A stretch of DNA of 64,000 bases from Gammaproteobacteria bacterium (GTDB taxonomy: Bacteria > Pseudomonadota > Gammaproteobacteria > Pseudomonadales > Pseudohongiellaceae): NCBI GenBank assembly GCA_029246545.1, contig JAQWMX010000003.1, forward strand, positions 1 to 64,000, read 5' to 3'. The position numbers and the translations under genes were made by a program. Under the pieces are notes generated by a model. The model ran no database searches, had not been told where the DNA came from, and worked only from the letters and a program-made list of their open reading frames with translations. Below are positions 1-64,000 of this stretch, piece by piece (within the stretch, counting starts at the first letter, position 1; each line of letters begins with the position of its first letter).

Positions 1-64
1 AAGACAATTCCCACCCTTCAAAAAGCTCGTCACTTCAAGCTTTGAATAAGGTCAAAAAAATTAC

Positions 65-141
65 GCACCCGTAGCTCAGCTGGATAGAGTACCTGGCTAC
101 GAACTAGGGGGTCGCACGTTCGAATCGTGCCGGGTGCGCCA
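65..141 (+). tRNA. tRNA-Arg (anticodon ACG)
   Basis: This is a 77-nt cloverleaf with a 7-bp acceptor stem (GCACCCG paired with CGGGTGC), the D-arm sequence AGCTCAGCTGGATAGAG, a 5-bp anticodon stem (CCTGG with CTAGG, one G-U pair), the loop CTACGAA giving anticodon ACG, and a TTCGAAT T-loop. The 3' CCA is encoded. It reads CGN arginine codons, presumably after wobble-A deamination. A rho-independent terminator follows within 10 bp, so it is transcribed as a single tRNA or as the last of a set that begins upstream of the window. Confidence 0.97.
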
Positions 142-147
142 ACTATC

Positions 148-172
148 AAAGCCTGCTTTTGCGGGCTTTTTT
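148..172 (+). terminator. Rho-independent terminator of tRNA-Arg
   Basis: AAAGCCTGC, a TTTT loop, GCGGGCTTT and then a T run form a 9-bp GC-containing hairpin with one G-T pair. It lies 6 bp downstream of the tRNA CCA end. Confidence 0.9.
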
Positions 173-266
173 GTGTCTGTATTTTATGTAATAGTGAGAC
201 GAACACCTAATACTGAAGTAGATCAACAATCGAGGCTCTCGTTTAAAACATTCGAGTGAACATTTA

Positions 267-677
267 ATGCCACATAAAAAACAACTAATAAAATCTGGAA
301 TTATGTTCCAACTTAAACTTGGTTTAGATGCGATTAGATATTTATTCCTGAGCCCAGTATCTATTGTGGCTTTATTAATTGACTTAATCTCAAAAAAACC
401 ACCTGAAGAAGGTTATTTTCACAGGCTTATGGTTTGGGGTCGATTTTCTGATCATTGGATTAACTTATTTTACGATAAAGCCCCTGGTGAAGTCGATTCA
501 AGGAATGTAGATAGTTTATTGCAACAACTTGAAATACAGGTTTTACAAAAGAACCTTTCTGAAAATGGCAAACAGCAAATCACTAAATATCTAGAAATGT
601 TGAGAAAAAGTTCTACTAAAAGTCTCAACAAAGACGCCAATAACGACCTAGATAAACAAAATCAGTCTGATGTATAA
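267..677 (+). CDS. hypothetical protein with one membrane segment
   Basis: I do not recognise a family for this 136-residue protein. It has a basic N-terminus, a hydrophobic stretch at about residues 24-42 that could be a membrane anchor, a Trp/His/Phe-rich middle, and a charged, Asn/Lys-rich, probably disordered C-terminal tail after residue 105. There is no convincing Shine-Dalgarno at position 267. An in-frame ATG at 303 behind GGAATT is an alternative start. It stands alone between the tRNA and a palindromic repeat at 734. Confidence 0.55.
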   Translation: MPHKKQLIKSGIMFQLKLGLDAIRYLFLSPVSIVALLIDLISKKPPEEGYFHRLMVWGRFSDHWINLFYDKAPGEVDSRNVDSLLQQLEIQVLQKNLSENGKQQITKYLEMLRKSSTKSLNKDANNDLDKQNQSDV

Positions 678-733
678 ATGCACCGATGTTTTGAGCGTTA
701 ACTCCAATGAAGCTGAATATTGGAAATTTAATT

Positions 734-763
734 AATGCCCGCTTCTGGCCGAAAGCAGACATT
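734..763. repeat. 30-bp palindromic intergenic repeat, copy 1
   Basis: The arms AATGCCCGCTT and AAAGCAGACATT are imperfectly inverted around CTGGCCG. It belongs to the same family as the elements at 1566, 3532 and 5962. It lies between two plus-strand genes. The shape resembles the small gammaproteobacterial palindromic repeats of the form AATGTCCGC...GCGGACATT. Confidence 0.6.
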
Positions 764-840
764 CGACTAAATAGCGCTTTTTTCGGAATACTTCGTTAGA
801 ATCAGTCGACAATACTGCTCAATTAATGAAGGGGATTAAC

Positions 841-1539
841 ATGTTACCCATTAGTAGAAAAAAATTAAATTTACTTGCAGCTTTCGCCTGTAGTGCGTTA
901 ATTGCAGCACCTATGCAAGTGTTTGCTCAGGACCAAGAGGAGCGACCTGATTTGCTTTTTAAGGAAAACTGGCAGCAATCCGAAGCTGCGCTCGGCACGC
1001 CGATGAGCAGCCACGCGTCAGATAACGATTACTATCTTGTTGGGCAAAATGCTGTGCAAAATAATGATCTTGAGCTTGGTCTTTACGGCTATAGGTCAGG
1101 TGACATCACTGTCTACGAGCATGAAGGACGCATAGATCTATGGACTGGTTTGGCCGGGTCACCAGTTGCTGTGACCTTAAAATCGAGTCGCGGTTTTATA
1201 GACCTTAGAGGGCTTGCAAGAATGCGGGCAATCGTTCGTACCAATAATCTGCATTCACTGCACCCTGTTATAAGACTTGCTGATGGCACTCTGGCAGTCG
1301 GCAGCCAGTCTATCCAAACTGGCGGTGCTTTTTTGAGCATTGAAGTGGCATTCGAAAATCAGGACTGGTTTGTACTCGACCAAGAAGAAGTAAGTGTAGG
1401 CGGTTCTGTAGTGGATCCAGATTTGAGTCGTATTGATGAAGTGGGTCTTGCTAACCTTGTTCCAGGAGGGGGCCACGGATTCGCAGGCTGGAGCAACATC
1501 TCTACGGTTGAAGTCTTCGCGAATACAATAGCGCGATAA
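841..1539 (+). CDS. secreted protein of unknown function
   Basis: This is a 232-residue exported protein. It has a Lys/Arg-rich start, a hydrophobic core and an AQA/VFA-type cleavage site at about residues 28-31, typical of Sec signal peptides. The mature part is rich in aromatic and small residues and is probably a beta-sandwich, but I recognise no family. The start at 841 is chosen because AAGGGG sits 7-8 bp upstream. An earlier in-frame ATG at 826 overlaps that ribosome site and is unlikely. The gene stands alone, followed by a perfect palindromic repeat at 1566. Confidence 0.75.
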   Translation: MLPISRKKLNLLAAFACSALIAAPMQVFAQDQEERPDLLFKENWQQSEAALGTPMSSHASDNDYYLVGQNAVQNNDLELGLYGYRSGDITVYEHEGRIDLWTGLAGSPVAVTLKSSRGFIDLRGLARMRAIVRTNNLHSLHPVIRLADGTLAVGSQSIQTGGAFLSIEVAFENQDWFVLDQEEVSVGGSVVDPDLSRIDEVGLANLVPGGGHGFAGWSNISTVEVFANTIAR

Positions 1540-1565
1540 TCCATATAGTTTCTGAGGAATGAAAA

Positions 1566-1595
1566 AATGTCCGCTATCGACCCAAAGCGGACATT
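1566..1595. repeat. 30-bp palindromic intergenic repeat, copy 2 (best copy)
   Basis: The arms AATGTCCGCT and AGCGGACATT are a perfect 10-bp inverted repeat separated by ATCGACCCAA. It starts 26 bp after the stop of the secreted protein gene. It is the least degenerate of the four copies found in the first 6 kb. Confidence 0.7.
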
Positions 1596-1765
1596 CAGTC
1601 ATATAAATAATACAATACAAATAATACTTAATATAGAAACAAGGATTCATCTCACACTGCACCCATCAACGGACATATCACCTCAGTAAACCTCAATATT
1701 AATTTAATTGGGAATGATCGTTTTTAGTAAACAGTTAAAACATAGCAGCTAATAAAGGATTGATA

Positions 1766-3460
1766 ATGACTCAAGCAATAAAAAATAAAAATTATGATGG
1801 AGTGTCAGAATCACCTGTTTTAATTGTGGGAGGAAGCCTAGTCGGCTTGTCAGTTTCTATGTTTCTTGCGATGCATGGGATACAAAGTTTGGTTATTGAA
1901 AAGCATCGAGGCACAGCAATTCATCCACGTGCTGGATATTTTCAGCTACGCACTATAGAAATGCTGCGGCAAGCTGGTATTGAAAAAAAAGTTATTAAGG
2001 CTGCTCATGCTTTATACGAACCGAATGGAGGTTTGAATGCAGTAGAGACACTTGAAGGTAGAGAAATTGCTAATTACATCCCAGATATTAATGAGGGTAT
2101 TCAAGATTTGACCCCAGTACGAAGATTATTTATGCCCCAACAGGTGCTTGAGCCAATAATTAAAGAACGCGCTGAAGAATTGGGGGTTGAGTTTCTTTAT
2201 TCCCATCAAGTTACAGAATTTTCTCAAAATGAAGCTGGCACATATTTACAAGCAGAACATATTGAGACTGGAGAAAAAAAAAGATTTCAAGGAAATTATT
2301 TGGTTGCATGTGACGGATGCAGAAGTCCTATAAGAAACAAGCTCGATATCAAGATGAATGGATATCCGGTTATGTCTCAAAGCATAACTGTGTATTTTAG
2401 AGCAGATTGTTCTAAAGCACTTCGGGGTAGAAATTTAGGTGTTATTTATGTCAACAATGAAAAGGTTAGAGGTTTTTTTAGACTTGAGAAATCAGGCTTG
2501 GGCGGTTTTTTAGTGATTTTTACTGTAGGCGACATAAACGAGCCTGGGGCAAGAAATGCTGCGGAAAATGTCAGTAATGAAAAGGCAGCACAATATGTTC
2601 GTGATGCAGTTGGGGATCAATCATTAGAGGTCAAAGTTGAAGATGTGCACAAGTGGGAAGCAGTATGTCATGCGGCTGAACGTCTGCAAGATGGGAAAAT
2701 ATTTTTAGCAGGTGACTCCGCACATGTTACTGCTCCTACAGGTGGTTATGGTGGTAATACCGGAGTTCAGGACGCACATAATTTAGCCTGGAAACTTGCT
2801 ATGGTGCTTAAGGGAGAGGCCGGAGAAGGCTTGCTAAAATCTTATAACGATGAAAGGCAGCCTGCATCAAAGCAAATGATAGAACAAGGTTACCAGCGTT
2901 ATGTCACTAGATCAGATCCTGATCTAGGCATGAATAATGTTAAGGAGCAGATACCTGATGTGCATGTAGAATTTAATAGATATAGATCTAATGCAGTTAT
3001 ACCGGATAAAGATTATATAGATGATGGAAGGCCAGACATTGACCCGAGGTTGTCTTTTGCCTTGCCCGGGACAAGAGCACCGCACGTAGAAATTTTGATC
3101 AATGGGAAAGTAGGGTCAACCATAGATTTATACGGTGAAAGCTTTGTGTTGATAACGTCATATCATGGCAACGAATGGGACGAGGTAACTAAACAAATTG
3201 AAAAGGAAATGAATATTCAGATTAGCGTCAGGCTTATTGCTTCTCCTAGTTCAAAAAGTATGTATGCTGATTTGCCAATACGTAAAAAAGATAATTCAAG
3301 CCCATCTACATTTCCATTCTCAGAAGCTTATGACATATCACCAGCTGGAGCAGTCTTAGTTAGACCTGATGGGTACGTCGGTTGGAGAGCAAAGTCTTAT
3401 AACAAACAAAGCAAATCGAACATGAAGAAAGCTTTGACTCAAATCTTGGGCAATAATTAA
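1766..3460 (+). CDS. FAD-dependent aromatic monooxygenase (UbiH/PheA/MhpA-like)
   Basis: This is a class A flavoprotein hydroxylase of about 564 residues. It has the N-terminal dinucleotide-binding loop GGSLVG (about residue 22), the second motif with CDG (about 183) that contacts both FAD and NAD(P)H, and the FAD ribityl motif GDSAH (about 316) followed by PTGGYGGNTGVQDAHNLAWK. The C-terminal 150 residues resemble the thioredoxin-like domain of phenol hydroxylases. Such enzymes hydroxylate phenols or quinone-like substrates using NAD(P)H and O2. The start at 1766 follows AAAGGA at a 6-bp spacing. It is not next to a ring-cleavage gene here, so the substrate is unknown. It could feed the hydroquinone or hydroxyquinol genes at 26-36 kb, which is inference only. 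Confidence 0.85.
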   Translation: MTQAIKNKNYDGVSESPVLIVGGSLVGLSVSMFLAMHGIQSLVIEKHRGTAIHPRAGYFQLRTIEMLRQAGIEKKVIKAAHALYEPNGGLNAVETLEGREIANYIPDINEGIQDLTPVRRLFMPQQVLEPIIKERAEELGVEFLYSHQVTEFSQNEAGTYLQAEHIETGEKKRFQGNYLVACDGCRSPIRNKLDIKMNGYPVMSQSITVYFRADCSKALRGRNLGVIYVNNEKVRGFFRLEKSGLGGFLVIFTVGDINEPGARNAAENVSNEKAAQYVRDAVGDQSLEVKVEDVHKWEAVCHAAERLQDGKIFLAGDSAHVTAPTGGYGGNTGVQDAHNLAWKLAMVLKGEAGEGLLKSYNDERQPASKQMIEQGYQRYVTRSDPDLGMNNVKEQIPDVHVEFNRYRSNAVIPDKDYIDDGRPDIDPRLSFALPGTRAPHVEILINGKVGSTIDLYGESFVLITSYHGNEWDEVTKQIEKEMNIQISVRLIASPSSKSMYADLPIRKKDNSSPSTFPFSEAYDISPAGAVLVRPDGYVGWRAKSYNKQSKSNMKKALTQILGNN

Positions 3461-3531
3461 ATAAAGCAAACTATTTTATAGATCGATAATACGTAGTTAA
3501 TAATTACGAAAAATTAATACTAAACTAAATT

Positions 3532-3561
3532 AATTTCCGCTTTTGATCGAAAGCAGACATA
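3532..3561. repeat. 30-bp palindromic intergenic repeat, copy 3
   Basis: AATTTCCGCTTTT and AAAGCAGACAT form a degenerate copy of the repeat family seen at 734, 1566 and 5962. It lies between the monooxygenase gene and a truncated acyl-CoA synthetase gene. Confidence 0.5.
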
Positions 3562-3623
3562 AGCTTGTCAAGCTCAAAAAGCGGTTCCATAATTCCTGCA
3601 AACAATAAAAACAAAGTAGCCTT

Positions 3624-3905
3624 ATGACTTACGAATATCAACTTCCCATTAAGAACATTCTCCAACACCCCATTAATAATAATCCACTACAAGAAATCGT
3701 CTATAAAGGAGATGAGCGTTTCACCTATGGTGTGTTTTATAAGCGAGTCTGCCAACTTGCCCATGTACTGACCAATATGGGAGTAAAAAAGGGCGATACA
3801 GTTGCCGTGATGGACTATGATTCAAACCGTTATTTGGAGTGCTATTTTGCAGTACCAATGATAGGTGCAGTACTCCATACAGTTCAGAAATTTAGAATAT
3901 TCTAG
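3624..3905 (+). pseudogene. 5' fragment of an AMP-binding acyl-CoA synthetase
   Basis: The 93 residues match the N-terminus of medium/long-chain acyl-CoA ligases (ANL superfamily), which are normally about 540 residues. The match includes the segment FTYGVFYKRVCQLAHVL and the conserved GAVLHT that precedes the family's NxRL motif. The reading frame then departs into KFRIF and stops, and no ATP-binding P-loop or later motif follows in any frame of the next few hundred bases. I therefore read it as a gene truncated by deletion. It would not be catalytically active. Confidence 0.75.
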
Positions 3906-3998
3906 ACAGTTATTTCTTGTTGTTCAATAGACATAACTAGTCCAGACTGTATTTAATCGATAAAGAGATAACGCTATAGAGATTACATGGAGCAAGAG

Positions 3999-4841
3999 AT
4001 GAAGCCTTTATTTTCAAGATCATTAGTAGTGTTCATTGTTTTTGCATTCTCCGCGTCAATTGCCAATGCGCAATGGCCTATTCGTTTGGACGGAGTTCCA
4101 TTATCGGCTGATGGGAGCCCTGATTTGAATGCTCCAACACCGAGAACATCGGATGGCAAACCAGATTTGTCTGGTGTCTGGAATATGATTCGGAATACGT
4201 CTGGAGGAGGTGAGCAGGGGCGACCTGTTGGAGAGCCCTTTGAACCACCACCAGGAGTACCTCCTTATGCGACTTTTTGGGATCAAGGTTTTGGTTTTGA
4301 AAATGGATTACCCTACTTGCCTTGGGCTAGAGAAAAAAGAGAGGAGCGGGTGGCTAATAAGGGAATTGAGAACCCAGATAGCTATTGCTTGCCGTTAGGT
4401 CATATGCAATTTCATACTCACAACCAACCAAGGGAAATCGTTCAATCGCCTAACCAAATAGTAATAATATACGAGGCCAGTGCAGGCATACGCCAGATTT
4501 TTATGGATGGACGGCCTTTACCAGATAATGACCCTATGGAGTTTTGGTATGGATATGCCGTTGGTAGATGGGAAGGTGACACCTTAGTCGTAGAAACGAC
4601 TAACTTCCGTGGTGATGGCTGGGTTGACTTCTATGGCAGCCCATCAACGGATCAACTAAAAACCACTGAACGTTTTACCAGAGTGAGCTATGGGAAAATG
4701 GAAATTGATATAACGATTGATGACCCAGGCGCTTATACCGAGCCATTCACCATTCGGGTTGAGCACAGCATTATGCCTGGAGATAATCTGGTTGAGTGGG
4801 TATGTGAAAACGAGCAGTCGACACAGTATTTTAATGAGTAA
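3999..4841 (+). CDS. secreted protein of the DGKPDLSGVW type
   Basis: This is a 280-residue exported protein with signal peptide MKPLFSRSLVVFIVFAFSAS and a cleavage site after ANA. Next comes the segment SDGKPDLSGVWN, a signature of a large environmental family of periplasmic proteins of unknown function. The second half has alternating aromatic residues (EGDTLVVETTNF, then GYxxRxEHSIM-like sequence), probably a beta-barrel or sandwich. The start at 3999 has GGAG 6 bp upstream. It is followed at 56 bp by a DUF6152 gene, the same association as at 22.7-25.9 kb. No enzymatic residue can be assigned. Confidence 0.75.
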   Translation: MKPLFSRSLVVFIVFAFSASIANAQWPIRLDGVPLSADGSPDLNAPTPRTSDGKPDLSGVWNMIRNTSGGGEQGRPVGEPFEPPPGVPPYATFWDQGFGFENGLPYLPWAREKREERVANKGIENPDSYCLPLGHMQFHTHNQPREIVQSPNQIVIIYEASAGIRQIFMDGRPLPDNDPMEFWYGYAVGRWEGDTLVVETTNFRGDGWVDFYGSPSTDQLKTTERFTRVSYGKMEIDITIDDPGAYTEPFTIRVEHSIMPGDNLVEWVCENEQSTQYFNE

Positions 4842-4897
4842 AGAGTAAATTATCTCTCGAATATAAACTAGTTAACTAAACATAAGGAGAATTTGAA

Positions 4898-5305
4898 ATG
4901 AAAATAAAAAATTATTTTTTTTATGCAACTTTAAGCATTGTGCTGTTTCCAGCGACACTTTTTGCTCATCATAATTTTCAAGCAGAATTTGATCGAGATT
5001 TGCCAGTAGTGATCACTGGAACAGTGGTCCGTTTTGAATTGACAAACCCTCATGCACGACTTTATGTCCAAGAGATAAACGATAGCGGTGAAACAGTCAA
5101 TTGGAACTTTGAGCTTACTGCTGCCAGCAATTTACTTAGACGTGGGTGGAGAAGAGATTCAGTGAATCCCGGGGACACAGTTACAGTCAATGCAGATCGT
5201 GCAATCAATCATCCAAATATTGGCAATGCGCGGAGAGTAACGTTAATTAATGAAGAAGGAGAGAATACGATATTTGGTCAAGTACGAGATCAAATACAAG
5301 ATTAA
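4898..5305 (+). CDS. DUF6152 family secreted protein
   Basis: This is a 135-residue exported protein. The signal peptide ends near LFA, and the mature protein opens with HHNF. It carries the family pattern: FDRDLPVVITGTV, then LTNPHARLYV, then WNFEL, then LRRGWRRDSVNPGDTVTV. The fold is expected to be a small OB-like beta-barrel, and no biochemical role is established. A strong Shine-Dalgarno (TAAGGAGAA) lies upstream of ATG 4898. It probably forms a two-gene operon with the secreted protein before it. The second DUF6152 gene at 22716 sits beside homologous secreted proteins. Confidence 0.8.
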   Translation: MKIKNYFFYATLSIVLFPATLFAHHNFQAEFDRDLPVVITGTVVRFELTNPHARLYVQEINDSGETVNWNFELTAASNLLRRGWRRDSVNPGDTVTVNADRAINHPNIGNARRVTLINEEGENTIFGQVRDQIQD

Positions 5306-5397
5306 AAAATCTATTTCTCATTTTCACAGACCTGAATTTTATTTACATTAAAGTAGAATTTGTTAGTTCAATTATCTTTGATAGGTAGAGAATAGAT

Positions 5398-5940
5398 ATG
5401 AGCAATTTACCGAAACGATACAGTAAGATCGCTATTACCCTGCATTGGTTAATTGCAACTATGGTGATCATTGCCTTATTTATTGGCGGTAGAATGCTTG
5501 CTGGAATTAATAACTCCGATCCAGAAAAAGTTACAGCCCTGCTAGGACACATGATTTGGGGATTAGTAGTGGGGGCACTGATGCTGGCGCGTATTGTTGT
5601 GCGATTTACAGTTAAGCGTCCAGCTCCCGTATCAACTGGCAATACAATACTCAATCATATTGGTGGTTTAGTCCACACCTTACTTTATCTATTTGTAATT
5701 GCCATGGTCGCTTCTGGGATTGGCATTTCCATATTAGCTGGCTTACCTGAGATTGTTTTTCAGGGCATTGGAGAATTACCAACAAACTTTAATGACCTTC
5801 CACCGCGAGCCGCTCATGGATTGATTGCAAAAATCCTGATGGGGCTTATCTTGTTACATATTGCTGCGGCTCTATTCCATCAATTCAAGCTCAAAGATCG
5901 TTTACTTAGTCGAATGGGGATTGGGAAAGCAATAGATTGA
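5398..5940 (+). CDS. cytochrome b561 family membrane protein
   Basis: This is a 180-residue protein with four predicted membrane helices. The first carries the family pattern ITLHWLIA with a haem-ligand His. The second region has GHMIWG followed by LMLARIVVRF. The last carries RAAHGLIAKILMGLILLHIAAALFH with two or three further His residues and the terminal pattern LKDRLLSRM that is characteristic of CybB-type b561. It is expected to move electrons between the quinol pool and a periplasmic acceptor in the inner membrane. It follows the DUF6152 pair by 92 bp and may be cotranscribed. Confidence 0.85.
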   Translation: MSNLPKRYSKIAITLHWLIATMVIIALFIGGRMLAGINNSDPEKVTALLGHMIWGLVVGALMLARIVVRFTVKRPAPVSTGNTILNHIGGLVHTLLYLFVIAMVASGIGISILAGLPEIVFQGIGELPTNFNDLPPRAAHGLIAKILMGLILLHIAAALFHQFKLKDRLLSRMGIGKAID

Positions 5941-5961
5941 GTAGATCAAAAGCACTTGCTT

Positions 5962-5991
5962 AATGTCTGCTATTAGACGTAAGCAGGCAGT
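5962..5991. repeat. 30-bp palindromic intergenic repeat, copy 4 (degenerate)
   Basis: AATGTCTGC and GCAGGCAGT around TATTAGACGTAA form a decayed copy of the family at 734, 1566 and 3532. It starts 22 bp after the cytochrome b561 stop codon. Confidence 0.45.
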
Positions 5992-5999
5992 AGAGAAGA

Positions 6000-6040
6000 A
6001 AATAAGTACTGTAGTAAAACGTACCAAAAAGTACTTATTT
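6000..6040. other. 11-bp perfect inverted repeat, possible hairpin
   Basis: AAATAAGTACT (6000-6010) and AGTACTTATTT (6030-6040) pair perfectly with a 19-nt loop. It is AT-rich with no proper T run, so it would be a weak terminator for the b561 gene or a protein-binding site. The rest of the gap to 6163 shows nothing else I can name. Confidence 0.4.
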
Positions 6041-6163
6041 AGCTAACTAAGACAGATTTACTCTGACGACCAAGACCGCATACAATTGATTTATTTCAGC
6101 TTGTTTTAAATAATAACTGTTTTTAAAACTGAATAAGTTTCCATGTGGGTTAAGGTAAATTTC

Positions 6164-6871
6164 ATGAGTGGCTATAAACATTTTTGGTTAGAACCTAAGG
6201 AAAGGGCAAAAAAACTATATAAAGAGCATGGAGAAAGAGTGCAAAATGATCTGTCTGCATTAGAACGAGTGCCTAATAATTTGTTCGAAGGAGATGTGAC
6301 CTTAGAATATTTCCGTACTAGATTTTTTAAGCCGGTTGCTAAACTCTTTACACTTCTGGGGTTGAATTCAAATCATGTAACGACAATCGGTTTATTAATT
6401 GCCTGCAGCGCCTTGTTTATAAATAACGGCATTATTCTTTTATTTGTAATCTCAATGAATCTATTGATTGACGGAATAGATGGAGTTGTAGCTAGGTATC
6501 AAAATAAATATGAAGATTTTGGTGCGTGGTATGACATTTTTTCAGACACCGTAGCGTCTATGGTTTTTACTTATGTAACTTTTACTTTGTATCAACCTAA
6601 TAAAGCCATGCTATATTTTTTGATAATACTTATTCCTTTACAGGTGTTTTTATCGAGCAATAAAAATAAAATTTTGTTTGGTAAGCCTATAGCTATTGGC
6701 ACAAGAATTTCATCAAGTGCTATTTCAATAGTTTTAGTTTTAGGATCACTTTGGATAGATGACATTAGTCAGCTAAGTAATCTTTATATCAACGGGCTAA
6801 TGTTAGTATCTTTAGCGGTGATATTTTTCAATATAAGCCATTTGTATTATTTAGAATATAAGAATGGTTAA
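6164..6871 (+). CDS. CDP-alcohol phosphatidyltransferase family protein
   Basis: The 235-residue membrane protein has the invariant CDP-alcohol phosphotransferase signature DG-x2-AR-x8-G-x3-D-x3-D at about residues 107-130 (DGVVAR, then G, D and D at the exact spacing). The Asp residues bind the metal and CDP-diacylglycerol. Around it are five or six hydrophobic helices. The enzyme would transfer a phosphatidyl group to an alcohol acceptor in the inner membrane. The acceptor (serine, glycerol phosphate, inositol phosphate, choline) cannot be told. The charged 55-residue N-terminal extension is unusual for the small members. ATG 6164 follows AAGG at 9 bp; ATG 6143 is an alternative. Confidence 0.85.
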   Translation: MSGYKHFWLEPKERAKKLYKEHGERVQNDLSALERVPNNLFEGDVTLEYFRTRFFKPVAKLFTLLGLNSNHVTTIGLLIACSALFINNGIILLFVISMNLLIDGIDGVVARYQNKYEDFGAWYDIFSDTVASMVFTYVTFTLYQPNKAMLYFLIILIPLQVFLSSNKNKILFGKPIAIGTRISSSAISIVLVLGSLWIDDISQLSNLYINGLMLVSLAVIFFNISHLYYLEYKNG

Positions 6872-6934
6872 CAGGATTAGGCAATACTAATAAATAAAGG
6901 TGTAGATCTGAACCAACGAAGATATTTTATATTT

Positions 6935-6959
6935 AAAGCCTGCTAATGCAGGCTTTTTT
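6935..6959 (+). terminator. Rho-independent terminator between convergent genes
   Basis: AAAGCCTGC, loop TAAT, GCAGGCTTT and a T run. It ends the phosphatidyltransferase transcript. The A-rich left flank means it can also stop the minus-strand acylase transcript, whose stop codon is adjacent. Confidence 0.85.
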
Positions 6960-6960
6960 C

Positions 6961-9393
6961 TTAGATATCTAAACTAATAATCGAATCTGCATGAGCATTA
7001 ACATCTTCGATGTCTAACCATATTTCTTTGTAGTTAAAGGTATCGTAATACTCTAACTGATTGCCGTAGTACTTGGACTTATTGCCGTCAGGGTCGATGA
7101 AACCACTTTGTCCTGGTGGCACTGCTTCTAATGCGGTGATCGTGCCATCTAAGCCAAAGATCACCTGATTATTTTCAGTGCCTCGATTCATAAATATATT
7201 TGTACTTACTATTTCATCTTCACCAGCTTGTGGAATATCTAGAAAATTTCTATTACTAAAAGATGATATAGCTACAGGGAAGAGCCAATCATTGATTTCA
7301 GATCCAAAACGATCTACTAATTGAGTATGTGCTACTGCTAAGGTTTCACGAATGAGTGTGAGGGGATCTTGGCCATTTAAAAAGTCATGATTTTGTTCAA
7401 TACCTGACTCGTCACCTAATAATGCTTCGTATACAGTCTTGGTGCCGACACCGATGTTCATTCCAGAATCAAAAATCACCGGCTGTGGATGGCCTGCTCC
7501 GGCAAACATAGGGTAAAAATCACCTAAGTCATCTTTGAGTACAGCATCTATCATCGCTGGTAACCAGGCCTGAAAAATGACAGTAGCGACATCGTCATAA
7601 TAGCCATCACTATCCAGGTCTTGTGATATAAAATTCCAATCTAATAGTTGCATGGACATTTCTTTAATTGGATCATTTGCATCTAAATCAGCAATAGCAT
7701 GCTCTATATAGGGTATAAAATACCGGGCGTTGGGGTCAGTCATTGCTGTTTCGGCAACAAGATCACGAATTTCTTCAGCGCTAAAACTATCTTGCGCTTC
7801 TATTAAATTTGTAAACACTTCGACGCGATCAGCGCGTGACCACGAATACCAAAATTCATCTGGGTTATTTAGGTTTGAGCCACCAGGTCGGTTGTTCCAG
7901 TTTGCAATATAGCCGGTCTCAGGGTTATAAACCTGCGGATTTTCACTAAAAGGAATTCGTCCTTGCCATTCCATATCACCTTCACCAGAAGCGGGCAGTC
8001 TATTGTCATGACTTGGAAGGCGTTGTGGGTAGGAACCCGTTAAGGCGTAACCGATATTGCCTTCATTATCAGCATAGTAAAAATTTATATTCATGGCACT
8101 GCGGGCTGCTTGAGTTAACCACTCGTCGTGATTGTTAGCTTTTGTTGATTCAACCCAGCCTAATAAAGTATCAAGTTCACGTCCTGCCCATGTACGTTTT
8201 TTACTGTATGCAACAGCATTTGCTTCGTCCATATTTATGACTAAACCATGAACTGTTTTCAGTACAACAATTTCAAGCGTCTCTTCACCTTTAATGCGAA
8301 TGATTTCTTTACGATGTTCGAAAGGCATATACCTTCCCATGAATAAATATTCGTCATGGTTTTCAGGGTTTAAAGTTTCTCTGTAGATGTCGACAACATC
8401 TGTCGCACCCCAGGTGCTTCCCCAACTAATATTTTGGTTGTGTCCAAATAAAACGGCGGGGTAACCAAATGGGCTATTCCCAACTAAATCAAAACCTGCG
8501 CCATGCAAGCCAATAGAGTAGGTGTAAGCAGGGGTATATAAGCCAAACTGAGGGCCATTCAGTAAAATTGCATTGGCGTCGGTGGATTTATCTTTTCCAA
8601 CTATCACCATATTACTGAATGCTTGTTGTCTGCCTGGATTACTAAGAGGGGTGCTAACTTCTATCGAGGCCAAATTATTAAACCAAGATTCTTCAATCTT
8701 GGGATACTCTGTTAGTAAGATATTTGATTTCGGTACGGTGGTTGGCGCTGTTGGATCATAAACTGGGTTAAGTTGGTTGAAGATATTCCAAGCTGTAGCT
8801 TCACCATGAATGTCTATGAGCCCATTAACTAATTGCTGATTTTCTAACTCGGTATTGTAGTCACCAAATCGGTTTCCCATCGAGCCAATAAAAATCATGG
8901 CAACATCAAAGCCAGTCCAATGTTCCGGCTGGAAGTCATTATCTATGAACTGTTTAGGCATTAAAGATTCTTGATTGGCGATAACTTCATCGATCCAATC
9001 GTTCATGCCAGCAGCGTAGCCTTCAAAAATATGTCGATCATCTTCGTTTAGTTGCGCAAGCTGAGACATGATAGAAGCAGGGTCATAATTGGCTCTGGTG
9101 CTAACATCGAAATCTACATATTCTGCACCTAAGACTTCAGCAACTGTACCTTGAGTGGATCGCTTAGCCATATCCATTTGGTATAAGCGGTCTTGAGCGA
9201 TGGAATAGCCGTAGCCATAATAAATGCCATAGGTGTCCTCAGCATAAATATGAGGAGTGCCGTGTTCATCACGGATTATAGTTACTTCAGCTGCGGATAT
9301 TGGACCCGCTATTAACCCGCCGGAAAATAATATTATTTTAAAAATATTTAGAATTGTTTGGCTTGAGCGAGAAATATTAGTAGGTTGGATCAC
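6961..9393 (-). CDS. penicillin G acylase-type Ntn hydrolase
   Basis: This is an 810-residue periplasmic precursor that follows E. coli penicillin G acylase nearly gap-free over most of its length. It has a signal peptide ending near SAA, an alpha-chain region with PHIYA, YGYGY, QDRLYQM, STQGTVAEVLG and the pocket helix containing Met172 and Phe176, and then autocatalytic cleavage at a Ser260 (SNM). Ser260 would be the N-terminal nucleophile SerB1. Asn500 in ANWNN matches AsnB241, and the Ca-site DxxD is present. Two acyl-pocket positions differ: Trp328 stands where E. coli has AlaB69 and Ala330 where it has PheB71. The start is GTG 9393 behind AAGAGG. It stands alone. The natural substrate could be phenylacetyl amides or N-acyl compounds. 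Confidence 0.93.
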   Translation of the reverse strand: MIQPTNISRSSQTILNIFKIILFSGGLIAGPISAAEVTIIRDEHGTPHIYAEDTYGIYYGYGYSIAQDRLYQMDMAKRSTQGTVAEVLGAEYVDFDVSTRANYDPASIMSQLAQLNEDDRHIFEGYAAGMNDWIDEVIANQESLMPKQFIDNDFQPEHWTGFDVAMIFIGSMGNRFGDYNTELENQQLVNGLIDIHGEATAWNIFNQLNPVYDPTAPTTVPKSNILLTEYPKIEESWFNNLASIEVSTPLSNPGRQQAFSNMVIVGKDKSTDANAILLNGPQFGLYTPAYTYSIGLHGAGFDLVGNSPFGYPAVLFGHNQNISWGSTWGATDVVDIYRETLNPENHDEYLFMGRYMPFEHRKEIIRIKGEETLEIVVLKTVHGLVINMDEANAVAYSKKRTWAGRELDTLLGWVESTKANNHDEWLTQAARSAMNINFYYADNEGNIGYALTGSYPQRLPSHDNRLPASGEGDMEWQGRIPFSENPQVYNPETGYIANWNNRPGGSNLNNPDEFWYSWSRADRVEVFTNLIEAQDSFSAEEIRDLVAETAMTDPNARYFIPYIEHAIADLDANDPIKEMSMQLLDWNFISQDLDSDGYYDDVATVIFQAWLPAMIDAVLKDDLGDFYPMFAGAGHPQPVIFDSGMNIGVGTKTVYEALLGDESGIEQNHDFLNGQDPLTLIRETLAVAHTQLVDRFGSEINDWLFPVAISSFSNRNFLDIPQAGEDEIVSTNIFMNRGTENNQVIFGLDGTITALEAVPPGQSGFIDPDGNKSKYYGNQLEYYDTFNYKEIWLDIEDVNAHADSIISLDI

Positions 9394-9788
9394 GGTCGAC
9401 CTCTTTTTGTTAATTTATAAATGATCAGGCTTATACTATTTTCGTAGGATAACATTAACTTAAAGCGAAAGTAGAAATGGATAAAACTGAAAAGAAAAAA
9501 ACTACAATTGAATTAAAAACTCCTATGCTTCAATGTTTTTATAAATAGCAATAAAATTAGGATTAAAAAGCTTTATTTAAGATTAATTATAAAAAATCAA
9601 AAAGACAGTAAACTATTGATATGAATATATATTTTATTAATATCAGGTATAAAACGTAACGTAAGTGACTAATGCACCGATTGAAGTCATACTCCATAAA
9701 GCAAGTGATATATTTGTTACTGTTTTTTAGCATTTGAGCAAAAATGATAACCAGCAATTTTGCATAATAATAACTAGAGGAAACAAAA
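9394..9788. other. 395-bp AT-rich intergenic region
   Basis: This is the divergent gap between the acylase (minus) and doxX (plus). I see runs of A/T and the doxX ribosome site (AGAGGAAAC at 9776-9784), but no ORF, no RNA structure and no repeat that I can support. Confidence 0.5.
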
Positions 9789-10166
9789 ATGAAAGACTAT
9801 ACAGATGTGTTAGGAAGAGTATTAGTGGCATTGTTATTTTTACTAGCAGGCATTGGGAAGTTGGGTGGAGCCTTTGAAGGCACTCAAGGCTATATGGAAG
9901 CTTTTGGTGTCCCTGGAATGCTTTTACCTTTGGTTATATTAGTAGAGATTGGTGGTGCATTATTGTTGATTGCGGGCTATCAAACGCGGTGGACGGCATT
10001 GGCGCTTGCTGGATTTTCGATAGTCTCTGCAGTAATTTTCCATAGTGATTTTGGTGATCAGGCCCAAATGACTAATTTCTTGAAAAATCTTAGCATTGCC
10101 GGTGGTCTGCTAGTGCTATATGCCAACGGACCGGGTAGTTATAGCCTCGATAATCGAAACAAATAG
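9789..10166 (+). CDS. DoxX family membrane protein
   Basis: A 125-residue protein with four membrane helices and the DoxX-family pattern: GRVLVALLFLLAGIGKL at the N-terminus, a conserved central VEIGGALLLIAGYQTRWTAL, and the last helices ending KNLSIAGGLLVL. The family is linked to quinone-dependent or thiol-redox functions in the inner membrane, but individual members are mostly uncharacterised. A strong ribosome site (AGAGGAAAC) precedes the ATG. A terminator follows at 10174, so it is monocistronic. Confidence 0.88.
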   Translation: MKDYTDVLGRVLVALLFLLAGIGKLGGAFEGTQGYMEAFGVPGMLLPLVILVEIGGALLLIAGYQTRWTALALAGFSIVSAVIFHSDFGDQAQMTNFLKNLSIAGGLLVLYANGPGSYSLDNRNK

Positions 10167-10173
10167 CTTTTCC

Positions 10174-10207
10174 ATTAAAGGCCTACTGAAAGTAGTAGGC
10201 CTTTAAT
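10174..10207. terminator. Bidirectional terminator-like hairpin after doxX
   Basis: ATTAAAGGCCTACT (10174-10187) and AGTAGGCCTTTAAT (10194-10207) are a perfect 14-bp inverted repeat with a 6-nt loop GAAAGT. It lies 8 bp after the doxX stop. Confidence 0.8.
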
Positions 10208-10218
10208 TTCAGTTTGCC

Positions 10219-10274
10219 TTATTAACTTATTAACTTATTAACTTATTAACTTATTAACTTATTAACTTATTAAC
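10219..10274. repeat. Tandem repeat, 7 perfect copies of TTATTAAC
   Basis: An 8-bp unit is repeated seven times without error (56 bp), followed by a partial variant. It lies 40 bp upstream of the threonine dehydratase ATG at 10314 and directly after the doxX terminator, exactly where the promoter would be. Copy number could vary by slippage. Confidence 0.95.
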
Positions 10275-10313
10275 TCAATTTAACTGCTTTATCTAATTTT
10301 ATAGAAGTTATTC

Positions 10314-11522
10314 ATGACTATTTCTCTTAAAGATATTCAACAAGCTGCAAAAAGAATCGAGTCTGCAATAATTAATACGCGTTTCGAAAAATCTCAAACG
10401 CTTTCTATAATTGCGTCTACAGAATTATTTCTAAAATTTGAGAATCTACAATTCACCTCATCATTTAAAGATCGCGGTGCTTTGAATAAACTTTTGCAGC
10501 TATCTGAGCAGGACAAAAAATCTGGTGTCATCGCTATGTCGGCAGGTAATCATGCCAAGGCTGTTGCTTACCATTCACAACGTTTGGGTATTCCGGCAAC
10601 AATAGTAATGCCAACAGCAACACCTAATGTGAAAGTTGTAGATACTCAAAATTTTCAAGCTAAAGTGATTCTAGAAGGAAACACTTTAGAAGAAGCTGCC
10701 CAACATGCTCATAAAATCGCAGAAGCCGAAGGCCTAATATTTGTTCACCCATTCAATGATGAGCATATTATTGCTGGGCAGGGAACTGTTGCATTAGAAA
10801 TGCTGGCGGCAGAACCTGATTTAGATTGCATAGTCGCTCCAATCGGTGGTGGTGGCTTAATAGCAGGTGTGGCTACTGCAGCTAAAAGTATAAAACCAGA
10901 TATCAAAATTATCGGTGTGCAGGTTGCGGGTTATCCCGGTACTTATGACGCCATTTATGGTGATAGTGGCATCCAGGGAGGCAGTACTATTGCTGAAGGT
11001 ATCGCAGTAAAGGCGCCTGGCAAGCTAACTATGGAAGTTATAGATCGCTTGGTTGACGATGTCATTGTTGTCAGTGAGGAAGCTATAGAAGAAGCCATTA
11101 GCCTATTGGTCAATATTGAAAAAACAGTTACTGAAGGGGCAGGGGCATCATGTTTAGCCGCTGTATTAAGTAATCAAGAAGTGTTTGCCAATCAGAAAAC
11201 TGCATTGATACTTTCTGGGGCAAATATTGACACTCGAATTCTCGCCTCTGTATTAATGCGTCGCTTAGTTAAAAAAGGCCGCATCGTTAGGTACAAAATT
11301 CGAATCGATGACTCGCCAGGCACATTATCTAGTGTCTCTGCGGCAGTGGGAGATTTAGGTGGAAATATTTTAGAAGTGTTTCATCAACGTATGTTCTCCA
11401 GTTTGCCAATCAAAGAAGCTGATCTATATCTCACCGTAGAAACCAAGGATGTATCCCAAAGCGAAGTGATATTGAAAAAATTAATGGAGTTGGGCTATCA
11501 GGCCAGCATGGTAGAGGATTAA
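10314..11522 (+). CDS. ilvA: threonine dehydratase (threonine ammonia-lyase) with ACT domain
   Basis: This is a 402-residue fold-type II PLP enzyme that converts threonine to 2-oxobutanoate and ammonia. PLP is bound by Lys52 in SFKDRGA. The phosphate loop is GGGG at 177-180, and AGNHAKAVA matches the substrate loop. Residues from about 325 form a single ACT-like domain (SPGTLSSVSAAVGDLGGNILEVFHQR), so it is the short one-ACT form of about 400 residues rather than the 514-residue E. coli IlvA. Whether it serves isoleucine synthesis or catabolism is not decided by sequence. The ribosome site is weak. The upstream region is the TTATTAAC tandem repeat. It is monocistronic. Confidence 0.9.
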   Translation: MTISLKDIQQAAKRIESAIINTRFEKSQTLSIIASTELFLKFENLQFTSSFKDRGALNKLLQLSEQDKKSGVIAMSAGNHAKAVAYHSQRLGIPATIVMPTATPNVKVVDTQNFQAKVILEGNTLEEAAQHAHKIAEAEGLIFVHPFNDEHIIAGQGTVALEMLAAEPDLDCIVAPIGGGGLIAGVATAAKSIKPDIKIIGVQVAGYPGTYDAIYGDSGIQGGSTIAEGIAVKAPGKLTMEVIDRLVDDVIVVSEEAIEEAISLLVNIEKTVTEGAGASCLAAVLSNQEVFANQKTALILSGANIDTRILASVLMRRLVKKGRIVRYKIRIDDSPGTLSSVSAAVGDLGGNILEVFHQRMFSSLPIKEADLYLTVETKDVSQSEVILKKLMELGYQASMVED

Positions 11523-11684
11523 GAAAATCCTCTATTAATAAAGCTTAAAACTATGAATGAAAATCTAAACCTCTTAGCTCAGAATATTGAGCCCAGCGGC
11601 TCTACAGAAGCAGTCTTTATTTCCAATAAATAACATTAATAAATCAACTTAGCATATTGATTTATATAAATATTTAATTAAATA

Positions 11685-12140
11685 TTATTGTGTTGGATTC
11701 ATATTCCGGATGGCTGAGATCTTCCAGCGTTCATCTTCCATTACGACTACAAAGCTTGTTAGATAATGTCGGTCAGGACCGTCTGCTCGGTCTACTATGT
11801 CATACAAACCATTAACGATTGCGACGTCAGCTTTAATGAAGCGAATTGATTCAACGGTGATTGTGCGCGTACCAGAATTATTGCGTGTTGATGCCAATGA
11901 GCCGTTGCTAACTCTGTCACGACCAGATCTTAAATTCCCTGATGATGTTAATTGATCAATATCTTCAGTTAGCAGGGCAAGTAATGCTTGCTCGTCGTTT
12001 CGCTCTCTCACTACAAGGAATTCTGCTATCAGTTGCTTAATTGCAGTTTCCTCTAAAAGCGTACTTTCTGTGTTTTGACTATATGCAAGGCCTGAGTATA
12101 GACTCATAGATAAAAGCAGGAATAATAGCAGATTACGCAT
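11685..12140 (-). CDS. secreted SgcJ/EcaC-type NTF2-like protein
   Basis: A 151-residue protein with a Sec signal peptide (cleaved near AYSQ). The mature domain has the NTF2-like cone fold pattern of the SgcJ/DUF4440 group: an N-terminal helix IKQLIAEFLVVRERND, LLALLTEDIDQL, and a C-terminal strand pattern ending WKISAIRNM. No catalytic residues can be assigned. Similar small exported NTF2-like proteins occur again at 16297. It is transcribed alone on the minus strand. Confidence 0.75.
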   Translation of the reverse strand: MRNLLLFLLLSMSLYSGLAYSQNTESTLLEETAIKQLIAEFLVVRERNDEQALLALLTEDIDQLTSSGNLRSGRDRVSNGSLASTRNNSGTRTITVESIRFIKADVAIVNGLYDIVDRADGPDRHYLTSFVVVMEDERWKISAIRNMNPTQ

Positions 12141-12264
12141 AAAGATTACCTTTAGGTTTTATGGTCATATAAATTTAGAATTCTTTTAGCTATATTGAGT
12201 CTTAATAAATCACGAGCAACCAGATTCTCTTATTTTTAAACTGTTGTCTAGAGTGGGAAGCCTA

Positions 12265-13446
12265 ATGAAAAAAATATTAATAGCCTTAATTATTACACTT
12301 AGCTTTAGTGTGCAAGCCCTGGCGCAAGCAAATTCAGTAGGACCTCGAGGAGCATCCTTTTGGGATACGCTTCCTAGAGGTATTCCTGAAAATGCCGAAC
12401 GTGGTGATATTTATTGGATTCACGAGCGCGATGATGCCCCCTCTAATGCAAGAGCCTGGAACGTTATTTATGTCAGTGAAGGGGCAAGCGGTAAATTAGA
12501 ATATGTTTCTGGTGAAATTTATGTGCCGCGGATTCCAAGCCGATCAGAACGTAAGGTTCTGATCTGGGCTACAGGTACAACTGGAACACAAGACTCCTGT
12601 GCGCCTTCCAGAAATGAGCTATATAGGCTTGATGGGTCATCTCGTGTGCCTAGCATAGAAACGTTTTTAGCTCGTGGATATGTCGTCGTAATGAGCGACT
12701 ATCAAGGTTCTGGTACACCTGGAGCAACAGCTTACTTGCAAGGAGCACAACAGGCGATGGCGTCATTTGATATTGCTCGTGCAGCCAGAAACTTACCTGA
12801 AGCAATGGTGGGCACTGATGTTGGCATATATGGTTTTTCACAAGGTGGGCAAACTGCATTGTGGGCTGCACATATTGTTGAAGAATATGCGCCTGAATTT
12901 AACCTAGTAGGTGCTGTACCTTTAGCGCCAGCTTCAAGGCATCTTGAATTATCATTCTATGATCTGGATATCCCGGTCAATAGCGGTTATTTCATTATGC
13001 GAATGGCAGGCTTACAAGTAGGGCATCCGGAATTAAAACTTGGTGATATTTTAACTGATGTGGGTTTAGAGCAACTCACCGCTCAGTCATGGGGATGTTA
13101 TGAAATATTTGGATCGGCTGCTCAATTATCAGAGCCTTATGCTAAGCCGGAAGCACTTGAGCCTGGCACAGCATGGCGTGATTGGCTTGAAGTAAATGAT
13201 GAGTTTTTACCTATTTCCACTTCAATTCCAGTTTTAATGATTCAAGGTGTTGAAGATGTTGATGTTCCTTATTGGCTTTCAAGAGAGGTCTTGGATGATA
13301 TGTGTGAACAGGGAAACAATGTCAACTATATTGAAATGGAAGGGGCAGATCATTTCGGTGTTTTCTACCCTGGCGGCATTTTAGCGACAGACTGGTTTGA
13401 TGCTCGTTTTGCTGGAGAAACTATGCAGAATAATTCTTGTGATTAA
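12265..13446 (+). CDS. secreted alpha/beta hydrolase (secretory lipase-like)
   Basis: This is a 393-residue exported hydrolase with signal peptide MKKILIALIITLSFSVQALA. The nucleophile elbow is GFSQGG (Ser about residue 191), a GYVVVMSDYQGSG segment lies before it, and an Asp (EDVDVPY) and a His (GADHFG) at the expected C-terminal positions complete the triad. The pattern resembles the LIP secretory lipase family, whose members hydrolyse acylglycerols or esters. The substrate is not known. TTG 12244 is in frame, but ATG 12265 gives a proper signal peptide. A DUF427 gene follows at 40 bp. Confidence 0.8.
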   Translation: MKKILIALIITLSFSVQALAQANSVGPRGASFWDTLPRGIPENAERGDIYWIHERDDAPSNARAWNVIYVSEGASGKLEYVSGEIYVPRIPSRSERKVLIWATGTTGTQDSCAPSRNELYRLDGSSRVPSIETFLARGYVVVMSDYQGSGTPGATAYLQGAQQAMASFDIARAARNLPEAMVGTDVGIYGFSQGGQTALWAAHIVEEYAPEFNLVGAVPLAPASRHLELSFYDLDIPVNSGYFIMRMAGLQVGHPELKLGDILTDVGLEQLTAQSWGCYEIFGSAAQLSEPYAKPEALEPGTAWRDWLEVNDEFLPISTSIPVLMIQGVEDVDVPYWLSREVLDDMCEQGNNVNYIEMEGADHFGVFYPGGILATDWFDARFAGETMQNNSCD

Positions 13447-13485
13447 TTAAAGTAATTAGACTGCTAAAACTGAGCGTAGGATATT

Positions 13486-13857
13486 ATGAGTGAATCAAAT
13501 CATTATGCTGTATTGAATGATCTGAACGAGCATGTAACTGTTCAGATTAACAGCACAGTATTAGCTGAAAGCGATCATGCAATTATGCTGAGTGAAGTAT
13601 ACAACGATAAGGAATATCCCTCTGTAATGTACTTTCCAAGAGTTGATGTAAATATGTCTGTTCTTTCAAAAGTTGAAGGTTTTCATACAACTTGCCCAAT
13701 AAAAGGCTCCGCAAGTTATTACAGTTTGAAGCTGGTTGAAGAAGAAATAGAGAATGGCGCTTGGAGTTATGAAGACTCTCTTCAAGAAAGCGCAAAAATT
13801 AAAGAATATATTTCTTTTGATCTAAGTAAATTTAACCCAAGTATTACAAGAAATTAA
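13486..13857 (+). CDS. DUF427 domain protein
   Basis: A 123-residue cytoplasmic protein matching the DUF427 pattern: VQINSTVLAESDHAIMLSE, then YPSVMYFPRVDVNMSVL, then TTCPIKGSASYYSL, then WSYEDSL. The Tyr-Phe-Pro-Arg and Cys-Pro-x-Lys-Gly motifs are the family hallmarks. Function unknown. It is probably cotranscribed with the lipase-like gene 40 bp upstream; AGGAT lies ahead of the ATG. Confidence 0.85.
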   Translation: MSESNHYAVLNDLNEHVTVQINSTVLAESDHAIMLSEVYNDKEYPSVMYFPRVDVNMSVLSKVEGFHTTCPIKGSASYYSLKLVEEEIENGAWSYEDSLQESAKIKEYISFDLSKFNPSITRN

Positions 13858-13879
13858 TTGATGAACATTCGAAAAATTT

Positions 13880-13925
13880 AAAAAAAAATCTAACACCACT
13901 TTCTAATTTTTGAGAGTGGCGTTAG
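13880..13925 (-). terminator. Rho-independent terminator of btuB
   Basis: CTAACACCACT (13890-13900) and AGTGGCGTTAG (13915-13925) pair with one mismatch. On the minus strand the hairpin is followed by eight U residues (A run at 13881-13888). It lies about 45 bp beyond the btuB stop. Confidence 0.85.
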
Positions 13926-13969
13926 GGTTGTTAACTAAAAATATAAATAGGTTGTCGAAATAGCTGCAT

Positions 13970-15778
13970 TTAGAAGCGATAATCAAAAGCAAGTTGCACT
14001 GACCTTCCCTGGGTGTAAAACCCATCCACAAATTGATAATCTTTATCGAAAGCATTAGCAACACGTAAACGGAATCTCATCGCTTCATTTAGACGATAAC
14101 CCAAGACCACGTCAGTAGTTGCAAAACCTCCAACCATAGATGGCCCAAAAGACATAGGGTCAATATCATGATGATCACTTTGTGCCAACACTTTTACGGC
14201 AAAATCATAGTCACCAAAACTGCGCGCAACATTTAATGTAAGAGTTTGATTAGGGCGACGTAATAGTTCTTGATTTGTGCTTTGGTTTTCATGATCTAAG
14301 ATCGTTAAATCTGCATTTAGGTACCAACCTGCAAGCAGTGTCTCAACTGAAACTTCGAGACCGTTAATACGTACTTTTTGTACATTGGCAAGAGAAGTAA
14401 ATGTTGAGTCTGAACCAATTAAATCATCAATATCATTACGGAAAGCATTAATTTTCCATTGTGAAGCCAACGCTTGAATTTGCAGGCCTAGTTCCAGATT
14501 TTCCGATGTCTCAGGTTTCAAATTGGGGTTAGCGAAAAAGAAAAAAGAGGGGAAATCCACATATAGATCAATCAGGTTAGGCGCTTTAAATGCAGTGCCA
14601 TAGCTTACCCATGCCCGAACATTTTGGCTTAAGTCTTTGCCCAGCGCGATGCTGCCTGTAGTTTGATTACCAAAGCGTTCATTGTCATCGTGACGCAGCG
14701 ACAAAGTAAGATCAGCCAAGGCTGAATCGCGAAGATAAACACCGTAGATGCCGCCGTTGTCACGTGTGGTATCGGTTTGCACCGCACCAAAGTTGGCATA
14801 CTCAAGTTCTTGTTCTACATGATCTAAACCAAATGAAAATTGATTTGTATTGTCCAGAACTAAAGTGTTGTGCCAATTAATTTTGTTGTTTTCTGATTTG
14901 CTTTGGGTGGTGCCAAAGGCAGACCTGTCATCATTATCTTCTTTAAAACGTTCGATGGTAATGCTGCTATTCCAAGAATCAGTTAATGCAACAGAAAAAC
15001 CAGCAGAAAGTTGCTGAGATTCTATGTCAACCATGCCGTCATCATAATCAGAAGTTGAATCAAAGCGCGAGTAGTTTGCAGAAAAACTTACTCTGTTAGT
15101 AAATTGATGATTCAGAGACAAGGCTACAGTATCATTTTCGAAACCATCATCGTCCGCGCTACCACTTTCTCTAGAGTTAATGCCGTCCGTTTGGCGATGT
15201 GAAAGGTTTAATGCCAGCGTTGTAGAATCATTACCACCCTGAAGCCCTAAGTTGGTGTTGTTAGAACCTTGGGTGCCAGCCGTCACACTTAAATTACCAC
15301 TAAAGCCTGGTTCTACTGCAGAAGAGGTGATGATATTTAATACTCCACCTATGGCTTCAGAGCCATAAATGCTGGAACGGGGACCACGGACGATTTCAAT
15401 GCGCTCAATTTGGTCTAAAGGAATTGCTTCCAATCGACCTGATGCACCTGTTCCTGTCGTTATTTGCACGCCATCAATAAGAACAAGTGTATGGTCAGAC
15501 TCTGTGCCACGCATAAACAAACTTGCTTGGGCACCAAGACCTCCTGATTGTGCAATATGCATTCCGGGCTGACCGGATAAGAGCTCAATAAGGCTTTGCG
15601 ATTGGGAGCTATTTATAGTTTCACGATTAATAATCGTAGTGGCTGCCATTACAACATTAGCAGGCTGCGACACTCTATTTGCGGTGATTACAACTTCTTG
15701 GGGTTCTTCCTGGGCAAAGGCAGAAAGAGATGTGAAACAAATATTCATTGCCAGCAGTGAAATGGGTAAAGATTTCAT
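13970..15778 (-). CDS. btuB: TonB-dependent vitamin B12 receptor BtuB
   Basis: A 602-residue outer-membrane receptor. Signal peptide ending SAFA, a TonB box region (QEVVITANR), the plug domain with GMHIAQSGG, FMRGTESDHTLVLIDGVQI and VRGPRSSIYGSEAIGGVLNIIT, then a 22-strand type barrel ending in the terminal aromatic YRF. Length and plug motifs match E. coli BtuB (about 594 mature residues). It would import corrinoids with TonB-ExbBD energy. ATG 15778 is chosen for the GAGGAT ribosome site; the upstream ATG 15808 would lie inside the control region. It is regulated by the cobalamin riboswitch just upstream, which settles the substrate. No cobalamin-dependent enzyme is in the window. Confidence 0.93.
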   Translation of the reverse strand: MKSLPISLLAMNICFTSLSAFAQEEPQEVVITANRVSQPANVVMAATTIINRETINSSQSQSLIELLSGQPGMHIAQSGGLGAQASLFMRGTESDHTLVLIDGVQITTGTGASGRLEAIPLDQIERIEIVRGPRSSIYGSEAIGGVLNIITSSAVEPGFSGNLSVTAGTQGSNNTNLGLQGGNDSTTLALNLSHRQTDGINSRESGSADDDGFENDTVALSLNHQFTNRVSFSANYSRFDSTSDYDDGMVDIESQQLSAGFSVALTDSWNSSITIERFKEDNDDRSAFGTTQSKSENNKINWHNTLVLDNTNQFSFGLDHVEQELEYANFGAVQTDTTRDNGGIYGVYLRDSALADLTLSLRHDDNERFGNQTTGSIALGKDLSQNVRAWVSYGTAFKAPNLIDLYVDFPSFFFFANPNLKPETSENLELGLQIQALASQWKINAFRNDIDDLIGSDSTFTSLANVQKVRINGLEVSVETLLAGWYLNADLTILDHENQSTNQELLRRPNQTLTLNVARSFGDYDFAVKVLAQSDHHDIDPMSFGPSMVGGFATTDVVLGYRLNEAMRFRLRVANAFDKDYQFVDGFYTQGRSVQLAFDYRF

Positions 15779-15786
15779 GGTTTTAT

Positions 15787-15812
15787 CCTCAATGAAATTA
15801 ATTTTCATGAGG
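15787..15812 (-). promoter_or_regulatory. Hairpin sequestering the btuB ribosome-binding site
   Basis: On the minus strand CCUCA-UGAAA can pair with UUUCAU-UGAGG, where GAGG is the btuB Shine-Dalgarno. The stem is about 11 bp with one bulged A and a short AUUAA loop. It fits translational control by the upstream cobalamin riboswitch. Confidence 0.55.
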
Positions 15813-15869
15813 GAGAGGCATAAGTAGCGGCAAGATGTTTAAGCAAGCTTAAACAAAAGAACAGCTAGC

Positions 15870-16055
15870 GATGAGCCCTCCGCTACATCGGTTATGTCAT
15901 TGCATGCAATGACTCATCTGTTACAGGCCGGTTTCGGGCTCATCACTTTGAATACTAAAATTCAAAAGGATTTACCGTTGCGGGGGCAGCGCTGATTTTT
16001 CATCAGACTTCCCGTTTAACCAATTTTAATTTTCAAATTGGCACCTGAGACAGTG
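15870..16055 (-). promoter_or_regulatory. Cobalamin riboswitch (AdoCbl type, RF00174-like)
   Basis: Read on the minus strand: GGUGCC near 16046, AACGGGAAGUC, the B12-box core GCUGCCCCCGCAACGG (complement of 15975-15990), then GAUGAGCCCGAAACCGGCC (complement of about 15926-15944). These are the conserved blocks of the cobalamin aptamer in order and spacing. A 9-nt element, GGGCUCAUC (15878-15870), is perfectly complementary to the aptamer's GAUGAGCCC (15944-15936) and can serve as the switching strand. A further GUAGCGG / CCGCUAC pair (15886-15880 with 15830-15824) encloses a GUUUAAGC hairpin. Confidence 0.93.
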
Positions 16056-16252
16056 GAGCGAATATAGACAATATAAATGTTGTATACAAGTAAATTTTAT
16101 TGAATTAGGGAGGTATATTTTTTTCTTAAGAATTTTAAAACTAATCATTAGCTTAACTTATAAATTGTGAGTGAAAACTATTTTTATTCTGATAGGATTG
16201 ATACTGTTTACCTGATTAATAAAATAAAAATAATATTCTTAAGAGGCGTAAT

Positions 16253-16300
16253 ATGAGTAATACTGAATTAAACAGCTCTGTACAAATGGTAAAAAAATGA
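16253..16300 (+). CDS. possible 15-residue leader peptide
   Basis: ATG 16253 has a strong ribosome site (AAGAGG) 5 bp upstream and encodes MSNTELNSSVQMVKK. Its TGA overlaps the ATG of the next gene (ATGA at 16297-16300). The downstream gene has no ribosome site of its own, so translation is probably coupled through this short reading frame. Confidence 0.45.
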   Translation: MSNTELNSSVQMVKK

Positions 16301-16806
16301 GAAAAACAATAATTACGATTTTAGTTTTTGTGCTTATAACGCCAATTGCATTTGCGCAAAACAGCTCTGAAGATGAAGTGGCTATCATCGCAGTGTTGAA
16401 TGATTTTCATGATGCAGCAGCAAATGCGGATGTTGATCGTTATCTTGGGAATATGACCGCTGATGCTGTATTTCTAGGCACTGATGAGTGGGAACGCTGG
16501 CCTATGCAGCCTGAGTTCATTGAGTATGTAAATGTTCGCTTTGACGCTGGTGGTTGGTCATATTATTCCACTAATAAAAATATTAGCTTTTCACAAGATG
16601 GCAACGTTGCATGGTTTGATGAAAGTAGTATCAGTAATAGTATGGGAGGGCATTTTCGCGGATCAGGGGTGCTTGAAAAAATTAATGGCGAATGGAAAAT
16701 CTCACATTACGTGCTCAGTGTTTTAGTTTATAACGAAATATCGAACGATGTTATGGAGCTCATTACAGTGGAACGTGAGACTAGAGAGAATCAGGGAAGA
16801 AACTAA
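16297..16806 (+). CDS. secreted SnoaL-like (NTF2 superfamily) protein
   Basis: A 169-residue protein with a signal peptide ending AFAQ. The mature part follows the SnoaL_3 pattern: IIAVLNDFHDAAANADVDRYLGNMTADAVFLGTDEWERW, a strand pair with AWFDE, and GHFRGSGVLEKINGEWKISHYVLS. Members are usually small-molecule binding or of unknown role. The start overlaps the stop of a 15-codon leader frame that carries the ribosome site. The next gene begins 38 bp later on the same strand. Confidence 0.8.
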   Translation: MRKTIITILVFVLITPIAFAQNSSEDEVAIIAVLNDFHDAAANADVDRYLGNMTADAVFLGTDEWERWPMQPEFIEYVNVRFDAGGWSYYSTNKNISFSQDGNVAWFDESSISNSMGGHFRGSGVLEKINGEWKISHYVLSVLVYNEISNDVMELITVERETRENQGRN

Positions 16807-16843
16807 ATTAATTAAGGCGTTTACAATTTAATTGGAGCGGATA

Positions 16844-17245
16844 ATGAAATTTAAAGCCACATCTTTATTGTTTTTAATTCTTTCATTTAGTTATTTTTCG
16901 GGTATTGCTTTAGCAGCTGAAATGATAACTGATGTCGGTGGTAATTGGGTTGGAGTAGTCACATTAGAAAACGGACAAGAGTTGCCTTACGACATTACGA
17001 TAAGCCAGGAAGGAACAACAGCAAGTGGTTTTCTTGCAGGAATTGGTGGCCCAGATATAACTATTACGGATGTCAGATTAGAAGAAAATATTTTATATTA
17101 TTCCAGTACCCGCCCAATCGGTGGAGCAGAAGTACCTTTTGATTATATTGCCGTTATTTCTGGTGATTATATGAATATAACAATTATAAGAGTTGGTGCA
17201 ACTGGACCTAATTCAGTATTAAGTACATTGACGAGGCGTCAATAA
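16844..17245 (+). CDS. small secreted beta-rich protein
   Basis: A 133-residue protein. Signal peptide ends ALAA. The mature domain of about 105 residues starts GGNWVGVV and has repeated strand motifs (YDITISQEGTTASGFLAG, GGPDITITDVRLEENILYYSS), the pattern of a small lipocalin-like or OB-like barrel often seen in exported proteins of environmental bacteria. I recognise no function. GGAG precedes ATG 16844 at 8 bp. It is probably cotranscribed with the SnoaL-like gene. Confidence 0.7.
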   Translation: MKFKATSLLFLILSFSYFSGIALAAEMITDVGGNWVGVVTLENGQELPYDITISQEGTTASGFLAGIGGPDITITDVRLEENILYYSSTRPIGGAEVPFDYIAVISGDYMNITIIRVGATGPNSVLSTLTRRQ

Positions 17246-17315
17246 AGATATTTAGCAGATTGAATTTTCCCAAACTGCTAAATATATAAGCTTGTTAGTT
17301 TATTAATTTTTAATT

Positions 17316-17792
17316 TTAATCTCTAAAACCGGCATTGCCATTCATAACAACTACTAGTTCACGATAAGTACCTTCCATTGACCAATCGCCAACGTAACCT
17401 ATTGGTACGACAACTGATTGACCTGGGGCGAATTCATGCTTGGTGCCATTTGGTTCAGTTAAGATTAATTTCCCACTTAATACATAGACAAACTCTTCGA
17501 ATCTGAATGGAAGGTTACGATGTGTTGTGGTTCCGTCTCCGGTTGATTCAAATATAGAAACATCGATTTCTTCACCATCATATAAGGAAGCAACTCTGAT
17601 ATTCATTTCTCCATCCGTAAGGATGTCCGCATAGCTATTGGGCACACTTATCAGATCAATGCCAGCCATGTTGTCTGAGTTTAAGCGGACAGGCGTGGGG
17701 CTTTCCTGAGCAATGGCAGTAGAGCTGATTAAACCGAATGAAAGTAATGCTGCAAAAAGTATTTTGTGTAAAGTAATATGCTGATATTTCAT
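17316..17792 (-). CDS. secreted cupin domain protein
   Basis: A 158-residue protein with a signal peptide ending AIAQ. The cupin half spans about residues 65-150: RFEEFVYVLSGKLILTEPNGTKHEFAPGQSVVVPIGYVGDWSM. This resembles the Cupin_3 (DUF861, ureidoglycine aminohydrolase-like) group with a WSM motif after the second barrel motif. The classical metal-binding HxH is absent (RFEEFVYVLSG is preceded by NLPF), so metal-dependent catalysis is doubtful. Good ribosome site (AAGGA). Confidence 0.7.
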   Translation of the reverse strand: MKYQHITLHKILFAALLSFGLISSTAIAQESPTPVRLNSDNMAGIDLISVPNSYADILTDGEMNIRVASLYDGEEIDVSIFESTGDGTTTHRNLPFRFEEFVYVLSGKLILTEPNGTKHEFAPGQSVVVPIGYVGDWSMEGTYRELVVVMNGNAGFRD

Positions 17793-17957
17793 AATTATTC
17801 CTTTTCTTATTTGATTTATTGAGAATGGTTGAATGAGGACTGCACTAGTTTCTATTCCATAACATTAATGACATGTTATAAGAAGAGTGTTTTATTAAAC
17901 AACTTAATAAATTGCGAAGGTTATTAAAAAAAGCTAAAAGCTAATGTTGACGATTGT

Positions 17958-18164
17958 TTAATTTTCTTCTGAATTATTTTCGTCTTCATCTTGATCATCA
18001 CTATCCATAGCTCCAATGAGTTTAAAAGGTGCCGTGATAATTGCAGCACCGACAGCAATTGTTGCGCTGGTTACGGCTGCGGCCGTCATGCCGACAGTTG
18101 TAGCACATGACGTAGAAAATAGGGTCGAGATTAATAATAAACTAAGTTGTATCAGATTTTTCAA
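17958..18164 (-). CDS. small lipoprotein
   Basis: 68 residues. The N-terminus MKNLIQLSLLLISTLFSTSC carries a lipobox (STSC) with Cys about residue 20, then an Ala/Thr-rich hydrophobic region and an acidic tail (DDQDEDENNSEEN). The start is TTG 18164 behind AGAGGT. Its role is unknown. It is divergent from oadG. Confidence 0.55.
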   Translation of the reverse strand: MKNLIQLSLLLISTLFSTSCATTVGMTAAAVTSATIAVGAAIITAPFKLIGAMDSDDQDEDENNSEEN

Positions 18165-18299
18165 AACATACCTCTACCTTATATGGCAGTACATCTTACC
18201 GTATAAAGCGCCCAAGACTAAAACTAGTGCAATAACGAACTAGAAGAAAAGCTGAATTTTGTTACAATGTGCGGCTCTTTGCTTAGCTGAAAAGAAGTT

Positions 18300-18572
18300 A
18301 TGGATTTCGAAAATATAATCTCAGAAGGTTTTAGCCTGATGCTGATGGGAATGGGGACAGTTTTTGTGTTCCTTACCGTTTTGGTTTTCGTGACTACTTT
18401 TATGTCTTCATTAATACAAAAATATTTTCCGGAGATCAACACCGAAGTTCTGCCAGCAGCAGCTACTTCATTATCAAGCGGTAAGAATAATCCAGCCTTA
18501 CTGGCCGTTGTTAGTGCGGCAATTCATGCTCATAGATCAAACGATAAGCCGAAAGGAAAATCGAGACCTTGA
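18300..18572 (+). CDS. oadG: oxaloacetate decarboxylase gamma subunit OadG
   Basis: A 90-residue protein with one N-terminal membrane helix ([20 protein letters not shown]), a hydrophilic linker, and a C-terminal segment with [15 protein letters not shown] typical of OadG. It anchors and assembles the alpha and beta subunits of the Na+-pumping oxaloacetate decarboxylase and carries the zinc-binding C-terminus in well-studied members. First gene of oadGAB; the alpha gene follows 40 bp later. Confidence 0.9.
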
Positions 18573-18612
18573 TCGAGTAAAAAATACGTTAAAACAATTT
18601 AAGAGTACCGTC

Positions 18613-20400
18613 ATGATTCAAGATAGAGATCCAGTTGGAATAACTGAGCTCGTGCTGCGGGATGCACATCAATCCCTTTTTGCAACACGCTTACGTTTAG
18701 ATGATATGTTGCCCATCGCAGAAAAAATTGATCAGGTTGGATATTGGTCTGTCGAAACCTGGGGAGGAGCAACTTTTGATTCTTGCATTCGTTACCTAGG
18801 AGAAGATCCCTGGCATCGAATTCGTGAGTTAAAGAAAGCTATACCTAACACGCCACACCAAATGTTATTTCGTGCCCAAAATATTTTAGGTTATCGCCAT
18901 TATGCCGATGATGTAGTCATTAAGTTTTGTGAAAGGGCTGCAACAAATGGTGTTGATATATTTCGTATTTTTGACGCGATGAATGATGCCCGAAATATGG
19001 AAACGGCTATTAAGGCAGTTAAAGAAATTGGAAAACATGCTCAAGGAACTTTGTCATATACCTTGAGTCCCGTACATGACATTGATACTTGGGTAAGCCT
19101 GGCTAAACAACTTGAAGATATGGGTTCTGATTCTATCTGCATCAAGGATATGGCTGGTTTGTTACACCCTTATGATGCGTATGAACTAGTTACTCGATTG
19201 AAAGAAGAAACTTCATTACCTATTCATTCTCAATGCCATGCAACAACAGGTTTATCTGTTCCGACGATCCTTAAACAAGTTGAAGCGGGTATAGATAATG
19301 TTGATGCTGCGATCTCATCAATGAGCATGACCTATGGTCATTCACCTACAGAGACTGTGAATGCCATGTTGCATAATCGCCCTGGAGATCCAGGTTTTGA
19401 TTTAGAATTGCTCGCTGAAATTGCCGAATATTTCCGTGTAGTTAGGAAAAAATACGCCAAGTTTGAAGGTGAATTAAAAGGTGTAGATGCAAGAATTTTG
19501 TTGGCACAGGTGCCAGGTGGCATGTTAACTAATATGGAAAGCCAATTACGCGACCAGCAAGCCTCAGATAAAATAGCAGATGTGTTAAAAGAAATTCCTA
19601 GAGTTCGTAAGGACTTGGGAAATATCGCTCTGGTAACACCGACCTCTCAAATTGTAGGTACTCAGGCAGTTATAAACGTATTAACGGGTGAGCGTTATAA
19701 AAGTATCACTAAAGAAACTGCGGGAATTTTAAAAGGTGAATATGGTTCTACACCCTCACCAATGAATAAAGAGCTGCAAACTAAAGTTCTTGATGGTGCC
19801 GATCCAATCACATGTCGTCCAGCTGATTTGTTATACCCAGAGATGAAACGCTTGACTGAAGAGTTGCGAGAAATCGCAAAAACTGAGGGAATTAGATTAG
19901 AAACTGGTGAACGTGAAGAAGATGACGTTTTGACCTATGCCTTGTTTCCAGAAATAGGTTTGAAATTCCTTAAAAATAGAGATAACCCTGATGCCTTTGA
20001 ACCAGTACCTACCGGTGAAGAGCTGCAATTATCTGCTAGGGCCGGGCAAGGTACTGATGGTGCTAGTGTTTATACAGTTAATGTAAGCGGTGAATCATTT
20101 GTAGTTCAAGTAAGTGATGGTGGTGACGTGAGTGCTATAAGGCCCGTTGCAAATTCTGCGAAAAACTCACCTGCTACTGCAAGCGAGGCGGAAGCTCTAA
20201 ATTCGCCATTATCGGGTAATATTTTCAAAGTGAATGTTATCGTTGGACAAACTATTACTGAAGGCGATGTGCTAATAATTTTGGAAGCCATGAAAATGGA
20301 AACTGAAATTAAAGCAGCAAAAGCTGGTGTGGTGCAAAGCATAGATGTCGCTGAAGGCAGTGCAGTATCAGTCGGCGATGTACTTTTGACAATAGCTTAA
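18613..20400 (+). CDS. oadA: oxaloacetate decarboxylase alpha subunit OadA
   Basis: A 595-residue biotin enzyme. The N-terminal carboxyltransferase barrel has [17 protein letters not shown], the divalent-metal and substrate region [18 protein letters not shown], and [10 protein letters not shown]. The C-terminal biotin carrier domain has EAMKMET about 40 residues from the end, with the Lys to be biotinylated. It takes the carboxyl group from oxaloacetate onto biotin, giving pyruvate. ATG 18613 is chosen because family members start [16 protein letters not shown]. An upstream extension overlapping oadG is not needed. Same operon as oadG and oadB. Confidence 0.95.
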
Positions 20401-20409
20401 GGAAAAACC

Positions 20410-21579
20410 TTGAATAGCATAACTCAATTATTCCAGGACTCAGGCCTATATCAGCTTGAATCTGGACAGTTTGTAATGATGCTGGTCGGTTTATTACTGA
20501 TTTATCTTGCTATTAAAAAAGGCTTTGAGCCTTTATTACTTCTTCCCATCGGGATGGGCGCAATACTAGTCAATGTCCCAGGCGCTGGCTTTCTAACCGA
20601 ACCCGTTTATGATGCTGCAGGTCATTTAGCATCACCTGGTGGTATTCTTTATTACATATACGAAGCCGGTATTGCTACAGGTATTTTCCCATTAGTTATC
20701 TTTATGGGCGTAGGCGCAATGACTGATTTTGGGCCTTTGTTAGCAAACCCGAAAACCTTGTTCCTGGGTGCAGCTGCGCAGTTTGGTATTTTCACAACAG
20801 TACTAGGTGCAGTGGGCCTAAGTGCAGCCGGGATTATGGACTTTAGTCTCGCTGATGCAGCCGCGATCGGTATTATTGGTGGGGCTGATGGTCCGACGGC
20901 TATTTTCGTATCGAGTCGGCTGGCACCAGATTTATTAGGCGCAATTGCAGTCGCAGCGTATTCGTATATGGCTTTAGTACCATTGATTCAGCCACCTATT
21001 ATGAAAGCTTTGACAACAGTTGAAGAACGTAAAATAGAAATGCACCAACTTCGTCCGGTCTCGCAAACAGAGAAAATAGTTTTCCCCTTAAGTCTTTTAG
21101 TTCTGGTTGCCTTATTTCTACCTGCTGCAGCACCTTTACTGGGAATGTTCTGTTTTGGAAATCTAATGAAAGAAAGTAAGGTAGTCGATCGCTTAAGTGA
21201 TACAACACAAAACGCCTTAATTAATATCACCACCATCTTTTTAGGTTTAGGTGTGGGTTCTAAACTAAGCTCCGAATCATTCTTAAACTTTGAAACACTA
21301 GGGATTTTGTTATTGGGCGTTGTGGCTTTTAGTATAGGTACTGCAAGCGGCGTTTTGATGGCTAAGCTGATGAATAAATTATCAGCCACTCCGATAAACC
21401 CACTTATTGGAGCCGCCGGAGTATCAGCAGTGCCGATGGCTGCTAGAGTAGCCAATAAGGTTGGCTTAGAGGCAAATCCACAGAACTTTTTGCTAATGCA
21501 TGCCATGGGGCCGAATGTTGCAGGTGTTATTGGTTCTGCAGTTGCCGCTGGTGTAATGATCTCTTTTGTAGGTGGTTAG
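20410..21579 (+). CDS. oadB: oxaloacetate decarboxylase beta subunit OadB (Na+ pump)
   Basis: A 389-residue integral membrane protein with about nine to eleven helices. It couples decarboxylation of carboxybiotin to export of Na+. It shows family motifs including [40 protein letters not shown] around the conserved Asp of the ion site, and [14 protein letters not shown] near the C-terminus. The start is TTG 20410, 7 bp after AAGGA. The N-terminal sequence from that codon matches other OadB proteins, which supports it. It completes oadGAB; nine bases separate it from oadA. Confidence 0.94.
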
Positions 21580-21615
21580 TCTAATTAGCTAATTCTAGTT
21601 ATGGAATGCTAGTTT

Positions 21616-22386
21616 CTAATTGCTAGTATCTAATTCTAAAAGAACAGGGCAATGATCTGAGCCCATTTCTTGGTCAAGAATATCAGCATTTGCTACCTTC
21701 TCAATAAATGAACCCGAGCATAGAAAATAATCTATTCTCCAGCCTACATTTCTTTCTCTTGCGCCGGCGCGATAACTCCACCAACTATATTTAACCGTTT
21801 CTGGTTTAAGGTGACGAAAAGTATCGAGTAAATTTGCAGAAGTAAGATTATCGATCCCATCAATTTCTTCTTGCATGAAACCAGCACTTTTATTGTAGTT
21901 TGGTTTTGGCCTTGCTAAATCTATATCGCGATGAGCTACATTCAGGTCACCACAAACAACAACAGGTTTAGTTTGCTCTAATTTCTTTAAGTAAGTTAAG
22001 AAATCCCGGTCCCATTGCTGCCTATATGAGAGCCTTTTTAATTCGCTGCCTGAATTAGGAGTATAAACAGTGACTAAGTAATGCTCGGGGAATTCTGCAC
22101 AAATAACTCGGCCTTCCTGGTCATGTTCTTCAATGCCAATATCGTAAGAAACTTTTAACGGATTTTTCTTAGTCAGGATTGCTGTTCCAGAATAGCCTTT
22201 CTTAACTGCAGAATTTGTCAGTAGTTGATATTCATCAAGGTCTTGCAATGTTTCTTTTACCTGGTGATCCTGCGCTTTGGTTTCCTGTAAACATAATATA
22301 TCTGGATTGAGCTGTTTAATTTGCTTTATAAAACCTTTCTTAGTAATTGCTCTTATACCGTTTACATTCCAAGATATTAACTTCAT
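21616..22386 (-). CDS. xthA: exodeoxyribonuclease III
   Basis: 256 residues of the exonuclease/endonuclease/phosphatase fold. N-terminal MKLISWNVNGIRA, the metal Glu in LQETKA (about 36), GDLNVAHRDIDLARPK (catalytic Asp-Asn), and the terminal GSDHCPVLLEL with the catalytic His. It acts in base-excision repair as an AP endonuclease and 3' exonuclease. Length and motifs match XthA. Good ribosome site (AAGGAC). It is convergent with oadB. Confidence 0.94.
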   Translation of the reverse strand: MKLISWNVNGIRAITKKGFIKQIKQLNPDILCLQETKAQDHQVKETLQDLDEYQLLTNSAVKKGYSGTAILTKKNPLKVSYDIGIEEHDQEGRVICAEFPEHYLVTVYTPNSGSELKRLSYRQQWDRDFLTYLKKLEQTKPVVVCGDLNVAHRDIDLARPKPNYNKSAGFMQEEIDGIDNLTSANLLDTFRHLKPETVKYSWWSYRAGARERNVGWRIDYFLCSGSFIEKVANADILDQEMGSDHCPVLLELDTSN

Positions 22387-22715
22387 ATAAGTCCTTGATT
22401 TTAAATAATAATTATCAGCATGCGTGAAATTTTATACAACACAAATAAAGTGTGGAATAACTGTGAATTATGCATGACTTAGATTGTAAAGTGCTAGTGC
22501 TTTACATAGTATAAATATCAAGTAAAAATCTGCTTGCATAGCTTGTTATTACTAGAGACTAGAGGGTATCATTGATCGCCTTTAGCAAGCATGGATCAGC
22601 TTATTTTATTTGTAGATTGAAGTGGTTGGTATGGTGCCTGCTTTAATTTGTAAAACTAAATCATGATGTTTAATAGCATCTAATGCACCAGACATATTAA
22701 TCGAGGAGATTGATT
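22387..22715. other. 329-bp divergent intergenic region
   Basis: This lies between xthA (minus) and the DUF6152 cassette (plus). It holds a 6-bp inverted repeat GTAAAG-N8-CTTTAC at 22486-22505 and the cassette ribosome site (GAGGAG at 22703-22708). No RNA gene or ORF is evident. Confidence 0.45.
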
Positions 22716-23120
22716 ATGAAGCAGCGCAAACAAAACTTACTTACAGCGTTTATTCTGTCACTTGGCTTTAGCCTGTTTGCAATTGGTGCAGTGAATGCTC
22801 ACCATTCTTTTCCAGCGACTTATATTATGGACCAAGAACAAACTATTGAAGGTACTATGGTGCAATTCTTATTCCGCAACCCGCATTCATTTGTACATGT
22901 AATGGTTTCTGATGAGGAAACTGGAGCGAATCAGCGTTGGGCAGTAGAGTGGGGCGGTGCGAGTGCATTAGCTGGTTCTGTTGATCGTTCTAGCCTGAAG
23001 CCTGGAGACCAAGTACGTATTTCTGGTCAGCCTGGACGTAACCCCGAAGATCATCGTTTACGTATGGTGAGCTTAGAAGTTGTTGATGGCGACTTTATAT
23101 GGGAAGGCGACTTCGATTAA
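22716..23120 (+). CDS. DUF6152 family secreted protein
   Basis: A 134-residue exported protein with signal peptide ending VNA and mature start HHSF. It shows the same ordered motifs as the copy at 4898: QTIEGTMVQFLFRNPHSFVHVMV, then WAVEWGGASALAGSVDRSSLKPGDQVRISGQPGRNPEDHRLRM. The family pattern of GT-V-x-NPH and a late GD-x-V/I-x-I-x-G is clear. ATG 22716 is preceded by GAGGAG. A strong terminator at 23149 separates it from the next genes, so it may be its own transcript within the cassette. Confidence 0.82.
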   Translation: MKQRKQNLLTAFILSLGFSLFAIGAVNAHHSFPATYIMDQEQTIEGTMVQFLFRNPHSFVHVMVSDEETGANQRWAVEWGGASALAGSVDRSSLKPGDQVRISGQPGRNPEDHRLRMVSLEVVDGDFIWEGDFD

Positions 23121-23148
23121 TAAAGCGTTTTAGACTATAAAGAATTCT

Positions 23149-23190
23149 AAACACTAACGGTTTCCTTATTGATCCGTTAGTGTTTTTTTT
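23149..23190 (+). terminator. Rho-independent terminator after DUF6152 gene
   Basis: AAACACTAACGG (23149-23160) and CCGTTAGTGTTT (23174-23185) are a perfect 12-bp stem with a 13-nt loop and an eight-T run. Confidence 0.93.
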
Positions 23191-23253
23191 ATTAAAAACG
23201 TATTATTTTTCATCGCTATTGTAAGTATACCTACCTTATGAGGTTTTAAGTTT

Positions 23254-24105
23254 ATGTCCCTTCACTTTAAAAAAGTTTTTTCTGGATTACTGTTGAGTGC
23301 TTTAGTTGCTCCAGTATTTCAAGCTCAAGCTGGTATTGCTGGCTATTGGGCACCTATTTTCCATGAAGATTTAGAAGAGCGCCTACCTGGACCGGAAGCT
23401 GGCGATTATGCAGGCCTCCCGATTAATGATGCTCAAAGATTACGCGGTGATACCTGGACATCTAGTCTTCTCACTGTACCAGAGCATCAATGTAAACCTC
23501 ACCCTTCGACCTACGGATTTCGTGGAGTTGGTAATCTTAGAGTGCTGGAAGAGGTTGATCCGAGCTCTCAAGATTTGATTGCTTTACATACCCACATTGA
23601 ATGGCAAGCCCAGAAACGTACTATATGGATGGACGGTAGGGATCACCCAACAGGTGAAACTGCACGGCATACCTGGGGTGGATTTTCAACCGGTGAATTC
23701 GTTGGTGATACCTTAGTTGTACACACAACACATCTTAAAGCTGGTTGGATTCGTCGTAATGGTATGGCTTTGAGTGATGAGGCAACCTTAGATGAATATT
23801 TCTTCTTAAATGGAGATGCTACATTGTTAACTCAAGTTTCTATTGTATCTGACCCTGTTTATTTAACAGAGCCCTTCGTTAGAACTAATGGTTTTGAGTG
23901 GTTAACTAGAGCTGAAATGGGGCCTTACCCTTGTCGATCTGCTGTAGAAATTGAACGAGAAAACGGTGTTATTCCTCATTGGATGTTAAATACAAATGAA
24001 TCAAGTGCCGCTAGTCAGGAGTTCGCCGAACGTTGGGATATTCCTATAGAAGCTACTCGAGGTGGTGCTCATACAGCATTGCCAGAGTATATGGATGAAC
24101 TTTGA
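23254..24105 (+). CDS. secreted protein related to the DUF6152-associated family
   Basis: A 283-residue exported protein with signal peptide ending AQA. The mature protein opens GIAGYWAPIFHEDLEERLPGP, and has two Cys residues (EHQCKP and YPCRSA), IEWQAQKRTIWMDGRDHP and STGEFVGDTLVVHTTHLKAGWIRRNG. The same core (EGD/VGDTLVV-x-T-x-x) occurs in the proteins at 3999 and 25122, so the three are paralogues. No known catalytic motif is visible. It is followed at 25 bp by a metallo-beta-lactamase-fold hydrolase and then another paralogue, probably one operon. Confidence 0.72.
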   Translation: MSLHFKKVFSGLLLSALVAPVFQAQAGIAGYWAPIFHEDLEERLPGPEAGDYAGLPINDAQRLRGDTWTSSLLTVPEHQCKPHPSTYGFRGVGNLRVLEEVDPSSQDLIALHTHIEWQAQKRTIWMDGRDHPTGETARHTWGGFSTGEFVGDTLVVHTTHLKAGWIRRNGMALSDEATLDEYFFLNGDATLLTQVSIVSDPVYLTEPFVRTNGFEWLTRAEMGPYPCRSAVEIERENGVIPHWMLNTNESSAASQEFAERWDIPIEATRGGAHTALPEYMDEL

Positions 24106-24130
24106 TAATAAGGTTTTGGAGAGTATAAAA

Positions 24131-25111
24131 ATGATTAATAAAAAATCAACAAGATGGAATAAAGCGACAAGCCATGTGCAGATAATTCTTGGAGCTTGTT
24201 TTTTTAGCGCAGCTCTTATTGGTGGTGCATTTGCTCAAGATATGTCTGACGTCGAAGTGAAGTCTTACCATGTTGCTGGGCAGGTCTGGGTCTTAACAGG
24301 GGCTGGCGGTCATGTAACAGTGCAGATTGGTGATGATGGTGTATTGGTAGTCGATACTCAGTTCGCAGAAACAGCGCCTAAAATTCTAGCCGAAATTGAA
24401 CGTTTGGCGCCTGGCAAAATCATCCGCTATGTGATTAATACTCACAGTCACGGTGACCATACAGGTGGAAATCAAATCATTCGTAATGCGGGTGCAACAA
24501 TTGTTGCTGGAAATGAGGCCAGAGATACCAGTGATACAGGAGCAGAACTTATTGCTCATGAGAATGTATTGCTGAATATGGCTACCGCTAATCCAGAGGT
24601 GCCTTTCGATATGTGGCCAACGGAAGTATATCTTGGCGATCAATATGACCTTTACTTTAATGATGAGCCAATTGAATTACTTTATCAGGGGCGAGCTCAT
24701 ACTAACGGTGACACGATGGTGTTTTTCCGTAAGTCTGACGTCATCAGTTCTGGTGATATTTATGTCACATCAGGTTATCCCTTCGTTGATGAATCAAATT
24801 TTGGTCACATCAATGGCATCGTAGATGGCTTAAATCAAATTATTCAAATTACCGTTCCTCGTGAACAACAAGAAGGCGGCACTATGGTTATTTCAAGCCA
24901 TGGTCGTATTTCTGATGAAGCTGATGTAGTTGATTATCGTGACATGATTACGATTATTCGCGATCGTGTTCAGTACATGATTGATCAGGGTATGAGCCTT
25001 AACCAAGTTTTAGCTGCACAACCATCGCGTGATTATGACGGTCGTTACGGAAATGGATTTATCTCCCCCGAACAATTTATAACGTCTGCTTACAACACCT
25101 TGAGCGAGTAG
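24131..25111 (+). CDS. periplasmic metallo-beta-lactamase-fold hydrolase
   Basis: A 326-residue protein with an N-terminal signal peptide ending AFAQ. The MBL fold signature is HSHGDH (HxHxDH) in NTHSHGDHTGGN, followed by GRAHTNGD and SGDIYV (bridging Asp) and a late SSHGRISD His. All binuclear zinc ligands appear to be present. The substrate is unknown. Similar exported MBL proteins sit among quinoprotein-associated or subclass B3-like hydrolases. ATG 24131 has GGAGAG upstream; a longer in-frame extension overlaps the preceding gene and is rejected. It is sandwiched between two paralogous secreted proteins. Confidence 0.85.
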   Translation: MINKKSTRWNKATSHVQIILGACFFSAALIGGAFAQDMSDVEVKSYHVAGQVWVLTGAGGHVTVQIGDDGVLVVDTQFAETAPKILAEIERLAPGKIIRYVINTHSHGDHTGGNQIIRNAGATIVAGNEARDTSDTGAELIAHENVLLNMATANPEVPFDMWPTEVYLGDQYDLYFNDEPIELLYQGRAHTNGDTMVFFRKSDVISSGDIYVTSGYPFVDESNFGHINGIVDGLNQIIQITVPREQQEGGTMVISSHGRISDEADVVDYRDMITIIRDRVQYMIDQGMSLNQVLAAQPSRDYDGRYGNGFISPEQFITSAYNTLSE

Positions 25112-25121
25112 GAGTAAAATA

Positions 25122-25904
25122 ATGAAATTAACAACATTTACTAAAATTGCCGGCTTTTTCGGTATGACTGTATTAGCAACATCTATTTTTGCTCAGCCTC
25201 CTGGCGCTCCTTCTGGTCCACCACCAGCGCCAATAGATGCGGCCCCAATTGGACTTGATGGAATTGAAGGTCAATGGGTTGCGATCGTCAATGAAGATTG
25301 GTTATGGCGTATGCGAGTTCCTGAAAAAGGAGATTTCACCAGTATTCCTTACAATGATCATGCACGTGAAGTTGGTGGAGCTTGGGATGAGTCTATGACA
25401 GGTTCATGCTTGGCTTATGGTGCTGCTGGTATCATGCGTCAACCTCAGAGATTACGTATTGAATGGGAAGGTGACTCAGTAGTTAGATTGGAAACTGATT
25501 ATGGCCAGCAAACTCGCCGCTTTGTATTTAATGAACCTGCTCCAGAAAATACTCCTAGCAGTTTACAGGGTTATTCAATGGCTAGCTGGGCATATGATGC
25601 AGCGCCACCACTTGGTTTTGCAGGATTCTCTCGCTCCACTGATGATTTACAGCGTGGCTCTATGCAAATTGAAACCAGTCATTTAACAGCTGCTTGGTTA
25701 CGTTCAAACGGTGCTCCTGTGAGTGCTGATGCGACAGTCACTGAATATATTGACGCATTTTCTGATCCTACAGGAAATGAATGGTTAGTATTTACTGTTA
25801 TTGTTCATGATCCTGAGTATTTGAATACTGATTATATTACTAGCTCGCATTATAGACGCGATAACAATCAAGGCGATTGGGACCCACGTCCTTGTGGCAT
25901 GTAA
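25122..25904 (+). CDS. secreted protein related to the DUF6152-associated family
   Basis: A 260-residue exported protein. The signal peptide ends IFAQ, followed by a Pro-rich linker (PPGAPSGPPPAPIDAAP). The globular part begins IEGQWVAIVNEDWLWRM and contains GFSRSTDDLQRGSMQIETSHLTAAWLRSNGAPVS, which aligns with the corresponding segment of the 23254 protein (VGDTLVVHTTHLKAGWIRRNGMALS). It ends DPRPCGM. I infer a paralogue with unknown role. Ten bases separate it from the MBL gene, so they are coupled in one operon that ends at the 25932 terminator. Confidence 0.72.
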   Translation: MKLTTFTKIAGFFGMTVLATSIFAQPPGAPSGPPPAPIDAAPIGLDGIEGQWVAIVNEDWLWRMRVPEKGDFTSIPYNDHAREVGGAWDESMTGSCLAYGAAGIMRQPQRLRIEWEGDSVVRLETDYGQQTRRFVFNEPAPENTPSSLQGYSMASWAYDAAPPLGFAGFSRSTDDLQRGSMQIETSHLTAAWLRSNGAPVSADATVTEYIDAFSDPTGNEWLVFTVIVHDPEYLNTDYITSSHYRRDNNQGDWDPRPCGM

Positions 25905-25931
25905 TTTAGTAGTTGATTGCAAAAGATCTAG

Positions 25932-25958
25932 AAGCCTCACATTGTGAGGCTTTTTTTT
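25932..25958 (+). terminator. Rho-independent terminator of the secreted-protein/MBL operon
   Basis: AAGCCTCA, loop CATTG, TGAGGCTT and an eight-T run, 28 bp after the last stop codon. Confidence 0.92.
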
Positions 25959-26002
25959 GCTAAGGGCTTTTTTTTGCGCTGCAATGCATAAATCATAAGC
26001 AT

Positions 26003-26036
26003 AAAAAAAGGAGCCAAGTGGCTCCTTTTTTGTTTT
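26003..26036 (-). terminator. Bidirectional terminator ending the hydroquinone operon
   Basis: GGAGCCA, loop AG, TGGCTCC, flanked by an A run on the left and a T run on the right. It is 14 bp beyond the thiolase stop codon on the minus strand. Confidence 0.92.
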
Positions 26037-26049
26037 CTTAAGGTGAGAG

Positions 26050-27261
26050 TTAAACTTTTTCGATAATGGTGGCAATGCCTTGTCCAACGCCTATACACAT
26101 CGTGCAAAGGGCATAGCGACCATTAGAGCGTTGTAGTTGATTCACAGCTGCGATTACTAAACGTGAACCACTGGCTCCTAAAGGATGACCTATTGATATG
26201 GCGCCACCATTTGGATTTACATGTGCAGCGTCGTCTGCAATGCCTAAATCACGAGTTACTGCGAGAGCTTGGGCTGCAAAGGCTTCATTAAGCTCTATAA
26301 CATCCATTTTATCTAAGCTTAATCCGGTTAAAGTAAGGAGCTTTTTAGTCGCTGGAGCAGGGGCAAAACCCATTATCGAAGGTGCAACTCCTGTAGTTGT
26401 TGAAGCAACTATTCTTGCACGTGGAGTTAGGCCATGTTTTTTAACGGCGGCTTCTGATGCGATGATCATTGCAGCAGCACCATCATTAATACCAGAGGCA
26501 TTACCTGCGGTTACCGTACCGTTTTCTCTGACTATAGGTCGCAATTTTGCCATAACATCCATACTGCTAAGGCGTGGGTGCTCATCAGTATCAAAGATGA
26601 TCGGATCAGCTTTTCGTTGAGGAATCGAAACCGGAGTTATTTCTTCTGCTAATCGACCTGCAGATTGTGCCTCAGCCGTTCGTTGTTGGCTTCTAACAGC
26701 AAAAGCATCTTGGTCTTCACGGCTAATAGAGAACTGGTCAGCAACGTTTTCAGCAGTTTCTGGCATAGTATCAACGCCATGCATTGCCTTTAGTTGTGGG
26801 TTGATAAAACGCCAACCCATGGTGGTATCTTCTAATTTCATAGTGCGAGCGTAAGCACTTTCTCCTTTGCCCATAACAAAGGGCGCTCGAGACATAGATT
26901 CCACACCTCCAGCAATAATCAATTCAGCTTCGCCAGATTTAATAGCTCTAGCAGCGGTAGAAACAGCATCAAGACTAGAGCCGCACAATCTATTCATTGT
27001 GGTGCCTGTCACTTCAACGGGTAAGCCCGCGAGTAATAAAGACATTCTTGCTACGTTACGATTATCTTCGCCTGCTTGATTAGCACAACCGTAGATAACA
27101 TCGTCTACTGCTTGCCAATCGACATTTGGGTTTCTTTCCATCAATGCCTTAAGGGGAACCGCACCTAGGTCATCTGCGCGAATTGAAGATAATGAGCCGC
27201 CATAGCGACCAAAAGGTGTGCGGATGGCATCGCAGATAAAAGCGTCAGTCATGTCAGTCAT
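26050..27261 (-). CDS. pcaF: 3-oxoadipyl-CoA thiolase (PcaF-like)
   Basis: A 403-residue thiolase that cleaves 3-oxoadipyl-CoA to succinyl-CoA and acetyl-CoA. It aligns along its whole length with PcaF: CDAIRTPFGRYGGSL, the nucleophilic Cys in NRLCGSSLDAV, AGGVESMSRAPFVMGK, ELNEAFAAQ, the catalytic His in GHPLGASGSRLV, and the second Cys in CTMCIGVGQG. It is the last gene of the hydroquinone operon and performs the final step. AAGGAAGC precedes ATG 27261. Ten bases separate it from the Dabb gene. Confidence 0.93.
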   Translation of the reverse strand: MTDMTDAFICDAIRTPFGRYGGSLSSIRADDLGAVPLKALMERNPNVDWQAVDDVIYGCANQAGEDNRNVARMSLLLAGLPVEVTGTTMNRLCGSSLDAVSTAARAIKSGEAELIIAGGVESMSRAPFVMGKGESAYARTMKLEDTTMGWRFINPQLKAMHGVDTMPETAENVADQFSISREDQDAFAVRSQQRTAEAQSAGRLAEEITPVSIPQRKADPIIFDTDEHPRLSSMDVMAKLRPIVRENGTVTAGNASGINDGAAAMIIASEAAVKKHGLTPRARIVASTTTGVAPSIMGFAPAPATKKLLTLTGLSLDKMDVIELNEAFAAQALAVTRDLGIADDAAHVNPNGGAISIGHPLGASGSRLVIAAVNQLQRSNGRYALCTMCIGVGQGIATIIEKV

Positions 27262-27270
27262 AATGCTTCC

Positions 27271-27564
27271 TTATATTTCATAATCAGCCATAATTCTTTC
27301 AAGTATATATGGGCCTAGATAAGCTTTAAGGTCCAGATGTAATGGGTGGTCGTTGTAGTGGGAAAGAGCATCCCAGCTTTCAAATTCAGAATACAATACA
27401 ACATCGGCAGAGCTGTCGATACGGCTTTCATCGGTATTGATCTCCAGTGTAATGAGGCCGGCAATTTGCTCACGCATCTGCTGTAATAGAGAGGCAGCAC
27501 CATCACAATATTGCTTGCTTGAGCCTGGTTTATCAACCTTCCAACACACTATATGTTTAATCAT
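27271..27564 (-). CDS. Dabb (stress-responsive A/B barrel) domain protein
   Basis: A 97-residue protein following the Dabb pattern: MIKHIVCWKV at the start, LLQQMREQIAGLITLEI, DVVLYSEFESWDALSHYNDHPLHLDL. The family forms dimeric ferredoxin-like barrels. Some members bind or modify small aromatic ligands. Its location between the Rieske protein and the thiolase suggests an accessory role in hydroquinone breakdown, but no reaction can be assigned. Confidence 0.85.
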   Translation of the reverse strand: MIKHIVCWKVDKPGSSKQYCDGAASLLQQMREQIAGLITLEINTDESRIDSSADVVLYSEFESWDALSHYNDHPLHLDLKAYLGPYILERIMADYEI

Positions 27565-27606
27565 AATTTACTTTAACTAATCTATTTAACTATTTGAAAA
27601 ATAATA

Positions 27607-27984
27607 CTAATCAGGATTTCCTATATGGGCAATGCCGTCATTAATATCGATCGGGATGATTTCCAATTTGCTACCTTGCGGCGGCCCTTCGGTACAAAAA
27701 CCATCATTTATTCTGAATTTTCCCATGTGGTGTTGGCACATAAACATAGAGCGATCTAAGTTTAGAAATTTACCTGGATCTAAGTTTAGCTTTATTTGAA
27801 AATGCGGACAGCGGTTCAAGTAGCAACGTAGGGTACCCTCATCGTTATAAATAAATACGTTAAAGGGGTACTTCGATTCAGTTGCAAAACTAACTTCTCT
27901 GGTATCACCAGGCAAAACATCATCGACTCTGCAAAGCTTTGTGCCAAAAGGTGGGGCATTTCTTTCTTCGTGCCAGCGTCTCAT
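27607..27984 (-). CDS. Rieske [2Fe-2S] domain protein
   Basis: A 125-residue soluble protein. The Rieske cluster ligands are in NRCPHF (Cys-x-His) and CQHHMGKF (Cys-x-x-His), about 20 residues apart, followed by a typical GxxxxGPP loop. There is no oxygenase catalytic domain, so it is a small ferredoxin-like carrier rather than a ring hydroxylase. In the hydroquinone operon it could reduce or reactivate a dioxygenase or support an unlinked oxygenase; this is inference. No clear ribosome site precedes ATG 27984. Confidence 0.82.
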   Translation of the reverse strand: MRRWHEERNAPPFGTKLCRVDDVLPGDTREVSFATESKYPFNVFIYNDEGTLRCYLNRCPHFQIKLNLDPGKFLNLDRSMFMCQHHMGKFRINDGFCTEGPPQGSKLEIIPIDINDGIAHIGNPD

Positions 27985-28096
27985 GAGTACGGCTATCCTG
28001 CTATTTTACTTAATTGGTCATTATAAATTGAGAACAAGCACTTTACTCAAACTTAAATTTAAGGCTCTAATTTATAAAGCGCTTATAAAAGCTGTA

Positions 28097-29158
28097 TTAG
28101 GGGCGAGTGCCGGAATATGCATTTTTTAGTAGCTCTTTAACACCTTCCAGAGTGACTTCACGCGGATTGTAATAAGGTTTAGATAGAGCAATTTCTGCTG
28201 CTTTATCTAAGTCTTCTTCTTTCATGCCAATAGCTTCAAGTGTCGTCGGTGCACCTACTTTACCTAAGAGGTCGAAAAGGGCACCAGCGGCATTATCAGG
28301 CGTAGTGTTTAAAGCCCGAGCTATAGCTTGCATGGCTTCAGGCGCATGTTCCTGATTATATTTAGTGGCATGTGGAATGATAACGGAGTGAACTTCGGCA
28401 TGGGGTAAACCAAAAGACCCACCTAAGGTGTGACACAGTTTGTGATGTATCGACATTCCTACAGTTCCTAATGCGGTTCCTGATAACCACGCGCCATACA
28501 GTGCTTTGCTTCTAGCTTCCATATTGTCCAATTCAACAACAACGACAGGCAGGCTTTCGGCTAAGGCTTTGATGCCTGATTCAGCCATTAACGAAACAAC
28601 TGGATTTCTATTTTCTGCATACAGTGCTTCAACACAATGCGCGATAGCATTAATGCCGCTAGGACCAGAAAGAAAATCAGGTAGAGTTACGGTTAATACA
28701 GGATCATAGATCACAGTTTTAGCGAGTACTTTGGTATCACGACCGGTGGTTTTTACACCATCTTCTGTAATTCCCCAAATAGGTGTCATTTCTGATCCGG
28801 CGTAGGTAGTTGGTACCACTATAGACGGTAGGCCTGTTTCCAGAGCAACAGCTTTACCTAATCCAATTGTCGAGCCACCCCCCATGCAAACACAACCATC
28901 ATTATTGTTAGCTTTGATTTCAGCCATGATGGCGTTAATAGATTCTCTAGGCACATGCATGATTGCTTGATCAAAAATGCTGCTCTCAAAATCATCACCA
29001 AGTAGCTCCTTGGTTTCTACTGCTAGATCTTTTTGAAACTCAGTAGAGATAATCATAGGCCGCTTGATATCGAGTAAAGCAACTTCTTCTGGAAGTTGCT
29101 TCATAGTGCCTGCACCAAAAATGATGCGTTGAGAATTTGGGTGGTAAACAAATTGCAT
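28097..29158 (-). CDS. maleylacetate reductase
   Basis: A 353-residue iron-containing-alcohol-dehydrogenase superfamily enzyme. It reduces maleylacetate to 3-oxoadipate with NAD(P)H. It has the nucleotide loop GGGSTIGLGKAVA, VPTTYAGSEMTPIWG, NAIAHCVEALYA and HHKLCHTLGGSFGLPHAEVHSVIIPH, all hallmarks of the MacA/TftE/HapG type. Length fits (about 350). ATG 29158 follows GAGGT. The two ring-cleavage routes in this region (hydroquinone via the dehydrogenase, hydroxyquinol via the intradiol dioxygenase) meet at its substrate. Confidence 0.93.
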   Translation of the reverse strand: MQFVYHPNSQRIIFGAGTMKQLPEEVALLDIKRPMIISTEFQKDLAVETKELLGDDFESSIFDQAIMHVPRESINAIMAEIKANNNDGCVCMGGGSTIGLGKAVALETGLPSIVVPTTYAGSEMTPIWGITEDGVKTTGRDTKVLAKTVIYDPVLTVTLPDFLSGPSGINAIAHCVEALYAENRNPVVSLMAESGIKALAESLPVVVVELDNMEARSKALYGAWLSGTALGTVGMSIHHKLCHTLGGSFGLPHAEVHSVIIPHATKYNQEHAPEAMQAIARALNTTPDNAAGALFDLLGKVGAPTTLEAIGMKEEDLDKAAEIALSKPYYNPREVTLEGVKELLKNAYSGTRP

Positions 29159-29221
29159 TATGCTTTTACCTCAGTACCATTCGTATTGTGATAGCTCTTT
29201 ACGCTTACAATATTTACAGAT

Positions 29222-30691
29222 TTATCTTGGATAGAATGGTGGAATCTTAGCGTCGACATTAACCCAGACAGATTTAGCGACAGTGTATTCACGCATTGCT
29301 TCAAATCCCATTTCACGCCCATAACCTGATCGGCCAACACCACCAAACGGGCTTGCAGGATTTACACGTTTGTAACAGTTTATCCAGACCATACCGGCAT
29401 GAATTTCGCGAGCAAATTTATGTGCTCGAGAAATATTACTGGTCCATAAGCCGCTACCTAATCCATACTCTGTTGCATTAGCCAGCTCCATTGCTTCTTC
29501 ATCAGTTTTGAAAGTAGTAACAACAACAAACGGACCAAAGACTTCCTCATGGAAGACTCTATCTGTTGGTTTACACCGAACGATTGTCGGCAATACAAAG
29601 CAGCCTTTCTTCAGTGTCTCGTCATCGGGCTGATGCCCACCAGTTAAGAATTCACCACCTTGTTCTTTAGCGATTTCGCAATAACTTAATACAGTATCAA
29701 GATGACGCTGTGAAGTTAGCGGGCCCATCTCAGTAGCTGGATCAGTTGGATCACCGACTTTGATGCTTTTAGCTAAAGCGGTGAATTTTTCTAGAAATTC
29801 ATCAACAACATTTTCGTGAATAATCAAACGTGAGCCAGCAATACATGCTTGACCTTGGTTATGGAAAATAGCAAATGCAGAACCACCTACAGCGGCAGGA
29901 ATGTTGGCATCTTCAAAAATAATGTTGGCACCTTTGCCACCTAATTCTAATTGTACTTTCTTAATGGTTTTTGCCGAAGCTTCAATAATTTTTTCGCCGA
30001 CAGGAGTGGAGCCTGTAAAGCAAATTTTCCCTATATCCTCATGTTCCGCCATATGTTGACCAGCAATTCGGCCTTTACCAACAAGAACATTTACGACACC
30101 AGCGGGAATGCCAACTTCCATCATTAGGTCAGCAATTCTTAAAGTAGAAAGAGGTGTAAGTTCAGCAGGTTTAATCACAACCGTATTACCAGAAGCAAGG
30201 GCAGGGGCCATTTTCCAACTAGTAAACATTAAGGGGAAATTCCAAGGAACGATTTGCCCTACAACACCAATCGGCTGACGTTCCATATAGTTTAAGAAGC
30301 CAGCTTCGACTGGAATGACCGAGCCTTCTAATTTATCGGCCATACCGCCGAAATAACGGAAGCAATATGCAGTACGTTTTACATCCAAGTTGCGAGTGTC
30401 GCGAATAGGATGGCCTGTATCCATAGTTTCAATTTGCGCGAGTTCTTCTGCATTTTCATCAATTGCATCTGCCAGTTTCAATAAATAATGGCCACGCTCA
30501 GAAGCGCTAATAGCTTTCCATTCGACGAGAGCAGCTTTGGCAGCAGCAACCGCTTTATCGACATCCGCTTCTGTAGCTTCTGCGATTTTAGTAATCAGGG
30601 AATTGTCATAAGGATTCAAAACATCAATAGTAGTCCCAGCTTCGCCGTCAACCCATTCACCGTTAATTAGTAATTTGTCGATAATTTTCAT
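29222..30691 (-). CDS. aldehyde dehydrogenase, probable 4-hydroxymuconic semialdehyde dehydrogenase
   Basis: A 489-residue NAD(P)+-dependent aldehyde dehydrogenase. It has PWNFPLMFTSWKMAPALASGNTVVIKP, LELGGKGANI with the general-base Glu, and the catalytic Cys in NQGQACIAGSR (about residue 285). Length and operon position (between the two-subunit hydroquinone dioxygenase and maleylacetate reductase) match HapF/PnpE, which oxidises 4-hydroxymuconic semialdehyde to maleylacetate. By sequence alone it could be any betaine-aldehyde-type ALDH, so the specific assignment rests on context. A terminator hairpin lies just upstream at 30714-30749. Confidence 0.85.
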   Translation of the reverse strand: MKIIDKLLINGEWVDGEAGTTIDVLNPYDNSLITKIAEATEADVDKAVAAAKAALVEWKAISASERGHYLLKLADAIDENAEELAQIETMDTGHPIRDTRNLDVKRTAYCFRYFGGMADKLEGSVIPVEAGFLNYMERQPIGVVGQIVPWNFPLMFTSWKMAPALASGNTVVIKPAELTPLSTLRIADLMMEVGIPAGVVNVLVGKGRIAGQHMAEHEDIGKICFTGSTPVGEKIIEASAKTIKKVQLELGGKGANIIFEDANIPAAVGGSAFAIFHNQGQACIAGSRLIIHENVVDEFLEKFTALAKSIKVGDPTDPATEMGPLTSQRHLDTVLSYCEIAKEQGGEFLTGGHQPDDETLKKGCFVLPTIVRCKPTDRVFHEEVFGPFVVVTTFKTDEEAMELANATEYGLGSGLWTSNISRAHKFAREIHAGMVWINCYKRVNPASPFGGVGRSGYGREMGFEAMREYTVAKSVWVNVDAKIPPFYPR

Positions 30692-30713
30692 ATTGTTCCA
30701 AGCTTATTTGTTG

Positions 30714-30749
30714 AGAAAAAAAGCTGCTGCCCAGAATTGAGCAGCAGCT
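30714..30749 (-). terminator. Rho-independent terminator inside the hydroquinone operon
   Basis: AGCTGCTGC (30722-30730) and GCAGCAGCT (30741-30749) form a perfect 9-bp GC-rich stem with a 10-nt loop. On the minus strand it is followed by a run of seven U. It lies between the dioxygenase large-subunit stop and the aldehyde dehydrogenase start. Confidence 0.88.
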
Positions 30750-30788
30750 ATTAGAAGTAAAGAACTTAACTACTAGTAATAAGAGGTA

Positions 30789-31763
30789 TTAAAACTCAAC
30801 GCCTACCCTAGGTACAGTCCCGTTTTTAATTTTTTCCAATATTTCTGGTGAGCCATTTTCCCATACGACCAACATTGAACGTTTAGGAGAGAAGCCTTGG
30901 TGACGGATGTCGGCAGGCATACAGGCAACATCACCAGCGCGCATCACTAAAGAGGCACGAGGCTTGCTGCTTTTCCCATCTTTAATTTCCCAGATAATTT
31001 CATCGGAAACCTGCACGAACCATTCAACACGGTCATTACCGTGCTCTACAGGAAGAATGAATTCTTCAGAAGTAGGGCAGAGCAGGCTTTGCTTACAGAC
31101 AGAAACAATCGATGGATTCCAGGTTTCAACAGATCTTGATAGATGTGCCCAAAGGTTAAAACCATGAATCTGATCTTCGAATCCAGGCTCTGCTTCAACC
31201 ACAGGTTGTGACTGGTCAACATCTTGAAAGTGACGGTTGACAGTATAGCCAGTTTCATCAGAACGAATCTCGGTGTCACCAGGAATGCCGATCATGCGTT
31301 GGGCAACTTGGCGTTTGCGTGAAATCGCCTCATCATTGTTACCATTTTTTGGTCCCCAAGCAGTGCCGGTTTCCTGTGGCGCGGCAAAAGGATCGAAGCC
31401 TTCTATGGTCCAGTCAGCAAGCATAGCTTGAAAGACTTCCATTAATTCTTCTGAAGGGAAGTTTTCCATGAAATCTTTGTCATTATTAATATATTCTTCG
31501 TTGTGAGAACCAATAAATAGATCAACGTTACCGTAATGGTTCATGGTACCAAAAACTGAATCGAAGTTTACGGTGCCGTAGAAGAAACCCCATGCAACAT
31601 CACGCATAAGTGCTTTTAAGTAGGCATCGATTGGCATCACATATTCACCATCCGGATAGTCGATATAAGCGAAATACTCGTCACGGCGAAAGTTGAAGCT
31701 GCCGACGGGAAAGTCTTGATAACCAGTTTGTTCGTTGTTTACTGCAGCTGTTAGATCTGTCAT
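30789..31763 (-). CDS. hydroquinone 1,2-dioxygenase large subunit (PnpD/HapD-like)
   Basis: 324 residues. The C-terminal cupin-like half has His241-x-Asn243-x3-Glu247 (VEHGNDRVEW) and His288 (DIRHQG). As I recall, the PnpCD structure binds Fe through His256, Asn258, Glu262 and His303. The spacing here (+2, +6, +47) is identical. The enzyme cleaves hydroquinone to 4-hydroxymuconic semialdehyde, using Fe(II) and O2, as a heterotetramer with the small subunit encoded 68 bp upstream. Length is slightly shorter than PnpD (about 339). AGGAT precedes the ATG. This assignment fixes the substrate of the whole operon. Confidence 0.9.
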   Translation of the reverse strand: MTDLTAAVNNEQTGYQDFPVGSFNFRRDEYFAYIDYPDGEYVMPIDAYLKALMRDVAWGFFYGTVNFDSVFGTMNHYGNVDLFIGSHNEEYINNDKDFMENFPSEELMEVFQAMLADWTIEGFDPFAAPQETGTAWGPKNGNNDEAISRKRQVAQRMIGIPGDTEIRSDETGYTVNRHFQDVDQSQPVVEAEPGFEDQIHGFNLWAHLSRSVETWNPSIVSVCKQSLLCPTSEEFILPVEHGNDRVEWFVQVSDEIIWEIKDGKSSKPRASLVMRAGDVACMPADIRHQGFSPKRSMLVVWENGSPEILEKIKNGTVPRVGVEF

Positions 31764-31831
31764 TGTGATAATCCTATTTTTCTATCGTTATATATTGTTA
31801 ATGTATGCTTTTGATAAATAAAGTCAATAGC

Positions 31832-32332
31832 TTACGTTAGGCATATCTCTGGCCATTTCTCGTTAGACTCATCACCTAAAATAGCCTGAAAAACTAAAGT
31901 AGCCGGCTTGGCGGATTTAAAGGAATAAGCTGTTTTTTCTGGTAATAACGCCTGATGACCACGACTTAAAGTAATCTTACCCATATATTGTCCAGCAGGC
32001 TTATCATCCAAACGGAAAGAGCCGTCTTTTTCATCATCAATAAAGCTGGTGTCATCCATTTTTATGTAGTGAACTTCAATGTCATAGTCAAAAGCGATGG
32101 CAAACTCGTCATGTGAACAGGTATACCATGGTGATTCACCTTCAGCTTTACACGATTCAATTGTATAGACTAAGTTTTTTGCTACCACGACGCGTTCGTA
32201 GGGTGCATATTTAGAAGCAACCTCATAGACGTTAGAAAAGACATAGTCTTTTATGTTGCCGGCAATCATCTGTACGCCGCCTTTATTGAAATTATCGATA
32301 GACGCAAACGTTGTTTTATATTCCACAGACAT
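31832..32332 (-). CDS. hydroquinone 1,2-dioxygenase small subunit (PnpC/HapC-like)
   Basis: 166 residues, matching the expected 18-kDa small subunit. It carries the conserved stretch GGVQMIAGNIKDYVFSNVYE and APYERVVVAKN, then EGESPWYTCSHDEFAIA, and ends with RGHQALLPEKTAYSF. The small subunit packs against the catalytic subunit and contributes to the substrate pocket in PnpCD. First gene of the seven-gene minus-strand operon. Ribosome site AGGAGA. The control region with three GAAC half-sites lies about 210 bp upstream of its start. Confidence 0.88.
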   Translation of the reverse strand: MSVEYKTTFASIDNFNKGGVQMIAGNIKDYVFSNVYEVASKYAPYERVVVAKNLVYTIESCKAEGESPWYTCSHDEFAIAFDYDIEVHYIKMDDTSFIDDEKDGSFRLDDKPAGQYMGKITLSRGHQALLPEKTAYSFKSAKPATLVFQAILGDESNEKWPEICLT

Positions 32333-32533
32333 GCTTATCTCCTGTATTAAATTTTGTAGTTACTAAATTATTCACTTACTTAATTGTACTTACTTAGTTG
32401 ATCTTGCACAGTTGTTAATACTTAAAAGTTACTGCAATGTTCTGCTTAACCTAATCCAGTCGAAGCTGTAATGCATTGATAGGGATCAACTTTGACCTTT
32501 TTCAGTTCTTTAGAGCAATTTAGCCTTACTTTC

Positions 32534-32576
32534 TTGACAAAGTTCATATAGCGAACTAATGTGGGCCATTGCGAAC
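32534..32576 (+). promoter_or_regulatory. Promoter of the IclR gene overlapping an IclR-type operator (GTTC-N7-GAAC-N16-GAAC)
   Basis: TTGACA at 32534-32539 and TAATGT at 32557-32562 are 17 bp apart, a good sigma-70 promoter reading into the regulator. Between them GTTC (32542-32545) and GAAC (32553-32556) form an inverted repeat, and a third half-site GAAC at 32573-32576 repeats GCGAACT exactly 20 bp after the second. The palindrome plus a direct repeat two helical turns away is the layout described for PcaU/PobR operators. The site would let the regulator repress itself and control the divergent dioxygenase operon. Confidence 0.75.
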
Positions 32577-32597
32577 TTAATAAAGAGATGATCCTAA

Positions 32598-33404
32598 ATG
32601 GACTCAAATATGTCAAGTGAAATCGGGACTGAAAGTAAGGATTATGTTACCTCATTAGCCCGTGGATTGGCAGTTATTCGCTGTTTCGATAAAGACCGAT
32701 GTAAGCTCAGTTTAACCGAGGTTGCCAAATATACTGATTTAGCACGAGCCACGGCCAGAAGGTTTTTACATACTTTACATGCTTTGGGTTATGTGGAAAC
32801 CGACGGTAAGCTTTTCTGGCTATCCCCAAAAGTATTAAATTTAGGCTTTGCCTATCTGAGCTCTCAGCCCTTAGTTGAGTTGATACAGCCTTATATCAGA
32901 GAGGTTAGTGATAAGACTTGTGAGTCCTGTTCCGTCTCAGTACTTGATTTGCCCGATATTGTTTATATTGCCAGGAGTCTAACTCAGCAAATTATGTCCG
33001 TGAGTCTGCATATTGGGGCGCGCTTATCTGCAATCAGCACATCGATGGGAAGAGTCTTACTGGCTGGGATGTCGGATGTTGAAATTGAAAATTTTATTAG
33101 ATCAAATTCAGTAGAAAAATATACAAAACATACACTTACAGATTATATCTCTATTTTAGATAAAGTAATGTTAGCAAGAAAGCAAGGCTACTCGGTAGTT
33201 AATCAAGAGCTAGAAATTGGTCTGTGTTCTGTGTCAGTGCCTATTCTAAATAAAGCGGGGAAAGCGCTTGCTGCGATCAATATCAGTTCGCAAACTCAAA
33301 AAATGGATAAGAAGCGTTTAAGGGAAGAATTAATACCGAACTTGCAAGCAGCAGCTAAGAAAATTTCTGAAGTGCTGCCTGCAGATGAGAGATTGTTATT
33401 CTAG
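32598..33404 (+). CDS. IclR-family regulator (PcaR/PcaU/PobR type)
   Basis: 268 residues. The N-terminal winged helix-turn-helix (about 18-85) begins YVTSLARGLAVIRCF, the signature opening of the beta-ketoadipate-pathway IclR regulators, with LSLTEVAKYTDLARATARRFLHTL as the HTH. The C-terminal ligand domain (about 95-260) has SVSLHIGARLSAISTSMGRVLLA and LEIGLCSVSVPI. The probable effector is a pathway metabolite such as 3-oxoadipate or hydroquinone; this is inference. It is divergent from the hydroquinone dioxygenase operon and ends 2 bp short of the convergent CoA-transferase stop. Confidence 0.9.
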   Translation: MDSNMSSEIGTESKDYVTSLARGLAVIRCFDKDRCKLSLTEVAKYTDLARATARRFLHTLHALGYVETDGKLFWLSPKVLNLGFAYLSSQPLVELIQPYIREVSDKTCESCSVSVLDLPDIVYIARSLTQQIMSVSLHIGARLSAISTSMGRVLLAGMSDVEIENFIRSNSVEKYTKHTLTDYISILDKVMLARKQGYSVVNQELEIGLCSVSVPILNKAGKALAAINISSQTQKMDKKRLREELIPNLQAAAKKISEVLPADERLLF

Positions 33405-33406
33405 GA

Positions 33407-34756
33407 TTAGTCTTCTAAAGCCACTCGGTAGTTTGCAGTGGTTTTTTCAGCAATTTCTTCAAGGCTTGAGCCTGGCATTACTTTAACCAGCACAATTTCA
33501 CCTTCGATGAACCGGAACATAGCTAGTTCTGTGATGACTACATCAACCACACCAAGAGCAGTTAAAGGCAGTGCGCAGGAAGGCACGATTTTAGGTGCAC
33601 CGTCTCGGCTGGTATGAGTCATAGTAACAATCAGGAGCTTGGAGCCGGAAGATAGGTCCATCGCACCACCGACACCCAACAAAGGTTTACCAGGTACTGC
33701 CCAATTGGCCAAATTGGCAGCTTCATCAACTTCTAAGCCTCCAATGACGGATACATCAACATGTCCGCCTCTGATCATGCCAAATGAAGCGCATGAATCA
33801 AAATAACTAGCCCCAGGCAATTCGCTAACCGGCATTTTCCCGGCATTTACTGGGTAATCCATAGCACCGCCAGAATCAGGACGTGGCCCAACTCCAAGCA
33901 TGCCATTTTCGGTGTGCATGAATATGCCGTGCTCAGGTGTAATTAAATCAGCTACCAGTGTTGGTATGCCTATACCAAGGTTTACGACATCGCCAGGGTT
34001 GAGCTCTGCTAAAGCAGCTTTTGCTATATTCATGCGAGATTCACCAACATTATCGCTTTTAGGAGGAACTGAAGCAGAAGAGCCAAGGTCTTCTATAGTT
34101 AGTTCAGCTTCTACTAAAAAATCCACAAAACATCCTTGAGTATGAATAAAATTGGGATCTAGTTCGCCAATTGGCACAATTTCTTCAACTTCAGCAATAA
34201 CAACTGTTGCTGCAGTTGCAGCCGCTTGGTTGAAGTTGTTCTCAGTCATGCGATATTGCAAATTTCCGGCGGTATCTGCTTTCCAAGCTCGAATTAAAGC
34301 GACTTCGCCATAAAGAGGTGGAATTAGTACCATGTCTTTGCCGTCGATATTCCGCGTTTCTCGGCCTTCAGCCAATACAGTGCCAGCAGAGGTCGGTGTG
34401 AAGAACCCACCAAGACCAGCACCACCAGCTCGCATAGCTTCACAAAGTGTACCTTGAGGTAATAATTCAACTTCTAATTCTCCGGCTTGAGATGCTTTAA
34501 CAGCTTCAGGGTTGCTAGTGAAGAAAGAACCAATAGCTTTTTTTAGCTGACCATTGCGTAGCAACCGCCCGCCACCTAGACCTGGCTCACCGACATTGTT
34601 GCCAACATAAGTGAGATTTTTCACATCTGTTTCAGCAATAGCATTCAATAAATGCACCGGATTTCCCGTCATGCCGAATCCGCCGACGATTAAGGTATCT
34701 CCATTAGAGACTTTAGTAGCAGCTTCTTCTAGAGTAATTTGTGGCACTACCTTCAT
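33407..34756 (-). CDS. fused 3-oxoacid CoA-transferase (alpha+beta), probable 3-oxoadipate CoA-transferase
   Basis: 449 residues. The first half (1-230) is a subunit-A domain ([31 protein letters not shown], [13 protein letters not shown]). The second half is a subunit-B domain with the catalytic Glu in [10 protein letters not shown]. Fusion of A and B in one chain occurs in eukaryotic SCOT and some bacteria. The typical proteobacterial PcaI and PcaJ are separate. In this regulon it would transfer CoA from succinyl-CoA to 3-oxoadipate, supplying the thiolase at 26050. Ribosome site GAGGAAAT. Same operon as the dioxygenase 83 bp upstream. Confidence 0.9.
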
Positions 34757-34839
34757 ATTTCCTCGCTTAAATAGATTAAAATACTATTTTTTAACTACCG
34801 ATTTTCAGTGCTTACAGAGATAGTTTGTCTGATTAAGTG

Positions 34840-35721
34840 CTAGCTAGGCATCAGCGTGAAATCAAAATCTACTTTTAGAAAAGGGGATTCGATATTTAGT
34901 TCACTGGCCAATGCTTCGTCATTGGTTTCTTTATACTCACCAACAAGTGAAGACTTAGTTGCAAAAACAGTATCAGAGTCTAAATACTCATCACCGTTAG
35001 TAAAGATGTGAGTAACAAGGCGGTCGTAACCCGGTGCGGTAATGATAAAATGTAAATGACCAGGACGCATGGGATGACGACCGCAAGCATTAAGCATATC
35101 TCCAACCGGGCCATCGGTAGGAATAGGGTATGCAGCAGGCTTTTCGGTAACGAATATGTATTTTCCATCTTCACCAGTTGTAAAACGACCGCAAAGATTA
35201 AAATCAGGCATGTTTTCATCTTGCATGTGATAAAAGCCTTCGCTGGAAGATTGCCATACATCAAGCACAGCACCGGCTAGAGGGTTTCCGTTATTGTCAT
35301 AAACAGTACCATTGGCAACTGCTGTTTCACCTTCTTCGGTTGCTTTCTGAACAATACTAGAGCCCATTTCCATCTCTGGTGAGCCTGGTACGTAAAAAGG
35401 ACCAAGCACAGTATTTTCTGTACCAACACCACTGCGATCATGATTGATCGAATCGACTAATGAAGAAACACCTAATGTATCAGAAAGCAGTATAAATTCT
35501 TGACGCACATCATCACACTTATGACCTACTGCAGTTAGAAACGTAATAGCTTTGAACCATTCTTCTTCCGTGGGTTTTACATCTTTAACAAAGCTGTGCA
35601 GGTGTGTGATCAGACTTAACATGATCTCACGCGTACGAGGGTCTTTAGTTTTTGCACCATATTCTTCAAGTACGGCTTCAGGCATATTTTCAATACCAAA
35701 ATCTTTTACATTAACGCTCAT
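34840..35721 (-). CDS. hydroxyquinol 1,2-dioxygenase
   Basis: A 293-residue intradiol dioxygenase. The Fe(III) ligands are visible: Tyr164 (EGFYHM), Tyr198 (AAYPIP), His222 and His224 (PGHLHF). Their spacing equals that of Nocardioides hydroxyquinol 1,2-dioxygenase as I recall it (164, 197, 221, 223). The N-terminal helical dimerisation domain and the GPFY motif are present. It opens hydroxyquinol between C1 and C2 to maleylacetate. Chlorocatechol or catechol dioxygenases are the alternatives, but the neighbouring maleylacetate pathway favours hydroxyquinol. First gene of the second minus operon. Ribosome site AAAGGAC. Confidence 0.92.
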   Translation of the reverse strand: MSVNVKDFGIENMPEAVLEEYGAKTKDPRTREIMLSLITHLHSFVKDVKPTEEEWFKAITFLTAVGHKCDDVRQEFILLSDTLGVSSLVDSINHDRSGVGTENTVLGPFYVPGSPEMEMGSSIVQKATEEGETAVANGTVYDNNGNPLAGAVLDVWQSSSEGFYHMQDENMPDFNLCGRFTTGEDGKYIFVTEKPAAYPIPTDGPVGDMLNACGRHPMRPGHLHFIITAPGYDRLVTHIFTNGDEYLDSDTVFATKSSLVGEYKETNDEALASELNIESPFLKVDFDFTLMPS

Positions 35722-35888
35722 GATTTGTGTCCTTTTATTTACAATTATAGAAAATAGTTAAATTCATAATCACAATAAGTTGACTAGAATTAACAGACTC
35801 AGCATTCAATCAAGATACCAGCTTCTGTGCAACATTCATTATTGTTTTGTATCAATACCCTAGCAGAGATATTTTGTCGGGTTGGTGT

Positions 35889-35923
35889 GTTCGAATAGTG
35901 AACACTAAATTCTATATGCGAAC
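35889..35923. promoter_or_regulatory. Second IclR-type operator (GTTC-N7-GAAC-N16-GAAC)
   Basis: GTTC (35889-35892), GAAC (35900-35903) and GAAC (35920-35923) reproduce exactly the spacing of the site at 32542-32576, including GCGAAC at the third half-site. It sits about 168 bp upstream of the hydroxyquinol dioxygenase start, ahead of the second pathway operon. Confidence 0.72.
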
Positions 35924-35929
35924 ATTTTC

Positions 35930-36697
35930 ATGAAATACTGGCAAGCTGTCAAGATTAGTTTTGACGGGATACAGTTGGAAGAGAAAGTAGGCATTGATAA
36001 GTACACGTTAATAGCTTTAATAATTAGTTTAATACTTTACCCTCTTTTGTATAGCTTAGACTTTTTCAGCAGCATTTTATTTCCGATGCTTTCTGATGAA
36101 GTAGTGGTAAATTACTTTGGGCAAACTAACAGAGTAAGTTGGTGGTTATTTTGGTTATCCAACATGTTTTATCATTGGATCCCATTTTTCTTTATTTGGT
36201 TAGCAATATATAAAAATAAGGAAAAGTGGTCATCTATTGGGATTGATTTTGGGTGGTATCGAAAAAATAAATATTGGTTTATCGGATTGGGTTTAACCTT
36301 AATTATTGCCGCATTAATTTTACCCAATATTTATTACGGTGGTGAATTGCCTGAAACTTCATCTGCTGGTTTTTTTGGCTCGATTGGTTCAATCGAAAGA
36401 CTTTTTGCAATTTTTATATCATTTACAGCTGCTGTTACGGAAGAGGTTTTGTTCCGCGGCTTTGCTTTTACGAGACTTAAACGATGGATTCCGAATCCGT
36501 GGTTTATTTTACCTATAACATTAATCTCATTTTTGTTAATTCATGGTGAGCCTGAAAATATAAATAGAGTGCTTTTTTATATTGTCGGTGGCTGTGCTTT
36601 TGCTATTCCATTTATTTTAATGGGGCTAAAAAGATTGGAAATTATTATATTGGTGCATTTCATAATTGATGTATCAACAGTATTGGCGCCTAAATAG
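35930..36697 (+). CDS. CPBP family intramembrane metalloprotease
   Basis: A 255-residue integral membrane protein with about seven helices. It carries EEVLFRGFAF (the EExxxR motif of the Abi/CAAX-prenyl-protease-2 family) at about residue 168, then a conserved His in FLLIHGEP and a second in LVHFIID. The glutamate and histidines form the intramembrane active site. The substrate is unknown, and many such bacterial proteins act in bacteriocin self-immunity or signalling. There is no evident ribosome site. Its start is only 7 bp from the operator at 35889-35923, so it may be affected by the pathway regulator. Confidence 0.85.
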   Translation: MKYWQAVKISFDGIQLEEKVGIDKYTLIALIISLILYPLLYSLDFFSSILFPMLSDEVVVNYFGQTNRVSWWLFWLSNMFYHWIPFFFIWLAIYKNKEKWSSIGIDFGWYRKNKYWFIGLGLTLIIAALILPNIYYGGELPETSSAGFFGSIGSIERLFAIFISFTAAVTEEVLFRGFAFTRLKRWIPNPWFILPITLISFLLIHGEPENINRVLFYIVGGCAFAIPFILMGLKRLEIIILVHFIIDVSTVLAPK

Positions 36698-36724
36698 CAA
36701 CTAGTGAAGTTAATTAATCATTAG

Positions 36725-36755
36725 AAATTAACCCGCTATTCAGCGGGTTAATTTT
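36725..36755. terminator. Bidirectional terminator
   Basis: AAATTAACCCGCT, loop ATTC, AGCGGGTTAATTT. A perfect stem between the convergent genes at 35930 and 36773. Confidence 0.88.
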
Positions 36756-36772
36756 AAAGAAGCAGCAAATGA

Positions 36773-37273
36773 TTAATTACATTCCGTAAAAATCGGTTGA
36801 AAGACTGAAAAAGGTTCTTGATAGGGATCCATTTGAAGAAAACGTGTATCCCAATGTTTTTCGGTTAGCTCCCATCGTCTTCTTTCACCAGCAAGGAATT
36901 CATCCATCTGATCACCAAAAAGCTGAGTTATCAATGCAGGCCGGGTTAGTCTTTCACCATCGTAGGATTGAGGCGTTCCATGAAAAACATACATCCCCAT
37001 GAAATCAAAATCAGGGTCAAGAGCATGTCCGCTTGCCGCAAAAAATTTATAATCAGCAAGACCTTGCGCTTCTACATCATATTCGATAACAGGTAGGTGC
37101 CATTTTTTGAAAAGTTCCATCCATTCGTCGTAGTGTCCTGGTTTTATTTTGTAGTAGGACATCATGTAATTGTCTAAACATGCTCCGCGTCCGTTTTGAC
37201 CCTGAGCAAAAGATAAACTGCTGACAAGTAGCAACACTGAGATTAAAGAAAAATATTTAAGAAATGTTTTCAT
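36773..37273 (-). CDS. secreted protein, possible dimeric alpha/beta-barrel fold
   Basis: 166 residues with a signal peptide ending SFAQ. A short segment (YYKIKPGHYDEWMELFKKWHLPVI) resembles the start of antibiotic-monooxygenase-like (ABM/NIPSNAP) alpha-beta barrels. The rest is rich in Trp and Arg, and two Cys residues (GACLDN and the terminal TECN) could form a disulfide. I do not recognise a defined family. It is transcribed alone. Good ribosome site (AGGGT). Confidence 0.65.
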   Translation of the reverse strand: MKTFLKYFSLISVLLLVSSLSFAQGQNGRGACLDNYMMSYYKIKPGHYDEWMELFKKWHLPVIEYDVEAQGLADYKFFAASGHALDPDFDFMGMYVFHGTPQSYDGERLTRPALITQLFGDQMDEFLAGERRRWELTEKHWDTRFLQMDPYQEPFSVFQPIFTECN

Positions 37274-37470
37274 ACTTTTACCCTGTATTAATTATTGAGA
37301 TGTAGCCAGTTTAACTAGCGAAGTAGAGTAAAACAATTTTTAAAAAATTGAGAGCTATTATGAACAATAGATAATAGGGGGGTTATTTATCCTAATTTCA
37401 AAAGTTGTATTATTAACTGCACAGAGTTAACTTATCGACACTTACTTTTAAAATTGAGAGTTTATGAGCC

Positions 37471-38136
37471 ATGAAACATTTTAAAATAATTACATTTATA
37501 TTATTTATATCGGCTGCATCAACGATGTTTGCCCAGACCAATCAGATGGCGCTCCCATCTGATATAGACCCCGAGTCATTTTCACGCATGCCTCTTATCC
37601 TTAAAGATTCACTTAACGAAGAAGGGCAGCGTATCTTTGAGACGATTAATGGTGTTGAAGGCAACGTGCCTCGAATTGGGCCGCCTAATAATTCGATGTA
37701 TAGCATTGAGCCGTCTGAACCTTACGATGTAATGAACCAATTGCTGCGTAGAGCCAGTGTTGGACCACAATTCTTTGAAATTAGCACCTTGGTACCTGCG
37801 AGAGAGTTTAATCAACAGTATGAGTGGACAGCACATGAATTAGCCGCTCAACGAGTTGGTGTGGATCAAGAGATTATTGATGTCATCAAATACAATAGGG
37901 CAGTCAGCGGCTTGCCGGAAAGAGAAGCGACGGTTATTGAATTCGGCCGCGCGATGTTAGGTGGAGATCATCAAGTGCCATCCGAGTTATTTGCCAAGAT
38001 GGTGGATTTGTTTGGTAATCAAGGCACCATCGAGATCACCATGATAATGGGTGACTATACGATGACTGCGATGTTGCTTAATGCAGTGGATCAGCATTTG
38101 CCACCTGGTCGGGAAGCTCTGTTACCAATGCCATAA
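37471..38136 (+). CDS. secreted carboxymuconolactone decarboxylase-like protein (no Cys)
   Basis: 221 residues, signal peptide ending MFAQ. The C-terminal 120 residues follow the CMD/AhpD pattern: QQYEWTAHELAAQRVGV, then LPEREATVIEFGRAML, then LFAKMVDLFGNQGTIEITMIMGDYTMTAMLLNAV. There is no Cys anywhere, so the AhpD peroxidase CxxC is lacking and peroxidase activity is excluded. Lactone decarboxylase activity or a binding role is possible. Related exported CMD proteins often accompany catabolic genes in environmental bacteria. Confidence 0.8.
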   Translation: MKHFKIITFILFISAASTMFAQTNQMALPSDIDPESFSRMPLILKDSLNEEGQRIFETINGVEGNVPRIGPPNNSMYSIEPSEPYDVMNQLLRRASVGPQFFEISTLVPAREFNQQYEWTAHELAAQRVGVDQEIIDVIKYNRAVSGLPEREATVIEFGRAMLGGDHQVPSELFAKMVDLFGNQGTIEITMIMGDYTMTAMLLNAVDQHLPPGREALLPMP

Positions 38137-38205
38137 AGTCAGCCTTAATAATCAACAGTTAATTTTTATAAATTAACTGTCGGTTCTTTAGCGGGTTTGA
38201 CCGTA

Positions 38206-38367
38206 ATGGACCCCATAGCTCTTCAAAATGGTCAACAATGGGGATTACGATTTACGACAACTGAGCAATCTCAAAATTATATGAAAGTCTTGTCAGAGCA
38301 GTCGATTGATGGCGGTGAGACTTGGCAAGCTATTCGTTGGCAACATTTGCATCGCGTTTTAGAATAG
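38206..38367 (+). pseudogene. probable 3' remnant of a secreted-protein gene
   Basis: A 53-codon frame translates to a peptide with SIDGGETWQAIRW and LHRVLE at its end, a pattern seen at the C-terminus of larger exported proteins (DGGxTW). The frame is open back to about 38152 without a plausible start or ribosome site. I read it as the tail of a deleted gene. The rest of the 38137-38416 gap shows nothing else. Confidence 0.35.
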
Positions 38368-38416
38368 CAAGCGATGTAATAGTCAAAACTATTTCTTAGT
38401 TTTTAATGTGAACTCT

Positions 38417-39877
38417 TTAAGCGTTTTCTTTTACATAGCTGAAGAATCGATTGTCAGGATCGTATTGCTGACGAACTTGTCCGAGTTTCTCCCAACTTTC
38501 TGTTGAAAAACTCTGTCTGATTCTTTCTGGGTATAAGCCGGTGTCAACTTGGTTCAGATAATTTCCTTCACCATATTGTGATGCAACTTCTGCAAATCTA
38601 TCAGCCCATTCATAAGCCAAAGCATTACGTTCAGGCGTAGTGTCGGTCCAATCAATGTAGGTAGTGAGAAAATGTCGGCCAGCTGCTGAGTATGCATTAT
38701 TGTCGCCAGTAGAAGGGTAATACTGGTGGTTGTGCCCAATATCCAAATGAATAGAGAAGCCTTCAGGGCGTGACTGCATTAAATGCGAGGCTGCCAATAT
38801 AGAAGATGTGTCATCGGTAAAAACATTATCAGTATGCGTTCCTGCCGCTGGGTCTGTAGTCATCATGTAAGTGCCCAGTTGTAGCTCTTCAAATTCGTTT
38901 TTTTCAAAGGCATTTTCACTGAGACCGGCATCAGCATAATAGGCCAATAGTTCAAGTGCTTGGTTTTCAGCTGGAGGTCCAGGGTCTGCAAAGGCAGTTA
39001 AGCGTACTTGAGCTATTGAGTCGGCATGATTGTTTGGGTTTGGCTGGATACTGATTCGGCTTGATACACGCGGATCTTGTCTAGCCGAATGATTATCTAA
39101 GAATTCGACGAGTGCTGGCAATTCATCAAATGAATAGCGATAAGTGCTAGCGAAATAGGCGCCAGGAGGATCAAATAGTTGTAGTGTCATGCTTGTCACA
39201 ATGCCAAAGAAGGCAGGGCCGCAACCGCGCATTGCCCAAAATAAGTCGACATGACTGTTTTCATTTACTGTAACAAGTTCTCCGGTTGCTAGTATCACAT
39301 CAGCACTTAATAATGCATTGCACACAGGTCCGCCTACCAAATGCATGCAATTGCGCCCAAAGCCACCACCAAGAATAAAACCTGTTAATGCAACTGAAGA
39401 GCAATCAGCGGTGGGAAAATCTAGGCCATATTGACTTGCTGCTCCAAACAAACCGGCCATTGTTACGCCAGGTTCGACAGTTGCAGTTCGTGCATTTTCA
39501 TTGATCGTAACCTTATTCATACGATTGACATGAATCATCATGCCGCCGTTACGCAAAGGGGCGCCAGCGGTACTGTGACCACTCGCGCGGCATACCACTT
39601 GTAGATCATTTTCCTTGGCAAACTCTAGAGCATTGCTAAGATCGTCGATTTCAGTCGCCTCGACGATGATATCGGGATAGCGTTGCGGAATATTACTGCG
39701 CCATAAAGAGCTAGAACGAAGTGCATTATATTGTTCATCACCACGTTGCACGAAAGAAGTGTCGCGAGTCTGTGCTTGACTCGTGATGACACCACCAGCG
39801 GCACCCATTGCACCGAAAGCTACAAGTTGTTTTAACAGGTCACGGCGACTAGGATTGATGAATTTAATGTTAAACAT
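38417..39877 (-). CDS. Tat-exported BBE-like FAD oxidoreductase (PCMH/VAO fold)
   Basis: 486 residues. The N-terminus has a twin-arginine motif (SRRDLLKQL) before a hydrophobic segment and AQA cleavage. The FAD-binding PCMH domain includes SGHSTAG with His at about residue 101, and DCSSVALTGFILGGGFG with Cys at about 159. These are the positions of the His and Cys that link FAD bicovalently in berberine-bridge-type enzymes. The C-terminal BBE segment ends QQYDPDNRF. It oxidises an unknown substrate, probably a sugar or alcohol, with O2 or another acceptor. ATG 39877 has GAGG upstream. Twelve bases separate its stop-side neighbour, the serine hydrolase gene. Confidence 0.85.
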   Translation of the reverse strand: MFNIKFINPSRRDLLKQLVAFGAMGAAGGVITSQAQTRDTSFVQRGDEQYNALRSSSLWRSNIPQRYPDIIVEATEIDDLSNALEFAKENDLQVVCRASGHSTAGAPLRNGGMMIHVNRMNKVTINENARTATVEPGVTMAGLFGAASQYGLDFPTADCSSVALTGFILGGGFGRNCMHLVGGPVCNALLSADVILATGELVTVNENSHVDLFWAMRGCGPAFFGIVTSMTLQLFDPPGAYFASTYRYSFDELPALVEFLDNHSARQDPRVSSRISIQPNPNNHADSIAQVRLTAFADPGPPAENQALELLAYYADAGLSENAFEKNEFEELQLGTYMMTTDPAAGTHTDNVFTDDTSSILAASHLMQSRPEGFSIHLDIGHNHQYYPSTGDNNAYSAAGRHFLTTYIDWTDTTPERNALAYEWADRFAEVASQYGEGNYLNQVDTGLYPERIRQSFSTESWEKLGQVRQQYDPDNRFFSYVKENA

Positions 39878-39906
39878 ACTGGACCTCATAAACATTCTTT
39901 TAAAAT

Positions 39907-41361
39907 TTATTCGATGACTCTATCTAAATAAGTGTCACCCGTGAACATTCGCAGTACTTGCCCATCTTCTTCTACAAAACGTACCACTTCGCCAATTCTG
40001 CCGCCGCCTGTGGGGGCATTAAGCAGAAATAGATCATTCCCAAGTGGCTCCAAACTTGTGGAGTCGTCTATGTTTCGTGCATTCGGAGAAATCACGACAA
40101 GTTGCTCATTAAGCAATACAACTTGGTTGTCACTAAATACTCCTCGATAGAGTCCTGTAAAACGTTCCCACGAAGGGTCCCAAGGAATCAGCTCAGAGTC
40201 TTCATCCGTTAGCTCGGCCACGGCTTGACCGACTGTGCTCATCAATTGCCGAGAAATGTCGACAGGGTTTGAGTCATTAGTATTAGTAAGAACTATCACA
40301 CCAATCTTTGAATCTAGTTGTATCATTGTATTTGTGGTGTAACCTGGATATCCGCCACTGTGCCCAACATAAACTGTGTCATCCAATCTATAGACGCCAA
40401 ATCCAATGCCATTACCTCGGCTCCAGTCGTTCTCAAGCATCCGGACTCGATGCATTTCCCTTAAAGAAGGGGTCGAGAGAATTTGTTCACCGCCTCTTGG
40501 TCCTTGCCTGAATTGGGCTGAAACGAATTTTGCCATATCTCCAACTGTGGATGTGAGTCCGGTCGCTGCAGCCATGCCACGAGCATCTATAAAAGGTATG
40601 ATTGATCGTGAACCATCAGGCATCCTGCGGCTGTAACCTGTGGCCAAACCTGGTACGTCCAGGTCAACGCTTGATGCAGTCATTCCAAGGGGTGCGAAAA
40701 TATTTCCTTGAATATAGTCAGCCCATGATTCACCACTAACTTTTTCGATGACCATGCCAGCTAGGCTGTAGGCCAGATTCGAATATTTCCATCGGACTTC
40801 TGGTGAAAATGATGCTTGTCGTTCAGGGAAGAGGTCCATTAATTGCTCTTGAGTTGGAAATTCAAAATCAGACCAATGTGCTCCAGCTTCGCGTGGTAAT
40901 CCGGACCTATGACTCAATAATTGTTCGATAGTAATTGGTGGGTCTTCATGGTCTGCTGCTTGTAATTGGAACCAATTCAAGTATTCCGATACAGGATCGT
41001 CAAGCCTAACTAGGCCTTGTTCACGAAGCTGCATGATTGCTGTCGCGGTTAAGAGCTTGCTGTGAGATGCCATTCGAAATTTTGTGTCGGTAGTCATAGC
41101 TTGATTTGTGGCGATATTTGCTAAGCCAAAACCTTGGGACCATATCAACTCTTGGTCGTAAACCACACCGACCGCAATTCCAGGTAATCCACGATAAGTA
41201 ATTTGGCTCTCAAGCCATGCAGAAAAGAGACGAATCTGACCCTGTACATCAGGATCATCGCTTATGCTATCTTCTTGAGCAGCAGCTGCTGGAATGCCTA
41301 ATGAAAAAGCTAAGAAAGAAATGACCGTGGCTTTAATAAAGAATAATTTTATTTTTATCAT
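39907..41361 (-). CDS. secreted serine hydrolase, beta-lactamase/class C-like
   Basis: 484 residues with signal peptide ending AAAA/QE. Penicillin-binding-like motifs: SHSK (Ser99-x-x-Lys102) as the acyl-serine tetrad, YSN as the second motif (about 195), and HSGG (about 330) in place of KTG. A separate C-terminal domain of about 120 residues follows, as in esterase/peptidase family S12 proteins. It hydrolyses an ester or a peptide amide, and the exact substrate is unknown. It ends 29 bp upstream (in its reading direction) of the BBE-like gene, so they could be cotranscribed. Confidence 0.85.
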   Translation of the reverse strand: MIKIKLFFIKATVISFLAFSLGIPAAAAQEDSISDDPDVQGQIRLFSAWLESQITYRGLPGIAVGVVYDQELIWSQGFGLANIATNQAMTTDTKFRMASHSKLLTATAIMQLREQGLVRLDDPVSEYLNWFQLQAADHEDPPITIEQLLSHRSGLPREAGAHWSDFEFPTQEQLMDLFPERQASFSPEVRWKYSNLAYSLAGMVIEKVSGESWADYIQGNIFAPLGMTASSVDLDVPGLATGYSRRMPDGSRSIIPFIDARGMAAATGLTSTVGDMAKFVSAQFRQGPRGGEQILSTPSLREMHRVRMLENDWSRGNGIGFGVYRLDDTVYVGHSGGYPGYTTNTMIQLDSKIGVIVLTNTNDSNPVDISRQLMSTVGQAVAELTDEDSELIPWDPSWERFTGLYRGVFSDNQVVLLNEQLVVISPNARNIDDSTSLEPLGNDLFLLNAPTGGGRIGEVVRFVEEDGQVLRMFTGDTYLDRVIE

Positions 41362-41573
41362 GAGATTAATTCTCCGTTTGAGCTTTTTTGATATGAAAAG
41401 TTATATGCGTTTTGTTCCTTGGCAGACACATTATCAATGATAATTTCATAAATCCAATAACAAGCGATTTAGGATTGATAATTTCATGTGTTGAATTTTG
41501 CATAACAGAAAGTTAACTTGTCATCCCTTATAAGAAAATTTTCATTCTAAAGGCCGAAAAGAGAAAAATAAAA

Positions 41574-42995
41574 ATGAATAAATCTAAGCTACTAATGATA
41601 TTTACATTAATTGTAAGCATGGGCTCAATTAACATTTCATTAGCTCAAAGTATTGCCATTGTCGATGGCACTATCATTGATGCAACTGGAAATGCACCAA
41701 TAGAAAGGGGCGTCATACTAATTGAAGGGTCACGGATTTCAGCTGTTGGGCCAGCTAGCGAAATTCATGTCCCTGATGACGCGCAAATAATTGACGCTGA
41801 GGGTAAATATCTCATTCCGGGATTGATTGATGCCAATTTACATCTGTATTTAAATATCGATTTGGAAACAATGATCAAATATGAAGATCGCTATCATGAA
41901 ATCATTGTTGAAGCGGCACAAATAACATTAAAAAATGGCCTGACAACTGTCTTTGATACCTGGGGTCCTTACGAGCCTTTGGTTCAGGCAAGAGCTTTAG
42001 TTAATGCAGGAGAAGCTGTTGGTAGCCGAATTTTTATGGCTGGAAATATTATTGGCTTTGATGGTCCTCTTTCAGCAGATTTCCGAGCAGCTGCTGCGGC
42101 TCATGTCAGCAATGCATTTGTAACACGAACAAATGAAGCTTGGGAGCAGGGAGTAGGTCGTGAATTAATGTGGTGGGGGCCAGAAGAAGTTAGCGCTAGA
42201 GTGAGTGAATATGCTGAGTCGGAAATTGATTTTCTAAAATATGGTGCTAGTGGTCATGTGGATATGGCATTCATTACTTTTTCACAGCGTGTCCAAAATG
42301 CAATGGTAGAAGCGGCTCATGCTGCCGGGAAAAATATACAAGCTCATACTACTTCAATTGAAAGTGTTGATATGGCAGTCAATGCGGGTGTCGATATATT
42401 AACTCACTGTGATATAAGCGGTCCTTTCCGAGCAATTCCTGCAGAAACTATTCAAAAAATCGTTGAACAAGGTATTGCATGCTCGATTCTTCCAGTGACC
42501 CAAGAGAGGCTTGATGGCCTGCTTGCGAGAAATCCAACAACAGGTGTAGGTCCAGACATGATCATATCTAGGGTGAATATTACTAATCTTGCAGAAGCTG
42601 GAGCTAATTTATTGTTGTCGACTGATGGGGGAATTCAACACCCTTTACTTACCTCTGAACAAAGTGACCCAGTGACTGTAGATCCTCGAACCAAATTAGG
42701 TGAAGGGCATTTCAATGCTTTAGTTGCACTTGAACAAATGGGATTGGACTCAATGGAAATATTACAAATAGCCACCAGTAATTCTGCCAAAGCCTATAAT
42801 CTAGATGACGATATTGGGACTCTGAGTGTGGGGAAAATTGCTGATATTGTGATTTTAAATGAGAATCCTTTGCAAAATGCAGAAAATTATCGAGCTATTT
42901 ATCATGTGATAAAAGATGGCAAAATTGTTGATATCGATGCTCTTCCTGTTGCACCAATAATTAGCTCAATAGAAGTTCCAGCACGAGAAGAATAA
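41574..42995 (+). CDS. secreted amidohydrolase with an altered first metal motif
   Basis: 473 residues, signal peptide ending SLAQ. Composite urease-like fold: N-terminal beta region (AIVDGTIIDATG), a metal-site strand GLIDANLHL, a carboxylated-Lys candidate in FLKYGASG, His in AHTTS and THCDI, and Asp in STDGG. In the family the first strand normally reads DxHxH. Here Asn88 replaces the first His (N-L-H90). The other ligands are kept, so a mononuclear site or different metal number is likely. The C-terminal SVGKIADIVILNENPL is typical. Similar to imidazolonepropionase-like or organophosphorus-acid-anhydrolase-like proteins. Confidence 0.85.
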   Translation: MNKSKLLMIFTLIVSMGSINISLAQSIAIVDGTIIDATGNAPIERGVILIEGSRISAVGPASEIHVPDDAQIIDAEGKYLIPGLIDANLHLYLNIDLETMIKYEDRYHEIIVEAAQITLKNGLTTVFDTWGPYEPLVQARALVNAGEAVGSRIFMAGNIIGFDGPLSADFRAAAAAHVSNAFVTRTNEAWEQGVGRELMWWGPEEVSARVSEYAESEIDFLKYGASGHVDMAFITFSQRVQNAMVEAAHAAGKNIQAHTTSIESVDMAVNAGVDILTHCDISGPFRAIPAETIQKIVEQGIACSILPVTQERLDGLLARNPTTGVGPDMIISRVNITNLAEAGANLLLSTDGGIQHPLLTSEQSDPVTVDPRTKLGEGHFNALVALEQMGLDSMEILQIATSNSAKAYNLDDDIGTLSVGKIADIVILNENPLQNAENYRAIYHVIKDGKIVDIDALPVAPIISSIEVPAREE

Positions 42996-43002
42996 ATATT
43001 TT

Positions 43003-43944
43003 TTAATTTTCTGGATCGATAGCTTCTAAGAAGCTTTGCAGTGCTGCGGCATATTCTTCAGGTTTTTTACGGTAGCTTGCATGCGCAGCATCTTCAATTA
43101 TCATCAACTGAGATCCTGGGATAAGTTGTTGGAATTGCATCATGCGTTCAGGTCTTGCTTCGTCAAATTCACCTGCAATAAATAATACTGGCACATCGAT
43201 TTCATGTAATCGGGGAGTAACATCGAAATCTGTTAGCGTGCCATTTGCGAAGAACTCTGTTGGGCCCCACATATATTCATAGATTTCAGCGTTTCTCGTA
43301 ACGCCTAAACAGTTTGTCGGCGGGGGAATTCGATCACCACCAAAGACATGTCTACGATAAAATTCATCAGTAGCAGCTTGATACTCATCTGAGTCTAAGG
43401 TTCCTGCTTGTTCGTGAGTGTCCAAGGTATTTTGAATGTTTTCAGGTAATAGTGAACGTAAATAATTAGCGTCCTCTATCCAAAGCGGGGTGCTAAGCAG
43501 CGGTGAAGAAAGAATCAGTGACGCTATACCCTCAGTGCCTTTTTTTAGCACATAGGCCGCAGCTAGAGAACCACCCCATGAATGACCGAGAAGGTGCATC
43601 TTTTCTAAACCGAGCTCCATTCTAATTGTATGTAATTCTTGTACGAATCGATCGACTTGCCACAGTGACATATCATCAGGTCTTCCTGACCGGCCAGAGC
43701 CTAATTGGTCATACCGAATGACGGGCCATTCTTCTCCAATGGAAGATAGATTTGAGAATGCACAGGAAGTCCCCCCAGGGCCGCCGTGTAACATCATTAT
43801 TGGAATTCCAGATCCATCGCCGCTTATTTCATACCAGACAGGACCTCCCTGAACCTCAATAAATCCACTACCAGGCTCTAGACTTTGAGCTAAACTATTA
43901 ATGCTAAGGCTTAAAAACAAAGCGAAGAATATTGTCTTAATCAT
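43003..43944 (-). CDS. secreted proline-iminopeptidase-like alpha/beta hydrolase
   Basis: 313 residues with signal peptide MIKTIFFALFLSLSINSLAQ. S33-family motifs: the oxyanion segment HGGPGG, DQLGSGRSGRP, and the nucleophile elbow GHSWGGSLA (Ser about 128). The Asp (GEFDEARP) and His (DAAHASYRKKPE) complete the triad. It cleaves N-terminal proline or related dipeptides, or acts as an ester hydrolase; cell location is the periplasm, which is unusual for a prolyl aminopeptidase. ATG 43944 follows AAAGGG; a longer frame from 43980 lacks a signal peptide. Confidence 0.85.
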   Translation of the reverse strand: MIKTIFFALFLSLSINSLAQSLEPGSGFIEVQGGPVWYEISGDGSGIPIMMLHGGPGGTSCAFSNLSSIGEEWPVIRYDQLGSGRSGRPDDMSLWQVDRFVQELHTIRMELGLEKMHLLGHSWGGSLAAAYVLKKGTEGIASLILSSPLLSTPLWIEDANYLRSLLPENIQNTLDTHEQAGTLDSDEYQAATDEFYRRHVFGGDRIPPPTNCLGVTRNAEIYEYMWGPTEFFANGTLTDFDVTPRLHEIDVPVLFIAGEFDEARPERMMQFQQLIPGSQLMIIEDAAHASYRKKPEEYAAALQSFLEAIDPEN

Positions 43945-43980
43945 TTGTGAGCCCTTTATTTGTAGAAATATAATTTTCAA

Positions 43981-44295
43981 TTAGAGTGATGTCCGTCTAT
44001 GTGAATCCAATATTTGGTCAATAAAAGGCTTGGTGATTAAGTGGCCACGTACCAAAACTGCATTGATTTGTTGAGTGTTGTTTATGTCTATTAGTGGGTC
44101 TTCATCAAGTAAAACAAGGTCAGCTCTTTTGCCTATTTCTATAGTTCCCTGAGAATCTTCTCTGCCAAAAAAAGTGGCTGGATTTATGGTGGCTGTTTGT
44201 AAAGCTTCTAATGGTGTTAACCCCGCTTCAGTCATCCAGCGAAGTTCATCATGCAAACAAAAACCAGGCACAAAAAGTAGTCTAAAGAAAATCAA
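43981..44295 (-). pseudogene. 3' fragment of an amidohydrolase gene
   Basis: 104 residues from FVPGFCLHDELRWMTEAGLTPLEALQTATINPA to DLVLLDEDPLIDINNTQQINAVLVRG match the C-terminal quarter of amidohydrolase-type enzymes (about 430 residues). There is no N-terminal metal site upstream on this strand before the M28 peptidase gene. I read it as a remnant truncated at the 5' side. It is not derived from the neighbouring 41574 gene, since its sequence differs. Confidence 0.8.
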
Positions 44296-44327
44296 TTTAG
44301 TGACTTTAGTACTGATTATTTAAAGTA

Positions 44328-46028
44328 CTATCTTTGATTAGATGTGGCATCCCTTATAGCTTTAAATTCGTTACCTCCAAACCATTCAGGGAAGGTAATT
44401 TCATCTGCAAGCCTGCTGGCAATATTAAAATACAAAAAGATATCTTCCGCTGCGCCACTTAAGTCCCATTGAGGATTGTATTCATCAGAAACTGCATGAT
44501 AACGATTGTCAGTATATTCCTGGGCTTGTGCTGAGCCATATTCAATTCCAAATTCGGCATGATCTTCACCTGACTCAGCATAAAGTGCCGGGACTCCCAC
44601 TTTCGCAAAATTAAAATGATCCGAACGATAATAGTAACCTCGTTCAGGTGTGGGTTCGGATTTTATATACCTTGCTTGCGATTCTACCGATTGTTCCAGA
44701 TAGTTTTCTAGCTCACTGCTTCTAGCTCCAACAACAACTACGTCCTTCATGCGTCCGAAGGTATTCATATTGTCGATGTTGATATTTGCGACAGTTTTAG
44801 CAATTGGATAGATAGGATTTTCGGCATACCACTGAGAGCCTAGCAAGCCGGATTCCTCTGCCGTAACGGCTAAGAAAACGATGGTTCTTTCTGTCGGTGC
44901 TTGTTGTGAATGTAAGTGGGCAAGGGCAAGTAAACCAGCAGTACCAGATGCATTGTCTGCTGCGCCATTAAATATATTATCGCCTTCCATCTCGGTGTTT
45001 AATCCAAGATGATCCCAATGCGCGGAATAAATAATTGTTTCTTCTGGACGGGTAGTGCCTGGAATCGTAGCAATGACATTTTGAGAGGTGGAAGTTCTTA
45101 TTGCGTTCTCGATACTGACATTGGCTTTTAAATCAGACATTTCGACAGCTGTAAATCCTGGTTGTGCTGCAGCTAGTTTTAACGTCTGATAATTTAAACC
45201 GGCTCCTTCGAAAAGGGCTTCAGCTGAATCTAAGGTAAGCCATCCTTCAATTTTATTTAGGTTGTCGTTAAGATTTGTAGAAGTTAAGCCAATCTGGGGG
45301 CCAGACCAGCTATTGCTGACTACTTCCCAGCCATAACCTGCAGGTCCTGTTTCGTGCACAATAAGTGCAGCCGCAGCACCCTGACGAGCAGCTTCTTCAT
45401 ATTTGTACGTCCAGCGCCCATAGTAGGTCATAGCGTTGCCGTTAAAGAGATTAGGATCTTGCGTTGCATAACCAGGATCGTTAACTAATATGACGACCGT
45501 TTTTCCATTTACGTCGATACCTGCATAATCATTCCAGTTGCGTTCTGGAGCAACAATGCCATAACCCACAAAAATCATGTCACTATCTTGTACGCTTACA
45601 GACGGTATTTGTTGCTGTGTGCCAGCCATCATTTGTTCGCCATAGTTGAAACTGGCTGCATAATCGCTTCCTTGAATTTGAAGTACTGTGCTGCTGTCGG
45701 TGATTATTTCAGTGACATCTACTGATTGAAAATAAGATCCATTATTACCGGGAGCGATGCCAAGTGTTTCAAACTGTTGCTGTAAATAAGCAATTGTTTT
45801 TTCTTCGCCGGGAGTCGCTGGTGCTCGACCTTCGAATTCATCTGAAGCTAAGACTGCGATATGTTCATGCAAAATTGCTTCAATTTCTGACCTAGAAGAC
45901 AGCATAGATAATGAGTCAGTTGCAACAGCAGAAATAGTTTCTGTAGCTTCTTCAGCAGCTTGCTCGCTACATGATGCTAGAAATAAAACGGATAAAAGAA
46001 TTAGCAAGAAGGGTGATCGAATATACAT
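44328..46028 (-). CDS. lipoprotein M28-family metallopeptidase with PA domain
   Basis: 566 residues. Lipobox LASC (Cys about residue 20) predicts a lipoprotein. The middle holds a PA domain inserted between the two parts of the peptidase (DMIFVGYGIVAP through EAARQGAAAALIVHETG). The M28 zinc ligands are seen in HWDHLG, GAADNASG (bridging Asp), AEESG (catalytic Glu) and NIDNMN. Further ligands appear in RSDHFNF and near GEDHAEFG. It removes N-terminal residues from peptides outside the inner membrane. It stands alone on the minus strand. Confidence 0.9.
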   Translation of the reverse strand: MYIRSPFLLILLSVLFLASCSEQAAEEATETISAVATDSLSMLSSRSEIEAILHEHIAVLASDEFEGRAPATPGEEKTIAYLQQQFETLGIAPGNNGSYFQSVDVTEIITDSSTVLQIQGSDYAASFNYGEQMMAGTQQQIPSVSVQDSDMIFVGYGIVAPERNWNDYAGIDVNGKTVVILVNDPGYATQDPNLFNGNAMTYYGRWTYKYEEAARQGAAAALIVHETGPAGYGWEVVSNSWSGPQIGLTSTNLNDNLNKIEGWLTLDSAEALFEGAGLNYQTLKLAAAQPGFTAVEMSDLKANVSIENAIRTSTSQNVIATIPGTTRPEETIIYSAHWDHLGLNTEMEGDNIFNGAADNASGTAGLLALAHLHSQQAPTERTIVFLAVTAEESGLLGSQWYAENPIYPIAKTVANINIDNMNTFGRMKDVVVVGARSSELENYLEQSVESQARYIKSEPTPERGYYYRSDHFNFAKVGVPALYAESGEDHAEFGIEYGSAQAQEYTDNRYHAVSDEYNPQWDLSGAAEDIFLYFNIASRLADEITFPEWFGGNEFKAIRDATSNQR

Positions 46029-46166
46029 GTCGGCCTCTATAATGAAACGTGGAATTAGAATTTAAATCTGAAAACGAACCAATAAAATTAGAGCTTTAAT
46101 CTAATTTTATCGAGTGTATGTCGTCAAAACCTTTTGGACTGAGGGCAGTCTGATTCAAGAGACAGA

Positions 46167-46412
46167 TTAGCTCATCTGGTTTAGTTGTTTATCGTAATGC
46201 ATTTGTTTTCTCATAGCCATTGTATTTTGTTTGATCATCTCACGCTGCTCAAGTATTTCTTCGCTTCTTCCATAATAAACATCTGCAGGGGTCACGTTAT
46301 CCAAGGACTCATGATAGCGCTCATGGTTGTAGTAATGAATAAACTGCTGTAGATGCTCCTCTAAGTCACCAGGAAGGTAATTGACCTGTTTTACGCTTAT
46401 TTTCAATGTCAC
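46167..46412 (-). pseudogene. C-terminal fragment of IS3-family transposase OrfB
   Basis: 81 residues whose middle reads FIHYYNHERYHESLDNVTPADVYYGR. This is the C-terminal end of the integrase core of IS3-group OrfB proteins. The preceding catalytic D, D and E segments are missing, so it is inactive. Confidence 0.85.
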
Positions 46413-46475
46413 ATGGAACGTAACACCGCACTAAATATTTATATAATTTCCCTTTAATTTCAATAAGTTAACTGT

Positions 46476-46601
46476 TCAATTCAAGACCACCCGTAGTCCT
46501 TCCAGGACTATGCGAATCGTTTCTTCGGAGGGATATTTCTTGCGAGTATGCCGACGGATATCACGGACTGTTTTTTCTACACTTCGAGTTTCTTTCATCA
46601 T
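46476..46601 (-). pseudogene. N-terminal fragment of IS3-family OrfA
   Basis: 41 residues, with RRHTRKKYPSEETIRIVLEGLR matching the N-terminal HTH region of IS3-group OrfA proteins. The frame then shifts into VVLN and stops. Too short for the track of longer frames, but clear by motif. Confidence 0.75.
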
Positions 46602-46800
46602 CGTTTCCTTTTCAGTGAACGATGAGCTAAAACTATCTCTTAAGCAATCAGGCTAATTGGTCCAACTAGTGCTGAAGGGATACAGTGTATCTAGTTAAAT
46701 ACGGGAGCAAAGTTCACTGAGCAGAGAAGACTCTCAATTTTTATTTTTTCAATTGAAAATTAGACTCATTATCAATGTTGATGCTAAACTAATTAGTAAT

Positions 46801-46989
46801 ATGATGAGGCGGGAAAAGTCGTACAGCATAATGTTCTTAACGCTAACGCTGTTTTTTTCAGTCACAGTTTTTGCCATCGATAACATCTCTGTTAACTATC
46901 AATTTGCACAAGATCCAGGTGTTGATTTGGGCTGCTTGGTAGAAGAATTGATGATTGAAGAATATTTTTTATTAGAAATACTGGATTGA
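46801..46989 (+). CDS. doubtful small secreted peptide
   Basis: 62 codons from ATG 46801 with a hydrophobic signal-like segment (SIMFLTLTLFFSVTVFA) and a short acidic mature part. There is no good ribosome site and no family. It lies between the IS3 remnant and pntA and could itself be a fragment. Low confidence. Confidence 0.25.
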   Translation: MMRREKSYSIMFLTLTLFFSVTVFAIDNISVNYQFAQDPGVDLGCLVEELMIEEYFLLEILD

Positions 46990-47038
46990 GAATTGTAACT
47001 ATTAAATTTATGAACCAACTTAATAAACAGGAAAATCT

Positions 47039-48601
47039 ATGCGTATAGGGATACCTAAAGAAATTCGTCAAGGTGAAAAACGTGTTGCGACCACGCCTGA
47101 AGTTGCAGAAATTATTCGAGGCCTTGGTTATGAAGTTACTATAGAAAGTAATGCCGGGCTGGCTGCGAATTATAGCGATGAAGCTTATAAGGAAGCGGGC
47201 GTCGAAGTCATTGAAAGCACCAAAGAGCTTTGGGAAAAATCAGATATTATTCTTAAAGTTCGTGCGCCAGAAACTCACCCTGAATTAGCGATAGACGAAG
47301 TTGAACTGCTACGTAAAGAACAGGTATTAATCAGCTTTATTCAACCTGGTATCAATACAGAATTAATGGAAAAGCTAGCTGTTCAAGGTGGCAGTGTATT
47401 GGCTATGGATAGTGTTCCTCGTATTTCTCGTGCACAGAAAATGGATGCACTGAGTTCAATGGCGAACATTGCCGGTTATCGAGCTGTGGTAGAAGCAGCA
47501 CAACATTTTGGTCGATTTTTCACAGGTCAGATTACTGCTGCGGGCAAAGTGCCGCCTGCGAAAGTGTTGGTGATCGGCGCTGGTGTAGCCGGATTGGCTG
47601 CAATTGGAGCAGCTAAGAGCATGGGCGCAATTGTTCGTGCTTTTGATACCCGGCCAGAAGTGAAAGAACAAGTTGAAAGTATGGATGCTGATTTTTTGAT
47701 GCTGGATTTTGAAGAAGAGGAAGACGGTTCAGGTGAAGGTGGTTATGCCAAAATAATGAGCGAAGAATTCATTAAAAAAGAAATGGAATTATTCGCAAGG
47801 CAAGCCATGGAAGTTGATATTGTTATAACGACTGCGTTGATTCCTGGTAAGCCTTCACCAGAGTTATGGACAGAAGCAATGGTTGAAAGTATGAAAGACG
47901 GCAGTGTAGTTGTCGACTTGGCCGCTGAGATGGGTGGCAATTGTAAGCTTACTGAAAAAGATAAAGTAGTAGTAAAGCATGGCGTAAAACTCATTGGTTA
48001 CACTGACCTTCCTTCACGTTTAGCAGCGCAAGCCAGTCAGCTTTATGCAACTAATTTGCGTCATCTATTAACAGACATGACTCCAGAAAAAGATGGTCTT
48101 TTACAAATTGATATGGAAGATGAAGTTATTAGAGGCTGTACGGTGATTAAGCAAGGTGAAGTAACCTGGCCGCCGCCAGCACCGCGTTTATATGCAGTTC
48201 CAGAAAAAGAAAAAGACAAGGAAGAAAGAGCCGCTACAGTTCCTGCATCAGAAAAACCTAATCCCATTAAACAACTATTGGGCTTTGGCTTTTGTGGTGT
48301 TCTGTTGTTGTTATTAGGCTCGGTTGCGCCAGCAGATTTCATGTCTCATTTCACAGTGTTTGTCTTGTCATGTTTTATTGGCTACATGGTGATTTGGAAT
48401 GTTTCTCCATCTTTGCATACACCATTGATGAGTGTGACTAATGCTATCAGTAGCATCATCATCATAGGAGCACTTTTGCAAATATCCTCTTCAGATGATC
48501 TTAGTAAATACCTGGCTGCATTTGCGATATTGATCACCAGTATAAATATTGTTGGTGGCTTTGCAGTAACGCAGCGTATGTTGGCTATGTTTCGTAAATA
48601 G
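47039..48601 (+). CDS. pntA: NAD(P) transhydrogenase subunit alpha
   Basis: 520 residues. The N-terminal NAD(H)-binding domain starts [21 protein letters not shown], with the mobile-loop and nucleotide motifs [24 protein letters not shown] and the substrate segment [12 protein letters not shown]. The C-terminal 110 residues hold four membrane helices, as in the E. coli-type two-subunit enzyme. It couples proton entry to hydride transfer from NADH to NADP+. Ribosome site AGGAAA. Partner pntB is 102 bp downstream. Confidence 0.95.
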
Positions 48602-48703
48602 AATCGAAAATAGTTTCATGATTAGTTTGAAAACAATTAAATAAATTTTTTAAAAAGCTCAAAAAATAGTAAAAAAATGAGCAATAAAATTAAGGGGTTT
48701 TAG

Positions 48704-50101
48704 ATGTCCGAAGGAATTATCACGATGGCTTATATCATCGCAAGTATTTTATTCATACTTGCATTGGGTGGGCTCAGCAATCAGGAAACTGCTCGAAAGG
48801 GTAACTACTATGGGATGGCTGGTATGGCTATTGCCTTGGTAGCGACGATTGCGGGTATTGTTACTGGAAATTATTTACTGATGCTTGGCTGTATAACTCT
48901 TGGAGGATTGGTTGGTTTTATCCTGGCAAAAAAGGTTGAAATGACTCAGATGCCAGAGCTGGTTGCCATACTTCACAGTTTGGTTGGTTTGGCTGCAATC
49001 TTGGTAGGCTTCGGAACTTATCTGGATCACTCGGTGGAGTTTACCGGCGCTGAATTAACTATTCATAACGTAGAAATTTATCTGGGTGTTTTAATTGGCG
49101 CCCTGACTTTTTCTGGTTCAGTTTTTGCCTATTTAAAATTAAGCGCAAAGATTGGGGGTAAGCCGTTAACATTACCTGGGCGTCACTTCTTTAACCTGAT
49201 TTTATTAATTGCTGCTGTTTATTTCTTGTTTGCTTTTATCGGAGCCGATAGCTCTGATGCAGGCTTAAATTTTCTAATAATTATGACAGGTATTTCATTA
49301 TTGTTTGGCATACACATGGTGATGGCAATTGGTGGTGCGGATATGCCGGTAGTTGTTTCAATGCTGAATTCTTATTCAGGATGGGCAGCAGCGGCAACTG
49401 GTTTTATGTTAAGTAATGATTTACTGATTGTAATTGGGGCACTGGTTGGTAGTAGTGGTGCAATTCTTAGTTACATAATGTGTCGTGCTATGAATAGAAA
49501 ATTCCTGGCGGTTATTGCTGGCGGCTTTGGCACCTCATCAGGTGGAGATAGTGGCCAAGCATCACAAGGTGATGCTGGCGATGTACAGTCAATTGATGCT
49601 GAAAGCGTAGCACTACTTTTAAATGGGGCGAAAAAAGTAATGATCTTACCTGGCTATGGAATGGCTGTGGCACAAGCACAGCACTCTGTATTTGAAATGA
49701 GCCGAAAGTTACGTGAGCAAGGTGTAGAGGTTGGTTTTGGTATCCACCCTGTAGCAGGCCGGATGCCTGGGCACATGAATGTATTGTTAGCCGAAGCAAG
49801 AGTGCCATATGATATCGTATTTGAGATGGATGAGATAAATGAAGACTTCCCTAATGTGGATGTCAGTATAGTCATTGGTGCGAACGATATTGTGAATCCA
49901 GCAGCCCAAGAAGAACCTAACAGTCCTATCGCTGGGATGCCGGTGTTGGAACCATGGCTTGGTAAAACAACTGTTGTTTTGAAACGTTCTATGGCATCTG
50001 GTTACGCTGGTGTTGATAATCCGCTTTTCTATAAAGAAAACACACGCATGCTGTTCGGGGATGCAAAAGTCAGTATAGATGATGTGCTTAAAAATTTGTG
50101 A
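48704..50101 (+). CDS. pntB: NAD(P) transhydrogenase subunit beta
   Basis: 465 residues, about nine membrane helices followed by the soluble NADP(H) domain. It has [32 protein letters not shown] and the domain III motifs [11 protein letters not shown] and [18 protein letters not shown], with [12 protein letters not shown] near the end. It forms the proton channel and the NADP(H) site of the PntAB complex in the inner membrane. AAGGGG precedes ATG 48704. Operon with pntA. Confidence 0.95.
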
Positions 50102-50151
50102 TCCATAAAAGTGATCTAATCTAGATTGTGTTTAAAGAATAAAGAGGCCAA

Positions 50152-50703
50152 ATGAAAAAAATAATAATAGTTTTAACAATAACTGTAATTTCGTTGGGCA
50201 CTGCTGTAGCAAGAGATTATTTAAATCGTGTGCCTAAAATTACCAGTGAAGCTGAATATGATGCGGAAAATGGGGGTAGAGCAGATGCTCAAGGTCAAGT
50301 AATCCGACTGTTGTTGGGCGCTGAAGATACAGAAGGCCAATTTTCAATATTTTCAGATACTCACCCAAATGCAGGAGCAGAGGTTCGCGCTCATAAACAT
50401 GAATAGCATGATGAAGCTTTTTATATTATTCGAGGAAGCTATGAAATGCTAAATGGTGAGCTGGATGATGAGTGGGTAGTAGTAGATGAAGGCACAGCTA
50501 TATATTCTCCTCGGGGTACTATACATTCCTTTCGAGCCCTTGAAGACAACAGTAAAATTTTGGTCTTTTATACGCCAGGGGGCTGGGAAAACTTCTACAC
50601 TGCCTATCGTGAAGCATTGAGTACTGCGACAGAAGAGCAGCTTAATGATGAAAATTATGTCGCAGATTTTTTACGCAGTTATGACGAGATTTTTGTTGAT
50701 TAG
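50152..50703 (+). pseudogene. secreted cupin gene interrupted by an in-frame amber codon
   Basis: One continuous frame of 183 codons reads through a single TAG at 50404-50406. Before it: signal peptide (ending AVA), GGRADAQGQVIRLLLG and the first cupin motif ending HKHE. After it: HDEAFYIIRGSYEMLNGELDDEWV, PRGTIHSFRALEDNS and a normal C-terminus. The stop falls inside the metal-binding motif (HxH-x-E-type), so either a point mutation from CAG, AAG or TGG, or a sequencing error. All other codons are intact, which suggests a recent event. Strong ribosome site (AAGAGG). Confidence 0.85.
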
Positions 50704-50741
50704 CAACGTGCTTCTTGAAAACATAATTTGGGTAAAAAGAA

Positions 50742-52283
50742 GTGAAACTTTCACCATTTAGATTTGCCATTGTTGTAGTTATTACCTCTCTGTTATGGGG
50801 TTGTGATAGCCAGGATCAAAATTTAGGTCTAAATGCTGATGAGGAAAGTTCTTCTGAAGTATCTAATCAAAATGCTGCTCCAAATATTTTGGTAATAATT
50901 GCTGATGATTTAGGCGTAGAGCAATTGGCAGCGTTTGGTATCGGTACTCAACCAGCTAGTACACCTAATTTGGATCGTTTGGCCCAGCAAGGGATGAGTT
51001 TCTCAAATGTCTGGGCACAACCCATTTGTTCCCCAACACGTGCAACGCTTCTAACTGGACGTTACGGGTTTCGGACAGGAATTGGATCTGCTACTCCGGA
51101 GAGAGTCGCTGGGGAATACCCAGAAATCAATAGATCTGATAGTGATGAACCCGAATTATCTTTTTTTGAAGGTGCCACTGATAAACCGGTAGAAATATAC
51201 GAGGATCTAGGGCCTGTTTTTCAAACTTTTCGCAGTTTTTATATCAATGATGGTTTATTAAATGGGCCGCCATTTCCTTCGGCTTATGGGCTTAAGTTAA
51301 ATGAGCTTGGGTTACCAGCATTGCTTAAAAATTCTAATTCTGAATATTCCACAGCAGCTTTAGGGAAGTGGCATCTCGGTGATAATCGCAATGGCTGGTT
51401 GCAACATCCATCTAATGTCGGTTTTGATTATTTCTCTATAAATATGCTGAACCAGCCAGAATCCTATTTTACTTGGTTTGAAAATGTTAATGGTCTGATC
51501 GAGAAACGAACTGGCTATACGCCAGAACAAAAAGTTGATGATGCTATTAGCTGGGTAGGCTCGCAGGGCAATGACAAGCCATGGCTTCTCTGGTTAGCCT
51601 TTAATTTACCACACTACCCTCATCATGTGCCTGAAGTAGAAGGCTTAAATAGCAGTGAAATAGAAGCGTCAGACCCTAGAGCGGCTTTGGATGTAATGAC
51701 TGCACGTCTGGATCAGGAAATTGGTCGCTTATTAGCGGGTATTGATGAAGAAACTTTAGAAAATACAATTGTAGTTTTAATTGGTGATAACGGTACTACT
51801 GGCGAGGCGAATGATCCTCCATTCCACCCAGAGCGAGGTAAATTTACGCTTTATGAAGGTGGAGTGAGGGTTCCTTTAATTATTACTGGTCCTGGAATTC
51901 CGCAAGGTGAGCAGTCTTCTGTTATGGTTAATAGCACAGATTTATTTGCGACTCTTATCGAGCTGTCCGGAAACGAAGTGCCTGAAAGTCTTGAGCATGA
52001 TTCGGTATCTTTGGCACCTTATTTTGCAAACCCTGCTGCCAGTTCAGTTAGAGATTTTATATATGCTGATACCTTTTATGAGGGCAGTGGTTTTGAAGAG
52101 GGTGTATTTGCGATACGCAATGACAGGTACAAACTTATTCGCTGGAATGACCATCAAGAGCTTTACGATCTTGCTGAGGACCCTTATGAAAACTCCAATC
52201 TTCTGCTGGACGGAGAATCGGAAGCTGAAATTGCTATCATCGAAGGATTAGAAAATAGAGTATTACAATTACGCTCAATATAA
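50742..52283 (+). CDS. lipoprotein arylsulfatase-family enzyme
   Basis: 513 residues. GTG start, lipobox LLWGC (Cys21). The formylglycine signature CSPTRATLLTG is at Cys96, the metal Asp pair in IADDLG, and a late DNGTTGEANDPPFHPERGKFTLYEGGVRVPLI segment has the conserved Asp-Asn and Lys. C-terminal LYDLAEDPYE is typical of arylsulfatases. It hydrolyses a sulfate ester at the cell surface or periplasm; Cys needs conversion by a formylglycine-generating enzyme, not found in the window. Convergent with the second sulfatase. Confidence 0.9.
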   Translation: MKLSPFRFAIVVVITSLLWGCDSQDQNLGLNADEESSSEVSNQNAAPNILVIIADDLGVEQLAAFGIGTQPASTPNLDRLAQQGMSFSNVWAQPICSPTRATLLTGRYGFRTGIGSATPERVAGEYPEINRSDSDEPELSFFEGATDKPVEIYEDLGPVFQTFRSFYINDGLLNGPPFPSAYGLKLNELGLPALLKNSNSEYSTAALGKWHLGDNRNGWLQHPSNVGFDYFSINMLNQPESYFTWFENVNGLIEKRTGYTPEQKVDDAISWVGSQGNDKPWLLWLAFNLPHYPHHVPEVEGLNSSEIEASDPRAALDVMTARLDQEIGRLLAGIDEETLENTIVVLIGDNGTTGEANDPPFHPERGKFTLYEGGVRVPLIITGPGIPQGEQSSVMVNSTDLFATLIELSGNEVPESLEHDSVSLAPYFANPAASSVRDFIYADTFYEGSGFEEGVFAIRNDRYKLIRWNDHQELYDLAEDPYENSNLLLDGESEAEIAIIEGLENRVLQLRSI

Positions 52284-52411
52284 ATTTTATAATTTATATT
52301 ACAATCAATAAGTTATATAATTTAATTAATGTTAATTATATTATAAAAGTTAATTAAATTTACTCGATTAAAGAATACAAAGATATAACAAAAGGTGTAA
52401 AAAGAAGGTAT

Positions 52412-52439
52412 AAAAAAAGCGGCTACAGCCGCCTTTTTT
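52412..52439. terminator. Bidirectional terminator between convergent sulfatases
   Basis: A-run, GCGGCT, loop AC, AGCCGC, T-run (52419-52432 stem). It sits between the two sulfatase genes and serves both. Confidence 0.9.
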
Positions 52440-52452
52440 ATTATTGAACTAA

Positions 52453-53934
52453 CTATTGATTGTTTTGAATCTGTTGTAACTCGTCGATACCACCAACAGC
52501 TGTCATATGTGTTTCTGCCGGTGGAATTCTACCAGCCAGTTCTTCTTTGATAGATGCATAACGAGGATCATTAATAAGATTGATGTACTCATTTGGATCA
52601 ATAGCATTATCGTAGAGTTCTTCTTCGCCGTCTGAGTAGATAATATAGCGATGATTGTCACCACGAACACTCCAGTTACCATAGTCACCATATGTTGTGA
52701 TGGCAACATCATCCCATTCCATATCAGGATTTTCCAATAAAGGCACTAAGCTGCTGCCATCAACCCATTCTGGGCGATCTAAACCTGCCAATTCAGCTAA
52801 GGTGGCATAAATACTTTGTGTTGAAACTACCTCGTCTGACACTGAGCCAGGAGTTGTGATACCTGGTGCGACTACAATAAAGGGCACGCGAGTTGTTTCA
52901 TCCCACAAGGTCATTTTACCCCACATGTCCTTTTCACCCAGATGGAAACCATGATCGGACCATAGGACTATAATGGTGTTGTCTGTCTGGCCACTGTCAT
53001 CCAGGGCATCAATCATCTTGCCAACCATGGCATCAGCAAAACTGACACTGGCGAGGTAGCCCTGCACGGCTTCTTGCCATTTGCGGATTCCACGTTCCAA
53101 CACCCACGCCATAGTGCTTGAATCCGTATTTGGTTCAATACCAAAATTGAGTGCATTATATGCTTCAGGTACATCGTCCAAATCATTATCCAGATATTCG
53201 GGTAGCACGATATCTTCAACAGGATACATGTCAAAATATTCTTTAGGAGCATACCAGGGCAGGTGGGGGCGGAAGATTCCGGCAGAAATAAAACGAGGAC
53301 CTGTGCGTGCAGCAACCAGTTGTTGACTAATCCAGGTTGCTACTTGGCCGTCAGCCATGGCTTCTGGAGTGGTAATGGTCGGTGCGAAATCGAAATGACC
53401 TGTGCTGATCCCACCTCCTGCTGCATTTTGCCTTGCTGGAGTGGGAGGATAGATCTCATCAGGCATCTGACGTTCGAGTGAAGGGAAATAGGCATCCCAT
53501 GCATTCACATCTTGCTGACCTCCGAATGCACTGGCCACATAAGTATGCGCATGAAAGAGTTTGCCACTACCTAAAGTCAGATAGTCATTTTCCCTGAAGT
53601 ATCGAGGAAGAGATAATTTGTCAGCAAATGTAGGGTTATTACGCCAGTCGCCAAGCTGTGTGTATACACCACTGTTAAATGGGCTCATACCAAATAATAA
53701 AGCTGTTCTAGCAGGTAAACAGGCAGCTGCGGGCGTATGGGCATTGGTAAAAAGCATGCCGCGTGCAGCCAAAGCATCAATATTGGGTGTTTGAGCTTGA
53801 GGATGGCCGCCTAATACACCAACCCAGTCATTCAAATCATCAACATTGATAAATAAAATATCAGGTTTTTCTTGGGCATAGGCTGGTATTAGAAAACAAA
53901 CAGAGGCGAATAAGAGAACTATCTTTTTTAACAT
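52453..53934 (-). CDS. periplasmic sulfatase (iduronate-2-sulfatase-like)
   Basis: 493 residues with signal peptide ending AYAQ. The sulfatase signature is CLPARTALLFG (Cys72, Cys-x-Pro-x-Arg), with metal Asps in NVDDLNDW and a late WSDHGFHLGEKDMWGKMTLWDETTRVPFI segment carrying Asp-His and Lys. The C-terminal ELYDNAIDPNEYINL resembles the iduronate-2-sulfatase/choline-sulfatase group. Substrate probably a sulfated polysaccharide unit or small sulfate ester; not resolved. Ribosome site GGAG. Confidence 0.88.
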   Translation of the reverse strand: MLKKIVLLFASVCFLIPAYAQEKPDILFINVDDLNDWVGVLGGHPQAQTPNIDALAARGMLFTNAHTPAAACLPARTALLFGMSPFNSGVYTQLGDWRNNPTFADKLSLPRYFRENDYLTLGSGKLFHAHTYVASAFGGQQDVNAWDAYFPSLERQMPDEIYPPTPARQNAAGGGISTGHFDFAPTITTPEAMADGQVATWISQQLVAARTGPRFISAGIFRPHLPWYAPKEYFDMYPVEDIVLPEYLDNDLDDVPEAYNALNFGIEPNTDSSTMAWVLERGIRKWQEAVQGYLASVSFADAMVGKMIDALDDSGQTDNTIIVLWSDHGFHLGEKDMWGKMTLWDETTRVPFIVVAPGITTPGSVSDEVVSTQSIYATLAELAGLDRPEWVDGSSLVPLLENPDMEWDDVAITTYGDYGNWSVRGDNHRYIIYSDGEEELYDNAIDPNEYINLINDPRYASIKEELAGRIPPAETHMTAVGGIDELQQIQNNQ

Positions 53935-54263
53935 TTAACTAACTCCATTTTTTTACTTATAGATTGAGTGGGAAGTTCAAACACTTATCATTCCCATTTT
54001 TTGGCTTTAGCTATTAGCAGGGCAATTGTGTAAAACCGTTGAGCCGGAAATCGTACTATAAATTAAGGTTATTGACACTATAAAACTAAGATAATGCAAT
54101 ATCCTAATAGTTTCTCATTAGTGGAGTGTGGGATAATTTGACGCAGGATAAATTCAATGTAAGAAACTGTAAATTAAGTCTTATAGATTATGTTTTTTCT
54201 TGCATTAAAACCATAAAACGCATGTAATTTACAAAGTTTAAAAAAGATTCCTCGAGGTTTGAA
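53935..54263. other. 329-bp divergent intergenic region
   Basis: This lies between the sulfatase (minus) and the DsrE-like gene (plus). It contains a TTGACA near 54072 with only poor -10 candidates downstream, and the ribosome site CCTCGAGG of the plus gene. I see no clear FNR box (TTGAT-N4-ATCAA), which would be expected for a cbb3 operon under oxygen control, and no ORF or RNA. Confidence 0.45.
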
Positions 54264-54983
54264 ATGAAAAAAGAAATTATTGGAAATACTAATGTTGCTT
54301 CTGAGCCGGCAGAGAAAATAGAACGCAGGTCTTTAGTTAAAGCAATGGGAGCAGCTACGATTGCTGGATTAGCTGTTAACGCTTCAAAGGCTAATGCCCA
54401 AGCTGATAACAGCAATAGATTTATGCCAATGCGTCATAGTGAAGATGCTTGGCTAGATGAATTATCAGGTAGTCATCGTGTGTTTATAGATACGTCTTTC
54501 CCTTTAGGCGGAAGTGACGGTTTGCTTTACTCAGCCAACCTTATGAATGCTCATGCGCAAGCTTATAATGGTTCTGATAGTGACTTTGCGATGGTGCTTT
54601 GTTATCGGCACATTTCAACGCCTTTGGCTTATAACCATAATATGTGGGAGAAGTATGGAGAGATTTTCAATGGCATTATGAATTATCCTGACCCACAGAC
54701 CGGCGAAGCACCTAAACTTAATATATTGAACTCAGATGAGCATGCAATGTTCCCAGGTCTAACCCTTGATGCTATGTCAGCTAGAGGTGTGAAAATTGTG
54801 ATATGCGCTAATGCAACTGGTTTTTTCGCGGGTCAAGTAGCTGCAAGTACGGATCAAGATAGTGATGTTGTATTCGATGAATTGGTTGCTAATGCAATGC
54901 CTGGTAGTCGTTTTGTAGCTGCTGGTGTTATTGCTACGACTCGTGCACAAGAATACGGATATAGCCTGTTATACGCAGGATGA
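54264..54983 (+). CDS. Tat-exported DsrE-like protein
   Basis: 239 residues. Twin-arginine signal (ERRSLVKAMG) then an Ala-rich hydrophobic segment and AQA cleavage near residue 45. The mature domain has a strand-helix order and a C-terminal MPGSRFVAAGVIATTRAQEYGYSLLYAG, reminiscent of periplasmic DsrE/DsrF-type proteins (which usually end VPAGV-x-x-x-x-x-QE-GY-x-Y). A single Cys in VKIVICANA and another in VLCYRH sit near the positions used by sulfur carriers. Sulfur-transfer role is inference. Its TGA overlaps the ATG of the next gene (ATGA), so the two are translationally coupled. Confidence 0.7.
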   Translation: MKKEIIGNTNVASEPAEKIERRSLVKAMGAATIAGLAVNASKANAQADNSNRFMPMRHSEDAWLDELSGSHRVFIDTSFPLGGSDGLLYSANLMNAHAQAYNGSDSDFAMVLCYRHISTPLAYNHNMWEKYGEIFNGIMNYPDPQTGEAPKLNILNSDEHAMFPGLTLDAMSARGVKIVICANATGFFAGQVAASTDQDSDVVFDELVANAMPGSRFVAAGVIATTRAQEYGYSLLYAG

Positions 54984-57652
54984 GTTCAAAATTAAGTTCA
55001 GCTCCTAACTCAGCTGATTCTTTTGCAGATAAATTAGTTGATACGGGACTAGTCTATGCCCATAGTATGGCGGCATTAGGCACTTTGTTCCTGGCCGTGA
55101 TTTTCGGCATTATTGTTTCTTTGCAATTTTTCATGCCGGAGATAGGTGCTGAGTCATCAGTATTCACTTGGGGCAGATTGCGTTACGCCCATACCCAAGG
55201 AATTATGCTGGGTTGGTTGGGCAATGCATTTCTGGCTTTTCTCTATCATGCGGTTCCAATATTAACGGGTAAACCAGTCAGCAGTAGAGTACTCGGGCGC
55301 TGGCTGTTTGGCCTATGGAATTTTATTGTTGTATTGCCAGGTTTTGTTCTAGTGCTGGCAGGATACAGCCAGCCCATAGAATGGGCTGAATTTCCACTCA
55401 GCATTGATGTCTTCGTTATCGTTGGATTCATACTTGCTGCTATACAGTTTTTACCGGGATTTTTTCGCCCCGGGCTTGATGATCTTTATGTCTCCAGTTG
55501 GTACATCATTGGTGGATTAGTTTTCACTCTTTTAGCTTACCCCATGGGTAATATTATTCCGGAAATTGTACCTGGTGCAGAAAGCGCAGCATTTGGAGGT
55601 TTATGGATTCATGATGCGGTTGGCTTATTTGTCACACCTTTGGCATTAGCGATTTTATATTTTGTTATTCCGGCTGCGACAGGTCGGCCAATATTTAGTC
55701 ACTTCTTATCTATGTTTGGTTTTTGGGGCTTGTTCTTTCTATACCCTTTAAATGGTACCCATCATTATGTTTTTTCAGTCATCCCTATGGCGGCACAGTT
55801 GGGTGCTATTGCGGCTTCGGCATTGCTTGGGGTGATTGTGGTTATTGTTGTGACTAATCTGCTTCTCTCTTTACGAGGTTCTGGCTGGATTCCTAAAGAT
55901 GTTGGTTTGCGTTTTGTCGTCATGTCGATTGTGTTCTATTTAATTGTGAGCATCCAAGGTTCGTTTCAAGCACAGATGAGTTTAAATCAAGCTGTACATT
56001 TCACTGATTGGGTAGTGGCTCATTCGCATTTGGCTATGCTTGGTTTTGCCACCTTTGCTGGAATAGGCGGAATTATTCATGCTTGGCAGAGAATTCCATG
56101 GGCTCGATACAACGTTAAAGCATTGAATTGGTCTTTTTGGTTGTTGGTGCTTGGAATTGGCATAATGTTTACTGACCTAACGCTTGCAGGCATAGTCCAA
56201 GCAAACTTATGGTTAAGTGGGGCTCCATGGCTTGATTCAGTTCAGGCTTCTAAACCTTATTGGGTGATTCGTACCTTGTCCGCAATTCCTATAACTGGCG
56301 GGTTTATTGCTTTGTTTGTTGGCTTAGTTACTGGGCCTCGCGGAACTGGAGCGAAAGCAATTAAACTGGATAGTAAACAACAAAGTTCTTTAGAAGTTCG
56401 TCCTCGTCTTGCATCTACTTCTTTTGCTAAAGAATTAGGTGTCGCTAGTTCGGAGCATATTTTAAGGATGTCTTATTTAGCCGCATCGGTTGCAGGTCTT
56501 ACTTTTTTTGCAGTTTCAGTCTTCTTACTTGGTTATTTGCCAGGTCGAGTCTTAGACCAACAAATTTCCTTAATGACGCCAGCTTACGTTCTCAGACCAA
56601 GCGTTTCAGAACAACGTGGACGAGCTATTTATGCGCGAGAAGGTTGTGCTTATTGTCATACCCAGCAAATCCGTTATACAGAAGCAGACATTAAGCGCTT
56701 TGGAGCACCAACATTAGCATGGGAAGGTCAGTTTGATTTTCCACATCTCTGGGGCACTCGACGCATTGGTCCTGATTTGGCCCGTGCTGGATCAACACGC
56801 AGTACAGATTGGCACTTACTGCATTTATATTCCCCACGCGCTGTTTCACCCTTATCAATAATGCCTTCTTACCAATCACTGTTTGACGATGCGCCAGATA
56901 AACCCAAACAGGAAGCTTATGATCTTCTAGCATTCATAGAATCACTAGGTCGTGCCAGAGAAATAGCTTGGCCTGATGGTGATGTGGCAGCACGTGAACT
57001 TTATCTGCAAGATAGATGGGCATTAATGTCTTTTGATGCGCCATTGTTAAATGCGCATCCAAATAAAACCCAGCCAAAGGGAGAGTTTCCTGAATTTGGT
57101 GAAGCAGCCACGCCTGAGGTTGGTCAGCAGCTTTGGACCGAAAACTGTGTCAGTTGTCACGGTGAGAGTGGGCAAGGAGATGGTCCTGCCGCTGAATGGT
57201 TGCAACCTCGGCCGGCTAACCTGGTTGAGCATGAATATTCGTCAGATAGTGTTGCTGATGTACTTTGGAATGGTGTAGAAGGCACGTCAATGTCTGCATG
57301 GCGTGATATGGCTCCTCAGAATTTAGCTGCTTTGATTAAAGTCGTACAGGGATTTTCGAATGTAGGATCAGTTATAGATGTTAATGCTAATGAGCTTTCA
57401 TTAGGTGAGGAGGTTTATACTGATAATTGTATTCAGTGCCATGGTCTAAGTGGTGATGGTAATGGCTTTGCGACAAGTGAACTACCAGTTGCGCCAACTG
57501 ATTTTATTAATCAACGCTCAAGCGTGGCCCAAAGCATTAGTGTTTTGCAAAATGGTATTGATGGGTCATCAATGGCGCCTTGGAACGACCGTTTGTCTGT
57601 TGATGAAATGATGGCTGTAACATTTTATATACGTGAGTTTTATAATGACTAA
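54980..57652 (+). CDS. fused cbb3-type cytochrome oxidase CcoN-CcoO with two further cytochrome c domains
   Basis: 890 residues in one chain. 1-450: CcoN with low-spin haem His71, CuB ligands His211, His261 and His262, the cross-link Tyr255 six residues before His261 as in P. stutzeri CcoN, and haem His348/His350. A Tyr there supports an oxygen reductase rather than NO reductase. 490-520: a membrane helix. 540-660: CcoO-like monohaem domain (CAYCH 556-560; RRIGPDLAR; Met in SIMPSY 628). 710-795 and 800-890: two c domains (CVSCH 723, CIQCH 817) with likely Met ligands in GTSMSAW and GSSMAPW, resembling CcoP. It reduces O2 to water with electrons from c-type cytochromes. Starts within the DsrE-like gene stop. 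Confidence 0.9.
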   Translation: MSSKLSSAPNSADSFADKLVDTGLVYAHSMAALGTLFLAVIFGIIVSLQFFMPEIGAESSVFTWGRLRYAHTQGIMLGWLGNAFLAFLYHAVPILTGKPVSSRVLGRWLFGLWNFIVVLPGFVLVLAGYSQPIEWAEFPLSIDVFVIVGFILAAIQFLPGFFRPGLDDLYVSSWYIIGGLVFTLLAYPMGNIIPEIVPGAESAAFGGLWIHDAVGLFVTPLALAILYFVIPAATGRPIFSHFLSMFGFWGLFFLYPLNGTHHYVFSVIPMAAQLGAIAASALLGVIVVIVVTNLLLSLRGSGWIPKDVGLRFVVMSIVFYLIVSIQGSFQAQMSLNQAVHFTDWVVAHSHLAMLGFATFAGIGGIIHAWQRIPWARYNVKALNWSFWLLVLGIGIMFTDLTLAGIVQANLWLSGAPWLDSVQASKPYWVIRTLSAIPITGGFIALFVGLVTGPRGTGAKAIKLDSKQQSSLEVRPRLASTSFAKELGVASSEHILRMSYLAASVAGLTFFAVSVFLLGYLPGRVLDQQISLMTPAYVLRPSVSEQRGRAIYAREGCAYCHTQQIRYTEADIKRFGAPTLAWEGQFDFPHLWGTRRIGPDLARAGSTRSTDWHLLHLYSPRAVSPLSIMPSYQSLFDDAPDKPKQEAYDLLAFIESLGRAREIAWPDGDVAARELYLQDRWALMSFDAPLLNAHPNKTQPKGEFPEFGEAATPEVGQQLWTENCVSCHGESGQGDGPAAEWLQPRPANLVEHEYSSDSVADVLWNGVEGTSMSAWRDMAPQNLAALIKVVQGFSNVGSVIDVNANELSLGEEVYTDNCIQCHGLSGDGNGFATSELPVAPTDFINQRSSVAQSISVLQNGIDGSSMAPWNDRLSVDEMMAVTFYIREFYND

Positions 57653-57685
57653 TTCAGTGAATGTAGCTAGCTCAGGAAGAAAACA

Positions 57686-57856
57686 ATGTTGACGAATGCG
57701 ATTGTATTTGGATCTCTCATTATAGCGCTGGTTTATTTCATTGCTTGGTTTGTTCGTCGTGATTTTAGAGAACAGATTGAGCGACCTAAACATCGCTTTC
57801 AAGACCAAGTTGAAGAGTATGACAGTCAATTAATTCAGCAAGAAAATAAAAGTTAA
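57686..57856 (+). CDS. CcoQ-like small membrane protein
   Basis: 56 residues: MLTNAIVFGSLIIALVYFIAW is one membrane helix, followed by basic and acidic residues (FVRRDFREQIERPKHRFQD). Size, single helix and location directly after the oxidase match CcoQ/FixQ-type assembly or stability subunits. The strong ribosome site CAGGAAGA supports it as a real gene despite its length. Confidence 0.75.
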   Translation: MLTNAIVFGSLIIALVYFIAWFVRRDFREQIERPKHRFQDQVEEYDSQLIQQENKS

Positions 57857-57884
57857 AAAAGGCAATAAGCCTAAAGGGTTAAGA

Positions 57885-58832
57885 ATGTCTGAAGGTAAAT
57901 CTAAATTCGGATCTGCGATTATAATTATCGTGCCTATGGTATTGGGAATATTACTCATTAGCGGAACCTTATTTCTAGATGATATTGATAATTCTGAGCT
58001 TGCTGTTGAAGCCACTGCTGAATATGGTCAAAGGTTATTAAGAGATACTGTTTCTTTACTAGGCCCTGATCAAGCAAACCCGGAAATGCGTTATTCAGGT
58101 AACCGCCTAGACTGTGCTTCTTGCCATTTAGATACCGGAGTTGAACAGGGTACTTTGTCTTTATTACAATCAGCGGCTCGTTATCCCAGGTTTTCGGGTA
58201 GAGACGGTGGGGAGCGCGACCTTAAGGATAGGATTAATGGCTGTATGCAGCGCAGTATGAATGGCAGGCCATTCTCACGAGACAGTGTTGAATTAGCCGC
58301 TATGGAAACTTATATCCTAAGTTTAGGTGCACAACATGCAGCGATGAGTGAAAGTAAAACAGTGGCAGTTGAGCCGCCTGCTTTTGTTGAGCCACAACGT
58401 AGAGCTAATGTAGAAGCAGGTCAGGTGGTTTATGAGCAGCATTGCCTAATATGTCATGGCGAAAATGGAGAAGGGCTTAAAGAAACCACTGATATTCTTA
58501 ATGGTTATTTATTCCCGCCAGTTTGGGGAGTAGATAGTTATAACAATGGCGCCGGGATGAATCGCGTATTAACGGCAGCTCGTTTTATTAAGGCACGTAT
58601 GCCATTAGGAGAAGCGGTTTTAACGGATGCTGAAGCTTATGATGTATCTGCTTATATCAACTCTCAACCGAGACCGGTCAAAAGTAATCTTGAACAAGAT
58701 TATCCAGATTTAACGCGTAAACCTATTGATAGTCCTTATCCACCTTACGCTGATCCATTTACTCAAGAACAGCATAAATACGGACCCTTCGATCCTATTC
58801 GGAAATATTATGAAAGTCTGAGCTCAAACTAA
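57885..58832 (+). CDS. membrane-anchored diheme cytochrome c, TsdA (thiosulfate dehydrogenase)-like
   Basis: 315 residues. N-terminal membrane anchor (about 10-30). First haem CASCH (77-81) with the downstream Cys120 in RINGCMQRSMNGRPF: TsdA enzymes have a Cys thiolate as the axial ligand in this INGC motif. Second haem CLICH (187-191), and FIKARMP (Lys236, Met239) is where TsdA keeps its Lys/Met ligands. It would oxidise two thiosulfates to tetrathionate, or the reverse, passing electrons to the oxidase. Other diheme electron carriers cannot be excluded by eye. Last gene of the four-gene module; 28 bp after the CcoQ-like gene. Confidence 0.75.
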   Translation: MSEGKSKFGSAIIIIVPMVLGILLISGTLFLDDIDNSELAVEATAEYGQRLLRDTVSLLGPDQANPEMRYSGNRLDCASCHLDTGVEQGTLSLLQSAARYPRFSGRDGGERDLKDRINGCMQRSMNGRPFSRDSVELAAMETYILSLGAQHAAMSESKTVAVEPPAFVEPQRRANVEAGQVVYEQHCLICHGENGEGLKETTDILNGYLFPPVWGVDSYNNGAGMNRVLTAARFIKARMPLGEAVLTDAEAYDVSAYINSQPRPVKSNLEQDYPDLTRKPIDSPYPPYADPFTQEQHKYGPFDPIRKYYESLSSN

Positions 58833-58880
58833 ATCTAAAATATCCATCATGTTGTTTGCGTGGTGCTGTTTCAGAAATTA

Positions 58881-59471
58881 TTATCTGATGGCATTAGAAA
58901 GTTGAGTAGCATTAATTGGAATCATAAGATGAGCATCGGAAGTGCCTTCTAACATCATCCAAGGCAGGCCTATTCCTGCAATAGCATTTGCACGTTGACT
59001 TGCAGTTGGCATACCTAGGTTTTCTGACAGGGCATACGGCAGTGCAACTACCCATAATAGGTTAATTTGATCATTCTCTTCATAAAGGTAATATCTCAGT
59101 GACCCAAATTCTTGAGGAGGGATTAAGCCATCACTTTCAGCTTGGTCTATAGCTGATTGAAGTTCTTCGTCTGCTAAGCCCTGTGCTGTCATTCTGGCAA
59201 TGAAGTCTGTCCTTTGCGAACTAGCGGTAGGGGTGCAGCGTGTATAACCATCCGCATGCTTAGGTTGGCATTCAACGTGGTTAGTGCCTGCACGTAAAAT
59301 AACACGCTCAATGTTTTCATCATAAGTGAAAACAGTAGCATCAGCATGCAACTCAACTGGCAAGTGTCAAACAGCTCTTTGAATATCTTCAGCGCTGAAT
59401 TGAGCATTAGCTATAACTGGTATGAACAAGCTGGGAAAAATTAATGTACTGATTAATTTAAGATGTTTCAT
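58881..59471 (-). pseudogene. secreted protein gene with an in-frame opal codon
   Basis: From ATG 59471: signal peptide (cleavage near ANAQ) and FSAEDIQRAV, then TGA at 59367-59369, then the same frame continues HLPVELHADATVFTYDENIERVILRAGTNHVECQPK and through another 150 codons to 58881. One base change from CGA (Arg) or TGG would restore it. The family is not recognised; a CxP and Cys at 52-61 could pair. Either a recent pseudogene or sequencing error. Confidence 0.75.
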
Positions 59472-59492
59472 GAAAAGCTCCGAAGGTTGTTT

Positions 59493-59981
59493 TTATTCAT
59501 TTAAAGCAATAACTAGTTCATCAAGCAATTCATATAACAAATTTATTTTTTCATGCCCAAATTGCTGCGTAATATGTTCATAACGTTCAGCAGATTTTGG
59601 CGCAATTTTTGTATAAAGCTTTCGGCCTGAGTCTGTTAAGAAAAGCTCAGATCGGCGTTGATCTGTGGCTACTATGCGGCGCTTAATTAAACCGCGAGAT
59701 TCTAGATTTTTTGAAATGCGTGACATGCTCGGCACCATTAAAAAACAGCGCTCAGCAAGCTCAGTCATTTCAAGACCTTCTTCTTGCTCAAGAAATCGGA
59801 TTACTCGCCACTGTTGTGGCGAGAGCTCATGCTTTTTTAAAGTCGGTATGAATTTCTTCATCACTGCTTCGCGAGCACGAAGTAAAGACATTGGTAAGGA
59901 TTTGCCAAACTCGCCTAATTTAAGGTCCAATTCAATGTTGCTTGAATTAGATTTTTCGACCTTAAGAGTTGATTGGCTCAT
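59493..59981 (-). CDS. hpaR: MarR-family regulator HpaR of the homoprotocatechuate operon
   Basis: 162 residues. It follows E. coli HpaR: LPMSLLRAREAVMKKFIPTLKKHELSPQQWRVIRFL, then the wing region EMTELAERCFLMVPSMSRISKNLESRGLIKRR and DQRRSELFLTDSGRKLY. It represses the meta operon until homoprotocatechuate binds. ATG 59981 is preferred over GTG 59990. It overlaps the end of the FAH-family gene by 20 bp and is likely cotranscribed with it. A MarR-type palindrome at 60897-60912 is a good operator. Confidence 0.88.
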   Translation of the reverse strand: MSQSTLKVEKSNSSNIELDLKLGEFGKSLPMSLLRAREAVMKKFIPTLKKHELSPQQWRVIRFLEQEEGLEMTELAERCFLMVPSMSRISKNLESRGLIKRRIVATDQRRSELFLTDSGRKLYTKIAPKSAERYEHITQQFGHEKINLLYELLDELVIALNE

Positions 59982-60828
59982 CAATGACACCGTTCACCAA
60001 TGTTCCGATACCTTCAACACTTACTTCAATAATATCACCAGGCACCAAATACCTAGGTGGGTCAAAACGTGCTCCTGCACCATTTGGTGTGCCGGTAGCA
60101 ATAATATCGCCGGGCTTTAGTTGGAAAAATTGGGAGCAATAGCTAATGATGTATTTTAACGGGAACATCATGCTAGCTGTTGTATCATCTTGTCGCACTT
60201 CGCCATTAACCGTTGTGGTGACGCGCATATCTTCGTATTGTTCAGCGCTAAATTCATCTGCACTAACTAGCCAAGGACCAAGCGAACCAGAGTTCACAAA
60301 GTTCTTACCCTGCGTGACATTGAATTTTGCATGGCGTACCCAATCGCGGAGAGTGCCTTCATTCATGATGGTTAAAGCGGCTATATGCTCGTAAGCATTT
60401 TCTTCTTTAATGCGTCGTCCGCCTTTACCAATAACAATAACTATCTCACCTTCGTAATCAAGTTGATCTGATTCGGGTGGACGCCAAAGTGGCTGATCAT
60501 GTGCTGTTAATGAATCAGGTGTTCGTATGAACAGGCTAGGGAATTTTGGTGCATCTGAGCCGTCTTTATACTCGGCATTACGATTTGCATAGTTAACACC
60601 GATACAGGCTATTTTCTCAGGGAATGAGATGGGTTTAAGAATTTCCACATCGGCTAATTGCATACTAGGGGCTGTGTTTTCAGCTAGTTCTTTTGCCTCA
60701 TTAAGTCGATCTTCTTGAATGATCGACATTAAGTCTCCTCCAAGAGTGTTTCCTAAATCAATGACCTGGTCATCTATTACCGCACCCCAGGAGGTTGATC
60801 CTTGGTGATTAAAAGCTATGAATCGCAT
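59962..60828 (-). CDS. fumarylacetoacetate hydrolase-family protein, HpaG-like
   Basis: 288 residues. FAH-family C-terminal domain with ACIGVNYANRNAEYKDG, FIRTPDSL, YEGEIVIVIGKGGR (two Glu metal ligands), a metal Asp region in MNEGTLRDWVRH and KNFVNSGSLGPWLV. In the homoprotocatechuate pathway HpaG decarboxylates and isomerises 5-carboxymethyl-2-oxo-hex-3-ene-1,7-dioate. E. coli HpaG is a bifunctional 429-residue double domain; this is one domain, so one of the two activities may lie elsewhere. Ribosome site GGAGC. Divergent from hpaE. Confidence 0.82.
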   Translation of the reverse strand: MRFIAFNHQGSTSWGAVIDDQVIDLGNTLGGDLMSIIQEDRLNEAKELAENTAPSMQLADVEILKPISFPEKIACIGVNYANRNAEYKDGSDAPKFPSLFIRTPDSLTAHDQPLWRPPESDQLDYEGEIVIVIGKGGRRIKEENAYEHIAALTIMNEGTLRDWVRHAKFNVTQGKNFVNSGSLGPWLVSADEFSAEQYEDMRVTTTVNGEVRQDDTTASMMFPLKYIISYCSQFFQLKPGDIIATGTPNGAGARFDPPRYLVPGDIIEVSVEGIGTLVNGVIDEPINS

Positions 60829-60896
60829 TAATATTGCTCCTATTACTTATAAGTATGTTCAAAGTTTTTGTGAGTGTTGCATTAATTTTAAATATA

Positions 60897-60912
60897 ACTT
60901 AACATGTTAAGT
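60897..60912. promoter_or_regulatory. candidate HpaR operator (16-bp perfect palindrome)
   Basis: ACTTAACATGTTAAGT is a perfect palindrome of the MarR type (TTAAC-AT-GTTAA core), centred in the 154-bp divergent region between the FAH-family gene and hpaE. Experimental support is not available from the sequence. Confidence 0.6.
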
Positions 60913-60982
60913 AATTTAACACAAGTACGAAATATCACTAACTTAACCAATAAAATAATTCATCAATAGAAAAGGTGCCAAC

Positions 60983-62500
60983 ATGAGCGAACTGGATACA
61001 AACCTAAAACTTGCAAATGACTATTTACAAAAATTTAAAGATAAGCCTATAGGTCATTTTATAAATGGCAAGATGGATTTTCCTTCAGGATCCGAAACCT
61101 ATACCAATATCACACCTGTCGATCAGAGTGAATTAGGTGAGATAGTTCGTGGTACAGCTGATGATGTGGATCGTGCTTGTAATGCTGCAGAGGCAGCCTT
61201 TACTGATTGGCGTGATATGCCAGGTGCTGAGCGTAAAAAATTACTAAATCATTTTGCCGATAAAATCGTCGAGAGGGCTGAAGAAATAGCCCTGGTAGAA
61301 TCCATGGACTGTGGTCAGGCAATTCGTTTTATGAAGCAGGCTGCGGTACGGGGTGCTGCAAATTTCCGCTTTTTCGCCGATAAGGCACCTGAAGCGCGCA
61401 ATGGGAAATCCTTACATCAAGATGAGCATACCAACTATACAATCAGAACGCCGATTGGTCCTGTAGGCGTTATTACCCCCTGGAATACACCATTCATGTT
61501 ATCTACTTGGAAAATTGCACCAGCACTGGCAGCAGGCTGTACTGTGGTGCATAAACCGGCCCAACAAACCACCTTAAGTGCCATGTTGTTAGCTGATATA
61601 GCTAAAGATGCAGGCTTACCTGATGGAGTCTGGAATACAGTAAATGGTTTTGGTGAGGTTGTAGGTAAAGCGTTGACTGAGCACCAGGCCATTAAGGCGA
61701 TAGCTCTGGTCGGAGCAAGCGTCACGGGTAGCCACTTAATGCGCCAAGGTGCTGATACATTAAAGCGGATGCATTTTGAATTAGGTGGTAAGAATCCTGT
61801 CATCGTTTTTGATGATGCGGACTTTGATAGAGCACTTGATGCTGTTGTATTTATGATTTACAGCCTGAACGGTCAACGCTGTACATCGTCTAGCCGCCTG
61901 CTGATTCAATCGGGTATAAAAGAGAAATTTATGGCTGCATTGCAAGAGCGTGTAGCAAATTTACGTGTAGGACATCCCCTTGATCCGCAAACCGAAGTAG
62001 GGCCATTAGTGCATGCCGAACACTATGAAAAAGTGATGAGTTATATGGATATCGCCAAAGAAGATGGAGCAACCACACTAGTGGGTGGTACCTGTCGTGA
62101 AGATCTGGGTAGTGGCAACTATGTTGCTCCAACACTTTTCACAGAAGCTAATAATACTATGCGGATTTCCAGAGAAGAGATTTTTGGCCCAGTGTTAACA
62201 GCCATCGATTTTGAAACAGAAGAAGAGGCACTTGAGATAGCAAACGATAGTGAATATGGTTTAACCGCTTATATTTGGACTGAGAATAATGGGCGTGCCA
62301 TGCGGATGGCAACTAAAGTTGAAACCGGCATGTTATGGGTTAATTCTGAAAATAACAGAAATTTACCTTCACCATTTGGTGGCATAAAGATGTCTGGTAT
62401 TGGTCGTGATGGTGGTGATTATAGTTTTGATTTCTACATGGAAACTAAAAACGTTTGTATTGCGCATGGTACTCACCGCGTACCTGTACTTGGGCGATAA
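60983..62500 (+). CDS. hpaE: 5-carboxymethyl-2-hydroxymuconate semialdehyde dehydrogenase
   Basis: 505 residues. Aldehyde dehydrogenase with PWNTPFMLSTWKIAPALAAGCTVVHKPAQ, FELGGKNPVIVFDDAD, the catalytic Cys in NGQRCTSSSRLL (about 298) and NLPSPFGGIKMSGIGRDGG. Length and position next to hpaF/hpaH fit HpaE. It oxidises 5-carboxymethyl-2-hydroxymuconic semialdehyde with NAD+. AAAGG precedes the ATG. Confidence 0.92.
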   Translation: MSELDTNLKLANDYLQKFKDKPIGHFINGKMDFPSGSETYTNITPVDQSELGEIVRGTADDVDRACNAAEAAFTDWRDMPGAERKKLLNHFADKIVERAEEIALVESMDCGQAIRFMKQAAVRGAANFRFFADKAPEARNGKSLHQDEHTNYTIRTPIGPVGVITPWNTPFMLSTWKIAPALAAGCTVVHKPAQQTTLSAMLLADIAKDAGLPDGVWNTVNGFGEVVGKALTEHQAIKAIALVGASVTGSHLMRQGADTLKRMHFELGGKNPVIVFDDADFDRALDAVVFMIYSLNGQRCTSSSRLLIQSGIKEKFMAALQERVANLRVGHPLDPQTEVGPLVHAEHYEKVMSYMDIAKEDGATTLVGGTCREDLGSGNYVAPTLFTEANNTMRISREEIFGPVLTAIDFETEEEALEIANDSEYGLTAYIWTENNGRAMRMATKVETGMLWVNSENNRNLPSPFGGIKMSGIGRDGGDYSFDFYMETKNVCIAHGTHRVPVLGR

Positions 62501-62539
62501 TTAAAAAAAGCACTTCACTGTTATTTAGGAGTAAACACT

Positions 62540-62920
62540 ATGGCTCATTTTGTTCTTGAATATTCTGATAACCTTGAACAGGATCAGAATTCTATTCAAA
62601 ATTTATTTAGTGCTTTGCATGAAGCGGCAGCAGAAACGAAATTATTTCCACTCAAAGGTATTCGCAGTCGTGCTTATTGTTGTGAGCAATATCGTATGGC
62701 AGATGGCAATTCACAACATGGTTTTGCTCATCTACAATTTCTACTTGGAACAGGACGTACGATGGAAGAAAGGCAAGGCGCGGCTGATTTATTTTTTGAG
62801 GTTTTCACTCAGCATTTTTCGTCGCAGTGTGAGGAGCACGGAATGGCCTTGTCTTTTGAAATGAAAGAATTAGAGCCTGTGTTGAAATTCAACAAAAACA
62901 ATATTCAGGATTATTTATAA
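62540..62920 (+). CDS. hpaF: 5-carboxymethyl-2-hydroxymuconate isomerase
   Basis: 126 residues, the same length as E. coli HpaF. Pattern: MAHFVLEYSDNL (the N-terminal region used in the tautomerase-type trimer, but the proton-transfer residue is Pro/Met region), IRSRAYCCEQYRMADG, GFAHLQFLLGTGRTMEERQ. It isomerises the keto-enol form of 5-carboxymethyl-2-hydroxymuconate. AGGAG precedes ATG 62540. hpaH starts immediately after its stop. Confidence 0.88.
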   Translation: MAHFVLEYSDNLEQDQNSIQNLFSALHEAAAETKLFPLKGIRSRAYCCEQYRMADGNSQHGFAHLQFLLGTGRTMEERQGAADLFFEVFTQHFSSQCEEHGMALSFEMKELEPVLKFNKNNIQDYL

Positions 62921-63724
62921 ATGTTGACCGAACAACAAATACAAGAAGCAGCTGATAATCTGTATGCAGCTGAACAAGGGCGTGAGCAAATTGCACCTTT
63001 AACTTTGACTCATCCCGATATGGACATGGATGATGCTTATGCAGTTCAAACAGCTTGGGTGCAGCGTAAAATTGAAGATGGGCGCAAAGTGATTGGTTAT
63101 AAAATTGGTCTGACTTCTAGAGCCATGCAGCGCGTTATGAAAATTGAAACACCAGATTATGGCGTGTTGTTGGATGATATGATTTTCGAAGATGGTAGCG
63201 ATATTGTTACAGCTGATTTTCTTGATCCGCAAATTGAAGTTGAATTAGCTTTTGTTTTAAAGAAAACCTTATCCGGTGAAAATGTCACCGTTGAAGAAGT
63301 AATGGATGCTACCGATTATGTTATCCCGGCTTTCGAACTTATTGCAGCACGCAGTGTTCGTGCAAATCCAGAGACAGGTTATACCCGCAAAGTTTTCGAC
63401 ACGATTGCTGATAATGCAGCGAACGCTGGCATTATTACAGGCGGAAGCAGAGTTGATCCAAAAGAAGTGGATTTACGTTGGTGTGGGGCGATTGTGGAAT
63501 CGAATGGGGTGATTGAGCAAACAGGTTTAGCTGCTGCAGTGTTAGGACATCCAGCTAAAGGTATCTGTTGGATTGCTAAACGTTTTGCGCCACATGGCAT
63601 TTCATTGGAGCCTGGTCAGGTATTGTTATCAGGGTCATTTACTGCACCGATAAAAGTTAAAGCTGGCGATAAAGTTACTGCTGATTATGGTGACCTAGGA
63701 AAAATTTTAGTAAATTTTGTGTAA
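62921..63724 (+). CDS. hpaH: 2-oxo-hept-3-ene-1,7-dioate hydratase
   Basis: 267 residues, equal to E. coli HpaH. FAH-superfamily hydratase with GYKIGLTSRAMQRVMKIETPDYGVLLDDMIF, QIEVELAFVL (Glu ligands), and VLGHPAKGICWIAKRF. It hydrates the dioate to 4-hydroxy-2-oxoheptane-1,7-dioate, the substrate for HpaI. The ATG is directly adjacent to the hpaF stop, so they are translationally coupled. Confidence 0.92.
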   Translation: MLTEQQIQEAADNLYAAEQGREQIAPLTLTHPDMDMDDAYAVQTAWVQRKIEDGRKVIGYKIGLTSRAMQRVMKIETPDYGVLLDDMIFEDGSDIVTADFLDPQIEVELAFVLKKTLSGENVTVEEVMDATDYVIPAFELIAARSVRANPETGYTRKVFDTIADNAANAGIITGGSRVDPKEVDLRWCGAIVESNGVIEQTGLAAAVLGHPAKGICWIAKRFAPHGISLEPGQVLLSGSFTAPIKVKAGDKVTADYGDLGKILVNFV

Positions 63725-63778
63725 AGTTTTTAAAAACTTCTTTAAAAAATATTTATAAAAATAAGTTGAGTGAACCTT

Positions 63779-64000
63779 ATGGAAATTCCAAAGAATAAAT
63801 TTAAAGCAGCATTGCAGGGTGAGAAAAAACTCTACGGTATGTTTTTAGGTATTCCTAATACCAGTGTTGCTGAACTTTGTGCCGGTGCGGGTTTTGATTG
63901 GTTAATCATTGACGGCGAGCACAGTCCTTTTGATATTCAATCAATCATGGCCCATCTGCAAGCTATGTCTTCTTTTTCTGTCTCAGCGATTGTGCGTCCA
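63779..64000 (+). CDS. hpaI: 4-hydroxy-2-oxoheptanedioate aldolase, N-terminal part
   Basis: The window ends 74 codons into the gene. The start MEIPKNKFKAALQGEKKLYG and ELCAGAGFDWLIIDGEHSPFD match HpaI; the His in GEH is the family catalytic base. It cleaves 4-hydroxy-2-oxoheptane-1,7-dioate to pyruvate and succinic semialdehyde. hpaH precedes it by 54 bp. Confidence 0.9.
   Translation, partial: MEIPKNKFKAALQGEKKLYGMFLGIPNTSVAELCAGAGFDWLIIDGEHSPFDIQSIMAHLQAMSSFSVSAIVRP

Follow-up and report, generated by a model that had tools for sequence, protein, structure and literature searches.

Four adjacent genes in the 64,000-nucleotide window (the whole stretch of DNA analysed here, positions 1 to 64,000 of contig JAQWMX010000003.1 in assembly GCA_029246545.1) would together make up a short respiratory chain in the periplasm, with thiosulfate as electron donor and O2 as acceptor. 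Judging from the sequences and their relatives, we put the probability of this reading at roughly two in three. In the proposed chain, TsdA would work on the outer side of the inner membrane: its Cys/His haem would join two thiosulfates into tetrathionate, and its second haem would pass the two electrons to the C-terminal c-type haems of a fused oxidase. The CcoO haem would next relay them to haem b and on to haem b3-CuB, where O2 would be converted to water and protons would be taken up along a K-type path. A single-helix peptide may act as a structural or assembly subunit of the oxidase, and an exported DsrE-fold protein probably uses its single invariant Cys to bind or carry a sulfur compound that TsdA forms as intermediate or product. 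The oxidase would seem able to do without the standard assembly factors. We infer the electron route, a direct contact between TsdA and the oxidase, the direction of TsdA, the DsrE role and proton pumping. The thiosulfate/tetrathionate couple, given as +198 mV in PMC9562282, is positive enough that electrons would enter at the level of cytochrome c and bypass quinone and bc1, and the tethered c domains would make a soluble carrier unnecessary in principle.

Gene organisation and domains of the fused oxidase

All four reading frames described in an earlier, sequence-only reading of this DNA were recovered, each on the forward strand. The first encodes a 239-residue exported DsrE-fold protein (54264..54983) with a Tat-like signal (Arg-Arg at residues 21-22) and one invariant Cys181. 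The second encodes an 890-residue single-chain haem-copper oxidase of the order CcoN-CcoO-c-c (54980..57652), and its ATG at 54980 overlaps the TGA stop (54981-54983) of the 239-residue frame, in agreement with the ATGA coupling previously proposed. Downstream are a 56-residue single-helix peptide with the motif R-x3-E-x-P-K at the CcoQ position (57686..57856) and TsdA (57885..58832), a dihaem thiosulfate dehydrogenase by sequence with an N-terminal hydrophobic anchor or signal. Purifying selection is apparent in all four genes when they are compared with two relatives (L033 and L034), with dN/dS of 0.06-0.11 where dS is finite and pN/pS of 0.16-0.24 where dS is saturated.

Pfam resolves the 890-residue protein into a CcoN-like catalytic core (COX1, residues 25-435; 55052..56284, +), a mono-haem CcoO/FixO domain (residues 541-642; 56600..56905, +) and two CcoP-like cytochrome c domains with best stretches at residues 712-786 (57113..57337, +) and 808-885 (57401..57634, +). 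These domains in one intact frame bear out the claim that a single chain carries the oxidase core, CcoO and two c domains. CxxCH motifs start at residues 556, 723 and 817. With two b haems inferred from its histidines, the chain has five haem sites (b, b3 and three c), which is the usual cbb3 set and not an enlarged one; the previous count of four is revised accordingly, and the c domains that had been called extra are best read as the CcoP pair. The CcoO domain matches FixO at 125.2 bits (cut-off 29.6), and the NCBIfam ccoO equivalog gives 115.2 bits on the window oxidase, below its cut-off of 200.65. The curated CcoN model, at 161.9 bits, lies far below its cut-off of 583.15, and the CcoP model TIGR00782 gives 48.7 bits for a cut-off of 179.95. 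Simple hydropathy detected no CcoP membrane helix, the last hydrophobic stretch being residues 494-512, before CcoO. An AlphaFold model of the fused oxidase, made with 10 of the 12 single-chain sequences as input, had a pLDDT of 49.7 and was set aside, not used.

The module recurs across phyla as one chain or two genes

One scan of genome contigs returned 21 related loci with 55-83% identity in the best oxidase segment. Together with the window, three stretches from an Acidobacteria-centred phylum search (L075-L077), two plasmids (L065 and L066) and two genomes with sulfite dehydrogenase (L070 and L074), these make up the 29 loci examined; five further plasmid records, three from P. fungorum and two from K. 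xylinus, stand outside the 29. Carriers include Gammaproteobacteria, Acidobacteriota, acetic acid bacteria, Paraburkholderia and some metagenome-assembled genomes (MAGs) labelled Alphaproteobacteria. The neighbourhood search suggested alongside the sequence-only reading thus found a gene set conserved across phyla.

Of the 29 loci, 12 (window, L033-L040, L042, L075 and L076) encode the oxidase in a single frame, and 15 (L043-L052, L065, L066, L070, L074 and L077) divide it into CcoN and CcoO-c-c genes. The remaining two are broken or cut: L041 has its oxidase in broken frames and L053 ends at a contig edge. Because the single chain recurs in 12 loci, and because the 15 two-gene loci keep these domains in this order, we reject a frameshift or misassembly, the origin once named as fatal to the fused protein, and regard the single chain as real. 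The 15 two-gene loci also show that fusion does not define the system, and it can no longer be treated as a requirement. In L041 both the oxidase and DsrE are split over several frames, perhaps through assembly errors.

TsdA adjoins the oxidase in 26/29 loci, being missing at L070 and L074, with L053 cut. A DsrE-like gene is found in 25/29 (no match in L049, L070, L074 or the 3.2-kb contig L052; the L041 copy is in broken frames), as is the small peptide (no match in L051, L053, L075 or L076). When the 29 loci were recounted by tblastn, TsdA was matched 27 times and SorA 3 times. Two of these were not counted: the TsdA match at L070 (5e-4) falls within the CcoO-c-c gene, and the SorA match at L077 (30%) lies at the far edge, ~10 kb from the oxidase, in a locus that has its own TsdA. 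The DsrE gene lies upstream and co-oriented in the window, in L033-L035 and in 8 of 9 Acidobacteria-labelled loci; six loci (L036-L040 and L042) carry it downstream in the opposite orientation. Since gene order varies in this way, the DsrE association does not reflect one inherited order.

Plasmids of isolates bring together DsrE, a dihaem cytochrome, TsdA, CcoN, CcoO-c-c and the peptide. These plasmid forms, with separate CcoN and CcoO-c-c, add a two-c-domain cytochrome, called TsdB-like here solely for its position and its domains. Carriers are available in culture (Acetobacter ascendens LMG 1590, Komagataeibacter xylinus E25 and Paraburkholderia fungorum ATCC BAA-463), which makes the reading directly testable.

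The module is rare. At E <= 1e-100 it was matched in 2/369 genomes of the class, the second of which (G454) has a sister-type oxidase, in 3/398 genomes of a phylum draw (the window, G1075, and G1197 of sister type) and in 5/297 genomes of an Acidobacteria-centred draw. Six other genomes listed for the window's family gave no match at 1e-60. This sporadic presence over phyla, including some Rhodospirillaceae- and Alphaproteobacteria-labelled MAGs whose labels may be wrong, and on plasmids of acetic acid bacteria and Paraburkholderia, points to horizontal transfer of the module.

Sulfur dehydrogenase partners and respiratory context

A sulfur dehydrogenase accompanies the oxidase in 28/29 loci (TsdA in 26 and SorAB in 2; the 29th is cut). 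This pairing argues against what we consider an unlikely account, in which the oxidase would be a general-purpose terminal oxidase for low O2, with bc1 supplying it through soluble cytochrome c, and TsdA would be merely co-expressed, feeding a common cytochrome pool. Such an account would sit well with the cytochrome c1 found in 13/22 carrier genomes, the window's included, and with the window genome itself (2.25 Mb, 97.4% complete), which has two COX1 proteins, a 459-bit one read as an A-type CtaD and the fused oxidase. It agrees less well with nine Acidobacteria-labelled module genomes that gave no match to cytochrome c1, although these may use other complexes, or with the presence of canonical CcoO (near-full-length FixO) in just 7/22 carriers. 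Adjacency does not imply direct exchange between TsdA and the oxidase, and cytochrome c1, where present, could feed the oxidase.

A check of the window genome for ccoG, ccoS and a standard CcoO had also been suggested, and at 97.4% completeness the genome held no ccoG, no ccoS and no FixO besides the fused oxidase. Among the 22 carriers, ccoG is above cut-off in 4 and ccoS in 6. PF21342, the SoxA/TsdA family, is found in 22/22 carrier genomes and is the sole copy in 19/22; in the L053 genome the one PF21342 match lies on a different contig. For SoxB, 0/22 carrier genomes gave a match that reached cut-off, and 7, the window genome included, gave weaker ones.

Sulfite dehydrogenase (SorAB) takes the place of TsdA in 2/29 loci. 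The G1075 row reads SorA, a SorB-like cytochrome, another c-type protein, CcoN, CcoO-c-c and peptide; its SorA scores 471 bits (cut-off 600) and the SorB-like cytochrome 72.6 bits (cut-off 93). G1605 has the same order, and its SorA is 83% identical. No TsdA or DsrE match was found beside these loci within 16 and 19 kb. Because the same oxidase clade pairs with SorA-SorB in two genomes, sulfur-oxyanion dehydrogenases appear to be the common partner. The sequence-only reading had offered a more general sulfur-linked chain as an alternative to thiosulfate, and these two genomes strengthen it.

Taken more broadly, the data would fit a separate, unnamed family of haem-copper O2 reductases of a Gln326/Asp212 type that is devoted to sulfur oxyanions of the periplasm. 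Fed directly by TsdA or SorAB, such an enzyme would act as a membrane-bound thiosulfate (or sulfite):O2 oxidase without quinone, bc1, ccoG or ccoS, and would move between phyla and plasmids as a unit, its thiosulfate form having an exported DsrE-fold protein as periplasmic sulfur carrier. We put this forward tentatively, as a possibility at somewhat under even odds.

Three sister-clade oxidase loci showed no TsdA, SorA or DsrE match within 5.1, 14.5 and 17 kb. At one of them, the S. meliloti locus L067, a gene annotated as a sulfite-exporter-type TauE/SafE lies nearby, and a sulfur neighbour is in that sense not wholly confined to the module clade.

The dihaem cytochrome is a TsdA by its catalytic residues

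The 315-residue protein comprises PF21342 and a cytochrome c domain, with CxxCH at 77 and 187, and matches TsdA of PDB 4wq7 with E 5e-34 (73/191 aligned residues identical). Residue roles follow PMC4423706 and PMC5146829. Cys123, Arg119, Ser127 and the haem 2 Met209 (A. vinosum numbering) are kept in 26/26 module proteins, and Arg109 is kept in 24/26 with Lys in two. Every catalytic residue examined is thus in place, and both the TsdA assignment and the Cys ligand proposed from the sequence hold up. Two other identities were rejected. Ser127, which separates TsdA from SoxA, is present, and the SoxA equivalog TIGR04484 scores 35.4 bits for a cut-off of 110. Campylobacter CccC, a TsdA relative reported to feed a cb-oxidase (PMC5146829), has Met in place of the Cys haem ligand; the Cys kept in 26/26 module proteins sets them apart from such a carrier, which had been raised as an alternative identity.

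Comparison with the A. vinosum structures (4wq7/4v2k) and a TsdBA-type chain (5lo9) shows both haem sites, the Cys ligand, Arg119, Ser127 and Met209 in common. The module TsdA differs from that of A. vinosum in its N-terminal hydrophobic stretch, in Arg at the place of Lys208 and in having an oxidase partner in the same operon. The residue before Met209 is Arg in 22/26 module proteins, Lys in A. vinosum and Asn in C. jejuni. These enzymes run both ways, and with Arg at this position in 22/26 proteins the direction of the module TsdA is not predictable. It is conceivable that TsdA is a tetrathionate reductase and the cluster a redox switch with O2 or tetrathionate as electron sink, as the C. 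jejuni enzyme is biased to tetrathionate reduction with its direction set by the haem 2 surroundings (PMC5146829), and those surroundings differ here. Nonetheless, TsdA here accompanies an O2 reductase, and in two genomes its position is taken by an oxidative sulfite dehydrogenase, both of which make a reductase improbable.

A deep branch of C-family oxidases with Gln in place of Glu

In the window CcoN core we identified the CuB ligands His211, His261 and His262, the haem ligands His71, His348 and His350, and Tyr255. An initial family comparison used 19/22 rows, L041, L052 and L053 having been dropped as short or broken. In the larger set of 24 module rows, His211, His261, His262, His348, His350 and Tyr255 are kept in 24/24 and His71 in 23/24, the one gap belonging to the L040 contig, which starts later. 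In the alignment these seven residues (His71 last) correspond to P. stutzeri CcoN 207, 257, 258, 345, 347, 251 and 60. Thr219, Tyr227, Ser244 and Tyr320, aligned to the same protein, are also present. Residues of this type at these positions have a K-path role in cbb3. A fused protein lacking its proton-channel residues had been envisaged as a counter-argument to the sequence-only reading; the channel-type CcoN residues are kept.

Tyr at the family-classifying position marks O2 reductases, and E, Q, D or N marks NO reductases, in the scheme of PMC8756737 Table A4. Tyr255 in every row, kept with the CuB and haem residues, argues for an O2 reductase, and an NO reductase (cNOR, qNOR, sNOR, eNOR or gNOR) or another non-O2 haem-copper reductase is highly improbable, even with the very long branch from canonical CcoN and the unusual Asp212 and Gln326.

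Gln326 occurs in 24/24 module rows, 1/1 SorAB row and 3/3 sister rows, and the position is Glu in 17/17 canonical CcoN rows, all from one order and drawn from 17/29 canonical loci (the other 12 were skipped solely for lying on the other strand). Asp212, after the first CuB His, is found in module and SorAB rows, with Asn in canonical and Tyr in sister rows. The counterpart of Gln326 in P. stutzeri CcoN is position 323. We take E323 there to be the conserved Glu that is hydrogen-bonded to the haem b3 His. A review (PMC8398457) gives this hydrogen-bonded Glu as the explanation for the low haem b3 potential of cbb3, and the change from Glu to Gln at haem b3 would be a natural experiment on that residue.

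In a maximum-likelihood tree all 24 module rows form one group (100/100), which a very long branch separates from canonical CcoN; the tree program warned of long branches. The sisters of the module clade are the S. meliloti pSymA and G454 oxidases, joined with scores of only 94/88. On this evidence from sequence, the oxidase is a deep separate branch of the C-family haem-copper oxidases.

The module oxidase shares with cbb3 (CcoNOQP) the CuB and haem ligands, the Tyr, K-path-type residues, a FixO domain, three c haems and a helix peptide at the CcoQ place. It differs in being one chain or N plus O-c-c, with the CcoP helix undetected; in its Gln where canonical enzymes have Glu; and in the missing ccoG and ccoS of the window genome. 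Fusions of the same domains are already modelled as cbb3 I/II (PRK14485) and II/cytochrome c (PRK14486), against which the window oxidase scores 289.2 bits (cut-off 1080) and 145 bits (cut-off 447); in contrast to these, the window oxidase unites N, O and both c domains as a single chain. The sister clade (L067 of S. meliloti pSymA, as N plus O-c-c, and the single chains L056 and L071) has the same domain order, Gln326 and Tyr255, but is ~35% identical in CcoN, has Tyr at 212, and showed none of TsdA, SorA, DsrE or the peptide nearby. The SorAB loci (G1075 and G1605) share the oxidase clade and the peptide, and have a sulfite dehydrogenase instead of TsdA and no DsrE match.

Several parts of the module are already known: C-family oxidases, CcoN-CcoO and CcoO-c fusions, TsdA and SorAB. 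In the titles and opening abstracts of the open PubMed Central papers that the searches returned, the set of oxidase, TsdA and DsrE was not found described. Three features appear new, as not described in the open literature searched: a deep oxidase branch in which Gln replaces Glu, the steady company it keeps with TsdA or SorAB, and the presence of DsrE and the peptide as partners. If the reading is right, TsdA thiosulfate oxidation has its own hard-wired oxidase in some bacteria, and a thiosulfate-to-O2 chain could be read in genomes from one operon.

The exported DsrE-fold protein and the small peptide

Arg21, Arg22 and Cys181 are invariant in 19/19 aligned DsrE-fold relatives (the window and 18 of 24 relatives; five second Acidobacteria paralogues and L048 were left out). 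An AlphaFold model of the window protein (pLDDT 84.1) superposes on 2pd2 with Z 13.8 and rmsd 1.6 over 107 residues, on 1l1s with Z 13.2, and on chain A of DsrEFH 2hy5 with Z 9.8 and rmsd 3.3 over 116. By these model comparisons the 239-residue protein is predicted to have a DsrE-like fold. Foldseek with the same model gave no match at E <= 0.001, and a profile search with the DsrE alignment against PDB sequences returned nothing relevant. Pfam assigns 0 families to the window protein; at E <= 1 the 19 members between them reach 8 families, and PF02635 is not one of these. The label DsrE-like is accordingly kept for the predicted fold, and Pfam support for it in the window protein is lacking. 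The window protein has no blastp match at 1e-2 to the annotated DsrE of Paraburkholderia or Acetobacter, and hhalign of the two families gives a probability of 8.9%, though it pairs the invariant Cys with the Cys of the annotated Paraburkholderia protein. DsrE occurs with TsdA but not beside the SorAB forms, of which there are two genomes only.

In the peptide family, Arg28, Glu32, Pro34 and Lys35, which follow the helix, are invariant in 15/15 aligned members (15 of 25 found), one of them from a SorAB locus. FixQ (PF05545) is reached by 2/15 members, with a best E of 0.0072. The description of this peptide as CcoQ-like stands for its position and single helix; the window member itself has no FixQ match.

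Sequences flanking the operon

In the window, L033 and L034, the sequence preceding the operon showed no FNR-type box with <=2 mismatches. Promoter-like sites are fewer than in shuffled sequence (11 against a shuffle mean of 15.2) and terminator-like sites more numerous (9 against 4.7), none being tied to a function. Beyond TsdA lies a gene of the neighbour family F8, encoding an exported repeat protein (58884..59471, -). F8 often adjoins the module, and the window copy contains an in-frame TGA.

Genes surrounding the module

The genes around plasmid-borne copies of the module suggest that these copies sit in larger sulfur islands. On the Paraburkholderia fungorum plasmid (L065), the module is surrounded by a YeeE/YedE pair, two SBP_bac_11 proteins and two ctaD genes, along with a TDT transporter; on K. 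xylinus pGX3 an annotated sulfate-binding protein adjoins it. In the sister-clade locus L071, the stretch 1558-9684 holds a fused N-O-c-c oxidase whose neighbours are GGDEF proteins and an RND efflux pump.

In the window, two proteins that are called sulfatase-like solely from the appearance of their sequences adjoin the module (50742-52283 and 52453-53934), and related pairs are present in loci L034 and L041. Genes for rhodanese-domain proteins lie near the module in L033 (L033:10820-11218) and L034 (L034:9877-10299), the domain having been assigned by Pfam in the L034 copy, the one analysed of the two. A SorA-like stretch (30% identity) was found at the edge of L077, an Acidobacteria-centred locus (L077:1-648), ~10 kb away from the oxidase; this locus also encodes TsdA. 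Five Acidobacteria loci (L043, L044, L045, L047 and L051) have a second exported DsrE-like paralogue adjoining the first, with its Cys at the same position.

A recurrent neighbour is F8, a family of exported repeat proteins with members at 13 of the 22 loci compared. Its domain of ~160 aa is present once or twice and carries the motif PWMMREGTPxAHLMIPIN; searches against Pfam gave no convincing match. The window copy (58884-59471, minus strand) is interrupted by an in-frame TGA, and is either a broken gene or the product of a sequence error.

Record of a close relative

The title of the record for L033 (NORP41), a close relative, names 1383C. A transcriptome study of subseafloor fluids describes high levels of tsdA transcripts, together with cbb3 transcripts in greater number in 1383C Deep (PMC8115675).
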